From: Antedon bifida
Taxonomy: Eukaryota > Echinodermata > Crinoidea > Comatulida > Antedonidae
DNA: 64,000 bases
NCBI GenBank assembly: GCA_963402885.1
Contig: OY727100.1
Location: forward strand, 21,609,665-21,673,664
Reading direction: 5' to 3'
Shown piece by piece: positions 1 through 64,000 of the stretch (position 1 is its first letter; every line of letters begins with the position of its first letter). The notes below the pieces were generated by a model, which saw only the letters and a list, made by a program, of their open reading frames with translations, did no database searches and was not told the DNA's origin. Both the position numbers and the translations under genes were made by a program.

Positions 1-1499
1 TGTACTGCGCATCGTTTCGTCAATTTATTTCATACAATCAAATCAATTCTATTTCAATTTAGACTTTGTATTTCCTAAAAAAAATATTATGATCAATCAA
101 CTAAAATTCAGTCAAATAATATAGAAAATTAAAATGTTTTTTCCCCTTCCTAATGATAAAAAAATGGATAGAGGTCATATCCTATACTTTTCTGTTTTTT
201 TGTGGATCTGTTCCAAACGAATTATTCTATTTTAAAAATAAATAGTTTTTTTTAATTATTGGGTTTATTTTCCATGAACCCTAAAGCTTTAATTATGATG
301 GTTTATTTTCGAATTAAAAGTGGGTTGTTGTTTGGTTTAGTCAGGAATCGGGGCGGCTAGGCTCAGGAGAGTAGCGTGTTGTATTGGGCTTGTTGTATAT
401 CTCTGCTCAATTAACTATCTGATAATTGGGTAAATAAACAAACAAACAATTGTGTTTATTCACTAGGCCTGCTTTTGTCGCATCCATTGATGTACACCTG
501 TGCGGCGACAATCGCCTGTAATCTACTATTTAGTATTCTAGACAGCTTTTTTTCTTGTACTGTAGGCTTACGGCTGATACAGTGCAAGTCAATAAACCAT
601 GTCTTTGATCTGTGAATAAAGCACCAAAACGGCTTTTCTGTGAATAATGAATAAAGCCGCACGTTTATATTGACATTATTATCTATACGCTTTCCTTTTT
701 CTTTATAACCGCTTCCTTTAAAACATGCATGGTTAGGCTAAATATTAAATCTAAGAATTAGTGGTATTTAATGTTATATCTTTAGGTGGGTCAAACTTAA
801 AGTCTTTCTGACTTATATGACTCTCCCCCACATGATTACTTCATTGCATTTATTATCCTGTATGATGTTATTATATTGTGGAAATAAATTGAATTGAAAT
901 TTAAATGAATCATCAGTAATGATGAAGACAGAGTTTTAAAGAATCACCAGTTGAAACTAAACTTCTTTAAAAAAAACACCTAAACACAGTCTAGTAGATT
1001 AAAAAAGTTTGCATAACATGAGTAAAAAAAAATACATTATTATGTAAATTCAATCGTTTAGTCTAAATTCAGCCAAAAGTGCCAAAATTAAACAAAATTG
1101 ATTGAATTAAGAATAAGATTGTATAAAAGGAAATAGCACTGGAAAAACATTCCAGTTATCATAATAAGGTCTGTACACAAAAAGAACTCATGTAAAACAA
1201 AATTTTAATTGTCGTATATAGTCGGATAAGTCGCAACATACCAGAGCTAATTAGGCCCATGGAGGTTAAAAAAAATTGTATACCTTCGTGCTACACGTAC
1301 CTGAATTAAAAATTTACTGAAAGTAGGCCTAAATCCAATAGGTCATACAGTACTGTATTATATTTTGAGAAACACCGTTAACGTTACAATTTTATCTATG
1401 TTTGTAAACACTAATTTCACTGATTGATAAAACAATGCAACAGAACTGTCAGGTGTGGGTCAGGTTCACTGTGCTACAGTCATGTTTCACCTATGTTAT

Positions 1500-1549
1500 G
1501 TGGCCAAATATGGTAGTGATATGCCCAAACATGGTAGTGATAAGACATC
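1500..1549 (+). mobile_element. FB1 fragment (internal module only)
   Basis: Two tandem copies of the FB1 internal module (CCAAATATGGTAGTGATATG and a variant) followed by GACATC, without either terminal inverted repeat. A decayed or truncated copy. Confidence 0.6.
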
Positions 1550-3040
1550 GTAAGGTAGACCTACTTTATTTAGGGTCAGTTAATTTATAATATTGACAGT
1601 TTTTTTCATCTATTCACGACACGACAATAAAGTCACTCTTCCCCACTTTTAGCTGAATTCCATCTAACATCTGAATTGTTTTAAAAATACAGTTATATGA
1701 AATATTTTACATGAGTCAGGACAAAGCATTTTGGTGGCAATTTAAAACATGGGAAAGGGAGTTCCTGGTCTAGTCATGGAGTTAGCAGTAACTTTTGTTG
1801 TTGTGTGTCATTCATCTTATGAATTATCAAATCATTGTGTCATCTGGAATAGCGCTATTGCGTTCGCACCTCGTTCCATACCCCAAACACACGGCTAGGC
1901 CCGACATTAATGGCCATTCACCGTCCCTTCAGGCGTTTTAAGCCGTCACAAATCGTTTTCGTGTGTAGACGAGTGATGGTTACCTTACCTGTGGACGATC
2001 TTTATTAGCTTGTTCATTCCTTGTCAAACTAGGGCGATGACCTGTTTAGATAACTATTACGTAACATCTGATAAATAGCTGGTTAGGTATGGCGGACCAC
2101 ACGTATAATGGTTATTTAATGTTGTTGGTATTTGATGACCCCCAAGGCCCGTTCCTCAAACTATATTATGATGTTGTCTGGTGACGATTAATGTGTGCAA
2201 AGTAATCTAATTTTAACTATTCTAAAAAGAACAAAAGTTTAAAGAATTTAATTTTAATTTGATTAATCTTTTTCAGGATTGTCTCGTTATTTAATAAAAA
2301 TTAGGCATAGATTATCTCTAATTGTATCTATTTTTAAATCATGAAGATTTATAAATTGACAATAAATAAAAATACACAAATAATTCGGTTTTTTTTATTT
2401 AAAAAGAGATCACTGCGAACTTTTAATCTATCAAAATATTATAGTTAGTTACATATCAATCTCCATGGTCTTTGAAATAAAATACTTTTTTCTGATTTCG
2501 TAAGTTTTTTTTTCAATTAATATCAAAATCAATAAATATTTAAAACAAAAATAAAACTCTTATCGCCTATGTGTAAACGTTTCATCGGACGTAATAGTTT
2601 CGCTATGGAGCGCACTTGGCACAATAATCTATTTATAATTAAGCGCGTAAATCACGATCCTATATTGCACATCGCATGTTTAGTAGGCAGATTCTGGTCA
2701 CATTTTCATTATTGTTGTCATTACTAATTGGTCTTCGACTTAACTTAAAATATGGTGCTTGTATACTCAAACAACATGTCGTAGCGGATAAATCACCATC
2801 GCACAATCTTATACATTGAACCATGAGGTGACTATAGGCCTAGTCTTTAAAGGAACTGATCGTATATATTGGCATATATTAGCACTCACCCAACAGATGG
2901 AGTATCAAAATGACGAAACGGTCATGTAAAGGTGCATTTGAAAATTAGCCGCCATCTCAATATTATGGCCAAAAATGGCATCTAAATCCTAACTTTTGAC
3001 ATATGCAACGTTGTTCATTTTATAAAAAATTCCCAGTGAT

Positions 3041-3195
3041 ACCACATCTACCTATTTCCGAAGTATCATTATATCACATGTGGTGCCTGTATCATGTAAG
3101 GTTAAGCTAAGGGTTACTACTAGGTACATATGAAACACATGTGATTTTGTATTAACAAATAGGCCTATTCCTATGATACTTTGGAAAAAATAGTT
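3041..3195. repeat. Dispersed repeat also present near 43.1 kb
   Basis: Contains TATCACATGTGGTG, then TACATATGAAACACATGTGAT and CTATGATACT. The same string of motifs in the same order occurs at 43076-43215. The arrangement (ATCACATGTGG facing AAACACATGTGAT) is a loose inverted repeat, so this is probably another short inverted-repeat transposon family. Ends are approximate. Confidence 0.45.
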
Positions 3196-4321
3196 AATTT
3201 TTGCTATATAAAACTTAGTAGATTAACATTACGGGAAGTGTATAATTGGGAAAGTGTTAAACTGTGGTAATAGTAATAGGCCTACAATACAAATAATTGT
3301 TTTCAATAGGCCTATACTTTTAATAACAAGGTGAACTGGACACATCTCACTGGACACTTTGTTTACTTTCATCCAGCTCTGTCCGATCGTTTTTATTGCT
3401 CTTTATCAATTCCCATAGTTTACTTGTCCACACTTACGTCCGTCGTCAGTTCCAACACCAATTAAATCGTATAAAATCTTTTATTTATTATATCACAGTC
3501 TGGGTAACAGAAGGTTGCGTGCGACCAGCATTACTGTGTTTACTCTCGTCTATATGCAAGTTTTGTTGTCCCTCTAACTGTGGTTAATTTTAAGTCCCCG
3601 CCGTCATCGATTTATGATCCAAAACGTCGTGGCTTACTGACCAGGGTAGATTGGTTCACGGGGTGAAGCCAATGAAAGTCCTAAACTCGCATAAATCTCG
3701 CCAATACTTCACACATTTATAGTCGGCATTTTACAAACAAAACACGAAACGATTATAAACATAACGTGGATTTCTATTGATTAAGATTGCGTTTTAACGA
3801 CCGTACTGTAAATATTTCTCTTTACGGCTCAACGACAACTATTAATTGAAAGCTAGCTCCCAATTGAAACGTTTATTTTATCAATTCACCTTCAAACACC
3901 ACACTTTATTTTCAATCAATTTATAGTTAAAAGTTCGTCATGGTTAACTTTAAAATATGATATATTACCGTTTAAATTGTCATCTTCAAGCCTCCAAATC
4001 TACGGGCCCAACTGATTTCAATTCCCATAGACAGGAGCATGGCGAGTGCAAAAATACCAATACAAATCTACAATCGAGATTACTTCTTTTTTTCAATAAA
4101 ACAAATTAGTTAAACTCTTGTAAAATAAAGACAACTTAAGATTATATGACGTCACTATTTACACGGGGTTAAGTTGGTTCCTATACCCACCAATGTTAGC
4201 GATAACTCTACTGTGCCCATGAATCCAACTTACACCCTCGTAAAAACTGAGTCTGAACGATTGAACCCATGAATAACATTATAAAGAATAATATTGATGT
4301 TTTACCATTACAGATAACATG

Positions 4322-4616
4322 TCTTATGTTTCGATTTATACCGTAGGTTCGTAATCTTCTATTATCGTGTATGTTTTTATTTACCCGTAGATTCGTACAT
4401 TCCTATTATGCGTGTGTTTCTATTTACCCGTAGATTCGTACAGTCCTATTATGCGTATGTTTCTATTTACCCGTAGATTCATAATTTCTTTTATGTGTAT
4501 ATGTTTCTATTTATCCGTAGATTCGTAATTTTCTAATATGTGAATGTTTCTATTTACCCGTAGATTCGTATCTATTATGTGTATGTTTCTATTTGCCCGT
4601 AGGTACGTAATGGCTA
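4322..4616 (+). repeat. About 50-bp minisatellite of splice-acceptor-like units
   Basis: Seven tandem units of about 45-52 bp, each with a T-rich tract ending in CCCGTAG or a close variant and then ATTCGTA or GGTWCGTAAT. The last unit carries the real acceptor of the PRDM exon at 4603, and the duplicated unit appears to include the first dozen exon bases. Confidence 0.8.
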
Positions 4617-7600
4617 TGGTAGTTTTGAAGTGTTCCTAGCAAGTGATGACTCGATGGTTCGTAGATGTAACTGGGTTCGGTTTATACAGTCAACATCCAG
4701 ACGTCAAGATGCGAATGTTATTGCGTCAAAGGTCAAAGGTAAATTCATTTTAGTTCATAAAGCTATTTGTTTTTATTAATTACAAATTACCATTCATTTA
4801 AGCATGTTTTCAACTTAGACGCAACGACGTAAGCGCACTCTATGAGGTGAGTTGACCAATCGCAAGCAACGGTTCGAATGATCTATCGGGTCGTGATTGG
4901 TCAAATTACTTGCGGTACACTTCTTACGTCTGCGTTGCGTCAAAGGTGGAACAACCAAGCTTAAATGAACGGTTGTTGCAATGGCTGACCATTTAATACC
5001 TTAAGCTATGTCTACACTATCGAACTTTAAGTGACAAAAAATGTGATGACACGATGACGTCATGCTATTTATAATATTCCGTGCTTTGTTCTTTTTTAGG
5101 GAATCCGGTGTTTCGTGTTCTGAAGCCCGTAACGCCTTGTAGTGAACTCATTGTCTTCTTCGAATCTACTGACTTTAGCATAGAAAGTTTACTGAAAACG
5201 GATGCAACACGTGACACAAATCAACCATCGACAGGAGGAGGCACAGGTAAGCTAGGCCAAATTAACATGTTTTAGAATTAATATGACGTCATGATAACCA
5301 TTGTACGTACAATTGAGAGACTAGTGGTGTTCCGCCGTACCACGCCGAGAATGTTAAAGAGTCGCTATCGAGTTTGAACAATACCACGAAATCCCCAGAG
5401 GTCTAATGGTTAGGACATCTGCATATCAAGCAGAAGGTTCCGTGTTTGAATCTCATTTTGGGCGACTTTTTCTCATTTTCACAGATTTCCTCATATTAAT
5501 CGTTTCAAATTAATTAATTACATTTCAGTATATCACCGGGAGGTTTAGAATTCATGTTCTGTGCCTGATGTATATATGTTGTTTTTTTTATAGTTTACAA
5601 TGGATCATATTTGCCTAATACGTGCATGTACTTATCCAACCCTTCGACGACCGACACTACAGCTAAACTATGCAAGAAACCAATGCTACCGTGCAGTGTA
5701 TGCGGCAAAACGTTCGACCGACCATCCCTACTGAGGAGGCATATGCGAACTCACACAGGTAGGCCTAGTTCAATCATAGCTCTTGTTTTCACACAATTCG
5801 TTATTTATTTATTACGGGAAGATAGGTACTTTCGCCACCTCCACCCCTAACTTTCTTAAATTAGTGTATACATTCAAAGATAGTATAAGTTCTGCACTTC
5901 ATTTCAACATTCTAACGAATGAATCCGTACGTCTCCTCTTCTTTCCTACGTAGGCCTATTTCAAATACGTGAATGTGCCCTTTAACGTTTGATTTGTAAC
6001 ACGCGCCAAAACGACACGTTTATTTTAAAAAAAATCACGTTATCAAACGGCGCGCCATAAACCTACACAACTATTGCACGCCCTCCTAATACCATATTTA
6101 TCTAGGCCTATAGTTCATCATCCTAACATTTCGCTTGAGTATTGAACATTCCATTGATACCCAGTACTATAATATTTTCATTTTATCCGATAGGAGAGAA
6201 ACCACACGTATGTGATGTTTGTTTAAAAGCCTTCAGCACGTCGAGTTCACTGAACACCCACCGTAGGATACACTCGGGTGAAAAGCCTCATGTCTGCCTG
6301 ACATGCAACAAGCGATTCACGGCTAGCTCCAATCTATACTACCATAAGATGACACATAGTAAGGTATGAAACACGCTGCAATAACATATGAAGGGTCTTT
6401 TCTTAGCTGTGTCTACACTATCAAACTTTATGTGACAAAAAAATGTGATGTGCCCATAATAATATGGATACAACAACGTCATATCACTACCATATTTGGG
6501 CACATCACACTTTTTTGTCAAACTAGTTTGATAGTGTAGACAGAGCTTACTTACTTACAGTACAGTGAACTGGCGATCTTTACGTATGTTGGTGGGGGCG
6601 CATCTTAATCCTAAACCGAACAGTCCCTCCAACGTTGGATCCTATTGGTGCTACGCAATGCTGCAAGGACTTACGCGCAACGCGAGACATTTGACCAATC
6701 ACGACGCGATCTTAACTGTCGGCGCTTGCGATTGGTCAACTTTACTTAAAAGCCACAACTTGTCATGCGTGTCCTAGCGCTTTGGGATGTGTCTTTCTCT
6801 ATTTTTAACCATTTTCACTGACGTCATCATCGTCATCATTAGTATTAATTTCTTGAAATTGTTATTTTACAGGTAAAGCCTCACAAATGTTCCATGTGTT
6901 CCAAGTCGTTCCCGACCCCCGGTGACCTCAAGAGTCACATGTACGTACACAACGGATACTGGCCTTACAAGTGCTACGTGTGTGAACGCGGATTTAGCAA
7001 ATATACCAACTTGAAAAACCATTTGATGTTACATACGGGTACGTAGCCATGTTGGATACAAAATACTACTCAGTGCTAATGAACTATGGGAAAATAAAAC
7101 ACGTGACGTGGCAGTGCGTTTAAAGGACTTTTCTTTAATTGCCAACCAGACAATCATCATAATATTCTTCTTAATTAATATAAAAATAAAGTTTTAAAAA
7201 TTAACGACATTCCGACTCCATCATCGGGTTAATCTTCGTGTTAGGAATTTGTGACGTCAACTTCTCTGTGATAATAACCAAAAAAAAGTTTCGTTTCTTA
7301 ACCAAACATTGGTGGCGCTATTCAAAAAACTTTTAAATATTTTGTTTCAATTGACTACAACAGGTGAGCGTCCTCATGAATGCCATGTCTGCAACAAGAA
7401 GTTCGCTCTGGCTTGTAACCTACGAAGCCACAAGAAAACTCACAATGGTAAGCCTAATTCTTTTAAATTATCTCGTAATTATTAAGCAAAATAAAAGCGA
7501 CAGTTCAATGTAAAAACAAACGATTTAATTCACTCCTTTTTTGTGTAGGCCTACTAACTAAAGCTTTAAAGTGGCGTAACACGGAGAACTGCTTTAGGAA

Positions 7601-8031
7601 CCCCAAGTGGCCCGCCGACGCTGTATGTAGGCCTCGGGCATTTTTAGCCTTTTCGATATATTTGAATGCCTGTCTTTTCCTCTGGGGGCGCTGCACAGGG
7701 GCCCCTGTAACGACTCCGGGGCCCCTGGGTTTAGCCAGCAGAGTGAGCGCTCATAGTCTGGCTTTAAGATTGCGATGGGTAAAGGCATGTACTACCGGCA
7801 ACGCACGGCTGACAATACTTATTTAAATTACTTTCCCTCCTGTTCCTGTATGTTTGTTATCGGAATCGTTGCGCACATTTGTGACGTAATACTTAGATAA
7901 AGAATCTATTTTAGTCCTCCTCTCTACTACCAGCTAGCCACGAACGATAGTGGTCCTTTAAGACTACTACATACAGTAGTAACAAAATATTTCAATTTTA
8001 TTTTAATTCAGGGCGTGAAGACAAATCATAG
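4603..8031 (+). CDS. PRDM-family zinc-finger protein, 3' part (PRDM14-like)
   Basis: Probable DNA-binding transcriptional regulator. Exons: 4603-4738, 5100-5246, 5594-5758, 6194-6363, 6873-7038, 7364-7447, 8012-8031; phases join without a break and the stop is TAG 8029-8031. Exons 1-2 encode the C-terminal half of a PR (SET-like) domain, with [16 protein letters not shown] and SELIVFFES in the order expected for PRDM proteins. Exons 3-6 encode six C2H2 fingers ([48 protein letters not shown]) with TGEKP-type linkers. Finger number and phrases such as KRFTASS and SSSLN resemble PRDM14, but this is motif memory, not a phylogeny. The protein ends six residues after the last linker. Exons for the N-terminus and first half of the PR domain are not seen, so this model is 5'-partial. 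Confidence 0.8.
4800..4962. mobile_element. FB2 inverted-repeat element
   Basis: Lies in the first visible PRDM intron. Ends TTAAGC / GCTTAA; the inner arms carry GTTGACCAATCGCAAGC and GTGATTGGTCAAAT, i.e. facing CCAAT boxes, and GACGCAACG / TGCGTTGCGTC. Confidence 0.8.
5003..5063 (+). mobile_element. FB1 half-element (5' arm)
   Basis: AGCTATGTCTACACTATC, then the GTGACAAAAAATGTGATG arm and GATGACGTCAT, with no 3' arm. It ends about 35 bp before the acceptor of the second PRDM exon (5100), so it contributes the branch-point/polypyrimidine neighbourhood. Confidence 0.7.
5396..5468 (+). pseudogene. tRNA-like sequence (decayed tRNA or SINE head)
   Basis: A-box-like GGTCTAATGGTTAGGAC, a five-pair anticodon stem (TCTGC/GCAGA) with loop ATATCAA, a B-box-like TGTTTGAATCT and a following T5 run. 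The acceptor and T stems pair poorly, so a working tRNA is unlikely; a tRNA pseudogene or the head of an old SINE fits better. It sits in a PRDM intron. Confidence 0.45.
6406..6548. mobile_element. FB1 inverted-repeat element, full length
   Basis: Terminal repeats GTGTCTACACTATCAAAC and GTTTGATAGTGTAGACAGAGC; inner arms TGTGATGTGCCCA and TGGGCACATCACA; flanked by TTA. Lies in a PRDM intron. Confidence 0.85.
6648..6760. mobile_element. FB2 element, partial
   Basis: Contains GACTTACGCGCAACGC, TTTGACCAATCACGACGC and GCTTGCGATTGGTCAAC, the inner inverted arms of FB2; outer ends degraded. In a PRDM intron. Confidence 0.6.
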
Positions 8032-8875
8032 ACACGAACGGATTTCGCACCACACACAAAAAAACCCAAAAACAAAAAGGGTTATCCGTTTAAACGAAAC
8101 GGAACAAAAAGCGGATACTCAACAACTGGCGCTAATTCTGAGCGTTGACACACGGTGTGTGAATTGGGCCTACAGTCCGCCGCCCTCTATCGATATTTAA
8201 GTTAGCAGCTGAAAAAAGTTACACTGTATATAATATGTAGATATATTTATAATAATGTTGTCTTTCACTTTTCATAAAATTCAGGTTTTTAAAGATTTCT
8301 TTTTTTTAAAGCAAACAAAAAAATGTATATGTTGATGCCAAATTGGTCACCTTTATTTACACTCAGTTTAAAGTGGAGCTCCACTCAGACTTTCTCAGCT
8401 TATAATTATTATGTTAAGTATGATTGAAAGTGATTACATAACAAAACAGGTAAATTATGGTAATATTTTCCAAAAACTCGTTTCTAAAAAAATCGGTCAG
8501 AAAATAGTGTTTTTTTAATACATTACACTTTTTCAGTAACTTAGGGGTAATTAGTTTACAGTACGTCACACAAAATATACACCTGTTATTACAAACTAGG
8601 GTATATAGTTTTAAAATGCAAAAATCAGCGAGCACACGTGTAATACATCTTTTTATAATTGGGTTTTCTAGTATGCCGCACGATTATGAGTGACGTCACA
8701 CAGATAAAAAATCGTTTTTATTGTACTTCTATGTTTCAACGCTCATAAAAAATACCTCATACAACAATTTTATATAAAAATTTGTTTTCTTTTTTTAAAG
8801 AGATGTTTATTGATTAGTTTTTAAATAAATTAAAATTTGAGTATATTCTTGTCTTGATTTCTCATCATTTTTATT

Positions 8876-9061
8876 AAGGCCAATTTACACAGACGAACGG
8901 TAACGGTAGGCGGATAACCACGTCCCACGTAGAATATGTATCTATCCTGAGCGGAAACCGCTTGTCCGCTCCGTGTTGTGTGCAATAATGATCATAATGC
9001 ATAACAATCATAGATTCTATGTTTTTATAACCGTTACCGCTCGTCTGTGTAACTTAGCCTT
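8876..9061. mobile_element. FB3 inverted-repeat element
   Basis: Ends AAGGCCAATTTACACAGACG and CGTCTGTGTAACTTAGCCTT. Next to them lie GGTAACGG / CCGTTACC, and CACGTAGAAT recurs in the other copies. Between the PRDM and channel genes. Confidence 0.8.
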
Positions 9062-9325
9062 CCATGTAATACATCCTCTTGGCTAACTGTGTGTGATTCA
9101 GTTTCGATTCTAATTGATATTGTTGGCCTATATCCATGGATTGATAGAAGACATTATTTTCATTTTGCCACAACCATGCGTAAATAAACGGTCTTGAAAA
9201 AATGGACGCTAAATTTGATAATATTCGCCATCTTGCTGTTTCGCTAATATACACTAATATACCGTATGTACCATAACAAATTGTGACAGAGCTTTTTTCT
9301 TTTTTAATTGATTAATACGGCCTCA

Positions 9326-9562
9326 AAGGTCATAGAACACTGGACCCCTTGCCAGCCAATGCATTGTCCGGATTGTGACCACCTCCTCCTTCTCATTCTT
9401 ATCTTCAGGAAGGCTGGATGACCGGTCGCTTAAATATTTAGTATTGAGGACATTTGTATGTCCACAGATCTTCTCGTAGTCTGGGTTCCAAACGGAGTTT
9501 TGACTTAATATTAGTAAAACGGATAAATATGTTCTTGGTACATATGGCGTTTCATACGTATA
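9326..9562 (-). other. Unassigned open frame, possible orphan exon or repeat remnant
   Basis: On the minus strand a frame stays open for 79 codons and ends in TGA at 9323-9325. It reads like protein in composition, with phrases such as NSVWNPDYEKICGHTN, DKNEKEEVVTIR and MHWLARGPVFYDL. There is no upstream ATG and no convincing acceptor, and I recognise no family. It could be the last exon of an unannotated minus-strand gene, a fragment of a transposon gene, or chance. Confidence 0.25.
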
Positions 9563-10949
9563 CTACTTGAGCTTGTAAACTCAGCCCATGGAGAAATAAG
9601 TTAGTTCTCCATAAACGTCGAAAAGCCTCGAAATAACTACAGACTTAGGGCCAGTCTAATCTTCTCGCAATACCCGTTTGTAATTTCGACTATAGTCGAT
9701 AGGCCTACAGAGAGCAAAAGGAGTTTTCTGACACATGTCTCGAGCCAGGCGATAGGCTATTTCATATTTTGAAACGTGTTCTCAACGTTGAAGAAAACAC
9801 TTTGTTTTTATGCAACAACTCTATCCTAGTATTGTATTATAGAACCTGTAGAATTTAAAACATTTCTGTTTACAACTTACAATATCGTAATAAACTAAAC
9901 TGTTCAAATATTGATTTTTCTTGAATTTATGACACGCCGAAGGTGTCAAACTTTCATTATTCCGGGGGGTAACGACCTTTGCTGATAGTAGTACTGGCTG
10001 GTTTAATCCGGTCTTGCGTCATTCGAATTTCTAAATTAATAATAATCTCTAATACTCATATTATCAAACTGGTAATATTATCGATTATTATAAATAATTT
10101 CAGGCCACATTTTAATAGAATATACAATATCAAATTCCTTTGTTAAAATGTGTACCGAATATTAGAGGTTAATTAATATATTTAGTTTTTCATCGTACTG
10201 TACTTTTAAATATGTTTTTCGGTTATGCTAAAATATAATGTATTCTCATGAAAACGTATACAATAGTTGTGCTAATGTTTTCTCAGATGTTAATCCAAAT
10301 TTCCTAGAATAATTGCATTGTTGTGGGCAGTTTCAGAGAATCTACATTTTATTACAAATTGAAATATTTGAGAAAATGAAATCTATACTATCTTGTAATA
10401 ATCCGGATATGCTGAAAATTAATCTATCTATCAATAATTTGAGACTTTATCTGGCGGCGGCCGGTACTTATATCTTGTGCCCGCCAGAAGTGGAGTGGCG
10501 ACCACCGCCAGGTTATCTGCTCAACCAGTTATCACTATCATATCGTCGTCATATATTCTTATCATTTATCATTGTCATATCAACAACGTCATCGGTTCAG
10601 TATGAGCTTTATTGTCACTGTATTTCCACCGTCATCAACCATAATAATAAAACGCGCGGCGTGTTTTCCAAAATGTACAATAATAAAGGAACACATTATA
10701 GGCCTATTTGTAAAATCTAAAAAGTACATTTTAAGTATACGAATAAATTCCTGTGAAAAAAACCAACGAATAAGGATCTTAGAAAATGTATCATCATTTA
10801 TTTCAGTGAATAAAAAAGATTGATAAAAAGCATAAATTTTTAAACAGAATGGCATTATTAAATATACCTAATACATTTTGCGGCATATTTACATCTTATT
10901 AGACATAATTTATTGAAAACAAATAAAACTTGTCGAGAATTTACATAGT

Positions 10950-11277
10950 TTAAAGATGTATTGTCCTCCTGAAAAAAATAATTCTTAAATAAATTTTTGT
11001 TGAATATTCCATTTTAATGTAACATAATAGTTATCCACTTTGACCAAAATTTGGATCGAAAAAAAATGTATTTAGGCCTACCTGAAAAAATGTAATTTAA
11101 AGCAAAAAATGGTCAAATTGGCTGCCAGCCAATGGATTTTTGGTTGAATTTAACCATTAATTTTGTCAATTTTCTATGGAAGTGATTAGGCCTAAGTTTA
11201 TTAAAACTACAAAATAACATAGGCCTATTCAAAGTCTGATTCATTTTTTATGTTTTTGGGGGACAATACATCTTTAA
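10950..11277. mobile_element. FB5 element with TTAA-flanked inverted repeats
   Basis: Ends TTAAAGATGTATTGTCC and GGACAATACATCTTTAA, about 330 bp apart, with non-palindromic AT-rich interior. The TTAA at both edges is what piggyBac-type target duplication would give, but the TTAA could also belong to the repeat itself. Confidence 0.75.
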
Positions 11278-11327
11278 ATATTGGATGAATTTTTTTTCTA
11301 AACGTAACGTATATCTAACTACGGTAA

Positions 11328-11447
11328 TTACGTAAGAGCGTCGCAAGCAATTTGACCAATCACGACGCGATGGATCATCCGAACTATCGCTTGCGATTGG
11401 TCAACTCATTTACGTTGCCCCTACGTTGTTGTGTTGCGTCCACGCAT
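11328..11447. mobile_element. FB2 element, partial
   Basis: Carries ATTTGACCAATCACGACG and TCGCTTGCGATTGGTCAAC as facing arms plus TTGTGTTGCGTCC. Outer TIR ends not clear. Confidence 0.65.
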
Positions 11448-11894
11448 TAAACTCCCAACATACTCTACAGCATTTTAACGAGTAACAAAGATTTCAGGCG
11501 TAGAATAAATTTGCAAAATAATACAATACGCATTTGAATATTTGAATATAATCATTGTAAACGGTCGACAATAATATTTATTCTAGAAAAATATTCATGG
11601 ATATGCAGATGGGCGGGTAGGTAGGTGAACAGATTGTGTTGCACTCTGATGAATATTATAAAGTAAATGAACGACTGTAGTGTAGACATATAAACGTATA
11701 TTATAGGATATCGTAAAACACTTATACAGCACTGTATTTAATACACATTTTTTAACCTTTGTGCTTCATGACAATAATTCTACTATCTCATATATTCTTT
11801 TCCATCTTTCCTCCCTCTTATCATCTCTATCTCTTCCTTCCTCAATCACTCTGGGTCCCTCTTACAACCCCACCCCACCCTGGCCCCAACCAAG

Positions 11895-12102
11895 GGAATC
11901 TATCAACATAATGCGGAGGTCCGAAGATCAGAGGGTTATCTGTGGCTGCGACACGATCAGTTCCAACTCTCCTCCTTTACCGCGGAGAATATGTACATAG
12001 TACAGTACTGTTGGTATTTGTCACATACACACATTTAGATCAAGGACTGTTACGAGTTCCTATCTTGACCATGTGAGCTCAGTGTCCGGCTATTAGATTG
12101 CC
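11895..12102 (+). mobile_element. FB4 repeat copy
   Basis: Shares long stretches with 18491-18707 (same orientation) and 50710-50914 (opposite): GACACGATCAGTTCCA, GCGGAGAATATG, ACAGTACTGTTGGTATTTG, GAGTTCCTATCTTGA. Ends AATCTATCAACA and GGCTATTAGATT form short inverted repeats, so a small DNA element is likely. Confidence 0.75.
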
Positions 12103-12384
12103 TACTTTGGCAAGCCAAGTCCGCCAAAATTCCTCAATCCACACCATTCAACAATAATGCATTCATCATCAACACAAACCATTCATGTAAAAAATGGTAT
12201 GGATTGAGGACTTTTGGCGGATTTTCCTTGCCATAGCCTACCCCAACAACCCAGTTGGTAATCGAAGCTTGACTTCATCAATAAGGCATGCATGATTATT
12301 TCAGTTTGTATATACCACTCATTATTATTGTAATTATTAATACTACAATAGCAATGTTTATCTGTTACTTGTTCTACTTTCCAA

Positions 12385-15300
12385 CTAGCATAATTCTGTT
12401 TCACTTTTTGTATCTTCCGATTCCTGTTTTTCTTCGTTCTTTTTATCAAACCCGTTCGCTCTATCAATCAATATTGTGAAAGAAGCAGAAAGCAGGGCCA
12501 TTCCGAGCGATATATAAAGTATCAAAATCATATCACCAATGATGCGTTCTAATTGGTCGTCGCTCGTAAACGATTCCGGCAGCAAATCGCCGAATCCGAT
12601 CGTACTCAGCGAAATAAAAGCATAGTAGAAAGAGTCTAAGAAAGTCCATTCGTATTCTCGATACCAGATTAAAGCTGCTCCGGCTGTATTGTACATAAAA
12701 TATAGGAAAATCACATATAAAACAGGTACTTTAAAATTTTCAGGAACCGAACTGTAGTTTCCATCGGTTTTGGATGTTCTGGAATTAAAATCCTGTTTTT
12801 CCAAGTCGGAATTCCGTTTTTTATTATATGAGATAGAGTCGGAATTCCGTTTTTTATTACCGGTACATGAGATACATTCGGAATTCCGTTTTTTATTACC
12901 GGTATATGAGACATATTCGGAATTCCGTTTTTTATTTTCTGACACAATGTCGGAATTCTGTTTTTGTTTTTCTTGATCAACATGATTTACGTGACCGTTT
13001 TGTTTACCATTATGTTCCCTATAATCCAGTTCTATTACGCTAACAGTAGTGTTACATGAATGTGATTGGCTGCTATAATTATCCTTATTTGGTGACGTAT
13101 CATTGGAGTGGTCTGACAAAGAGGTCTGGGCGCTGCTGGCTGTCGCTGACGAGATTGACGTCACATCCGATCTATGCTCCTCCTCCTCTTTCCTCCGATC
13201 TATGAAGCAACTCAGGTGATAATACGTAAAAGTGATGAGACGACTCAGATGTGTTCCTACCCGGGCCAGAAATATCAAGTTCAAAGGAATGCCGAATAGC
13301 GCGTACAGCATGGTGAGACCACGCCCTATTTGAGTTGCTGGCACGTAGTGTCCATAACCTATAAGGAAGAATGAAAATATTTAGTTTAACATTAATAATA
13401 ACAAAGTATACCATGTCGGAAGGAATGCAGTTATAGTATTTCATAAAGCGTGAACGCAAGGACGTAGACGCAACGCAAGCGTCTTGACCAATGACAAGCG
13501 ACAGTTCGAATAATCCATCGCCTGTGATTGGTCAAATCTGCGTTTGTTGGGAAACAACCCTAAGTATTTCTGTGACAGGATATCAAAAGCATGTAGGGGA
13601 ACAAGACATGAACATTTTTAGGTCTACTCGAAAATCATTCTTCAAATTCACTCTATATAGTCCTATTGGCATGCATATGCTAAAGGTTGTTTGTACTATA
13701 CGGTATATGTGAATATATTACATAACATTATTGAACTGTTGTACGTCATCGATTTATCCATTTTAATGAATCCTAAAAAATATTCATATTCGAAGCAAAT
13801 AATACAACAATAACTACCGTATGTAAATGTATATGACACTATTAATAATAGTCATTGTATAAAACGGTAACCGTTTATCAATTTTAAATAATCATTATTC
13901 GTATTCCGTGGCCGCATGCATAAAAAAATATTTAGCGTACCTGACGATCGAATCGCGTTTGTTATAGAAATTGCGACTCGCGTTCAAAAGGGAATAGTGG
14001 TTTATAATGGTTCGAAGTCGTAAAAAATATTAAAAAAAACCTCCTTTGAGACGCCCCTCTTCATGGATACCTCTGTAGGGGGACACTTATCCGTGTTGGG
14101 GCCTAACGTAGTGTACTAGAACCCTTATTTGGAAGAAGTCGCTACTATAAGGGACCAATAACCTTTAAAATTAACGAGTCACCACTAAATTACGTCATTA
14201 TGTTGGGTCCCGAAAGTGTCCCCTTAGAGGTTCTACAGCTATAGACATTTTAAACATTAACTAAATATTAAAATTAGACTTGTGAACATCATTGCAATTT
14301 AAGTGCAGAAAATGTTAGAATAAACATGAATTATCTACTTAACATGACTTCGGCACAAGAAGCGTATTCCTTGTACAAATCAGATTACCATATTTAAATT
14401 CATAATTTTTTACATAAATTAAGACGTTTATGTGATTAGGCATTTTAATGTTCTATATCGTTTATTACGAATTTCAATAGCATTATTACCGTTAATAATA
14501 CTCTTATCCAGTGTCAAAGCCCTATGAGCTTATTCGCTTTCTGTGGATACAACGCATAAACTATTTGCTAAACATTAAGTTATCATGTTTTTGAATTTTG
14601 CTTTGTGTAAAATAAATGAATGAATAAATCGTTTATGAAAAACAATCGTTACAGCAATGAACTGAGAGAAAGATATAAATTAATAACAGTAATATTGTTA
14701 TTATAAATTATATTATTATAACGAAGTAGCCTCTTAAAGCTCTTTCTACACTATCAAAATAGTTTGGCAAAAGAAGTGTGATGTGCCCAAATATGGTAGT
14801 GATATGCCCAAATATGGTAGTGGTATGACATCATCATGTCCATATATGGACACGTCACATTTTTTTTTGTCACATAAAGTTTGATAGTGTAGACAGAGCT
14901 TTACGTAATTTTGCTTTTAAAATTGTGTCAAAGTACGGCAAAATATCTTTCGTGACGCAAAACCACTTTGTCAAAATCATCGTTTTGGTGCAGTAGGCCT
15001 AGCCTACCACCCCAATCTATCCTATAACTCGACATTCAGTTTGCGAGCCGGCCCCAGGCACCCGAGGATTAATGTATACGATTGTTTTCGCAAAGGGAAA
15101 AGTACATAATTTTACTAGATAATTATGAAATATAGAACTACGAATCAATCATTAAAACAGCCTAAAATGTAATATAATTATAAGCATGTACGCAAGTGCG
15201 TCTATGGTTTTAGATTAAGAATTGTGAATAGTGAAAATGATCTGGTTAGGTGTACCACCAACTATTTGTTAAGATATTCAAATCTATACACTAAGTAGGA

Positions 15301-18300
15301 AAAAATCCTATTTTAGTTTGATTTTCCGGTTTTGTATTATTTTTTGCAATTGTATAATAAATGTAGGCCATGGGCCTATGGAAAATGAAACCCAGCGAGT
15401 GATAATGATACAAATCAAGAATTTTTATTTGTTCAATGATGAATTTTCAGTTTATAAACCAATGATGTATGGGGACACGATTTTAGACACTTACTGAAAA
15501 TGACCCATAAACACTTCAAAGAACATACAAATTGCTAGACTTTGGAAACAGTCGTTTCTTTCTTACGTTTTGACCTATTTTCAAAAAATATAAAAGTCGC
15601 CAAATTATAAAGTCGCCGTATGCACAAGTCACCGGATGGTGTAGCTGCCGCTCAATGACAAAGTCGCTGGTGAATGCCATTGCGCCGCATTAAAAGGTCG
15701 CCGAAAGTGGCACTCCCGGCGTTCCATAATTATTCGTTTTGTGTTGGCGGCGTTCCAATCACGATAGACTGCTTTTGCCACAATCATTTTAACCAAGATA
15801 AAGGCATTCTAACGCTGTCATTTTATTGTTCCCAAATCCACACATAATCTACTATAAATGAAAAAACATCATCCCCCCCCCCCCCCCCCCGCACCCTCCC
15901 AGTTTTATAACCTTTGTGCGCAGTGCGCCAATATAAAATAAGGTATGTAATAAAAGTTGGAGTTGGGTAGCCGAGTGGTTAGGACACTTGACTGTCATAC
16001 AGAGAGACCCGGGTTCAATTCCCGACAACTCCCAGTCCACTCAGCTGTAAATGAGTACCTGGTTGAAAATGCTAGGGAGAAAAAGGCGGCGTGGAAAGCT
16101 GAGGCTTAGTACAATGAGCTCATTCCCCTACGTTCAGAATGAACACGGGACTCACCTTTACCTTTTAATAAAAGTTTTTAAAAAAATATGAAATTATATT
16201 ACTCCAACGAGAATGATGACGTTGTTTTTTTACATTGTTGTATCCAGTTACTAATCATATACAAACATTACGTAGGATTTACATAAATTGTGCACTCTCT
16301 CGCAAACCAACAATAAACTCTAATATAGCGTATAGGCCTATTTACATTAGAATTACATTAGGCACGTGTATTGTTGTATATTAATCGAACAGTACACTTA
16401 TCTTAATTAAAGTCTACCGTACTACAGTCGTTTGTTTTTGTTTTTTTAAACAAACAACATTCGATATGCCTGCCAAATTATTATTATTTGTATAATTTAA
16501 AGAGGGACTACAGCGACAGGCCCATTGGGCCTTTTGTAGTCTCTCGACTATTATTTGCCAACCATTGTTATAATATAATATTTTTGGTCAATAAATGTTT
16601 CTTGAATTGAACACTTGACTTGAACACTTGACTTGACTGAAATGTATGTAGGGAGGAGTTCACAGGCCTCCTCGGACGCGCCCACATAAAAGAGCCGCCC
16701 ACAATTTCCGGGAAACTTTGCATATCCGAAAATAAACCGGCTTTTCAGAGGTACCGGTAGGTACTGGCACTGGTTCAAGTAACCGTCTATAGAGATATCT
16801 TGGTAGCCGTTGGCATATGCTACTTTTAAGTGTACAATATTTTTGGTATTTTTTTCTTTTTGAGAGTATAGCATTATGAAAGACACAGAAACGGGTGGTA
16901 ACCATTTTTGGGAAAGACCATGATGCCAATAATAGTTTTAGAGCGAGTAATTTTAAGTATATGGATACCAAACTATTTGGGATCACGCAAACTTATACTG
17001 ACCAACACACCCGAATCGCCCCAGTGCGCCTGTATCTCCACATTCACGTGTGTGTCGTACGGTATCATGGCAGATTCCTTAATACATCATAACGTGTATA
17101 TCACATGACGTGTGGTGTATCATTGACAATTAGATTATTTTAAACGTTAAAGGGTCTATAATAAGGTGTCGCGTAAGAAGCACATAAACCGCTGTATTAC
17201 ATATTTTGCCTATGATACTGAACACATTTAGGGGCCTAGATAACGAGATTGACGATTGTGTTCCTAGTATTTGGTACCGCGTCGTTACAGTCGAAACATG
17301 CCCAATTAGGATTGTTTCTAGTGAACGTGAGATTAGTATGTACCTAATCCATTGTGCGTCATGACCATTGCTAATCCCTTTATAAATAGAAAATGAGTTT
17401 AAAATCGATCGATAATCAACAAAGCTAATAGTGTAGTAATCAATGGAATAGAGTCGTTTGTCTTTATATTACGTTAGCATCTAACAACATTAGGCTATCT
17501 AATGTGCGTGCTAATTTTGAGTAGAACTCCTCATTTGGGACATACCTGAGGAGAGGACACCCCTATTAAGGGGACACTTCCCATGAAATGAATGACGGGA
17601 AATATACTGTTTTAACGTCGTGAGGTAATTTTTAAATTACCTCACGACTACAATTACAGCCCCTATTCAGGGGGACACCCTTATTAGGGGGACACTGTTG
17701 GATCAAGAGGGGTTTGTGGCGGGTTGGGTGTGGGGACACATTTTTTAATTCTTTCACAAAGGCGTAATGTGGCAATAATCGATGACGCAATATACATTAT
17801 TAATTATGAATTTCACCAATCTTATTTTGAACTGGCTTAATTATTAAAGAAAACATTAATGTTTACATTTCTATTGTTATCATCAATTATGAATCTAAAA
17901 AATTCTAATTCGTTTAAGAAATTTACTTTACAATATTAATTCATATTCATAACTATCATAGTTATTCGCATACACAATTAAACAGCCTATACTAGATGTG
18001 TGACGTAGAGTGTTGTTATTGTTTAGTGTCGAGTTGATGGTACCGGGTTCTTGTGAGTAACAATAATATATCTAGATACATTTGTTTGTGTTATCGATAG
18101 TAAAATATAGAAACAACATTCCGTTTCCATGTTGCTTGTTCCGCCATTTTGGAAGAAGTATGGGATGCCTTCATGGTGACACGTTATACCGTCTTGTTTC
18201 TTTATTATTATATGCGTAGTTTGTTACATGTAAATATATGCAAATATTAGATAGGCCTAACCTCGACACAAAATGCACGAACTTAATAGGTCGCATTTGC

Positions 18301-19383
18301 TGTATGTAAAATGTAGAATATAAGTATGTATCATTATTATACAGGTCATGTACGTGAATATGAATGATTATTTTCGCGACTTGTATTTAGTGCGGTACAT
18401 TTTAATTCGAGCTTTGACTAAATACTTTGATCTCGTTGTGCAGTACAGCTGCTATGTTGCGTCAAGCCACATAACACAATACTAGTAAGTCAATCTAACA
18501 ACATGATGCTGAGCTCCGGAGATCAAAGGGTTTATTTGTGGCTGCGACACGATCAGTTCCACACACTTTAATATAGACACCGCGCGTCGCGGAGAATATG
18601 CACACAGTACAGTACTGTTGGTATTTGTCGCAGCCAGACATAAGATCAAAGGACTGTTACGAGTTCCTATCTTGAGAAGTCGAGCTCAGTGTCCTGTTGT
18701 TAGATTGCCTTGATACTAGTTAGTTCAATGATTTTGATATTTATTCTGTTATCTCTGAGCATACGATACCATGCTCTTAGTGTACAGATTCCTTATCGTG
18801 TATATAATGAGCAACGTACTTACTGCACGGGGACTGTGACTTTACGTCCCATCCGAAGGACGAGGCAATGAGAATAAAGCATCTTACCTATATCTGTTTT
18901 ATTCTATGCCTCATAAACATCTATTTGAAACAGTAGATGCAGTAACAATTATAATAATTTCGAGATTAATTAATAATAATTAACAACAATATATTACATA
19001 CCTATTGTACTAATTACAGATAAGCAGTAGTGAACTCCGCCAAGGAAATCCCAATGGATATATTCGTTGGGGGATAAACCCATTACTCGGTATAATTTCG
19101 TTTCCAATTCCGATAATGCTTCTTCCGATATCGTGTTATTCTCAACAGAACTATTACACACAGTGTCTTTAAAAAAATCCGTCATGAGTATTGTAAATTC
19201 TTGTTTCATTTTCTTGCGATTTTCCTCGGAACCTTCTTCCTCAATTGCAATAAATATCACCGCACCAAAAATGAGGTAAAAAAACCAGACCGCAGTTATC
19301 AAAAGTAGAGTAAAATGAGCGCAAAGTTTTGCACAACACGCATGTCCCTTCAGTTGCTCTTGTCGTCTGCGTAGTGCATGCAT
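12385..19383 (-). CDS. Two-pore-domain K+ channel, TRESK-like layout
   Basis: K+-selective leak channel of the plasma membrane (K2P/KCNK family). Two coding exons, 19383-19002 and 13358-12385, joined inside the first selectivity filter (TIG|YG); 451 residues; ATG 19383-19381, stop TAG at 12385-12387. M1 about residues 22-46; extracellular cap with N-glycosylation sequons NSS (77) and NNT (82) beside C76; filter 1 TIGYG 126-130; M2 with MLYALFGIPL 144-153; cytoplasmic loop 180-337; M3 from 338; filter 2 TIGFGD 380-385; M4; short tail from about 428. Most K2Ps have a short M2-M3 loop and long tail; the reverse, as here, is typical of TRESK (KCNK18), and MLYALFGIPL matches it. The loop holds four KKRNS copies in a 13-residue-type repeat. 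Subfamily is not proven; worm-type TWK channels are an alternative. Confidence 0.88.
12787..12960 (-). repeat. In-frame coding repeat in the K+ channel loop
   Basis: Four degenerate direct repeats of about 33-39 bp, core GGAATTCCGTTTTTTATT on the plus strand, all in frame. They encode NKKRNS[ED] units at residues 270-311 of the channel. R-x-S is a basophilic-kinase consensus. Confidence 0.8.
13448..13560. mobile_element. FB2 element in K+ channel intron
   Basis: Arms GCAAGGACGTAGACGC, TTGACCAATGACAAGCG and GCCTGTGATTGGTCAAAT; 3' outer end degraded. It lies about 90 bp upstream (in gene sense) of the last coding exon's acceptor. Confidence 0.65.
14046..14236. repeat. GGGGACAC inverted-repeat motif
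   Basis: Starts with AGGGGGACACTTATC and ends with GAAAGTGTCCCCTTAGAGG, two facing arms seen again at 17525-17705, 31640-31812, 44389-44453 and 46866-46926. A short dispersed inverted repeat; superfamily unknown. Confidence 0.5.
14737..14901. mobile_element. FB1 element, full length, two internal modules
   Basis: AAGCTCTTTCTACACTATC to GATAGTGTAGACAGAGCTT, flanked by TA on both sides. The middle has two copies of CCAAATATGGTAGTG. In the K+ channel intron. Confidence 0.9.
15871..15891 (+). repeat. Poly-C run
   Basis: About 20 consecutive C residues in the K+ channel intron. A likely length-polymorphic site and a weak spot for assembly. Confidence 0.8.
15948..16176 (+). mobile_element. tRNA-derived SINE (SINE1) with target-site duplication
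   Basis: The head has a pol III A box (TAGCCGAGTGGTTAGG) and B box (GGTTCAATTCC), followed by a non-tRNA body containing CCACTCAGCTGTAAATGAG and CATTCCCCTACGTTCAGAAT. The direct repeat TAATAAAAGTT occurs at 15948-15958 and 16166-16176 and is a clean target-site duplication. A second, older copy lies reversed at 42187-42417. Confidence 0.88.
17525..17705. repeat. GGGGACAC inverted-repeat motif cluster
   Basis: Several facing copies of GGGGACAC blocks, plus an internal perfect inverted repeat GTCGTGAGGTAATTT / AAATTACCTCACGAC at about 17617-17648. In the K+ channel intron. Confidence 0.5.
18491..18707 (+). mobile_element. FB4 repeat copy
   Basis: Starts CAATCTAACAACATGATG and ends TGTTGTTAGATTG; these are inverted repeats. 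ACTAGTAAGT just left and ACTAGTTAGT just right may be an imperfect target duplication. In the K+ channel intron. Confidence 0.8.
18831..18899 (-). mobile_element. SINE2 fragment
   Basis: Shares TACGTCCCATCCGAAGGACGA-type sequence and the following AGCAATGAGA-like stretch with the SINE2 copy at 38597-38890. Only the body is present; the tRNA-like head is missing. Confidence 0.5.
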
Positions 19384-19887
19384 TTTCTTCGATGTAGGCC
19401 TATTTCCAATAAGACAATCAAGCGAAAATTCTCCAAGTTTATGGCCACAAATGCGTCATTTTACAGGGCTAGCCCGTCTCAAACGGTTACTACATCTGGT
19501 AATCCCAGCCTAGCTGTGTAGTCGTTATTATAACTATTGTTACTGACAACGCCAGTTAATAGATTCTGTTATGGAGGGATTAAAAATCGCTTCTGAACGC
19601 AACGCTCGTCATATACAAGGACGACGCTTATTGGTCAATAAAGCTTTTCATTATCGATGCACTGCTATTATTGATCAAATACTGTTTTATAACAACCAGT
19701 TTATTTACACATTTTGCAATTAATCATAATGTATCACGATGATACCATTATTATTAATGTTTGATTTATATGTTTAGACAACCATTGTGATGACAATACT
19801 TATGTTATGAATAATCCGGGTGACTAGCAGTCAGATTCAGGCGGCCGCCGCCCGTCATAAAACAATCATGAACGTAGTCGGAATTTA

Positions 19888-20051
19888 AAGCTCTATCCAC
19901 ACTATCAAACTTTATGTGACAAAAAAATGTGATGTGCCCATATATGGACATGATGATGTCATATCACTACCATATTTAAGCATTATCACTACCATATTTG
20001 GGCACATCACACTTTTTTTGTCAAACTAGTTTGATAGTGTAGACAGAGCTT
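19888..20051. mobile_element. FB1 element, full length
   Basis: AAGCTCTATCCACACTATC to GATAGTGTAGACAGAGCTT with two internal TATCACTACCATATTT modules. About 0.5 kb upstream of the K+ channel start codon. Confidence 0.9.
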
Positions 20052-20306
20052 CAGAAGAAACCACTCATACTCGGGGCCTGTTTTTAGTGTGAAATCCCAA
20101 AATAACGGATATCTTCGAAAGATACCGTTACGGCTAAACTAAAAATTTGGTTTGTAATCTTACTTCTTGTTTTTATGGACCCGTTTCTGTTTGAAAAAGA
20201 ATTACAGTCACCGTTCAAAATACGGTATTTAAATCCGTATTCTCTTGTTAAGTAGAAACGGACCTTTATTTTTAACTTGGAGGTCCCAGAGATTTCTCTG
20301 ATACCG

Positions 20307-20460
20307 GACCAAGTTAGCGCTTAGTGTGAACATGGCTAACTTACCTGACCAAGTCAGCACTAGTGTGAACGTGGATAACTTACCTGACCAAGTCAGCACT
20401 TAGTGTGAACGTGGATAACTTACCTGACCAAGTCAGCACTTAGTGTGAACGTGGATAACT
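20307..20460 (+). repeat. 41-42-bp tandem repeat, about 4 units
   Basis: Units of the form GACCAAGTCAGCACTTAGTG + TGAACGTGGATAACTTACCT. The last two units are almost identical, so expansion is recent. Confidence 0.85.
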
Positions 20461-20890
20461 TTTCAATATATTCATCATGACGCAAGTATACTCGCGTGTA
20501 TTTATCGAGTGATGTTCGCGAACAATTCTCGAATACGCTGTTATTTTTTAATTTGACTGATCATCAATTTATATAATTTATCCCGGTTACAAAAAAAAAA
20601 AGAAAAATGATTGAATGGAATCTCATCTAACTACACGGACAAGAATCGAAGAGACACGACCGCTTGAGGTACAAGATATTAATCTTAACGTTTATGAAAT
20701 GGCAGTGACGTCATCGTGTGTGCGTACGTCAGGGTTCACTTGAAACCGCGTCTAATCATCCTTTTTTGCTACAACGAGCGATAACTGGAATTACATAATG
20801 TTAAATGATTCGGCAGATGTACATCAAATGTTACATAAATATTTAATTTTGCATAAATATTTAATAAAACTCATGGTCACATTATACCTT

Positions 20891-21160
20891 GATAGATGAC
20901 ATCACAGGAGGATAGATGACATCACAAGAGGATAGATGACATCATTTAAGGATAGATGGCATCACAAGAGGATAGATGGCATCACAGGAGGATAGATGGC
21001 ATCATTGAGGATAGAAGACATCATTGAGGATAGATGACATCACAGGAGGATAGATGACATCACAGAAGGATAGATGACATCATTTAAGGATAGATGACAT
21101 CACAGGAGGATAGATGACATCACAGGAGTATAGATGACATCACAGGAGGATAGATGATGA
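20891..21160 (+). repeat. 20-bp minisatellite with TGACATCA in each unit
   Basis: About 13 units of GATAGATGACATCACAGGAG and close variants (19-20 bp). Most units carry TGACATCA, one base off the TGACGTCA CRE. It lies about 100 bp downstream of the SLC16 stop codon in gene sense. Confidence 0.9.
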
Positions 21161-21204
21161 TAAAAAAAGCAAAAATACAATTTATTTAAAGCAAAATATA
21201 GGCT

Positions 21205-21210
21205 TTTATT
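21205..21210 (-). terminator. Candidate poly(A) signal of the SLC16-like gene
   Basis: AATAAA on the minus strand 48 bp past the stop codon; a second AATAAA lies at 21181-21186. Confidence 0.5.
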
Positions 21211-21257
21211 TTACACTTTTTCGCTATTTATAAATTTTAAAATCGAATTAAAACTGT

Positions 21258-24200
21258 CTAGATTGCCGTATGTGTCCTGTTTTCAATCTGGTTCGATTTA
21301 ATCTGTGTATCTTTGTATTCGATTGTGTCTTTATGCACCAAATTATATTGTCTCGCATCCGTCATCAAGTTTTGTTTTCTAGCTCTGTCAGCAAGCAGCA
21401 TAAACCCTGCTGCTAGTACATACAACCCTGTACAGATGAACCAGGGTATGTCATATGAACCAGTTATTTCGTATATCAAGTCTGCAATAAGATAGAAAAT
21501 AACATCGAGTTACCTTACTTGTATATTGGGTCCAACGGGTCGTGCGTAGGCCTACGTCCCCTCCCCACACCACCTCTGGGTGGTTAAAGGGGTCTTGCGT
21601 TGGAATTGGGAGACACACCGAAATGGACGTAAAATAGACCGTGTACCCTCCAAATGAGCGCTTTATAATTTAAGTTGAAAATGTGTCGTGCGTGAAGAAC
21701 GTGTGTTAGTTCCGCGATAAGTATAAATTGATATTGTTTGTGGACCTAGTTTCCACTGCGATCCACTCTCTGCTGGGAAGCATTAGGAAACCGTTACCAT
21801 GTGGAAGCTTATAGTTTACTAATGCTGAAAAATGGGTATTTGGAAACTCGGAATGGGCATGCGCACACCCCAAAGCACGTCTATGAAAACATTTGCTGAT
21901 AAATATTGAGATGCATGCAGACGGTATTTATCGTAAGATGAGCGGCGTTTCTTTTAAGAAACATTTCTTTTTTATATCTTCTTTTATTTCAATGACTGAA
22001 TTAATTTAAAATGAAATAATTCTAGAGAGTTGGCATTACATTTACCTGTTAGGTATGGAGTGGTAAACGCGCCAATGCCAAACGCCAAGTAGCTAACGGC
22101 CATCGACTCCGACGTTGTGTTGTCTGTTGCTAGTTCCATGGCGATAGAGGGCATCAGAACAATCAATAAACTACGTGGAAGACTCATCACTATAACAGAA
22201 GAAACGGTACAAAATGTTAAAACCGTATAAACAGAATGGTAGGGGATAAAGAAGTACATGACATGTTGACGTCCAGTGGCCGATCTAGGATTTTGAAATG
22301 GGGCCTAAAATACTATTTTTTTTATCTTTTCTTTGTAACTTGTATTAGTCTGTAAGCAGACGTCCTACTCATTTCCAATTGTCGAAGCAACTGAGCGTTT
22401 CTCCAGAATTTAAATTCGGCATTGTCGCGAGTAGGCCTATTACCGCAACAAAGAATTACTTCTAGGCATGCGCAGATGATAAGGCTCTATGGTTTTCATA
22501 TCGGCGTGCAAACGAACTAAAATAATATTGAAAATTATGAAATATATCGCAAATAACGTGCGAACGTCATTTCACAATACATGATGGGAAGGGTTTGGGA
22601 GCAAAAACGTCATGACGCGAACGTACGTGATTTGTTGTTTGTACGTACGCGTCGTGACGTTATTGCTCCCAAACCCTTCCCATCATGTATTGTGAAATGA
22701 CGTTCCTCGCGAATTCAAGCCATTTGCGATAAACCTTATTAAGCCTACCTATAAAAGCTACGGTTTGACCAGTATGGGAGCCTATGAACGGTAAGCAGAT
22801 AGTAGGCAGCGCCGTAAGAAGGCTACTCAAAGCATGCTGGCATATCCGTGATATCGGTAATCTATCCGAGAATATGGCAGCTACGATACGTCCGACAAGG
22901 TCCCCTACGCCCATCAGAAATATGATAAAAGATATTGACGAAATGTCCATTCCATTTTCCAATAAGAAGTTACCCTAAAACATGAAAAAAACCTTCTTAT
23001 TAAATCATGATAAAGCAACTAAATGTACCAAAGGTCCGGTAAACGACAGCTGTCTTAGAACTAAAGCTTGGTTCCCACAGAGATGCAACGCAAGCGAGTC
23101 GACCAATCACACGCGACTGATCGATTAATCCATCGCTTGTGATTGGTCAAATCGCTGCGCGTTGCGTTACGTCCTTGTGTTGCGTCCTAGTAGGAACCAA
23201 GCTTAAGTTTGACTTGTCTGATGCACCGCCGTCGTGTAAATATCGCTGGACCACCGGACCTCTAGCCAAGATTCAGCGTAAAATGAATATCTCATTGCGT
23301 CACTCCAATTGTTTAATTATTAAGAAAAAACTTTCTGCGGTGATGGTTCCTTTCTAAAATGTTTATACCATTATGTGAAATTTCTGGAATCTATTTCGAT
23401 CCTACGATCGAGAATTCTATTTAATTTTTTTGAAACTTTCATGGGTTATACAGACCTAACAACTTACCATACTAATAAAAGTAAATGTAGTTGTAATGGC
23501 TGTAAAAACACATCCTAGTAAACCAAAACTATAACCTCTTCTTCTTAGAAGAAAGCCATACTTTGCTATGCTAACTGTTTTTTGACTAGATTGTTCGGGT
23601 TTCCTCTCCCTGGATTTCTTCTTCTTGGATTTAATGTCCATCATAACTAGAGCTGAGGAATAGCCGACACAGGCCAGTATAACGCTGAGTATCCTAAAGG
23701 AAACACGCCATGAATACGTTTCATACAGCCATTCGATGCCTGGTGACATCAGAAAACCTGAAACGAATAAGAAAGCTACGTTTACAATGAGTTCGGGTCC
23801 GGAAAAAACTCTACATTACGTTTTAGAATCACGCTTGTAAACTATGTAGTGTTCGTTTTTTGTACGGAAATCCGGAATGCGTTGTGTAAACGGCGGCTCT
23901 ATCCTTAAAAACTAAATCAGAATTCGAACTAACTCCGTGTGAACGTAACTTAAATGAAGAAACGTTTCGGTGCTTTCGGGAAAAGAAATTGCACTTTTCA
24001 AATTAATAGTCATACTCACAAGAGTAACAGTATGAATATGTTTTCTCTGCTTTTTTTCTACTTTGGGGCAATTGTTTGAGTCCCGAAGGTGAACAATAGG
24101 GTTGTAAGTGTTGTTTATAAAGGCCAATTTATACAGACGAGCGGTAACGGTAGTCGGAAAACCGCTTATGCGTGGTTCCCACTAGAGACGCAACACAACG

Positions 24201-25802
24201 ACGTAACGCAACGTCATGGATTTGACCAATCACATGCGATGATTATTCGAACTGAAGCTTGTCATTGGTCAACTCGCTTGCGTTGCGTCTACGTCGTTAC
24301 GTTGCTTCCTAGTGTGAACAAAGCTTAAGTTTGTCCCACGTAGAATCTGTATCTATCATTGTTATTACCGTTATCGCTCGTCTGTGTAAATTGGCCTTAA
24401 GCATACATGTGCTTTAGACTAATTTGATTGATTATTAAATAAAAGTAAATTTTAGCGGTACCAATGGTATGTTATTGAATATCAGACGACAGATGCCATG
24501 CAAAGCAGAGAAAATATATTGAGAGAACGGTCATTTATATTTTTGACTTGGTTCCTATTAGAGACGTGTAAGCGCAACGTAAGAAGTTGATGGATTATCC
24601 GAACTGTCGCTTGTCATTGGTCAACGTCCTTACGCTGCATGCTAAGCTTGGATGTATGTACGTGCAACGCATTTTTACGTACCTACGCTTATGGCACAAA
24701 GAGCCGTACACGTTGCTCTAGTGGCATTCCGCTTGTCAAAAACCCTCAATATCATATCGGTGCATGTCAAATTGCATGCGTTGAAGCCTACACCGAACAT
24801 AAAGCCATAAGTGATGTATAACACGGCAATATGTTGTACAAAAGACGATGATAAGAGGCCTGCACAGCATAGTGACACTCCCAGTACAACCGTTATCCGG
24901 TGCCCCAGTATCTGGTATAGAACGGTCACGATGGGCGAGGTAAAGCTGTTGAACGTAAACGATAAAGCACCAGGTATACCTGAAATAAAACAAATATAGA
25001 TACACTGACAATTCATTAATTACATTATTTGTTTGCTTTGTGACGTCACATTGCGTCCATTTGCGCGAGTACGCACGTGTACTGACGTATACCCCGATTC
25101 TCATGGCTGTACCCCTCATATTTACGCCCCAGTAAATGCGGTAATAGGCATACAGCATCACATGTGTAACATACATGTCATGTAAAGTCTCTTGCGTTGC
25201 GCGCGTCCTTGCGTTGCGTCTCTTGTGGGAACCACGCTTAAGACGCCATGCAAACGATATTGGGTTTATTAAAACTTATTGCTTAGGCCCTATAAGTTAT
25301 AGAATATTAATTATGCTGCTGGCCTCCCTAAGCCTATACATTTTCTCTCTTATACTGATGGGAAAGAAGGGTGACCAAGACACCAAGCCTTGCGGTGACC
25401 TATTTCCCCGCGCCAGCATCATCAGCCATCGGTACTGGGGGTTCTATCCCTAATTTCCATATGAGAGCCGATGAGCCCTAATAAAAAAAATCCCGTCGAA
25501 ACGTCATCATAATCTGGGACGTACCATGAAATAATATTATACTGAAATGATAACATCATGATTGCGCATCCGGGCGTTCACATTATGAGTTTACTTTTAG
25601 CCTATAGGATTTATAACGAATATTACTTACCAGCCTGCGTGCTTGTTGAGTTAAAAGAATGCATTATCTCGATGTACAACAGGTTATAGTTAAATAAAAC
25701 TCCAGATAAACACAAAAAATTACAAAATACCGCAACAAGGACCAGAATAGACCAGTGTTTCTTGAAGAAACCACCATTGTTGTTTTCGTTAACAAAAGCC
25801 AT
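21258..25802 (-). CDS. SLC16-type monocarboxylate-transporter-like protein
   Basis: Major-facilitator carrier, probably of the plasma membrane and for a monocarboxylate or related small acid; substrate is inferred from family only. Exons in gene order: 25802-25631, 24979-24683, 23757-23468, 22974-22749, 22189-22046, 21481-21258; 450 residues; ATG at 25802-25800 in the good context ACCATGG; stop TAG at 21258-21260. About twelve hydrophobic segments. The N-terminal layout (NGGFFKKHW, TM1, then TSTQAG|IPGALSF), FDKRNATR before TM5 and YSWRVSFRIL follow SLC16. A basic linker (KSKKKKSRERK) separates the halves, and GVGDLVGR in the TM8 region keeps the Asp and Arg, four residues apart, that MCT1 uses for transport. 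The usual DGGWGW at TM1 is weakened to NGGFFKKHW. Which SLC16 member it is cannot be settled from motifs. Confidence 0.88.
22562..22705. mobile_element. FB7 near-perfect palindrome in SLC16 intron
   Basis: Arms of about 57 bp: GAACGTCATTTCACAATACA ... GTTTGGGAGCAA on the left, mirrored exactly as TTGCTCCCAAAC ... TGTATTGTGAAATGACGTTC on the right, around a short centre of CGTACG-rich sequence. A single copy in this window. A young foldback element is the simplest reading. Confidence 0.75.
23063..23205. mobile_element. FB2 element, full length
   Basis: TAAAGCTTGGTTCCCACAG to CTAGTAGGAACCAAGCTTA, inner arms GTCGACCAATCACACGCG / CGCTTGTGATTGGTCAAAT. In an SLC16 intron; one of the best-preserved copies. 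Confidence 0.9.
24119..24398. mobile_element. FB3 element split by an FB2 insertion
   Basis: The left arm AAGGCCAATTTATACAGACG at 24119 and the right arm CGTCTGTGTAAATTGGCCTT at 24398 belong to one FB3 copy. An FB2 copy occupies 24168-24327 between them; FB3 sequence resumes at GTCCCACGTAGAATCTGTAT as in the uninterrupted copy at 8876. Confidence 0.9.
24168..24327. mobile_element. FB2 element nested in FB3
   Basis: TGGTTCCCACTAGAGACGC to GCTTCCTAGTGTGAACAAAGC with inner CCAAT arms. It interrupts the FB3 copy at 24119-24398, so this insertion is younger than that FB3 copy. Confidence 0.9.
24544..24650. mobile_element. FB2 element, short form
   Basis: GACTTGGTTCCTATTAGAG to GCATGCTAAGCTTGG; the left inner CCAAT arm is deleted, the right arm GTCATTGGTCAAC remains. 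It ends just outside SLC16 exon 2 (low edge 24683) on the downstream intron side. Confidence 0.75.
25189..25241. mobile_element. FB2 3' arm fragment
   Basis: Only TCCTTGCGTTGCGTCTCTTG and GTGGGAACCACGCTTA remain, in the first SLC16 intron. Confidence 0.6.
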
Positions 25803-25961
25803 GGTGCGTTTGTGGTACGTTACTATCTCCTTTGCGCTGAACTCGTATTGCACTCACTTGGTTATCTGATGGTAGGAAGGAGACGATACTTACATAATAC
25901 AGTAATGATCTAGGCCAGTCTCCGGATCAATAATTCTGTTATATAATACACTTCCGCCTAA

Positions 25962-26072
25962 AAGCCAATTTACACAGACGAGCTGTAACGGTAAGCGGGA
26001 AACCGCGTAGGTCCAACATAGATTCTATATTTTTGTATTACCGTTACCGCTCGTCTGTGTAAATTGGCCTTT
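25962..26072. mobile_element. FB3 element, short form
   Basis: AAAGCCAATTTACACAGACG to CGTCTGTGTAAATTGGCCTT, 111 bp, with GGTAACGGTAAGCGGG / TTACCGTTACCGC. About 160 bp upstream of the SLC16 start codon. Confidence 0.9.
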
Positions 26073-26269
26073 GATAATGCAACATTTTCCTGGCAAGAAA
26101 TCCTGCACAAACACAAATGCAAACAGAACGTAGAGGCCTACATCAAAAAGAAAAGTCTTCTCTGAAAATATACAATTAGAGGCCTATTATACCTACGCTT
26201 CAAAACCTTTTATTGTGACGTATTCAACAATTATTCATCATTAATATGTCAATCTATTTAGCTGTTGCT

Positions 26270-27440
26270 TCACAATTCAATACAACTTTAAACTAGGCAT
26301 TGTTTTCGTCACGATTCAATTGATAGAATATTACCTATTGAAATTTCATAATTCAATTAATCTATTTAGATTGCTGTCTCTTCACGATTCAATCTATTTA
26401 GATTGCTGTCCTCTTTACGATTCAATCAATTTAGTTTGCTGTCCTCTTCACGATTCAATCTAGATTGCTGTCCTCTTCACGATTCAATCGATTTAGATTG
26501 CTGTCTCTTCACGATTCAATCGATTTAGATTGCTGTCCTCTTCACGATTCAATCGATTTAGATTGCTGTCTCTTCACGATTCAATCTATAGGCGTAATTT
26601 AGATTGCTGTCTCTTCACGATTCAATCGATTTAGATTGCTGTCTCTTCACGATTCAATCTATAGGCGTAATTTAGATTGCTGTCTCTTCACGATTCAATT
26701 TATAATTTAGATTGCTGTCTCTTCACGATTCAATCAATTTAGATTGCTGTCTCTTCACGATTCAATCTATAGGCGTAATTTAGATTGCTGTCTCTTGACG
26801 ATTCAATCAATTTAGATTGCTGTCTCTTCACGATTCAATCTATAGGCGTAATTTAGATTGCTGTCCTCTTTACGATTCAATCAATTTAGATTGCTGTCTC
26901 TTCACGATTCAATCTATAGGCGTAATTTAGATTGCTGTCTCTTCACGATTCAATCAATTTAGATTGCTGTCTCTTCACGATTCAATCTATAGGCGTAATT
27001 TAGATTGCTGTCCTCTTTACGATTCAATCAATTTAGATTGCTGTCTCTTCACGATTCAATCTATAGGCGTAATTTAGATTGCTGTCTCTTCACGATTCAA
27101 TCTATAGGCGTAATTTAGATTTCTGTCCTCTTCACGATTCAATCAATTTAGATTGCTGTCTCTTCACGATTCAATCGATTTAGATTGCTGTCCTCCTCAT
27201 TCAATCGATTTAGATTGATATCCTCTTCACGATTCAATCTATTTAGATTACTGTCCTCTTCACGATTCAATCTATTTAGATTACTGTCCTCTTCACGATT
27301 TAATCTATTTAGATTGCTGTCCTCCTCATTCAATCTATTTAGATTGCTGTCCTCTTCACGATTCAATCTATTTAGATTGCTGTCCTCCTCATTCAATCTA
27401 GATTGCTGTCCTCTGGCACGATTCAATCAATTTCTCCCTT
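26270..27440 (+). repeat. About 30-33-bp minisatellite, over 30 units
   Basis: Units of the type GATTGCTGTCTCTTCACGATT + CAATCAATTTA in several variants, some with an ATAGGCGTAA insert forming higher-order pairs. It occupies most of the spacer between the divergent SLC16 and LPCAT-A genes. In 27148-27440 units are 30 bp or 21 bp, so they read open on both strands, which is a by-product of the repeat length. Confidence 0.9.
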
Positions 27441-28854
27441 CACTACAGTGTTTTCACTATCAGAGATTGTAGTAGACTTATGTTCCAGGATAAGTGAAAT
27501 TCCGTTCTCTCTTCACGATTAAAATCGATTTAGTACAGTGATGTTCTCTCTTCTGGCACTAGACTGCGATCGGAACAGACTGTATACACTCTCTAAAATG
27601 GCAGTTCCACACGATCCCAAATCTGAACTGTATTCTGCAGGATGGCGATATCTTTCTTGCAAGACGTTAATTCAGACAGTCCAGTGGTCAGTGATGATGA
27701 GTCAGTTAAGAACAGGAAGATATCTAATAATTTAAACACTTAAACTATATTTTAGAATAACTAATATCCATCTTGCAATTGATATTATCAGCTATAGATA
27801 CTCGACCCGAAGCATGAACGCGACAAAGCAGAACTCGATCTTTCTAAAATATATTTTATTCTCGCTCTCGATCGATGCTGTATGTTATCACTGAATCAAG
27901 TAGAATAGTTTGGTAAACTCTATATAGCCTCTATACCCTTACAAATCCATATAGAATGCATTCCCCGGCCAATTGTTTCCAAAGTTATAAGCTACACCTT
28001 TGTTACCGAACTGTAGAAAACTGGCATTGTGTGACGGCGTGTTTTTTTTCTTTTGTAATTCATTTCATCATTAAATAAAATATGCAAAACAAAAAGGGAA
28101 GCGGTTTATAGGAGAATTAAGTGCCAAATTGAAAAAAAAAAGAGAGAGGATTAAAATCGAGGTCTTCAGTTTGTCTAGGATTTATAGTGCGATTCTGGAT
28201 GACACAAGAGCCATAGGCATTTGAAAGTGAAGTGACTAATATGGGATAAGTTAACGCTAAGTTATTAATTGAAATTAATCACAATAATTGTTATTCTATT
28301 AGGTAGACATTTTTTGTTTATTGACAATGTGTTTTTGGGTAGTAACGTTTTTAAAATGTGTAAAATATTACTACAATTTTCAATCGAGGGATCTCTCTGA
28401 GAACTGATCAATAATTATGGATTTTTTGGCATATAATGGTAAACCATTATTATGTAATTCAACTGTTATTTCACATTTTAAGCAAAGATTTAGTTTAAAA
28501 GAAAATAAATTAGTCCAGTACATGTATATTCTTTATTGTAAAATACATTGTATCTATCCAGGCGTTTCATACAATGACGAATATTTAGACGGTAAAAAGT
28601 TTGGTGTCGCTCAATAAAATAAATCACGAAAATCGTATGCCGCCCTCTATATTTGATGTAGTCTGCAAATTAAATAAACAAGTTATATAATAAGAACATT
28701 TTGACGAAGGATCGAGGAGGGTGTATTATCGTAAACTAAAGTTAAAATGAAGTGATTGCATATCATTTGGTGGAGAGGAACGGAGTGGTTTATGGTAAAG
28801 TATGAGAAGGTGTAAAATAGATGAAAATATCTTCAATTTGAGTCGATCGTCAAG

Positions 28855-31800
28855 ATGAATTCTAGGCCCATGTCCGAGACGGTGGTTAAGAAAAGGCGTC
28901 GCCTGCTGCGACGAGCCTCATCGTTACTGGAGCCTACAGTTCGCAATCCGTTCGTTCATCACTTGAATTTGACTACATTAGACAAGATTAGAGTAAGTAT
29001 AAAGACACCAAATTTATTTGATATTAATCATTAATTACTTTGTTATTGATTAATTGAGTTAACAGTACAGTCAATAAAATGTGTGTCCTGTCTGTATTCA
29101 TGTTGAAAAAGTTAAAAGATTGCGATAGATTAGAGATAGTGAAAAGTTTTGTTGGTGAATGAAGGTCAGTGGCCTACTTTCTAATTCTAGGCTAGGTTTT
29201 TTTTTAAGTTAAAAGAAGACCTTTACATGCACTGTAGTATATCAATATACCCATAACATGCGAAAGGTGCCCTCTTTTCCCAACTCGCCCATAAAATACT
29301 ACTGTTAATAATATATTATGTCAATGATATTGCTTCACCATGGATAGGAGGTGGAGTGGGCTGCTTGCCAAACCACACAAATAAAACGTTTATGATTAAT
29401 GATGTCATTTTTTTCTAGTCAGATGATTTCTTTAATTTTTTTTCCTACTCCGGTAGTTACTAATATATTCTTTTTGTATCCAAAACATAAAAAATAAAGA
29501 CAAATAAAATCAAACTTTTGTAACTTTTAACTGCAGTTGAACAAAATTAATGATTTTCACTTGCAAAAAGAGAAAATAAACTGAATAAAATTTAAAGTAG
29601 TATGACTTTTTATTTATGCTACTTTTATTTTCTAATCCAATTTTTGGTTAAAGTTAATAACTATAATTATTTAAAAATTATTTTTTCAAAGAATATAAAA
29701 TATATAAACTTTAATATTGATATTGTATTCGTCGTAAATTTTAATTGAGTGTTATTGTTTCTATTTCAGATTGCTGTAATGTCGGTAACGGTCGTTCCGT
29801 TACGGTTGATATTGGGCCTGGCATTTTTTCCAATAGTGTATCTTCTTTGCAGAATTGCACTAGCAGGCCTTACAGAGGAACAACTTGTTAAAGAACCCTT
29901 GCAAGGCTGGAGGAGGTAAGAACTGGCTTGGCATAGACATCAAACTTCTTTTAAGCTCTATCTACACTTTATCAAACTTTATGTGACAAAACAAATGCGA
30001 TGTGCCCATATACTGTATGGACATGATGATGTCATATCACTACCATATTTGGGCACATCACATATTTTTGTCAAATTAAGTTTGATAGTGTGGACAGAGC
30101 TTTAGCCAATACCACTCCTTCATACATACCTACAGTAAAGCTCTAATGTCTACATTATCAAACTATATGTGACAAAAAAATGTGATGTGCCCATATATGG
30201 ACATGATCATTGATGATGTCATATCACTACCATATTTAGGAATATCACCACTATATTTGGGCACATCGCAATTTTTTTGTCAAACTAGTTTGATAGTGTA
30301 GACAGAGCTTTAGTCAAATTACTAAAGGAATATAATGTGTTTGTATGTTAACGCTCTTGTTATTGGTAAATCAATTTTGCTGAATTTGGATTTTGAAATA
30401 AAATAAAATATTGAATTGTTAAAAAAAATACATTTTGCATTTATTTATCATAATTATAATGAGTAGATAAATTAACTTTGTTTGCATTTTGTTTTTGTTT
30501 TAATCATTTTAATAATGCATTCCCAGATGTACTTGTTTTGTCCATGTCAAAATTATTCTACTGGAGGTAATATTTCATACTCGTTAATTTAATTTTATCT
30601 TCTTTTTTTTTGGTAAAAATCATACACAGTGTATTATATAATGCAATGACTGATGACTCTAACCTTTATATTGCAGTACAAAACGTAATTACTGCAGTAA
30701 CTGTAGTAGAATAATTTTGACTTGGTCCCTAAATGCATGTTCACATTAAGAATAGCAAGCTTGAATTGTGTCATTGTTGCTTCACAATGTTCCCTTAACT
30801 TCAAGAAAAAAAAAGTGAAAATATTGAACATTTATTTACGATTAATGAATCATTAAAACAATTTTTTTTCAACCTCCATTTTTATACTTTGTATAACAAA
30901 TAAAACCTTTTTTTTTAAATAGCACATATACATTCATGATATTAAACTAATATAATGCTACGAAATATAAAATTCTTTAAGAAAAATCTAACTTGAGATT
31001 CCTTAACTTTAAAAATTAAATTTGAATGCAAATTGTTTGCTCTTCTCCCTGCTTTAAATCTAAAATATGGAGCTTTTGATTTTTCATGATCTACGACCTG
31101 TTTCATGATCTACGACCTGTCCTAGAAAGGCAAGGTCAGGTCAATTGATGTGATGTCGGTCATTCCCTGGTCTTTTTTTTATTCTTTTATACTTCAAGCG
31201 CTTTGAGACTATTTTGGTAAAGAGCGCCTCATATTCAGATTATGAATTACTAGAAGCCATCAAGATGGGCACAATGAATTGACATGACCTAGTAGGTCAT
31301 AGGTCATAGTTCGTGAGTCAAAGCTCCTTATAATCCTCCCAATTTTGCATTTTTTTTCTTCCTGCCTTCATTGCAGAATGCTGTTGTATCCCACCTGGCT
31401 TATTGGACGCTTTCAATTTTTTATCATGGGCTTTCACTATGTTTCAGTGAAAGGTCAAAGGGCAAGTCGTGACGAAGCACCTATTTGTGTTATTTCTCCT
31501 CATACCGCTTTTTTTGATATTCTTATCATGTTTGTATTGGGTCTACCTCACACCAACTCTGTGTCGCGCGAGGAGAATGGAAAAGCGCCGTTGGCTGGAA
31601 GTAAGTTATATTTCACAAGGTTGCTTAATCAAATTTTTGTCTTTAATTAATGAGTCCCCTAAATGTCCCCTTGATAGGGTTTTCCACTGGCCATAGTTTT
31701 CCTATTTTGTCTTAAAAGAACAAAGGCCAATATAGTTTTATAACATTATTTGTTGAACCCTTATTCAGGGGACACTTTGTGGGGTCCTGAAAGTGTCCCC

Positions 31801-34800
31801 TTAATAGAGATTATACTGTTTTATACATGAAGTCTAGATACTGTTGATTCACTTTCAAACACAACGATCACATATTTCCTAGTTAGCTCATCGAAAAATG
31901 TATTGTTGCTGTTCGTATAATGTGGCTAAATAAGTAAAACATCTTATTATTTTCACACAGCTTTAGTAAACTTATTACAGCCGGTATTTGTGTCAAGAAA
32001 ACAGTCAAATTCACGGCATAATGCGAGTTACGAAATAAATAGGCGAGTGCAACCCAACAGCCCTTGGCCACAGCTTCTTATGTTTCCAGAAGGGACATGT
32101 ACGAATAAAACATGTCTGATTAATTTTAAACAAGGTAAAAATTGTTTAAAAAAGTTGTTTTATCACTCATATGCTTATTGAAAATACGTTCATTTTCTCA
32201 TCCAGGTCTATCAGTATTGATCCATTTCTCTTTATATTTTATTTAAAAAAAGTTTAATTCAATAAAACAAAGCATTAATACTTATTTGTTCCACAGGAAA
32301 GTTTCCCCTTTATAGGGGACTTCTCCTCCTCCCCCCCCCCCCAGAATAAGGGAGTTCCCAATTGATTCTAAATATACTAGGCCTACAGTATAATTAATTT
32401 AATAATGATATAAACTAATATAAATTAAACTATTATTATACTATAATTCATTTAATAAATGCTATATACTGTATTACAGGAGCATTTAATCCTGGTTTGC
32501 CAGTGCAACCTGTCGTTCTACACTACAACACAGACACTGTGACGTGGGCATACAAGGGACCACAGGTGTAAGTGACATTGTATTCTTTAGCAAAGGTCTC
32601 AAATTGGATAAATACATAATATTGAGAGACTTCATGAAAGCACTCCAAACCATAGGTGATGCTATGATTTCTTTAAATACATCCAAACATTAAGATATTT
32701 GGCATCAGCATGGTAATCAATATTTAATGTCAGGAGCTCATCAAGCATGACATATGTTGTGTGTTTGCCGAAACAGACCTAGTTATAGTAACACCTAAAT
32801 GAATGTATGCACTGAATTGTACCTTTAGCGGGAGATGAGAAATCTATAAAAATATCACGAAACTTGGGAAGTTTACGAAGTTGTTATGAAGGTTCTATGT
32901 TACACTTGCCTTATTTGCATAGCAGGTGCAAGTTGCTCCTTGCCAAGTACTCAAGGGCAACATTTAATATTAACATGTCCTACATTTGATCATGTTTGCC
33001 TTTAGATGTTTACTCTCCCACAAATGCACACTAACTTTATATTTTAAATAAACAGTTGGTCAAATGTTGACCTTAGATCAAATGTTGACCTTAGAGGTCA
33101 ACATCCAATCTTTCAATGAAACAAGTTCAGATCCAATTGATTGTACACATTGTAAGTTATAAAACTAACAGTTGTAAATTCTGTGAGAAATTAATATTTT
33201 TATTATTAGATAAATACATTAGTATACAGTACTGTGTGATATTATTAGTACAGTGTTCAAAGTCCAGTAGATATTCTCTCTCAGAAAACTTTACTTTACG
33301 AAAGTAATCGTGAAAAACATGAAAACTGAAAAACATTTTTTTTTACAGGTTAGCTTCTATGTGGTTGACAATGTGCAATTTTAATAATAAGTTAGAAATA
33401 GAATTCCTTCCAGTTTATAAACCAAACGAGGAGGAGAAGCGAGATCCTGCACTATATGCACAAAATGTACGAGGTGTGATTGCTAGGTATGTTGTGGGAA
33501 TTCCTTTTTTTTCGCATATTATTGACCAATCACATGATGGGGAACTAACCCATGTTATTTATATATCCCAAATATGGTAGTGGTGTTTGCCATGATAAGA
33601 AAAATCTTGGTACTGTGACTAAACCACGATTTGAACCCAAGATTATTATAATTACCATTTTCATTTTGTAGGTCTTTAAATCTTCCGGTTACTGATCATT
33701 CATTTGAAGATTGTCTTCTGATGAAACAAGCCAAAAAACATGGTCTTCCAATGGAGGCAGGAGCTGTAGAGTTTCACAAGTTAACAGAGAAGTTGGGGTA
33801 AGTACTAACACAAAAAATGTTATGTGCCCATATATGGACATGATGATTTCATATCACTACCATATTTGGGCATGTTACTACCATATTTGGTGGTGGTGGA
33901 GTCTCTTTATGTCACTCCTTACCACAAAATATTGCATCTTTCCCCAGACTAATTTTAACATTTCACGCTCAAAAAATCTTTCTATGTGTGTGCAGGGAGG
34001 TATAAACCTCTCTATATAACCTTTAGGCCAGATGGAATCTATAAAGTTCAAACATTACTATTATGCTGTATTAATGATTTATTAATAAGAACTACCTCCA
34101 ATATAAAAGACAACCCTAGGCCCATGGAATGACAATCAACAACAATGATTTAGTTAGTCCTTTCTCAAACCCAGTGTAATGTATATCTACACAAACAAAG
34201 ATGCTCTCCTATTAATAACTACTTTTGTGCCCTAGCAAAACACTACATAGTCATATCTTTGAGTTAATAGACCCAAGTACTACTATTCGGTTCTTTGCAA
34301 ATATTTGCATAAGACAAATATTGACACAAACTCACTTACATAACTTCTGTATTATATAACGTTTATATAAGTTCAATAACATGTGATATGTAATTATTAT
34401 AATCTTTGAATGTTCCTACATTTACACGTTTCTTCTAACTAATAAAGATGATGTATTGTCATTTTTTAAACATTTTGAAAGTGAATGTGACATTAAATTA
34501 CCTTAATTTAAAAAAAATTTCAGAGGACAATATTATCTTTAAAAAATAGTATTCTGATGTATATGAGTTTTTTTTTCACTTTTATGAGTGTTTTGCACAT
34601 GATTATAATTGCACATAGCATTCTTCTCCATGGTTCTGGGTTCTTGTCTCATTCTACTCTTTTTTGTGGAGTGAGAATGATGAGTGCTACAAACAAACAA
34701 TTTATAATTAGACATTCTAGTTGGTCTTTTTTTTTTCTTTCGACAAACATGAATAAATTTTACAAAACTACAAAATGGATTTTATTTTTCTTGTTTTGGG

Positions 34801-36114
34801 GGAAAATACATCCTTAAATTCAATATGAAATAAATTATTTTGTTTTTCATGGAAAATAATAATAATAAATAATAATGCCAAAGAACCTTGATATTGAATA
34901 TAGGTCACGTTTTGTATTTATTTTTCATTTTTTTGGCAATGTTCCAGCAATTTGGTTTCACATGAATATGATTCATTGTGTGTATATAATGAAGATGTAT
35001 TATATAAGCCACAGCCATTCCCTCTAGAATTTAACAATGGTTGTATTCAGTAAACGGAATTCACTATCTGTTGTTGATCTGTGGTTAAATATATCATATT
35101 GCACTCCCAACTTTGTTTGTTCTCACTTACATAACATGATACTAAGAATTTAATTTATTAAGGTTGTTTTTTGAATAGTTTTCAAAAATATTGTATTTTT
35201 GTAAAGATTTTGCGTGAATTAATTTAACACAATCGCTTATAGAAATTGCAGTTGTGAAAAGTATAGAAATTCAATATGTTTTGGTTTTATATATTTCTAC
35301 ATTGTGATGATCTTTGTATTTTAAAATATCCTTTTGTGGCTTTTTATGCAAAATAGTTCATGTCAAAGTCTATACTTACTACATTTTATGCAAATTAGTT
35401 CATTTCAAAATCAATAATTAACTACATTTATGCAAAAATTACTTCATGTTCAGATTCTGTAAATAACATATTTTATGCAAATTTTAACCATTTTTTGAAT
35501 GACGACCACCCATTGATATAAACAGTTTGTTTGCGAGCACAAATTTAACAGAAATAGGCTCGATAAAAATATTTTTTAGTATATTTTGAAACAAGTTTTG
35601 CCACTCTGCAGCAGAAAGAATAGCCGTATTCACTATTCACATATATGGTATGGAAAACACCCTTAAATTAAAATTAAAAAATCTCCATAAGTGAATACAA
35701 TTTAAGTGAAATATTTATTGAGTTAAGTGAAATGCTTAAGTGTGGTTGGTGGATACTGCCACAGGACCTTAAAGGTTCACTGGCTCTTATGCAACCTAGA
35801 TATCTTTGTTTACAGTATTTTAATAATTTATGATAATGCTATTTGTTATCTATTGACAATGTGTATTGGTAGTCAGTACTTATGATGAGTGTTTTCACAT
35901 GTGTGTTATATAAATTCACTTACATAACATAATATTTTATAAGCTCGTCATTGTGTTAGTTGCTGGCGTGCCTAAGTAAAGGTCACCATATGTCTTTTAC
36001 ACAGGTCAAAGTAACAAATAATTATTGCTGAGAAATTAAATACATGCTCATGATAAAGTGTTATTAATCAACAAATGAACATACATGCAGGGTATTAAAT
36101 TATAATGTTGGGTG

Positions 36115-36174
<60 letters not shown>

Positions 36175-39074
36175 GAAGTTTGATTGCTTGTTAATAGCTT
36201 GCAGCAGATATTAACTCTTCAAATGCTGTTTTATTCCAATTGGTAAAAGCCCATTTATATTAAATATTAAACGATAATGAACAACAATAATAGATAATTA
36301 TACATTTTTCATATACAGAAAAATAAATAAATTTGAAAAAAAAAATTGGTTATACTTATAGCCCATAGTATAAACATGGTATGAACAAGCCTTAAGGCCT
36401 TGATTATGGGTTTTATAAAAAATGATCTTATTTTTTGACAGATTGAAGTTTACTGACATTAAAGAGCAACTTCCCAAATATGCTGCGATTGCCAACTCAA
36501 AGGGTTACATAAGCATTGAGGATTTTGCAGAATATCTCAAACTACCAGTATCGCCAGCTTTAGAGGAGGTCTTTGCAATGTATGATAGGGTATGTTCTAT
36601 TAAGTATTATAACATTTTAAAAACAGTGGAGCATTTTCATGGCAGTTTTAAACTCTGTCTACACTATCAAACTAGTTTGACAAAAAAAGTGTGATGTGCC
36701 CAAATATGATAGTGGTATGACATCATCATGTCCATACATGGGCACATCACATTTTTTTGTCACATAAAGTTTGATAGTGTAGACAGCTTTACACATATAA
36801 TTTGTTGTAGTGACAATGACTTTCTGGGTCTTGCATGTGAACTATGACCTGAGATGTGTGACCCAAGTTTGAGGCATGGTTTTGTATCTGAGTAATCCAT
36901 TATACAATATCCTTATATAGGAATTGTAGGACCATACCTGCGTATATATATTTGAGTGAATAAAAAATTTCTTTCCGTCACAGAAAGTGGATAAAAATAA
37001 ACATTAATGCATCTGCACTAGTTAATTAATTTGATTAAATTATCCTAAATAAAAAACAAGTTTTCCACAAGCTAATGGCAATACAGTAAAAGTAATACAA
37101 AATGAACATTCCAACCTTCTACCAAATTCCCTTTGTGACTCGGCATTTTTGGCTTAAATCTTATATCATTGTATCTTCTCAGCCTCCTAATCCTAATAAT
37201 CTCTCTTTATCCATTCATTGTACTTTATATACTGACGTACTTGAGGTTTTTAAAGCACATAGACAATGAAGATGCCACCAGCTTGCATTAATTTGTTTGT
37301 ACTATTTATTTTTAACAGAATGGTTCAGGGACAATAGATTTCAGGGAATATGTTATTGGAAGTTGTTTGGTAGCAAAACCAGCAGAGGATGAGGAGACCC
37401 TTGCGTTGGCATTTGAAGTAAGCTCACATTGACTCACACAAATGCTCTCTCACATTAAAATTTAATGTCAAGAATTGTTTAAAATTGTGATGTACAGTAC
37501 TGTACACTACTAGTGCTACTAAATAGCATTAAATGGTGGAAAGTGTCTGTCGCAACACACAAGGCATAAATGAGTATAATGATTACTTGAGAAAGTCGTA
37601 TATATATTATATATTTTATTTCAGCATTGCATAATGAAAATACATACAATACAAAAGAAAACAAAAGCATCATCAGCAAAATTCAAAAACTTAAAACACA
37701 ATGCTCTCAGTATCATCAACTGTGTAGAGTAAATCCAAAGGCAAAGTACTGAAAAAATGACAATGCTGTGGGTATCAGTGATCAGATACAAAATGAAATA
37801 AGCAAAAAGCTAAATCAAAACGATAAAGTAAAACAGCCATAAGAATTAGCATATATTATATATATACATATTTTCAAATATGGGTTCTTTTAAACCATAT
37901 TATGTATGAATTAAAATGACACTTTTCACACATCAGATCCAGTCGAAGAATTACCGGTTTCTATTTTTGTTTAAACCAATTTGTTGTTATGCAAATTGAC
38001 GTCAAGAATACTGACTGTATAAGCTCACCCCATACACTCTGCCCCAAATCATCTAGTCCATCCCCAAGTTTTTTTTTCAAACCTTTTAGGTGAGCCCCAT
38101 CTGAGCTGGTCCAAAGTGACTAGTTTTCTGCTAATGATACAACAATCAAGTTTTTACTTTTTATTTCTAATAATTATATTTTTATTCTGTTAGCGTTTTT
38201 GTGGTAATAGTTACATAACTAAAGAGGAACTAGTAGAGATTATGGAAAAGTTGTTGAGAATGACAGATGAACAGGCTGAGGAGTTATTCAATCAAGTTGA
38301 TGTAGACAAAACTGGTCAAATTACATATGGTAAGCAGAAATGTACCTTCATTAGCTTAAAATTCGCCTAGAAAACTAGCAATGTGCTAGTAGAGTTTTCA
38401 TAATTGCTAGTTGAAAATTTGATAAATACAACTAATTTTCATGATAAAGGAATTCGTACAATTTTAAAAAGAGTAAGGGATTATATCAACACACCCATGG
38501 CAGACATGTACCATACCTATGAAAGTCAGCACACTTTGTAGATGATCCCCTATTCTTAAATTCTTTATCATGCAATTATATGTACACAGAACCAACAGCT
38601 TTATGTCCCATCCGAAATACGAAGCAATAAGATTAAGAGTAACCTGCCTTAAGCTTGGTTTCCACTAGACGCAACGCAAGAGCGTAAGCCACAACGCAAG
38701 TGAATTAACCAATCACAAGCAGCAGTTGGATTAACCATCGCTTGTGATTGGTAATTCCCTTTTGTTATGGCTTACGTCCTTGCATGGCATCCTAGTGGGA
38801 ACCAAGCTCAGATACAAACACTGACACAGACAGGTATCGAGCCCATGCATCTCGCATACTAATTTGATTACCGTACCATTACGCCATATCAATCTCTTAA
38901 AATCATCAATATTTTCTGTTTTTTTATATTTTTTCAGACCAATTTAAGGCATATGCTGACTTGAAACCAGAATATGCTACTCTCTTTAATATGTACCAAG
39001 AACTTAAGAAAGAGAACAAAAAACAAACGGAACAAGAACCAAATGTTGATAGAAATAAAAACAAGACGGACTAG
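28855..39074 (+). CDS. LPCAT2: Lysophosphatidylcholine acyltransferase, copy A (LPCAT1/2 type)
   Basis: Membrane acyltransferase that re-acylates lysophosphatidylcholine (and, in LPCAT1/2, lyso-PAF) in the ER or lipid droplets. Eleven exons: 28855-28992, 29770-29915, 31377-31600, 31961-32134, 32480-32567, 33349-33486, 33672-33797, 36442-36589, 37319-37417, 38194-38329, 38938-39074; 517 residues, phases all consistent. Hydrophobic anchor about 47-80; catalytic HTAFFD (H137-D142); FPEGT 211-215 followed by CTNKTCLINF; EF hand with a canonical loop 393-404 (DRNGSGTIDFRE), a degenerate one, and a third (463-474) lacking the final Glu. The C-terminus KNKTD fits a KxKxx ER-retrieval signal. SREENGKAPLAG resembles LPCAT2 more than LPCAT1, but the split needs a tree. 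Start chosen at the first ATG in frame before a conserved NPFVHHLNLT. Confidence 0.93.
29954..30102. mobile_element. FB1 element in LPCAT-A intron 2
   Basis: AAGCTCTATCTACAC to GATAGTGTGGACAGAGCTT, TA on both flanks, one internal module. Confidence 0.9.
30138..30310. mobile_element. FB1 element in LPCAT-A intron 2
   Basis: AAGCTCTAATGTCTACATTATC to GATAGTGTAGACAGAGCTT, TA flanks, two internal modules (one decayed). Only about 35 bp from the previous copy, in the same orientation. Confidence 0.9.
31069..31328. mobile_element. FB8 inverted-repeat element with nuclear-receptor-like motifs
   Basis: Starts GGAGCTTTTGATTTTTCATG and ends TCGTGAGTCAAAGCTCC, with ACGACCTG / TAGGTCATAGGTCA next to the ends. 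A solo end of the same family lies at 50396-50437. The right end contains AGGTCA-T-AGGTCA, a perfect DR1, at 31294-31306. It lies directly upstream of LPCAT-A exon 3. Confidence 0.6.
31294..31306 (+). promoter_or_regulatory. DR1 nuclear-receptor-type motif (candidate)
   Basis: AGGTCA T AGGTCA, preceded by TGACCT at 31285. DR1 is the binding format of PPAR/RXR, HNF4 and COUP-TF in other animals. It is part of repeat FB8, so it may have no role. Confidence 0.35.
31640..31812. repeat. GGGGACAC inverted-repeat motif
   Basis: In LPCAT-A intron 3: CTTATTCAGGGGACACTTTG facing GAAAGTGTCCCCTTAATAG at 31750-31807, and a further TGTCCCCTTGATAGGG block at the left end. Confidence 0.6.
33818..33890. mobile_element. 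FB1 fragment
   Basis: ATGTGCCCATATATGGACAT, then two TACCATATTTGG modules; both termini missing. Starts about 20 bp after the LPCAT-A exon 7 donor. Confidence 0.65.
34440..34817. mobile_element. FB5 element in LPCAT-A intron 7
   Basis: GATGATGTATTGTCATTTTT at the left and TGGGGGAAAATACATCCTTAA at the right, diverged forms of the FB5 ends. Confidence 0.6.
36113..36174 (+). repeat. TATC microsatellite
   Basis: About fifteen TATC units in LPCAT-A intron 7. Confidence 0.95.
36651..36789. mobile_element. FB1 element in LPCAT-A intron 8
   Basis: AACTCTGTCTACACTATC to GATAGTGTAGACAGCTT; starts 61 bp after the exon 8 donor; one internal module. Confidence 0.9.
38597..38890 (-). mobile_element. SINE2 copy interrupted by FB2
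   Basis: On the minus strand the head reads as a tRNA: A box TGGCGTAATGGTA and B box GGGCTCGATACC. The body at 38597-38649 shares TTTATGTCCCATCCGAAATA with the fragment at 18831. An FB2 copy (38650-38809) splits head from body, so the SINE insertion predates it. In LPCAT-A intron 10. Confidence 0.7.
38650..38809. mobile_element. FB2 element nested in SINE2
   Basis: TTAAGCTTGGTTTCCACTAG to CTAGTGGGAACCAAGCTC, inner arms TTAACCAATCACAAGCAG and TCGCTTGTGATTGGTAAT. Confidence 0.9.
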
Positions 39075-39377
39075 TCCCGATTTTGTCACATATTTTAACT
39101 TTTGTATTCAGGTTTACAACGGGTAGTTTATGAGCGTTGAGTGTTATATAAGAATAACAGATTTTACTAGTGCATGAGAAGTTAGCCAAACACCTTTTCC
39201 TGCTGTGCCTACAAGAGTGACTTGAATTTCTTTAAAAGCGCACAAATTAAAATAATATACCTCTGATTAGAATAGTTTTTTACACACATTCTACCAACTG
39301 TATCTCTTCAGTATCTAGGAAAATGCTTTGATACAGTCCAAATATATGTCTGTGTGTTGGAAATATTTTTTTAGGAT

Positions 39378-39627
39378 AATACAGTATTGCATCGTATGAG
39401 GCATATGGAATAGTGTATCGTGGAATTTGCCTTGATACAATGTAATATAATCTACAGTAGGAAGAACTGGCTAAACGTGGGTTGTTGATCATTTTGTAGG
39501 AAAATACAGTAGCACATTGTATGAGGCATATGGAGTGGAGTATCATAGAGTTTGCCTTGATACATTGTAATATAATCTACAGTAGGAAGAACTGGCGAAA
39601 AGTGGTTGTTGATAATTTTGTAGGAAA
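39378..39627 (+). repeat. Tandem duplication, about 124-bp unit, two copies
   Basis: Both units share TGAGGCATATGG, GTTTGCCTTGATACA-type sequence, AATATAATCTACAGTAGG + AAGAACTGGC and ATTTTGTAGGAAAAT. Located just after the LPCAT-A stop codon, within its likely 3' UTR. Confidence 0.85.
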
Positions 39628-42186
39628 ATGTGTGTCACAATACGTTATTAGTATCTATGCCAAAACGTTAGTACAGGTAATGTTTATAATTTTATATTAT
39701 GTACAGAATTAGTATAATTACTCGGATATTTTCAAATATGATACATTTATTAATTTGATGATTATGATGGAAATGATAATGATAGATAAAATCATCTGGA
39801 CCGTTGTTTCTTGAGTTATCCCATGGGACTATACATGTGGTGGAATGGCATAGGCTTGTATGTGGGGAGGGGTTACTGGGGGTCCTGACCTGGGCAAGCA
39901 AAACTTCCAAAATGATGTACTGTACCCATTTTCTGCTTTCACAAAATATCACGATACCTGGAGAGAACATAGAAATACCCCGTCAAATAATTATATTCTT
40001 GATTTCTGCCAATATACTGTATTGTCTAGTAAAGCCTTGTTTGTCTTATGCTATCATATGATTTTATGAACTTTACTTATCCATGCCAAAAACAAAATAC
40101 ATCACCTTTCGTTCTCTAAATTAAAAAGAAGGAATCAAATATTTTTAACCCTTGTGTTGCCTGGCCTAGGGTTTCATCTGGTGTACATCTGGTATTCTAG
40201 TAATCTTGATTACTGCAGTTATCTTGATTAATCCAGTAATCTTGATTTATATTTGGTGCTATGAGGGATGTATAATTCCCTGGTACTATACATATGACAA
40301 TATATATTCAACAATATATGAATATACAGTATGAAAATATATATAGGACAAAATATTTTTTTAACAATCATTAAAAATCTCCATGAGCACAAATTTTAGC
40401 ACCAAATATTTTATAAAAAAAAATGAAAAAAAAGAAAATTATCCAGAGTATATTCAGTTCTAACAAAATAAAATAGGGGTTGGTTGTTTGGAAACAAGAT
40501 GGCGCCTGTACAGCAGTTGGTTAAACTCCATATAAGGCTGTGCATATCATAGTCATTAATTTTCTATTGTAAATGACAAATATTTTATACATTTTTATAT
40601 AATCTTTTACCACGGGTTAGTAGGTGCTGCAGCTTTAATTTTGTAAAAAAAAAATATTATTTACCACCTTATTTTATAATCACACTGTTTTATAGACATT
40701 TATATAGTAGTAGTTTAAAAATAGATAATATATTATGAGTAATAAATACATATTTAAAATTTTAAAACCAAAACCATAAACCTAAAATCAAATTATCAAC
40801 CGTCCACACAAGATATGAAAATAAAATGTATCATCATAAAATTCTTCACCAAAATTATTAAAACAAAAAATAATTTTTTGGCAAAAAATTAAGAGGCATT
40901 ATTGAGACGCCTATTATGTGTATATTAGACGTTCTACTAGTCTCTGGTTGTTTTTTTTTTAACACACCACCAGTATTTCAATTTTTTGGTATTCTGAATT
41001 CCACCTCAAGTGTAGGTATGACATGTTATGTCATGTGGCTATGTTTATGTCTTTATAACTTTTATTTTTGTTCTCGTTTACAATTAATTATAAGGTTTTC
41101 ATGGCGATTAAACACTAAAGTAAGATTGACGGTACACCATGTTTCCAAAAAATAAATAATAAATAAACTGTCTTAATTTGCTGTCGTTTGGAGTATTTTA
41201 GTACTCATTTCTAGCGCTCATCAACCAAATCATCATTTTCAACTTTATTTTATTTCATTTTTAAAAAACAAATGTGTACCATGAACCTTACTTTACTACA
41301 ATTAATTTATATGAAATTATTTATCAGTACTGTTATTATAATTTAGTTCTATCAGTATTACTGGCAAATTACTATTTATTCATTTAATTTTATTATTGTT
41401 GTTACTATGTACATTTGTTGATTAACAATTTTTTTATTCTGTCACTTGAGTTACTGCTGTTTGTAGGAAATGTACCCTTAAATGTCCTCTTAATTTAAGG
41501 AGCTATCATTTTGGGCATTTTTCTGATGAGCAAGATATCTAATATGGATTTAAATATCATAATTTAAAAGAATGGTAATTTCAAAGATTTCTATTTGGTA
41601 TGTTTTTAAATTACCAAGAAAAGGTTAATTAATCAAATAAATTTACACATTAATATTGTTTTTAAAAACAAATACGTAGTTTTTTTCTTTAAATTGTCCT
41701 CACTTCATTTCTTCTTTATCTAGTAGGTACACTTCCATAGTGTGGTTTACATGGGTTTTGTTTTCATCAATCAAAATATCATTTGTTTCTTTCAAAATGT
41801 ATAATTAACATAAAGGTTAGTGTTTTTATTCAAATATTTTTATTGGATCATCAATATGGATAGATATACAAGAAAACTGTTACAAAGAGTGGGGGATCCT
41901 AAAACAGAACTTTAGATAGACATGCTCGAAACAAAATGAAAAACAACAGTCAAACAGGCATAAAGAACATTCATTTATTGTCGAATATATCATCCATACT
42001 GTTTTATATAAAAATGTATTTACCAAATAGCCTTAGTGTACAGTATATAGGTACATCTACAATAAGTTACCATCAAGAAATAAGAAAATTAGGATTATTG
42101 TGCGTTTGCTTGGCCCTGGTGATATACCTCAGTTATAGATATAAACAATAAATAAACAATAAATATGTAATAAGTATTGTAAAGGT

Positions 42187-42417
42187 AAGCCTACATTCAT
42201 TTCTGAACGTAGGGGAATGAGCTGCTAGGAGCTCATTGTACTACGCCTCAGCATTATGTGGTAGGGTGTCCAGTTCATTTCCATGCCGCCTTATCGTCGC
42301 TAGTATTTTCAACCAGGTACTCATTTACAGCTGAGTGGACTGGGAGTTGTCAGGAATTGAACCCAGGTCTTTCTGTGAGATAGTCAAGTGCCCTAACCAC
42401 TCTGCTACTGCAATCAA
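42187..42417 (-). mobile_element. SINE1 copy, reversed
   Basis: On the minus strand: GTAGCAGAGTGGTTAGGGC (A box), GGGTTCAATTCCTGAC (B box), CCACTCAGCTGTAAATGAG and CATTCCCCTACGTTCAGAAA. More diverged than the copy at 15948 and carries about 20 extra bases in the body; no clear target duplication. Confidence 0.85.
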
Positions 42418-42776
42418 CACCTCAAAATTAGTACACTAACTAAATAACACATTATATTCTTATAAAACTGGGTTAAATTTTATGACAAATGATCAGTCAC
42501 AGAATACCACTCAATAAATCAAACAAATTACATCTAATTATTTAGAGAACATAAATTATAATACGAAAATACTATCTAGTTCTAGCAATGTCTATATTTT
42601 TGTATGTAAATTTATATTAAATATTCTTTTTAACAACTCTATATATACATATATTAATTTATAAACCTTTTAAAGATATTTATGCTTTAATAAATATTAC
42701 ATTGTAGTTGCACTACTCTCTGGTAAATATTAAAAGCCAAAAGAAATCAAATGTAAAGGTTTTGGTTTGCTGTGTA

Positions 42777-42918
42777 AAGCTCTGTCTACACTATCAAACT
42801 TTACATTACAAAAAAATGTGATTTGCCCATATATGGACATAATGATGTCATATCATGCTACCATATTTGGGCACATCACACTTTTTTGTCAAACTAGTTT
42901 GATAGTGTAGACAGAGCT
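42777..42918. mobile_element. FB1 element, full length
   Basis: AAGCTCTGTCTACACTATC to GATAGTGTAGACAGAGCTT, with TA/TTA flanks, one internal module. Confidence 0.9.
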
Positions 42919-43075
42919 TAAGAATCCTATTTTTATCATATTTATACATTCGTCCCCTCCTATTATTTTTTATTTTTCCATTCTTCTGCCAAATTACTAA
43001 ATAAATAAGTTGGAATGGTTCCCAGCATGACAATACCCAACTACCAGTGCTGTATCTCAACATACAATAATGTTT

Positions 43076-43215
43076 GCCCAGGCTAATTCCATAATACAGC
43101 ATCTCATGTGTATCACATGTGGTGGCTGTATTAAAGTTAAGGATACTAAAGCGATACATATGAAACACATATGATGCTGTATTACAGAGTTTTTCTATGA
43201 TACTGGAGAAACCTA
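43076..43215. repeat. Dispersed repeat related to 3041-3195
   Basis: GTATCACATGTGGTGGCTGT, TACATATGAAACACATATGA and CTATGATACTGGAGA occur in the same order as at 3041-3195. Confidence 0.5.
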
Positions 43216-43709
43216 GATACAGTACCAATAACCTGGTGTCATGACAAAATGGGTTAGTTAAAATCCAAGTAATACAGTCCATAAAAAATGATTTTTTTTT
43301 CTAGATATCCAGAATATAAATAAAAAAATAATTCCTGCAATTATCAAAAGAGGGGGTGGGGTGGAAAGTCATTAATTTGTATTAATAAAAAAAAACTGCT
43401 TAAACTTTATATTGCTATTTTCTTGGAAAATAAGTACTTTACAGAAGAACTGACACTGGCTTATGCTATTGCATTTTACATAGTATACCAAAAGTATAAC
43501 TTCTCATATTTACATTTAATAATGAATTTAGAATTGTTTTCACCTTTTTGTTAATAGCAAATAGATTTACCAGGCATTCTTATGCATGGAATTTTAAAAA
43601 ACAACACCATACCGGTAATTTAGACTGAAAAAGTTGCAAAATAAGTTGGCTACTAGCCCAGAGCAACTTTAGACATTTACATCGGGCTAGTAGTATATCA
43701 CCATGGTTA

Positions 43710-46700
43710 CTATTCAGTCTTATCCTTGCTATTGTTTACATTTGAATCCGTCTTCGTTGTTTCCGAGTTGGTTAGTTCTTGGTAAATATTGAAAAGAGAA
43801 GCGTACTCCGGTTTCTCATCTGCATACGCTTTAAATTGGTCTAAAAGACAAATATATTTTGATGAAAGTTATGTAATACAAATAAATAGATTATTTTTGT
43901 TTTAATTGAATGTATGGAAAACAATTTTATGGAACCAAAGTTTATATATTTTTTTTTTCTATTGTGAGACAAGTTTTACTACCTCTAATTTTAATCATTG
44001 TAAATTGCTTTGTAATATTTGGACTATTTTGAAATAAATGTTAAACAATACAATTTAATATGCGTTGTGATAGCTCCCCCTGACTACCCCAATTTTAGCT
44101 TATTTGCCCAATTGTCATCTACTTGATTTTCTTTATGCTGGGTGACCTATCTGTTCTCCCGTATCCTCTTACCATAGGTAATTTGACCCGTTTTGTTCAC
44201 GTCGATTTGGTTAAATAATTCCTCCGCTCCTTCATCTTTCATTGTGAATGCATTTTTCAGGATCTGTACCAACTCGTCTTTGGTTATGTAACCTTTCTCA
44301 CCCCCAAACAGCTGTTAAAAATAAAATGACAATAATAGTATGTTGTTTTTCCTAATCAGTATCTCATCACCGATAGATCACAAACAACTCCTATTAAGGG
44401 GACACCTTTGGGACCAAACAAATTGTCCCCTTACAAGGGGTGTCCCTTGAGTATAAGGTCTTCACACCTGTTCTAGCATGGTTCCGGTCCTGTGCAGGCA
44501 AATCAAATCAAATGTTTTGATGTCATGACGCTACACGAGGCTATGCACCACAATCTATATGCGCGTAGCCGCGTAAAAACAAACATTTACGTTCAATTTG
44601 ATTTGCCAGTGCTACTGTAACTAGCATTGACATTCAGTGAGCTGTTTTGTGTGCTCACACCAATTGTAACAGGTTATGCATTTACCTTAAATGCCATTGT
44701 GATCGTTTCTTCTGTCTTTGCAGGTTTAGCTACCAAACAACATCCAATTACATATTCTCGGAAATCTATTTTGCCTGAACCATCCTTTAAAAATAACAAA
44801 AAACCCCAAAAATCTTTAATTTTACATGTGTTCTTGTGTTGGCTCTCAATTGTAGACTAAGAAATCATTTGAAATTATTATTAAAATTAAACTTTATTTT
44901 CAGAACATACCCTATCATACATTGCAAAGACCTCCTCTAAAGCTGGTGATACTGGTAGTTTGAGATATTCTGCAAAATCCTCAATGCTTATGTAACCCTT
45001 TGAGTTGGCAATCGCAGCATATTTGGGAAGTTGCTCTTTAATGTCAGACAATTTCAACCTAGCAATAAGTTGGAAAAAAAGAAAGCCCTTAGACTTTAAT
45101 ACTTGTTCATGAATGTTATTAAAAATATACAAAAAATTTAAAATGAAGGACCTAAATGACACCAGAACACAACTGTACTCATTTACTAAAGGGCTCTGTC
45201 TTTTTGTGCCGGTCCAAACTTACCCTAATTTTACAATTATCTTTTGAAATTCAACAATTCCCGCTTCCTTTGGCAGTCCCAATTTGCTTGCCTCCATCAT
45301 AAGGCGACAATCTTCAAATGTATGATCCGTTACCGGGAGATCTAACGCTCTAAAGACAATATTTAATATTAAGCGATTTAATGAGAGCGGGATTGCATGC
45401 TTAGTTTTGTTAAAATCAGAAAGTAAATGACCTTTGAACTTACTTTGCGATAACACCGCGCACGTTGCGAGCAAATAGTTTTGCATCTTTTTTCTCTTCC
45501 TCATTCGGTTTGTAGACTGGTAGAAATTCCACTTCAACTTCATTATTAAAATTACAAAATGTCAGCCATACACAAGTTAAGCTAAACAATATTCAAAATA
45601 AATAATAAATAACATTTAAATTTTTTTCAAATATTTAAAAAATCTTTAATTGTCACATTACAAACATAGCTCTGTACATGCGAGACAAAAATTGAAATTG
45701 TTAAAAATATTTTGGCATCTTTGGCCCTTCATAGACTTTTTAGGTTTGCTGCCCTCAATAGGTTTGATCTGACCATCTGTGGTGACCAGGTGTTGTTTAT
45801 GTAAATTAGATAGGAATTCTTTCTTGTCATGTACAATACAGTATACTCTGCTTGGAGGAACAATGTTTTTTTAAAGCACACATATTATGTTGCATGTTAG
45901 GCATATATTAGAGTCAGGTAAACACTTACAAGTATTTAATGCCAGGAATCATAATCAATGCATTAAAGATGGGGTAAGTTGTATCTTTATCATATGTAGC
46001 ATTTCTTAGCATTTATACTTAGTTAGGCCTTAATGTATAGCAGTCAATTCTCTCGATATCAGACTCTCTGAAAACCAGAAACGCTCCCAGAATTTTGTTT
46101 AATTTCTTTTTACAATTAAAAATAAATTTGAAATACTTATTAAATTTCTAAATATTTGCATTGTATATGTACTGATGATATTGCGACTGTTCTCCCAGAA
46201 TGAATCATGCTGACAATGTATTAAGTGTGTGTGATTTTAAACTGAAAATGCTTTTTTACCATCATACTCATTTTTTAAAAGTGATCAAAAACAAAACAGT
46301 ACTTTAGAAAATTGTAACAATTCTGATCAGCTTTATGGTCAATTGAAGACAAACAATGTTTACATAACATTAAAACAAGTTTCAATTTTCATGTCACTAA
46401 TGTACCATTTATTGTAATTCATTAACATATTCATACAGCAATATAATATTTATAATAGAAACGGTGTTTTTACAGACAATTTTTAAAGCTCTATCTACAC
46501 TAAACTTTATGTGACAAAAAAATGTGATGTGCCCATATATGGACATCATGACATCATATCACTACCATTTTTGGGCATATCACACTTTGTTTGTCAAACT
46601 AGTTTGATAGTGTAGACAGAGCTTTAAATTAGACTTACACATTTGGTCCTTTCCATGTCCAAACGACGGTGTCTGGTTTGGTTTTATACCGTAGAGCAAC

Positions 46701-49700
46701 AGGTTGCACTGGTAGACCAGGATAAAACGCTCCTATAAAAAATAATAATTACAATTATTTATATCATAAGACAATCAAATTACATTGAAATGTCAACACT
46801 CAAAAACCCCAATACAGTAGTAATAATAATAGTAATAATAATTAATAGTAATAATACTTTAATTAAGACACCCCTATTAAGGGACCCCTTTTGGTATCCA
46901 AAAAGGTGTCCCCTTAATAGAGGTTCTTATAAACACATACCAGGCTTAAAAGATATTAAGCAGCTTCTGTTTGCACACGTTCCTTCGGGGAATATCAAAA
47001 TCTGCGGCCATTTGCTGCCTGGTTGACTCCGCTTTATGATTTCACGAACCGTGCTCTGACGCGAGTTGGGATCAGTCCGTGATACAGACACAGGTTGTAG
47101 AACACGCACTAAAGCTAAACGACGCAAACAAATTGTGAAGTTAATATTAATTTCAAATAATAATTTGCATGTTAATTGTATGATTTACTTGATTTTTAAT
47201 TTAATTTTTAGCAAATGTTTTCTAATACTAGGTTATGCTACCCGCTTATCCAATTCCTATTCTTATGTCACCAGCATTAAGGCCTAGAAGCATGGTTATT
47301 TTGTCCAAGCACAGAATTAATCGAAAAACTGGGTCAATCAGAATTTTTTTAGCTGATCTTGTTTTTTTTTTAATGCATGCAATTTCAACTAAAAGAATTC
47401 TATGACGAAAACAATTGAAAACAAAAGAATTTCAGCAAAACACTATTATCAAAATATTATATTAATTAATTACTATTTTGATTAAACTTTAAATTGCTTT
47501 AATTCCAAGCAAAAATATACAGTACAATAAATGAAAAAATATAAACAATAAATTACAATATTATAATGAATGAAAACATGAAAAATGCAGAAAACTATGC
47601 AAAGGATAGCACATAAAAAATTGAAATTACTACACAAACACATATGGATTGTTGTCGCACAAAATAGCTAAACAAATAACAAGTTCAAATACAAGAAATT
47701 CAATAAAAGAATTCAATATTAAAATACTACAAGGTAGAAAGGATATAAGATTGATCTACGGCAGACAAATGAAAAAAACAAATAAAAAAACGACACAATC
47801 ACTAAGCTGAAGCATACGGCATGTGGCGCCGATGTATGATTATAATAATTATCAACTAGAAATGCGTGTACAGTATGATGACAGATAAGAAAGAAACCTG
47901 ATATGAAATAACTACTGTATGATATCTAATACTAATAGTACAAAATGAATTTTAATATTTGCACTTGTATTTTTATGGCAAACCTTCTTTTGAACAACAA
48001 TAATTTGTTGGTATAATAAAATAATTCCTTAGTAATAAGCGTAATAATGGCGATAGTAAAATAAGCGATTGTAAATGGGTGATCTTAAATGTGTATAAAA
48101 CTACTGCAATGAATAATATTGCATACACATATGCCTAAGGCATATTACGTTAAATGTATCGATTAAACCCTGTATGTTTAACAATGTGGAATTAATCTTG
48201 AAAATAAAAATATTTTCAGATATTTTGTTATGAATCCATTCAATGGGTATCTGGTGGAAAAATTTAATAAAATATTGAAAAATACTTTATAACCCTGTTT
48301 TATTGATGGCCTATGATGATGTCATTTATACAAAATGAAGAAGATCAGAAATTGAGGATGGTTAGATAATAATAAGTAAATGACAAATGTTCAAACATGC
48401 CAACATATATGAAGCAGATTTATTGCAAAAAAAACACCCATATAATTCAATTATCTTTGTAGCCTGGAAAATGTGAAGGATTATAGTAGGGAGACAAGTT
48501 AACAATATGGGTGTCTCTCAGAAGCGCTTGCATGTATGCAACATTATAGTGTTAATTGGTGGAGGTATAACTAAGACTGTAGTAAGTAGTAGTAATACTT
48601 GGGAAGTATGTCAAAGGTCAATACTGGAAGTAGTTAAAGAAGTAACAGGTATAACAAATTAGTAATCCAATGCTACTGTAGTAGCCTACAGTAGTATTTT
48701 AGTAGAATAGCAGAAGTAGTAGAGTATAGCATTAGAGCTAAGAGAGTCAAGCACCAATAGTTTAGTATATTAGTATAGTAGCAAAAAATAGATAAAATAA
48801 AACAAAACCAGACAGTAGATCTATTTAAACATAAAATACCTACTTCCAAGCAAGGGCGCATTCTGATTCTCTTCTCGGGACACGCAGCTAGAAGACGTTA
48901 GTCCCAACACGAAAACAATCATAATATCAAAAAAGGATGTGTGAGGTGAAATAACGCAAATAGGAGCTTCTTCACCACTTGCCCTTTGACCTTTGACCGT
49001 TACATAGTGAAAACCCATGATAAAGAACTGAAAGCGTCCGATCCAACAGAGGGGGTGCAGCAACATTCTAGAATGGAGGTAGGAAACAGGCAATATAAGA
49101 GAAGGATTTTGCATGATTTGTTAGTTACCGTTTGTGGTACATATTGAAATATTACTTTCTGATACAACTCCAACATCATATGATGATGTTTGTATTAGAA
49201 ATAAAGATTTCAGTATAACTTTTTTGAAGCAGTGGAAGTGGAAAGGAAAGTGGGGTGGGGCAGGAGTATGAAAGTTAGAATTGGTATATTGAATTTAGTA
49301 AATTTTTCCTTCTTTAATAAAGAAAATTATACCCAGAACTTAACTTCAATCAAAAATGTATTGTATGTACTGTATTTCATACTCATTATGGTTGAAAATC
49401 TGTACAGTAATGTATATATGTATATGTAATAATAATATTAATACGTGGGCTTATAAATTAAATATTTTGATGTTATAATACATGGGCTTATATCCTGATG
49501 TATTATTAAATAAATAATTAATCTGTAGCGCGTAATAAATGCCACATTCATAATATTTGACGGTAGCTCATTGACATTGAAATTAACAAAGGCATTTTCT
49601 TCATAGCTGGTTGTAACAATAACAAACATGGTTTTTAATCTCTGCAAGTGAATAGAATATCAACTAAACCCCTGCTATGCTGCAAACAAGTTTCTATTTA

Positions 49701-52700
49701 TACTTTACAGCAGTAAATTGCTTTTCTAAACTGAAAAGTATACAGTATATAATAATTTTCACCAAGGACATACTATCCCAGATACGATTATGTGAGATTA
49801 CTTGCTAAAATTTGCAAGTAATTCTCAAATGAGATTCGAATGTACAACATACAGATCACTACCGTGGTGTTTATACCTCTAAAAATCTAACCAACTAACT
49901 TGACACATAAAGTAAAGTTATTTTAAAGTAATGAAATCAATTGCAGAATCCCATAGGTTCATTAGTGTCCTATAGACAATTGTTGGCGTGTATTGTACCT
50001 ATAAATATTGTATTGAAATCTTACTTAGCACATGTGTAGAGTTTGGAAAATGTTATGCACATTTAAAATTTACCTGCCTGTACATAACATACAGAACCAA
50101 GTATTACAAACAAAATGTGACTAAGTTAATTTGTCGTAAACCAATTTTATTAGCATTTCAGCAGCCCTAGCATTGTGACATTACGCTAAGCATCTATATG
50201 ATTATTAATTTTAAATTATAAAGTAATGCTCTATAAAAAATGAATTATACATTCATATGCATGCTATGCTCAGACAAAACATAAAATATATAGATAGAGC
50301 TTTTATTTTGTGGACCAGGTCCTATATAAGCATTAATGAAAACAATCTTTAAAATAGATTTTGTATTCAATTGACATTATTAATATCAATATAGGGAGCT
50401 TGTGATTTGTGACGTGACGACCTATGACCTATAGTAGCAACTGGTTATAAAGTAATGTTAATTCATTTTGCATTCTGGGATATTGGGAAATGCTTTCTCA
50501 CTCAATCCATTGACACAGTTTTGATTCAAAAGCTTGGTTTCAACTAGGACGCAACGCAAGCGATGGTTTAGTCCAACTCGCTTGTGATTGGTGAATTCGC
50601 TTGCATTATTGCGGCATACGTCCTTGTGTTGCATCTTAGTGGGAACCAAGCTTTAGTGGTCTAAGCAAACACCTTCGGTATATGGGTAGGTCCTAGGTCG
50701 AACCAAAGTAATCTAACAGCAGGAGTGACACTGAGCTTTGCCAAGATAGGAACTAGTAACAGTCCTTTGATCTTATGTCTGGCTGCAATACCAAAAGTAC
50801 TTTTACAGTATTCTCCGCGGTGCGTAGTCACTGTTAAGGGGTGTGGAACTGATCATTTTACAGCCACAAATAAACCCTTTGATCTCTGGAGCTCAGCATC
50901 CTGTTGTCAGATTGCCTTGGTCAAACTCCCAAATAATGATCAACATATGCGCATTATCTTTGAATTTTGACAAGTTCAAATATGAATTCTTGATTGTAGA
51001 AGAAGAATTTTAAAAATAGGTGCTGGTGAACACAAAAGTGAAAGCTCCATTTAGATAATGCAAGTTGTTTTATATTTTGAAATTGCATGCAAAGTAAGAA
51101 TCAAACTAAAATCTGACATACTCCTTAAAACCGGTATTGATTGGAATTCGTGTTTGGAAACCACGCTAATGTCGAAGTACATGCCAAACAAAATGGCGTC
51201 AACAAACGATGAGTGAGGCCCAACAACAAGTAGTGGGGCTTCGTGAACTGACAACTTCTGACCTTTGACCTTTACCCAATGATAGCCGCTGGCTAGAAAA
51301 GCACCACGATATAAATATTTTGCGAAATTTAAAAGAGACCTGGAAAGTAAAAGGTATTGTAGCATTGTTATAGTAATTATTATATTGAGAAAAATCCATG
51401 TCGCCAAGAAAATTGAACTATGTTCTTAGGGGTCAGGCCATTGTAAACCTATAATCATCAATTCCATAGCCAGGGGTTTGAGGGTTCTAACCTAGAAAAA
51501 ACCGAGAAAAAACCCTACATGTAAAAATATGAGTAATTGATGAAATTTTGTTTAAATTTGTTTGTTTATTTTATATTTGAAAGGAGTGTAGATCTGAAAG
51601 TCGTCGTGGCTATTAACTCCATCGGAGCCCAAACGATTTATTCCACCAGTACTCATAGATTAAGTACTAGTGTACAATTAAACTAATTTGATTATTAAAT
51701 AATGACCTTATTTAGCACCTATCCCATGATGCTGAATATGGCATGTAAGTATCCCACTGAGATTAGTATGTGTGCTGAGTTTTAAGGTTTTTTTCTTCAT
51801 TGTAATTTTTAAATAATTTTCCCCTTCTAACTGAATTAAAGCTTTTCCTGTGTGTATTGTATTATGTTATCATCCCAATAAAATGTATTCGATAAATTTT
51901 ATATATAAACTTTACCTTCTCCACCCTTTTAGAGGTTCACTTTCTAGTTGCTGTTGTGTAAGGCCTGCTATTGCAATGTTGGCAAGTAAACAATCCATGA
52001 GTATTAATGCTAAAACCAGTAACAGACGGATAGGAGCCACCGTTACCGACATTAAGGCAATCTAAAGTATATAAGAGATAGAAGATACAATGTTTATTTG
52101 TCTTATTCTAAAATATAGTTTCCATATAATTTTACCTTATGCGTCACTGATTTTATGATTTTTCGACAGGAATGGAAAGTTTACCATTTATTGATTTAAC
52201 TTTACCGAATTAAACTGACATAACGAATCATTAAACACTAGCCAATCATATACAGGTTTTATTCCATTTGTTACAGGAATATCCATATGTTGTCAGTGTG
52301 GTGTACATCATCATTTATTGCGCGCTGCTTGACCTGTGTCGGGGAAATCTAAAAGTGCTAAAAAATATTGCCCATTGCAGATGTAGTGTACTGTATGGTG
52401 ATATAAAAAGTAGCTTTATATATCTTTATATTAATATATTATATTATTTCTTGTTGTGTTTTCTCTCTCTGGTTGGTGGTTTTATTTTTGTTTTCAATGC
52501 TACTGGATAGGAAAGAAAGTGCCCTTCAATCAAATCAAGTTCAATTCTTGTCACAGTTGTCTGTTAATTAGTGGACATTTGAATCAGTCAATTGATTGTG
52601 AACAACATGCAACTAGAAAGTATCAACATAATACCACCAGAGCCTGGCTAGGCCGCACCTTTACCATACTTACTCTAATTTTATCGGTTGTAGTTAAATT

Positions 52701-52790
52701 CAGTTCGTGGACAAACGGATTGCGGATCTCCGGGTGGATTAGCGACTCGGCTCTTTTCAGCCTATCTTTCCTGCTCGACGCAGAACTCAT
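43710..52790 (-). CDS. LPCAT2: Lysophosphatidylcholine acyltransferase, copy B, with alternative catalytic exons
   Basis: Second EF-hand LPCAT, tail-to-tail with copy A. Exons in gene order: 52790-52674, 52061-51916, then either 3a (51339-51122) or 3b (49067-48844), 47114-46941, 46732-46639, 45581-45444, 45349-45224, 45058-44911, 44784-44686, 44311-44173, 43840-43710. With 3b the protein has 511 residues, with 3a 509. Exon lengths match copy A almost throughout (146, 224, 174, 138, 126, 148, 99), so the pair arose by duplication of a complete gene. HTSFFD (H130-D135) in 3b or HSSFVD in 3a; FPEGT with CANRSCLISF; canonical EF loop DRDGSGKIDFRE; a later loop has Asn at position 3 and Gln at 12. 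C-terminus KDKTE fits KxKxx ER retrieval. ATG chosen as the only one before NPFVHELNLT. Most exons are strongly diverged from A, but exon 8 is nearly identical. Confidence 0.92.
44389..44453. repeat. GGGGACAC inverted-repeat motif
   Basis: CTCCTATTAAGGGGACACC facing CAAGGGGTGTCCC, in an LPCAT-B intron. Confidence 0.55.
46486..46624. mobile_element. FB1 element in LPCAT-B intron
   Basis: AAGCTCTATCTACACTAAAC to GATAGTGTAGACAGAGCTT; TA flanks (also readable as TTTAAA). It ends 15 bp from the low edge of LPCAT-B exon 5, just inside the intron beyond its donor. Confidence 0.9.
46866..46926. repeat. GGGGACAC inverted-repeat motif
   Basis: CACCCCTATTAAGGGACCCC facing GGTGTCCCCTTAATAGAGG with a nine-base loop, next to the LPCAT-B exon 4 donor. 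Confidence 0.65.
48844..49067 (-). CDS. LPCAT2: LPCAT-B exon 3b (LPCAT2-like catalytic exon)
   Basis: 224 bp, the same length as exon 3 of copy A. Acceptor CCATTCTAG, donor GTAGGT. Encodes RFQFFIMGFHYVTVKGQRAS, the HTSFFD catalytic motif and SREENQNAPLLG, close to copy A. It enters in phase 2 and leaves in phase 1, exactly as 3a does. Confidence 0.9.
50396..50437. repeat. FB8 solo end with DR1-like motif
   Basis: GGGAGCTTGTGATTTGTGAC and CGACCTATGACCT. Read on the minus strand, AGGTCA-T-AGGTCG at 50430-50418 is one base off a DR1. In the LPCAT-B intron between exons 3a and 3b. Confidence 0.45.
50530..50653. mobile_element. FB2 element in LPCAT-B intron
   Basis: AAGCTTGGTTTCAACTAGG to CTTAGTGGGAACCAAGCTT; the left CCAAT arm is lost, the right (GTGATTGGTGAATTC) remains. 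Confidence 0.85.
50710..50914 (-). mobile_element. FB4 repeat copy, reversed
   Basis: AATCTAACAGCAGGAGTGAC to CTGTTGTCAGATTG; reverse complement of the copy at 18491-18707 with scattered differences. In the LPCAT-B intron between exons 3a and 3b. Confidence 0.85.
51122..51339 (-). CDS. LPCAT2: LPCAT-B exon 3a (alternative catalytic exon)
   Basis: 218 bp, acceptor TACTTTCCAG, donor GTATGT. Encodes a second version of the same segment: LASGYHWVKVKGQKLS, catalytic HSSFVD and VSKHEFQSIPVLR. The HWV-VKG and HSS features recall LPCAT1. Phase in and out equals exon 3b, so either can be spliced between exons 2 and 4, but using both would shift the frame (218+224 is not a multiple of 3). Copy A has no counterpart in its intron 2 that I can see. 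Confidence 0.85.
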
Positions 52791-57738
<4,948 letters not shown>

Positions 57739-58498
57739 CAGTGGTTAATGGTATTGAGCAATGTATGTTAATAAAGTAGAACCTATCTGAATAGGGTGTC
57801 CAACATAACTATATATATAGTATACTGCTTTTAGAATTGTGACTACTGCCAACTCTCCCAATACTGGCCGAATATGTCTGTTTTTCTGGAAAGTCTGGTA
57901 TTCAAAATGTGTTTTTAATAGTAAAAATGAACTTGGGACCTTTTGGACCTCAAGAAAAAGTCTGGTATTGGGAGAGTTTTCAGTTTATAGAGTCTGGTAT
58001 TGGGAGAGTTGACTGTATTCCTTTATGGAACCTGCCAAGAATTTAAAATGCTGTCTAACCAATCAATCAAAGCATGTAACAACCAAGAAGAAAAGTGCAT
58101 AAAAGTAAATTCCAGTTGAAGTCTAAAAACAAGAACTGAATATTTTGTGTTTATTTATAGCAAATTTTAAATATTTCATTCCAAAATACATTTTTCTATT
58201 AGCAAGGTATATTAAAGTGAAATAAAAAACAAAAATAATAGTCTTTTTGTGTTGTGTTGATTTTATTATAAACTTAAAATAATTTATGATAAAACTTAAA
58301 ATATTTTATAAAACGTATTTAAAATTTTAATTACAAATAAACTTATTACAAAATTGCGCAAAAAAACGCACAATTTTGTTTTTGTGGACATGCGTCGTTG
58401 GTTTCAAGAGAGGGCGACAAATTTATAGCAGGCGACAAACTTTATAGCAGCAGACGACAAAAAATAATGTGCGTGAATGACATTAAAAACTAGAAATT
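57739..58498. other. DUS2 3' flank and SPIDR promoter region
   Basis: AATAAA at 57770-57775 is the probable DUS2 poly(A) signal. An inverted repeat follows (CAACTCTCCCAATACTGG at 57848, its complement CTGGTATTGGGAGAGTT twice at 57962 and 57994), a small foldback. The remainder is AT-rich up to the SPIDR start, where AAGAGAGGGCGACAA and repeated GCGACAAA.TTATAGCA blocks (about 58410-58460) lie within 100 bp of the ATG. Confidence 0.5.
57770..57775 (+). terminator. Candidate poly(A) signal of DUS2
   Basis: AATAAA 32 bp after the TGA stop codon. Confidence 0.6.
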
Positions 58499-61400
58499 AT
58501 GAAGCGTAAGGTACTGCTAACATTATCTGATGACAAAATAAGCATTTTATTTAGATTTGCTACATATTTTATTTGGAAATGTGGTTGTTTATTAACCATT
58601 ATATTGCTGTCAAAAGTCGTAGGCTAACCAGCTCACATCCCCTCTCACGTACCCACACCACCACCAGGCGTGTGAGTCCACCTTCATCATCAGGCTAGCT
58701 GACTAGGCCTAGGCTATAACTAGCTTATTTCTGCTTGGTATGGTCTAGAAGGATATATATATAGGCCTAGGCCTCCTAGCTTGTAATAAGTCTAGCCTAG
58801 GCTAGTAGGGCTACGCCAGCTAGGTAATTTTAAATGTTTAAATTGGGAAAGTAGGCAGCCTACATAATATCTATCTATCTATATAATTTTGTTTTGTTTG
58901 GCAGAGATCTGATTGCATTACCAAGTTAAGCAGTAAACAGAATTGTTTGTCCGCCAATGACAGTTGGGATCATTGTCAAGATGGTTTTGATCCGGACATC
59001 ATTCTTGAAGGTCAAAGGTCTTCTGCTAGGAAATCAATTGGCAGTAAAAAGGGTTTAAAAAGTGGGTGTTTGATTGATATTAGGGAGGTTTCGCAACCTT
59101 ACGAATACGATAACGAAAACGGATACGTCACACATTCTGAAACTTTTGAGCTGATCCCCATTTCATATCCGTAAAGCGTATTCGTGTTTGACGAATATCA
59201 CCAGTCATATTCGTAACTACAAAACGAGTATAGTTTTTGATCTATTTTGCACATTTTGCATTTGAATCAGGAATGATTCATGATTATAATATAATTATAG
59301 ATTTATTGAAGGTAATTTACTAAAGTAGTTTACTAAAATGCCTGGTCAATTTTGATAAATAGCAGTTTTTAAAGTCCCCACTCGCTTTGATGTTACGCTA
59401 GGCCTAGGCAGCTAAGCACTAAGCAACACGTACCTGCGCTTCGCTCAATTTACCGCAGTCATATTTTGGACGGCGCCCTGAATATTTCGTTGCCATGCGA
59501 AACAGATTTTTACTGGCTTACGAAAACGAATACGTGTGCGTGACGTATCCGTTTTCGTTATCGTATTCGTAAGATTGCGAAACCTCTCTATTATGTTTAC
59601 TTAAATAATTTTAAAGTTCTCTTTGTTTTTTATTTCATGTTTCTAAACAAAACTATCTTTAAAACTTTAGGTAAATTACTTTCTACTGCAAAAGTAGGGA
59701 GCCAACAAGATGATGTCGATATAAGTTGGAGCTCAAGTGAAGATGACAGTGACTCAGCAGATGCACACCCTCTAGTGTTTGAATCACCTGATGCGAGTCC
59801 TAAACGTCAGAAGACGTCGTTTAGAAGCATAAGTCATGATGAGATATCCAGTGAAGATCAACAAACTAAACAAGTTATGGTCGAAGTTCAAAGTTCACAA
59901 GCATCTCAGGTACTTGTAATATTGTCCCCACTTTATTCCTTGACCCAGTTTTTGTGTATTGTAAAGCTCTGTCTACACTATCAAACTTTATGTGATGTGC
60001 CCATATATGGACATGATGATGTCATATCACTACCATAATTGGGCATATCACTACCATATATTTGTGCATATCACTACCATATTTATATGCTTATATAACT
60101 TTTATTTTATTATTGTGCATCTATATGTTCCATTGATTGTGGCTCACATTATTTTGTTTACTGTTTAGGCTTCAGAGCTTTTAATATCGGATTATGAATC
60201 TACCGAGGAATCGGTTGACAGCGAAGAAGTTGAGGAATTTAAACAAAGCAGCGACACACCACAGGTACAGTATGTATATAAAACTTAATAAAATGATTTT
60301 ATAAAAACTGGTTATTGGCAGGTTAGGCATGGTTCCCACTAGGACGCAATGTAAGGGTGTAAGACGCAAGCAAGTTGACCAATAAAATGTGACAGTTCCG
60401 ATGATCCATTGTGTCGTGATTGGTAAAATTACTTATTTTGTGTCCTAATGTGAATCAAGCTTAATACAGCATGTTTTATAACAACTGTTCTTTCACATAG
60501 GCATCCGAAACATACAGCATCGGATCCATATCGTCCTCCTTGCCTTCAAGTTCATTGACCTCTAGTGGAGACATTAAAACGGCAACCTCAAAGAAAGGGT
60601 CAAACCTTATCAACTTAATGAAGCAACAAATAAAATCACCTCAGACAGAGACCGACGAAAATGAACCACTGGATTCGGCCAAAAAGAAAAGTAAATATCT
60701 AAGGTGAGAAACAAAAAATAAATTTGAACTGATTGGAAATTGTTGGGTTTAGTCTGAACAGGCCTCTATTTTAAAGAGTAGAAGACTGACGGATATAGTA
60801 GTAACTTGTTGCTTTTGTTCCATTAGAGGTGGTCTTGCTGAAAGGTTACAGAAGTTAATTTCTAGAGAGAGGTCCTCAGTAGCCATGTGGAATCACCATG
60901 CTGCAGACAAAGCCAAGGCCAGCGGCACTGCTCTGACTGTTCGTGTACAAAAGATACACATTAGCCGGGGAATATACGTCAGTGAATGCATAGATACAAG
61001 TGACATTGAACACAAAGTCCTACATGTGTTATTCTCAACCTCAACTGCTAGGCAATTATGCATAGCTGAAGGGTCCATCGTCACTATATATCCACCATGG
61101 TAAGATAACAGGGGGGATATTCAAGTGGGACTTGTAAGGGGATCATTAATTAGGTATAAAATGAAATATGTATCAATATTTAATATCCAATCTGTAGACA
61201 GTACTGTTTCAAACTTATTAGATCTCGTTAGTGAAATTACATTTATGATTAAAGATGTATTGTCCCTTTGTCAAATTCCAAAAAAAAAAAAAAAAAAGAT
61301 TTCGAAAAAAAGTGGGTCATTTTGAAGTATCAAAATAGTTATTAACTTTCACCAAAAATTAGTAGAAAAAAAAATCATTTAACTGAAATACAGACGTTTT

Positions 61401-63803
61401 TTGGTTCAAAAAATAACTTTGACTTCCAGTCAAAGTTTTCGATCAAAACATATCTCATAATGCAACGTGCTTATTTGGCTACTCTGTATGCATAATCATA
61501 AAACTTCCTCGTGATCTGTGTGAAAACACCTTCTCAACCGTGACGAGTTGTAAACAATCCTAATTAGCATCATGCATAATGTATACTCATGGTTTGAAAT
61601 CTTTGTTTACTTTCACTCGCGACGATTTTCCAGACGAAATGTAATCAAATTAATTTAGCTGTTAATTACGTAAAATTTTTGTTTTTAGCTTTAATATTAC
61701 TTTGGTATGGCCAATTTAAATTTTGAATATTTTGACCTTCATTTTTTTGTGTTTCAAGGGACAATACATCTTTAAATAAATGATCTGTAAATATGAATAA
61801 ATTGTAGTTGGGTAGCAATAATTCATAATTGTTTGTAGGGTGGTGTAGTTTTTGCCATTTATCATTATGTTGTGTGTTTTCCCTTCTCTTAGCTTCGTTT
61901 CTAACTCCTATACTTCTCTTCTCTATAGGGTATTCCTATACTTTTGATTTACCTAATATTGTTTCATATTGTAGGCAGCGATTAAACTTGCCAAGATACA
62001 GTGAACCCATTCTGCTATGCACTCATTACTGTCAACTTGTGGGGCAAGACTCTACCAATGTACCAAGCACCTCAACACAAGTAAGTAATAGTATGCAAAT
62101 AACAGTAGGAACCCTAAGAGGAACCTTCAGGACCCAGCAAGGTGACCCCTGAATAGTGGTTTGCCAGTGTTAAAAAATATATTTTGCCTTGCTTCACAAG
62201 AGAGTGTTGCTTTAAAGTTCTGTCCACACTATCAAACTAGTTTGACAAAAACAAGTAATGTGCCCAAATATGGTAGTGATATGACATCAACATGTCCATA
62301 TATGGGCACATCACATTTTTTTGTCACATAAAGTTTGACAAAGCTTAATATACAGAAATCAAAGAGAAAAAGTAAAACAAATGTATTCATACTAACTTAA
62401 TACTACATCAGCAGTATAAACCATTTTTTAAATAATATTTTATAGACTACAACAAGAAGAAAGATGACCTTTGACACAGAGCCTTCTGATGACCAATCGG
62501 CAGTAAGACCTGTTCTGGAAGAGGTTACCATTCAACCAGTTAAATCCGTCAATGAGGATGACCAAGCCTCGGACTCGATACTGGACAGCATTGCGGACAG
62601 TAGTGGACATAGCACAAAAGGGATGTGTATTCGAGCAACAGTACAGAGAGTATGTTGTTATAATTCACTAACAAATGACAAGTAAGAAGTTATACAATTT
62701 TTGTCATTTTTTTTTTAAAGAAAAAGAAACAAATTATTTTGTGTTATTGTATATCCAAACTAGAAAGGCACTCACAGAGCGCAAACAACCACCTAGAGGC
62801 ATATGAAATATAATGATGTGTTACCATACAGCTATGAAACCAACCTTTAAAATCGGGCAATATCTTTTTGAGTAATCCTGCTAACTAACAAATATAGAAA
62901 GAAACAAACAAATACTATTGACCACATAACCTCTCGCCATTCTAGTTGTGGTGATAAATAAATCTAGCCTTTTATTACCCCTGATAAAAGCCTGATCTGC
63001 CCAAATATGGTAGTGATCTGCCCAAATATGATAGTGATATTTTGAAACTGTCTTTGATCTTACAGACCTGATTGTACACCTAACATCCAGTGGTTTATGT
63101 TGCTTCAAGATATCAGAGGAGTATTCTGTGAGATGCATTTACCAGACGACTGTCATCACAGTGATTCATGGAAGGAATATTTTAATGCTGAGGGCAACAC
63201 GTTGATATTCAAGGGAGCAAAAGTACTACAAAGAACAAAGCGTTCAAGGTGAGGAATATTTGTGGTTTTATAGCTGAGTGCTATGCCTGGTTCAAGTAAA
63301 TACTGTACTAAATTTCGTCCCTGATTTATAGAGAGAGGGGGTAAACCAAAGCTATCAAACAACATGATACTTTGCTCGTTCGGTGGATCAAACATTAAGG
63401 TTTTGGATGCGATACGGTTATGCCCGATGTATGGTGTACATAGTCTAGAATTTTATGATTTTTGCATGATTTTGTTAAAGCCAAAACGCATATCAAAGTC
63501 TGTTACAATAGCCTATTGTTTAATAGCCTTGGGTCAACTAAGGTCATTGAGTAGGAGATTTGTTTGATTCATTTGTTTTAGCAATACCTCTTTTTTTTAG
63601 TCTTTTGGGATTCTTCATAAAAGTTCATGATCGTGATGTTATACATGGTAAAGACCACAATCTGTATTTATATATTGCACATACATTATTTTGCATTACA
63701 ATTTTGGTTTTTTTTTAGGTCTTCTAGATTGTTTAGTATGCTTGATTCCATGTGGCCTCCCAGTGACGAAATTCTCCCAGCAAGTTTTAACAGCCAATCA
63801 GAT
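58499..63803 (+). CDS. SPIDR: Scaffold protein involved in DNA repair, 5' part
   Basis: Nuclear scaffold that, in vertebrates, links RAD51, FIGNL1 and BLM in homologous recombination. Exons seen: 58499-58510, 58905 to about 59010 or 59043, 59671-59909, 60169-60264, 60501-60703, 60827-61099, 61975-62080, 62446-62681, 63066-63248, 63719-63803; the gene continues past the window. Strong matches to human SPIDR in order: KRKRS near the start, SWDHCQDGF, DISWSSSEDD, LRGGLAERLQKL then RERSSVAMW, LTVRVQKIH, VTIYPPWQRLNLP, KVLQRTKR and FSMLDSMWPP. The N-terminal third is acidic and Ser-rich. Exon 1 codes only MKRK; its basic stretch is completed by exon 2. The donor of exon 2 is ambiguous: AAG|GTCAAA and GCA|GTAAAA keep the same phase. 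Several FB elements lie in introns. Confidence 0.9.
59083..59588. mobile_element. FB6 DNA element with about 50-bp inverted repeats
   Basis: Begins GGGAGGTTTCGCAACCTTAC and ends GATTGCGAAACCTCTC, inverted repeats of about 52 bp with roughly three mismatches, 506 bp in all, flanked by TA on both sides. The interior has no transposase frame. It lies within 75 bp after SPIDR exon 2, and the exon's frame runs on into it. Confidence 0.85.
59964..60089. mobile_element. FB1 element lacking the 3' arm
   Basis: AAGCTCTGTCTACACTATC, then three TATCACTACCATA modules and no right terminal repeat. In SPIDR intron 3, starting about 55 bp after the donor. Confidence 0.85.
60325..60462. mobile_element. FB2 element in SPIDR intron 4
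   Basis: GCATGGTTCCCACTAGGACG to CCTAATGTGAATCAAGCTT; arms GTTGACCAATAAAATG and CGTGATTGGTAAAAT. Confidence 0.8.
61249..61775. mobile_element. FB5 element in SPIDR intron 6
   Basis: TTAAAGATGTATTGTCCC to GGGACAATACATCTTTAA, 527 bp, TTAA at both ends; the largest FB5 copy here. Interior has poly-A and no coding frame. Confidence 0.8.
62215..62346. mobile_element. FB1 element, 3' end truncated
   Basis: AAGTTCTGTCCACACTATC at the left, one module, ending TAAAGTTTGACAAAGCTT with the TAGTGTAGACAG segment deleted. In SPIDR intron 7. Confidence 0.85.
62996..63043. mobile_element. FB1 internal-module fragment
   Basis: GCCCAAATATGGTAGTGATC followed by a second module; no termini. It ends about 20 bp before the SPIDR exon 9 acceptor. 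Confidence 0.6.
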
Positions 63804-63983
63804 GTAAGGTTACATATAAGTTTGTTAAAAGTGCTGTGCATCATATTTGTGAGCTTTCATTTCGGGACACTAGGCAAGGGTGCCTTTAAGAAACCGTTTT
63901 TGGTTTGGTCTAAATACATAAATATGCATTCTTCTTCAAATATAAAAGTACCTACAAATGTAAGACCAATTCTATGGTATACA

Positions 63984-64000
63984 AAATATATGGTAGTGAT
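63984..64000. mobile_element. Probable FB1 fragment at window edge
   Basis: AAATATATGGTAGTGAT is the FB1 internal module; the window ends here. Confidence 0.4.

Follow-up and report, generated by a model that had tools for sequence, protein, structure and literature searches.

How can a single gene carry two versions of the exon that encodes its catalytic motif, and how far back does such an arrangement reach? The question is raised by a stretch of 64,000 nucleotides from the feather star Antedon bifida (contig OY727100.1, positions 21,609,665 to 21,673,664 of the forward strand; hereafter the window), in which the gene LPCAT-B and a second copy, gene A, lie tail to tail. The two versions in LPCAT-B are probably an old pair of mutually exclusive exons which, in vertebrates, has been divided between LPCAT1 and LPCAT2.

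Organization of LPCAT-B and gene A

LPCAT-B is read from the minus strand. In the spliced model, exon 1 (52674..52790) carries the ATG start and ends in phase 0 at the donor gtaagtat, and exon 2 (51916..52061; acceptor ...ctttag, donor gtaaagtt) ends in phase 2. Two versions of the third exon follow, both flanked by GT-AG splice sites. Exon 3a (51122..51339, 218 nt; acceptor ...tttactttccag, donor gtatgtca) is of the LPCAT1-like type, called here a-type, and includes the motif HSSFVD; exon 3b (48844..49067, 224 nt; acceptor ...cctccattctag, donor gtaggtat) is of the LPCAT2-like or b-type and includes HTSFFD. Exon 4 (46941..47114), with the PEGT motif, accepts either of them. The model continues through exons 5 to 8 (46639..46732, 45444..45581, 45224..45349 and 44911..45058) and through exons 9 and 10 (44686..44784 and 44173..44311), assigned to the EF-hand region by a domain search, to a last exon with the stop codon (43710..43840).

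The coordinates, phases, splice sites and HX4D motifs given for exons 3a and 3b in the original prediction all hold on re-examination. Each exon is entered in phase 2 and left in phase 1, and either joins exons 2 and 4 in frame, giving full models of 509 aa (3a form) and 511 aa (3b form) with no internal stop. Including both in one mRNA model leads to an early stop, in agreement with the broken frame that had been claimed, and so does omitting both. The two peptides are, as had been stated, strongly different, at about 39-42% identity. A tblastn search of the window with 3a nonetheless recovers 3b (E 3e-11), which points to homology rather than chance. A genome-wide search with the 3a peptide gives three hits at E <= 0.001 (exon 3a, 3b of LPCAT-B and the b-type exon of gene A), of which only exon 3a is close.

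Gene A (28855-39074, plus strand) is composed of eleven exons (28855-28992, 29770-29915, 31377-31600, 31961-32134, 32480-32567, 33349-33486, 33672-33797, 36442-36589, 37319-37417, 38194-38329 and 38938-39074), the second of which is equal in length and phase to its counterpart in LPCAT-B. Its only third exon, identified in the spliced model and by profile search, is b-type with the motif HTAFFD, and its peptide is 76% identical to that of 3b. Copy A thus carries the 3b type alone, as had been proposed; six-frame profile searches of the gene A stretch found neither a second copy of exon 3 nor a relic of 3a.

Domains and the position of exon 3 in the protein

LPCAT-B is predicted to encode a lysophosphatidylcholine acyltransferase of the LPCAT1/2 type, a member of the AGPAT family with EF hands. 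The PF01553 acyltransferase domain scores 64.2 bits in the 3a form and 54.7 bits in the 3b form (cut-off 23), and the C-terminal EF hands score 62-63 bits (PF00036) and 58 bits (PF13499). In the spliced models, motif 1 (HX4D) lies inside exon 3 and motif 3 (PEGTC) downstream, and both exon types fit a PlsC-like fold. Exon 3 also covers most of a helix (residues 85-104 in the model) C-terminal to the N-terminal helices, and extends over a position occupied by Lys in the a-type and Arg in the b-type, equivalent to Arg166 of LPCAT2. A sequence search of the PDB returned EF-hand proteins, or fusions with them, as the best 60 of 270 matches.

Exon 3a in Antedon mediterranea

A search for 3a in a related species finds an a-type segment in a public protein record of A. 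mediterranea: "isoform X2" (P0001) corresponds to the 3a form of LPCAT-B. The two differ at 12 of 509 residues overall and at 2 of 72 within exon 3a, and the exon, with 70/72 kept, is about as conserved as the protein in full. The A. mediterranea records listed include the 3a form only, and no 3b isoform of this gene.

These data bear on the idea that 3a is a relic or an annotation artefact that is never spliced into mRNA. Gene A manages without such an exon, and the 3a form in Antedon is known from a single public computed protein, but the intact open frame, GT-AG sites and HX4D motif, the conservation of the exon between the two species and its use in an A. mediterranea isoform make this idea barely credible. 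The results obtained fit mutually exclusive use of 3a and 3b.

Isoform pairs in other phyla

The original prediction concerned one locus; judging by protein records, the exon pair is broader than that, and similar pairs are common to several phyla. Isoform pairs in four phyla (echinoderms, with starfish; hemichordates, with acorn worms; a brachiopod, or lamp shell; and molluscs) differ almost only in the segment encoded by exon 3, and in genera other than Antedon both versions are present as annotated isoforms. The borders of the differences fall at the codons that are split by the Antedon introns. This check, in which the first and the last difference were located within residues 85-166, covered 16 of 23 pairs; P0066 and P0073, compared in it, are from two Mytilus species. 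Most isoform records are computed annotations, and the two contigs behind one pair measure 3460 and 1575 bases, sizes which suggest spliced transcripts.

Profiles trained on molluscs separate the two Lingula sequences, and likewise the vertebrate rows, into a and b by 14-28 bits. Neither a nor b is a good fit for the second versions of Asterias and Patiria or for the extra versions of hemichordates. All six amphioxus rows listed are b-type, so that no chordate with both exons appears among them, although clustering may mask isoforms that are more than 90% identical.

Phylogeny of the exon and of the rest of the protein

Trees of the exon were built from 65 of 123 aligned rows and then from 72 of 236 sequences, chosen to span phyla and isoform pairs; the larger tree took in 6 of 113 new LPCAT1-type rows. 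In these trees the versions cluster by type and not by species, with moderate support for the a/b split (90/75 with 65 rows, 93/64 with 72). The trees supplied the a/b labels for the profiles, for the identity comparison and for the count of Lys and Arg, and these checks are therefore not fully independent.

As had been predicted, one version is nearer to LPCAT1 and the other nearer to LPCAT2: in both profile searches and the tree, 3a falls into the a-type with vertebrate LPCAT1, by a modest margin of 6.5 and 9.9 bits, and 3b into the b-type with vertebrate LPCAT2. The paralogs keep different versions. LPCAT1 (LPLAT8), whose domain set is identical to that of LPCAT-B, has an a-type segment like Antedon 3a in 6 of 6 tree rows, and the a-type Lys is present in 113/113 new rows of a search whose bait favoured LPCAT1. 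In LPCAT2 (LPLAT9, lyso-PAF acetyltransferase) the segment is b-type, as is Antedon 3b, in all five rows, each with Arg at the Arg166 position. Unlike LPCAT-B, these are separate genes: among the rows examined no b-type segment was seen in LPCAT1, and LPCAT2 has the b-type only. In a tree of the rest of the protein (54 rows; 18 second isoforms omitted), LPCAT1 and LPCAT2 form one vertebrate clade (100/95), whereas the exon tree places them apart; a single vertebrate exon clade is not rejected on its own (p 0.116).

Similar pairs could also have arisen by independent duplication of exon 3 in several lineages, the crinoid pair being then a crinoid or echinoderm event and the resemblance between 3a and LPCAT1 a result of shared constraint. 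We consider this improbable. A separate clade for every one of nine groups is rejected in a joint test (AU p 0.0005), and a mollusc-only clade is rejected on its own (p 0.0028); the matching border codons and the sorting of the Lingula and vertebrate sequences by mollusc-trained profiles also speak against it. In its favour, passages of PMC9741552 describe considerable convergent origin of such exons in vertebrates and invertebrates, the extra versions in starfish and hemichordates fit a/b uncleanly, and neither a clade of crinoids alone (p 0.083 and 0.13) nor an echinoderm clade (p 0.115) is rejected when tested singly. A chordate clade is borderline (p 0.052), and the molluscs are the sole single group rejected among those tried. 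These single-lineage tests are weak because the alignment has only about 73 columns. The groups were picked after a first tree. The joint test used 71 rows, lgn93 (phylum unknown) being omitted and lgn86, lgn90 and lgn95 being counted as arthropods according to the rest-of-protein tree; it was run under LG+F+G4 and the other trees under a mixture model.

A single old duplication of exon 3 remains the preferred reading. The sequence comparisons indicate that it predates the molluscan radiation and most likely also the parting of protostomes and deuterostomes. The alternatives would have been retained in echinoderms, hemichordates, a brachiopod and molluscs, while in vertebrates the a exon would have persisted in LPCAT1 and the b exon in LPCAT2.

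Possible consequences of the exon choice

Splicing of LPCAT-B would select 3a or 3b, and mRNAs with both or neither would meet an early stop and be removed by nonsense-mediated decay, as we infer from frame and position. Each version would supply most of the membrane-side helix, the opening strands of the PlsC fold and motif 1, together with the stretch from there to the Lys or Arg; the remainder of the enzyme, including PEGT and the EF hands, would be common to both forms.

The a and b forms may differ in substrate choice. LPCAT1 and LPCAT2 have been studied separately, in lung surfactant, retina, cancer and PAF-driven inflammation, and the Arg166 position of LPCAT2 is a modelled contact with the lyso-PAF phosphate (both PMC8753187). 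We tentatively suggest that the LPCAT gene of the bilaterian ancestor encoded two enzymes through exchange of the active-site exon, that several invertebrate lineages kept the switch, that vertebrates came to use two genes, LPCAT1 (surfactant, membrane PC) and LPCAT2 (PAF), and that the exon, with its Lys or Arg, carries much of the substrate difference. Were this so, splicing of the feather-star LPCAT-B would yield an LPCAT1-like enzyme in one case and an LPCAT2-like one in the other. Alternatively, and compatibly with an old pair of true alternatives, the choice could alter targeting to membranes or lipid droplets, or stability, and not the substrate. The helix within the exon and the scatter of the a/b differences over its length (46 within Antedon positions 89-162) agree with this, but the same exon holds motif 1 and the modelled phosphate contact, and we regard an effect of this kind as rather unlikely.

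If the active-site exons of LPCAT1 and LPCAT2 do descend from the alternatives of one gene, the difference between the paralogs is a natural exon-swap experiment in which the invertebrate isoforms serve as ready-made chimeras, and exchange of a single exon could map what determines the choice of acyl-CoA and of lyso-PAF. A metabolic enzyme with a swap at its catalytic motif would then join the cross-phylum exon alternatives that were later split between vertebrate genes.

Known parallels

Among homologous mutually exclusive exons, 21 human events with an orthologous invertebrate event are described in PMC9741552, in the main text of which "LPCAT" does not occur. Like the events treated in those passages, the LPCAT-B pair lies in one gene, with equal phases, a length not divisible by three and deep conservation; it differs from them in that the splicing was apparently lost in vertebrates, where two genes carry the two versions. 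Further parallels are CACNA1F/CACNA1S and the relatives of FYN, presented as subfunctionalised exon pairs (PMC9741552, section 12), in which paralogs each retain a different one of two alternative exons after gene duplication, as LPCAT1 and LPCAT2 would. CACNA1C, CACNA1D and FYN still splice both exons according to the same section, whereas LPCAT splicing is seen only outside vertebrates. Among the titles and abstract openings listed from the open-access literature searched, none concerns alternative LPCAT exons.

Candidate elements for exon choice

Two means of exclusion do not apply. The intron between 3a and 3b measures 2054 nt, which leaves no room for steric exclusion by a short intron, and U12-type 5′ sites are present in none of the three introns, which dismisses U2/U12 incompatibility. 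The hexamer TGCATG, an RBFOX site, shows no clear excess in the window (44 occurrences against 36.5 expected). One copy lies in a 15-nt arm (51077..51091, minus strand), which starts past the first 30 nt of the intron 3′ of 3a. This arm is perfectly complementary to positions 47388-47374 (47374..47388, minus strand) in the intron between 3b and 4, and the pair encloses exon 3b. A pairing of that length was reached in 5 of 200 shuffles of two-base blocks for this pair of introns, one of three pairs tried, and the stem is a candidate regulatory pairing, offered as a lead only.

Two LPCAT genes and two versions of exon 3

The genome holding the window comprises 315.6 Mb in 27 contigs. Spliced models place two LPCAT genes in the window, arranged tail to tail: gene A (28855-39074, + strand) and gene B, or LPCAT-B (52790-43710, - strand). 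Exons are laid out alike in both (intron phases 0,2,1,1,2,2,2,0,0,1), except that gene B has exon 3 in two versions, 3a (51339-51122, - strand) and 3b (49067-48844, - strand), which brings its total to twelve. The original prediction that these are mutually exclusive versions of the exon carrying the catalytic motif is supported by the spliced models: 3a or 3b each yields a full-length protein (509 or 511 aa), inclusion of both or of neither leads to an early stop, and the HX4D motif is present in each. Acyltransferase and EF hand domains were scored in both protein forms by a domain scan.

Exon 8 of the two genes (36440-36598 in A, 45060-44902 in B) is 97% identical in DNA, against 76-88% for the other matched exon pieces, and gene A of A. 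mediterranea differs in exon 8 residues (AKSK..LQL against ANSK..LKL). Together these two features point to putative recent gene conversion in the window species, with B as donor and A as recipient.

Paired isoforms in other animals

A search with the 3b form gave 995 relatives at the cut-off. The 120 listed, with three window proteins, provided 123 rows for pair comparison. Among the matches listed, many isoforms, apparently from one gene, are identical save in the segment encoded by exon 3, and such paired versions occur in several phyla (120 matches listed of 995). In these 123 rows, among the matches listed, 51 pairs reach at least 95% identity outside the segment. Within it they fall into two sets, 23 pairs at 27-44% identity and 28 at 94-100%, with none in between. 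The divergent pairs come from the echinoderms Antedon (two, with window rows), Asterias and Patiria, and from Ptychodera (three versions), Saccoglossus, Lingula, Mytilus (five pairs, across species), Mizuhopecten, Ruditapes, Mya, Dreissena, Saccostrea, Gigantopelta, Haliotis and Pomacea. One further divergent pair lies on contigs of 3460 and 1575 bases, which would fit spliced transcripts.

In the 16 of the 23 pairs that were compared in Antedon coordinates, the differences start at residue 88 or 89 and stop at 160-163 (searched within 85-166); the Antedon introns flanking 3b interrupt the codons of residues 88 and 163. Outside 89-162 these 16 pairs differ at 0-5 residues, with the exception of Pomacea (36, mostly C-terminal). 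Since the differences begin and end around these two intron-split codons, exon borders and phases, known here from proteins alone, appear to be common to different phyla.

Acorn worms have up to three segment versions (proteins P0006, P0012 and P0016 of Ptychodera flava; P0015 and P0021 of Saccoglossus), and their exon set may have been enlarged, as the extra versions match neither a nor b well. A public gene model of Mytilus coruscus (P0046), which is over-inclusive, has a b segment following immediately on an a segment; this suggests the exon order a then b in this mussel, as in Antedon.

The 3a segment is present in A. mediterranea protein P0001, 'lysophosphatidylcholine acyltransferase 2-like isoform X2'. 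The LPCAT-B 3a form differs from it at 12 of 509 residues overall and at 2 of 72 in the segment, so exon 3a evolves at about the same pace as the remainder of the protein. The label X2 implies that a second isoform exists; no 3b form of A. mediterranea gene B is among the 120 matches listed of 995. The two gene A isoforms listed for this species, P0003 and P0004, are set apart by a skip of 42 residues that lies outside exon 3, around residue 304; the skip matches exon 7 (126 nt) in length.

Origin of the two exon types

One of the two exon 3 peptides had been described as nearer LPCAT1 and the other as nearer LPCAT2. Profiles built from mollusc rows (14 a, 12 b; positive scores nearer a) agree, with 3a as the LPCAT1-like version, giving Antedon 3a a modest +6.5 and 3b -18.4 bits; profiles trained without any ambulacrarian give +9.9 and -17.5 bits. 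With the mollusc profiles the Lingula pair scores +23 and -28 bits, all six vertebrate LPCAT1 +21 to +24 and all five LPCAT2 -14 to -24 bits. Asterias X2 and Patiria X2 score -4.0 and -5.6 bits with the mollusc profiles and +1.1 and +2.6 with those lacking ambulacrarians. These two and further hemichordate versions have no clear a or b placement, which counts against an old a/b pair.

In a segment-only tree, versions cluster by type and not by species. One clade (a) unites Antedon 3a with Lingula X2 and the a forms of molluscs, and the other (b) unites Antedon 3b and the exon of gene A with Lingula X1 and the b forms of molluscs; support for the split is moderate (90/75; 93/64 with vertebrates added). 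A further point against an old pair is that the position of 3a within the a clade varies, with hemichordate forms in the first tree and with nemerteans in the vertebrate-added tree. Same-type identity exceeds cross-type identity in 72 of 78 comparisons among 13 pairs. Repeated duplication was addressed by forcing versions of a lineage into a single exon clade, for groups picked after a first tree. This was rejected for molluscs (p 0.0028) and not for crinoids (p 0.083, 0.13), echinoderms (0.115), vertebrates (0.116) or chordates (0.052). The joint hypothesis of one exon clade in each of nine groups was rejected (71 rows; lnL 121 worse, AU p 0.0005).

A bait search added 113 proteins, nearly all of those with a name being LPCAT1, and all 113 carry the a-type Lys at the position matching LPCAT2 Arg166; six entered the trees. 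The LPCAT1 exon falls inside a (96/77 for the clade) and the LPCAT2 exon inside b (97/82) in the segment tree. In the tree without the exon, which broadly follows animal phylogeny, LPCAT1 and LPCAT2 form a single clade (100/95) whose neighbour is amphioxus (96/97). The simplest history would be a single gene with both exons, copied in early vertebrates, with one different exon left in each copy. Amphioxus, with b alone among the six rows seen, neither supports this single-gene history nor rules it out. The same outcome, exon alternatives divided among paralogs, has reported precedents in CACNA1F/CACNA1S and in the relatives of FYN (PMC9741552, section 12).

Alternative exons shared over long evolutionary distances form a known class, and PMC9741552 reports 21 human events with an orthologous invertebrate event; 'LPCAT' is absent from its main text. 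No title or abstract opening on LPCAT alternative exons was found in the open-access library searched (two result lists being incomplete). The LPCAT swap is notable in that it affects the catalytic motif, in two enzymes of medical interest.

Other features of the window

A short interspersed element of up to ~170 bp with inverted ends (TCTGTCTACACTATCAAAC...), which looks like a MITE, has about 13 full or partial copies (at 6405, 14735, 19886, 29950, 30136, 33808, 36647, 42775, 46484, 54986, 56530, 59990 and 62211), several within LPCAT introns. A strong tandem repeat array of ~1.1 kb occupies 26356-27433, and a part of the array (~27150-27470) is open on both strands, with NLNRLNREEDS-like repeats on one. 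A potassium-channel gene piece (12385-13380, - strand), of two-pore type by reading, includes two Ion_trans_2 stretches and a repetitive KKRNSD stretch; a second candidate piece was noted by eye at 18994-19455. Beyond LPCAT-B lie dihydrouridine synthase-like (Dus) and DUF4502 gene pieces (55633-55908 and 60753-61103, + strand).
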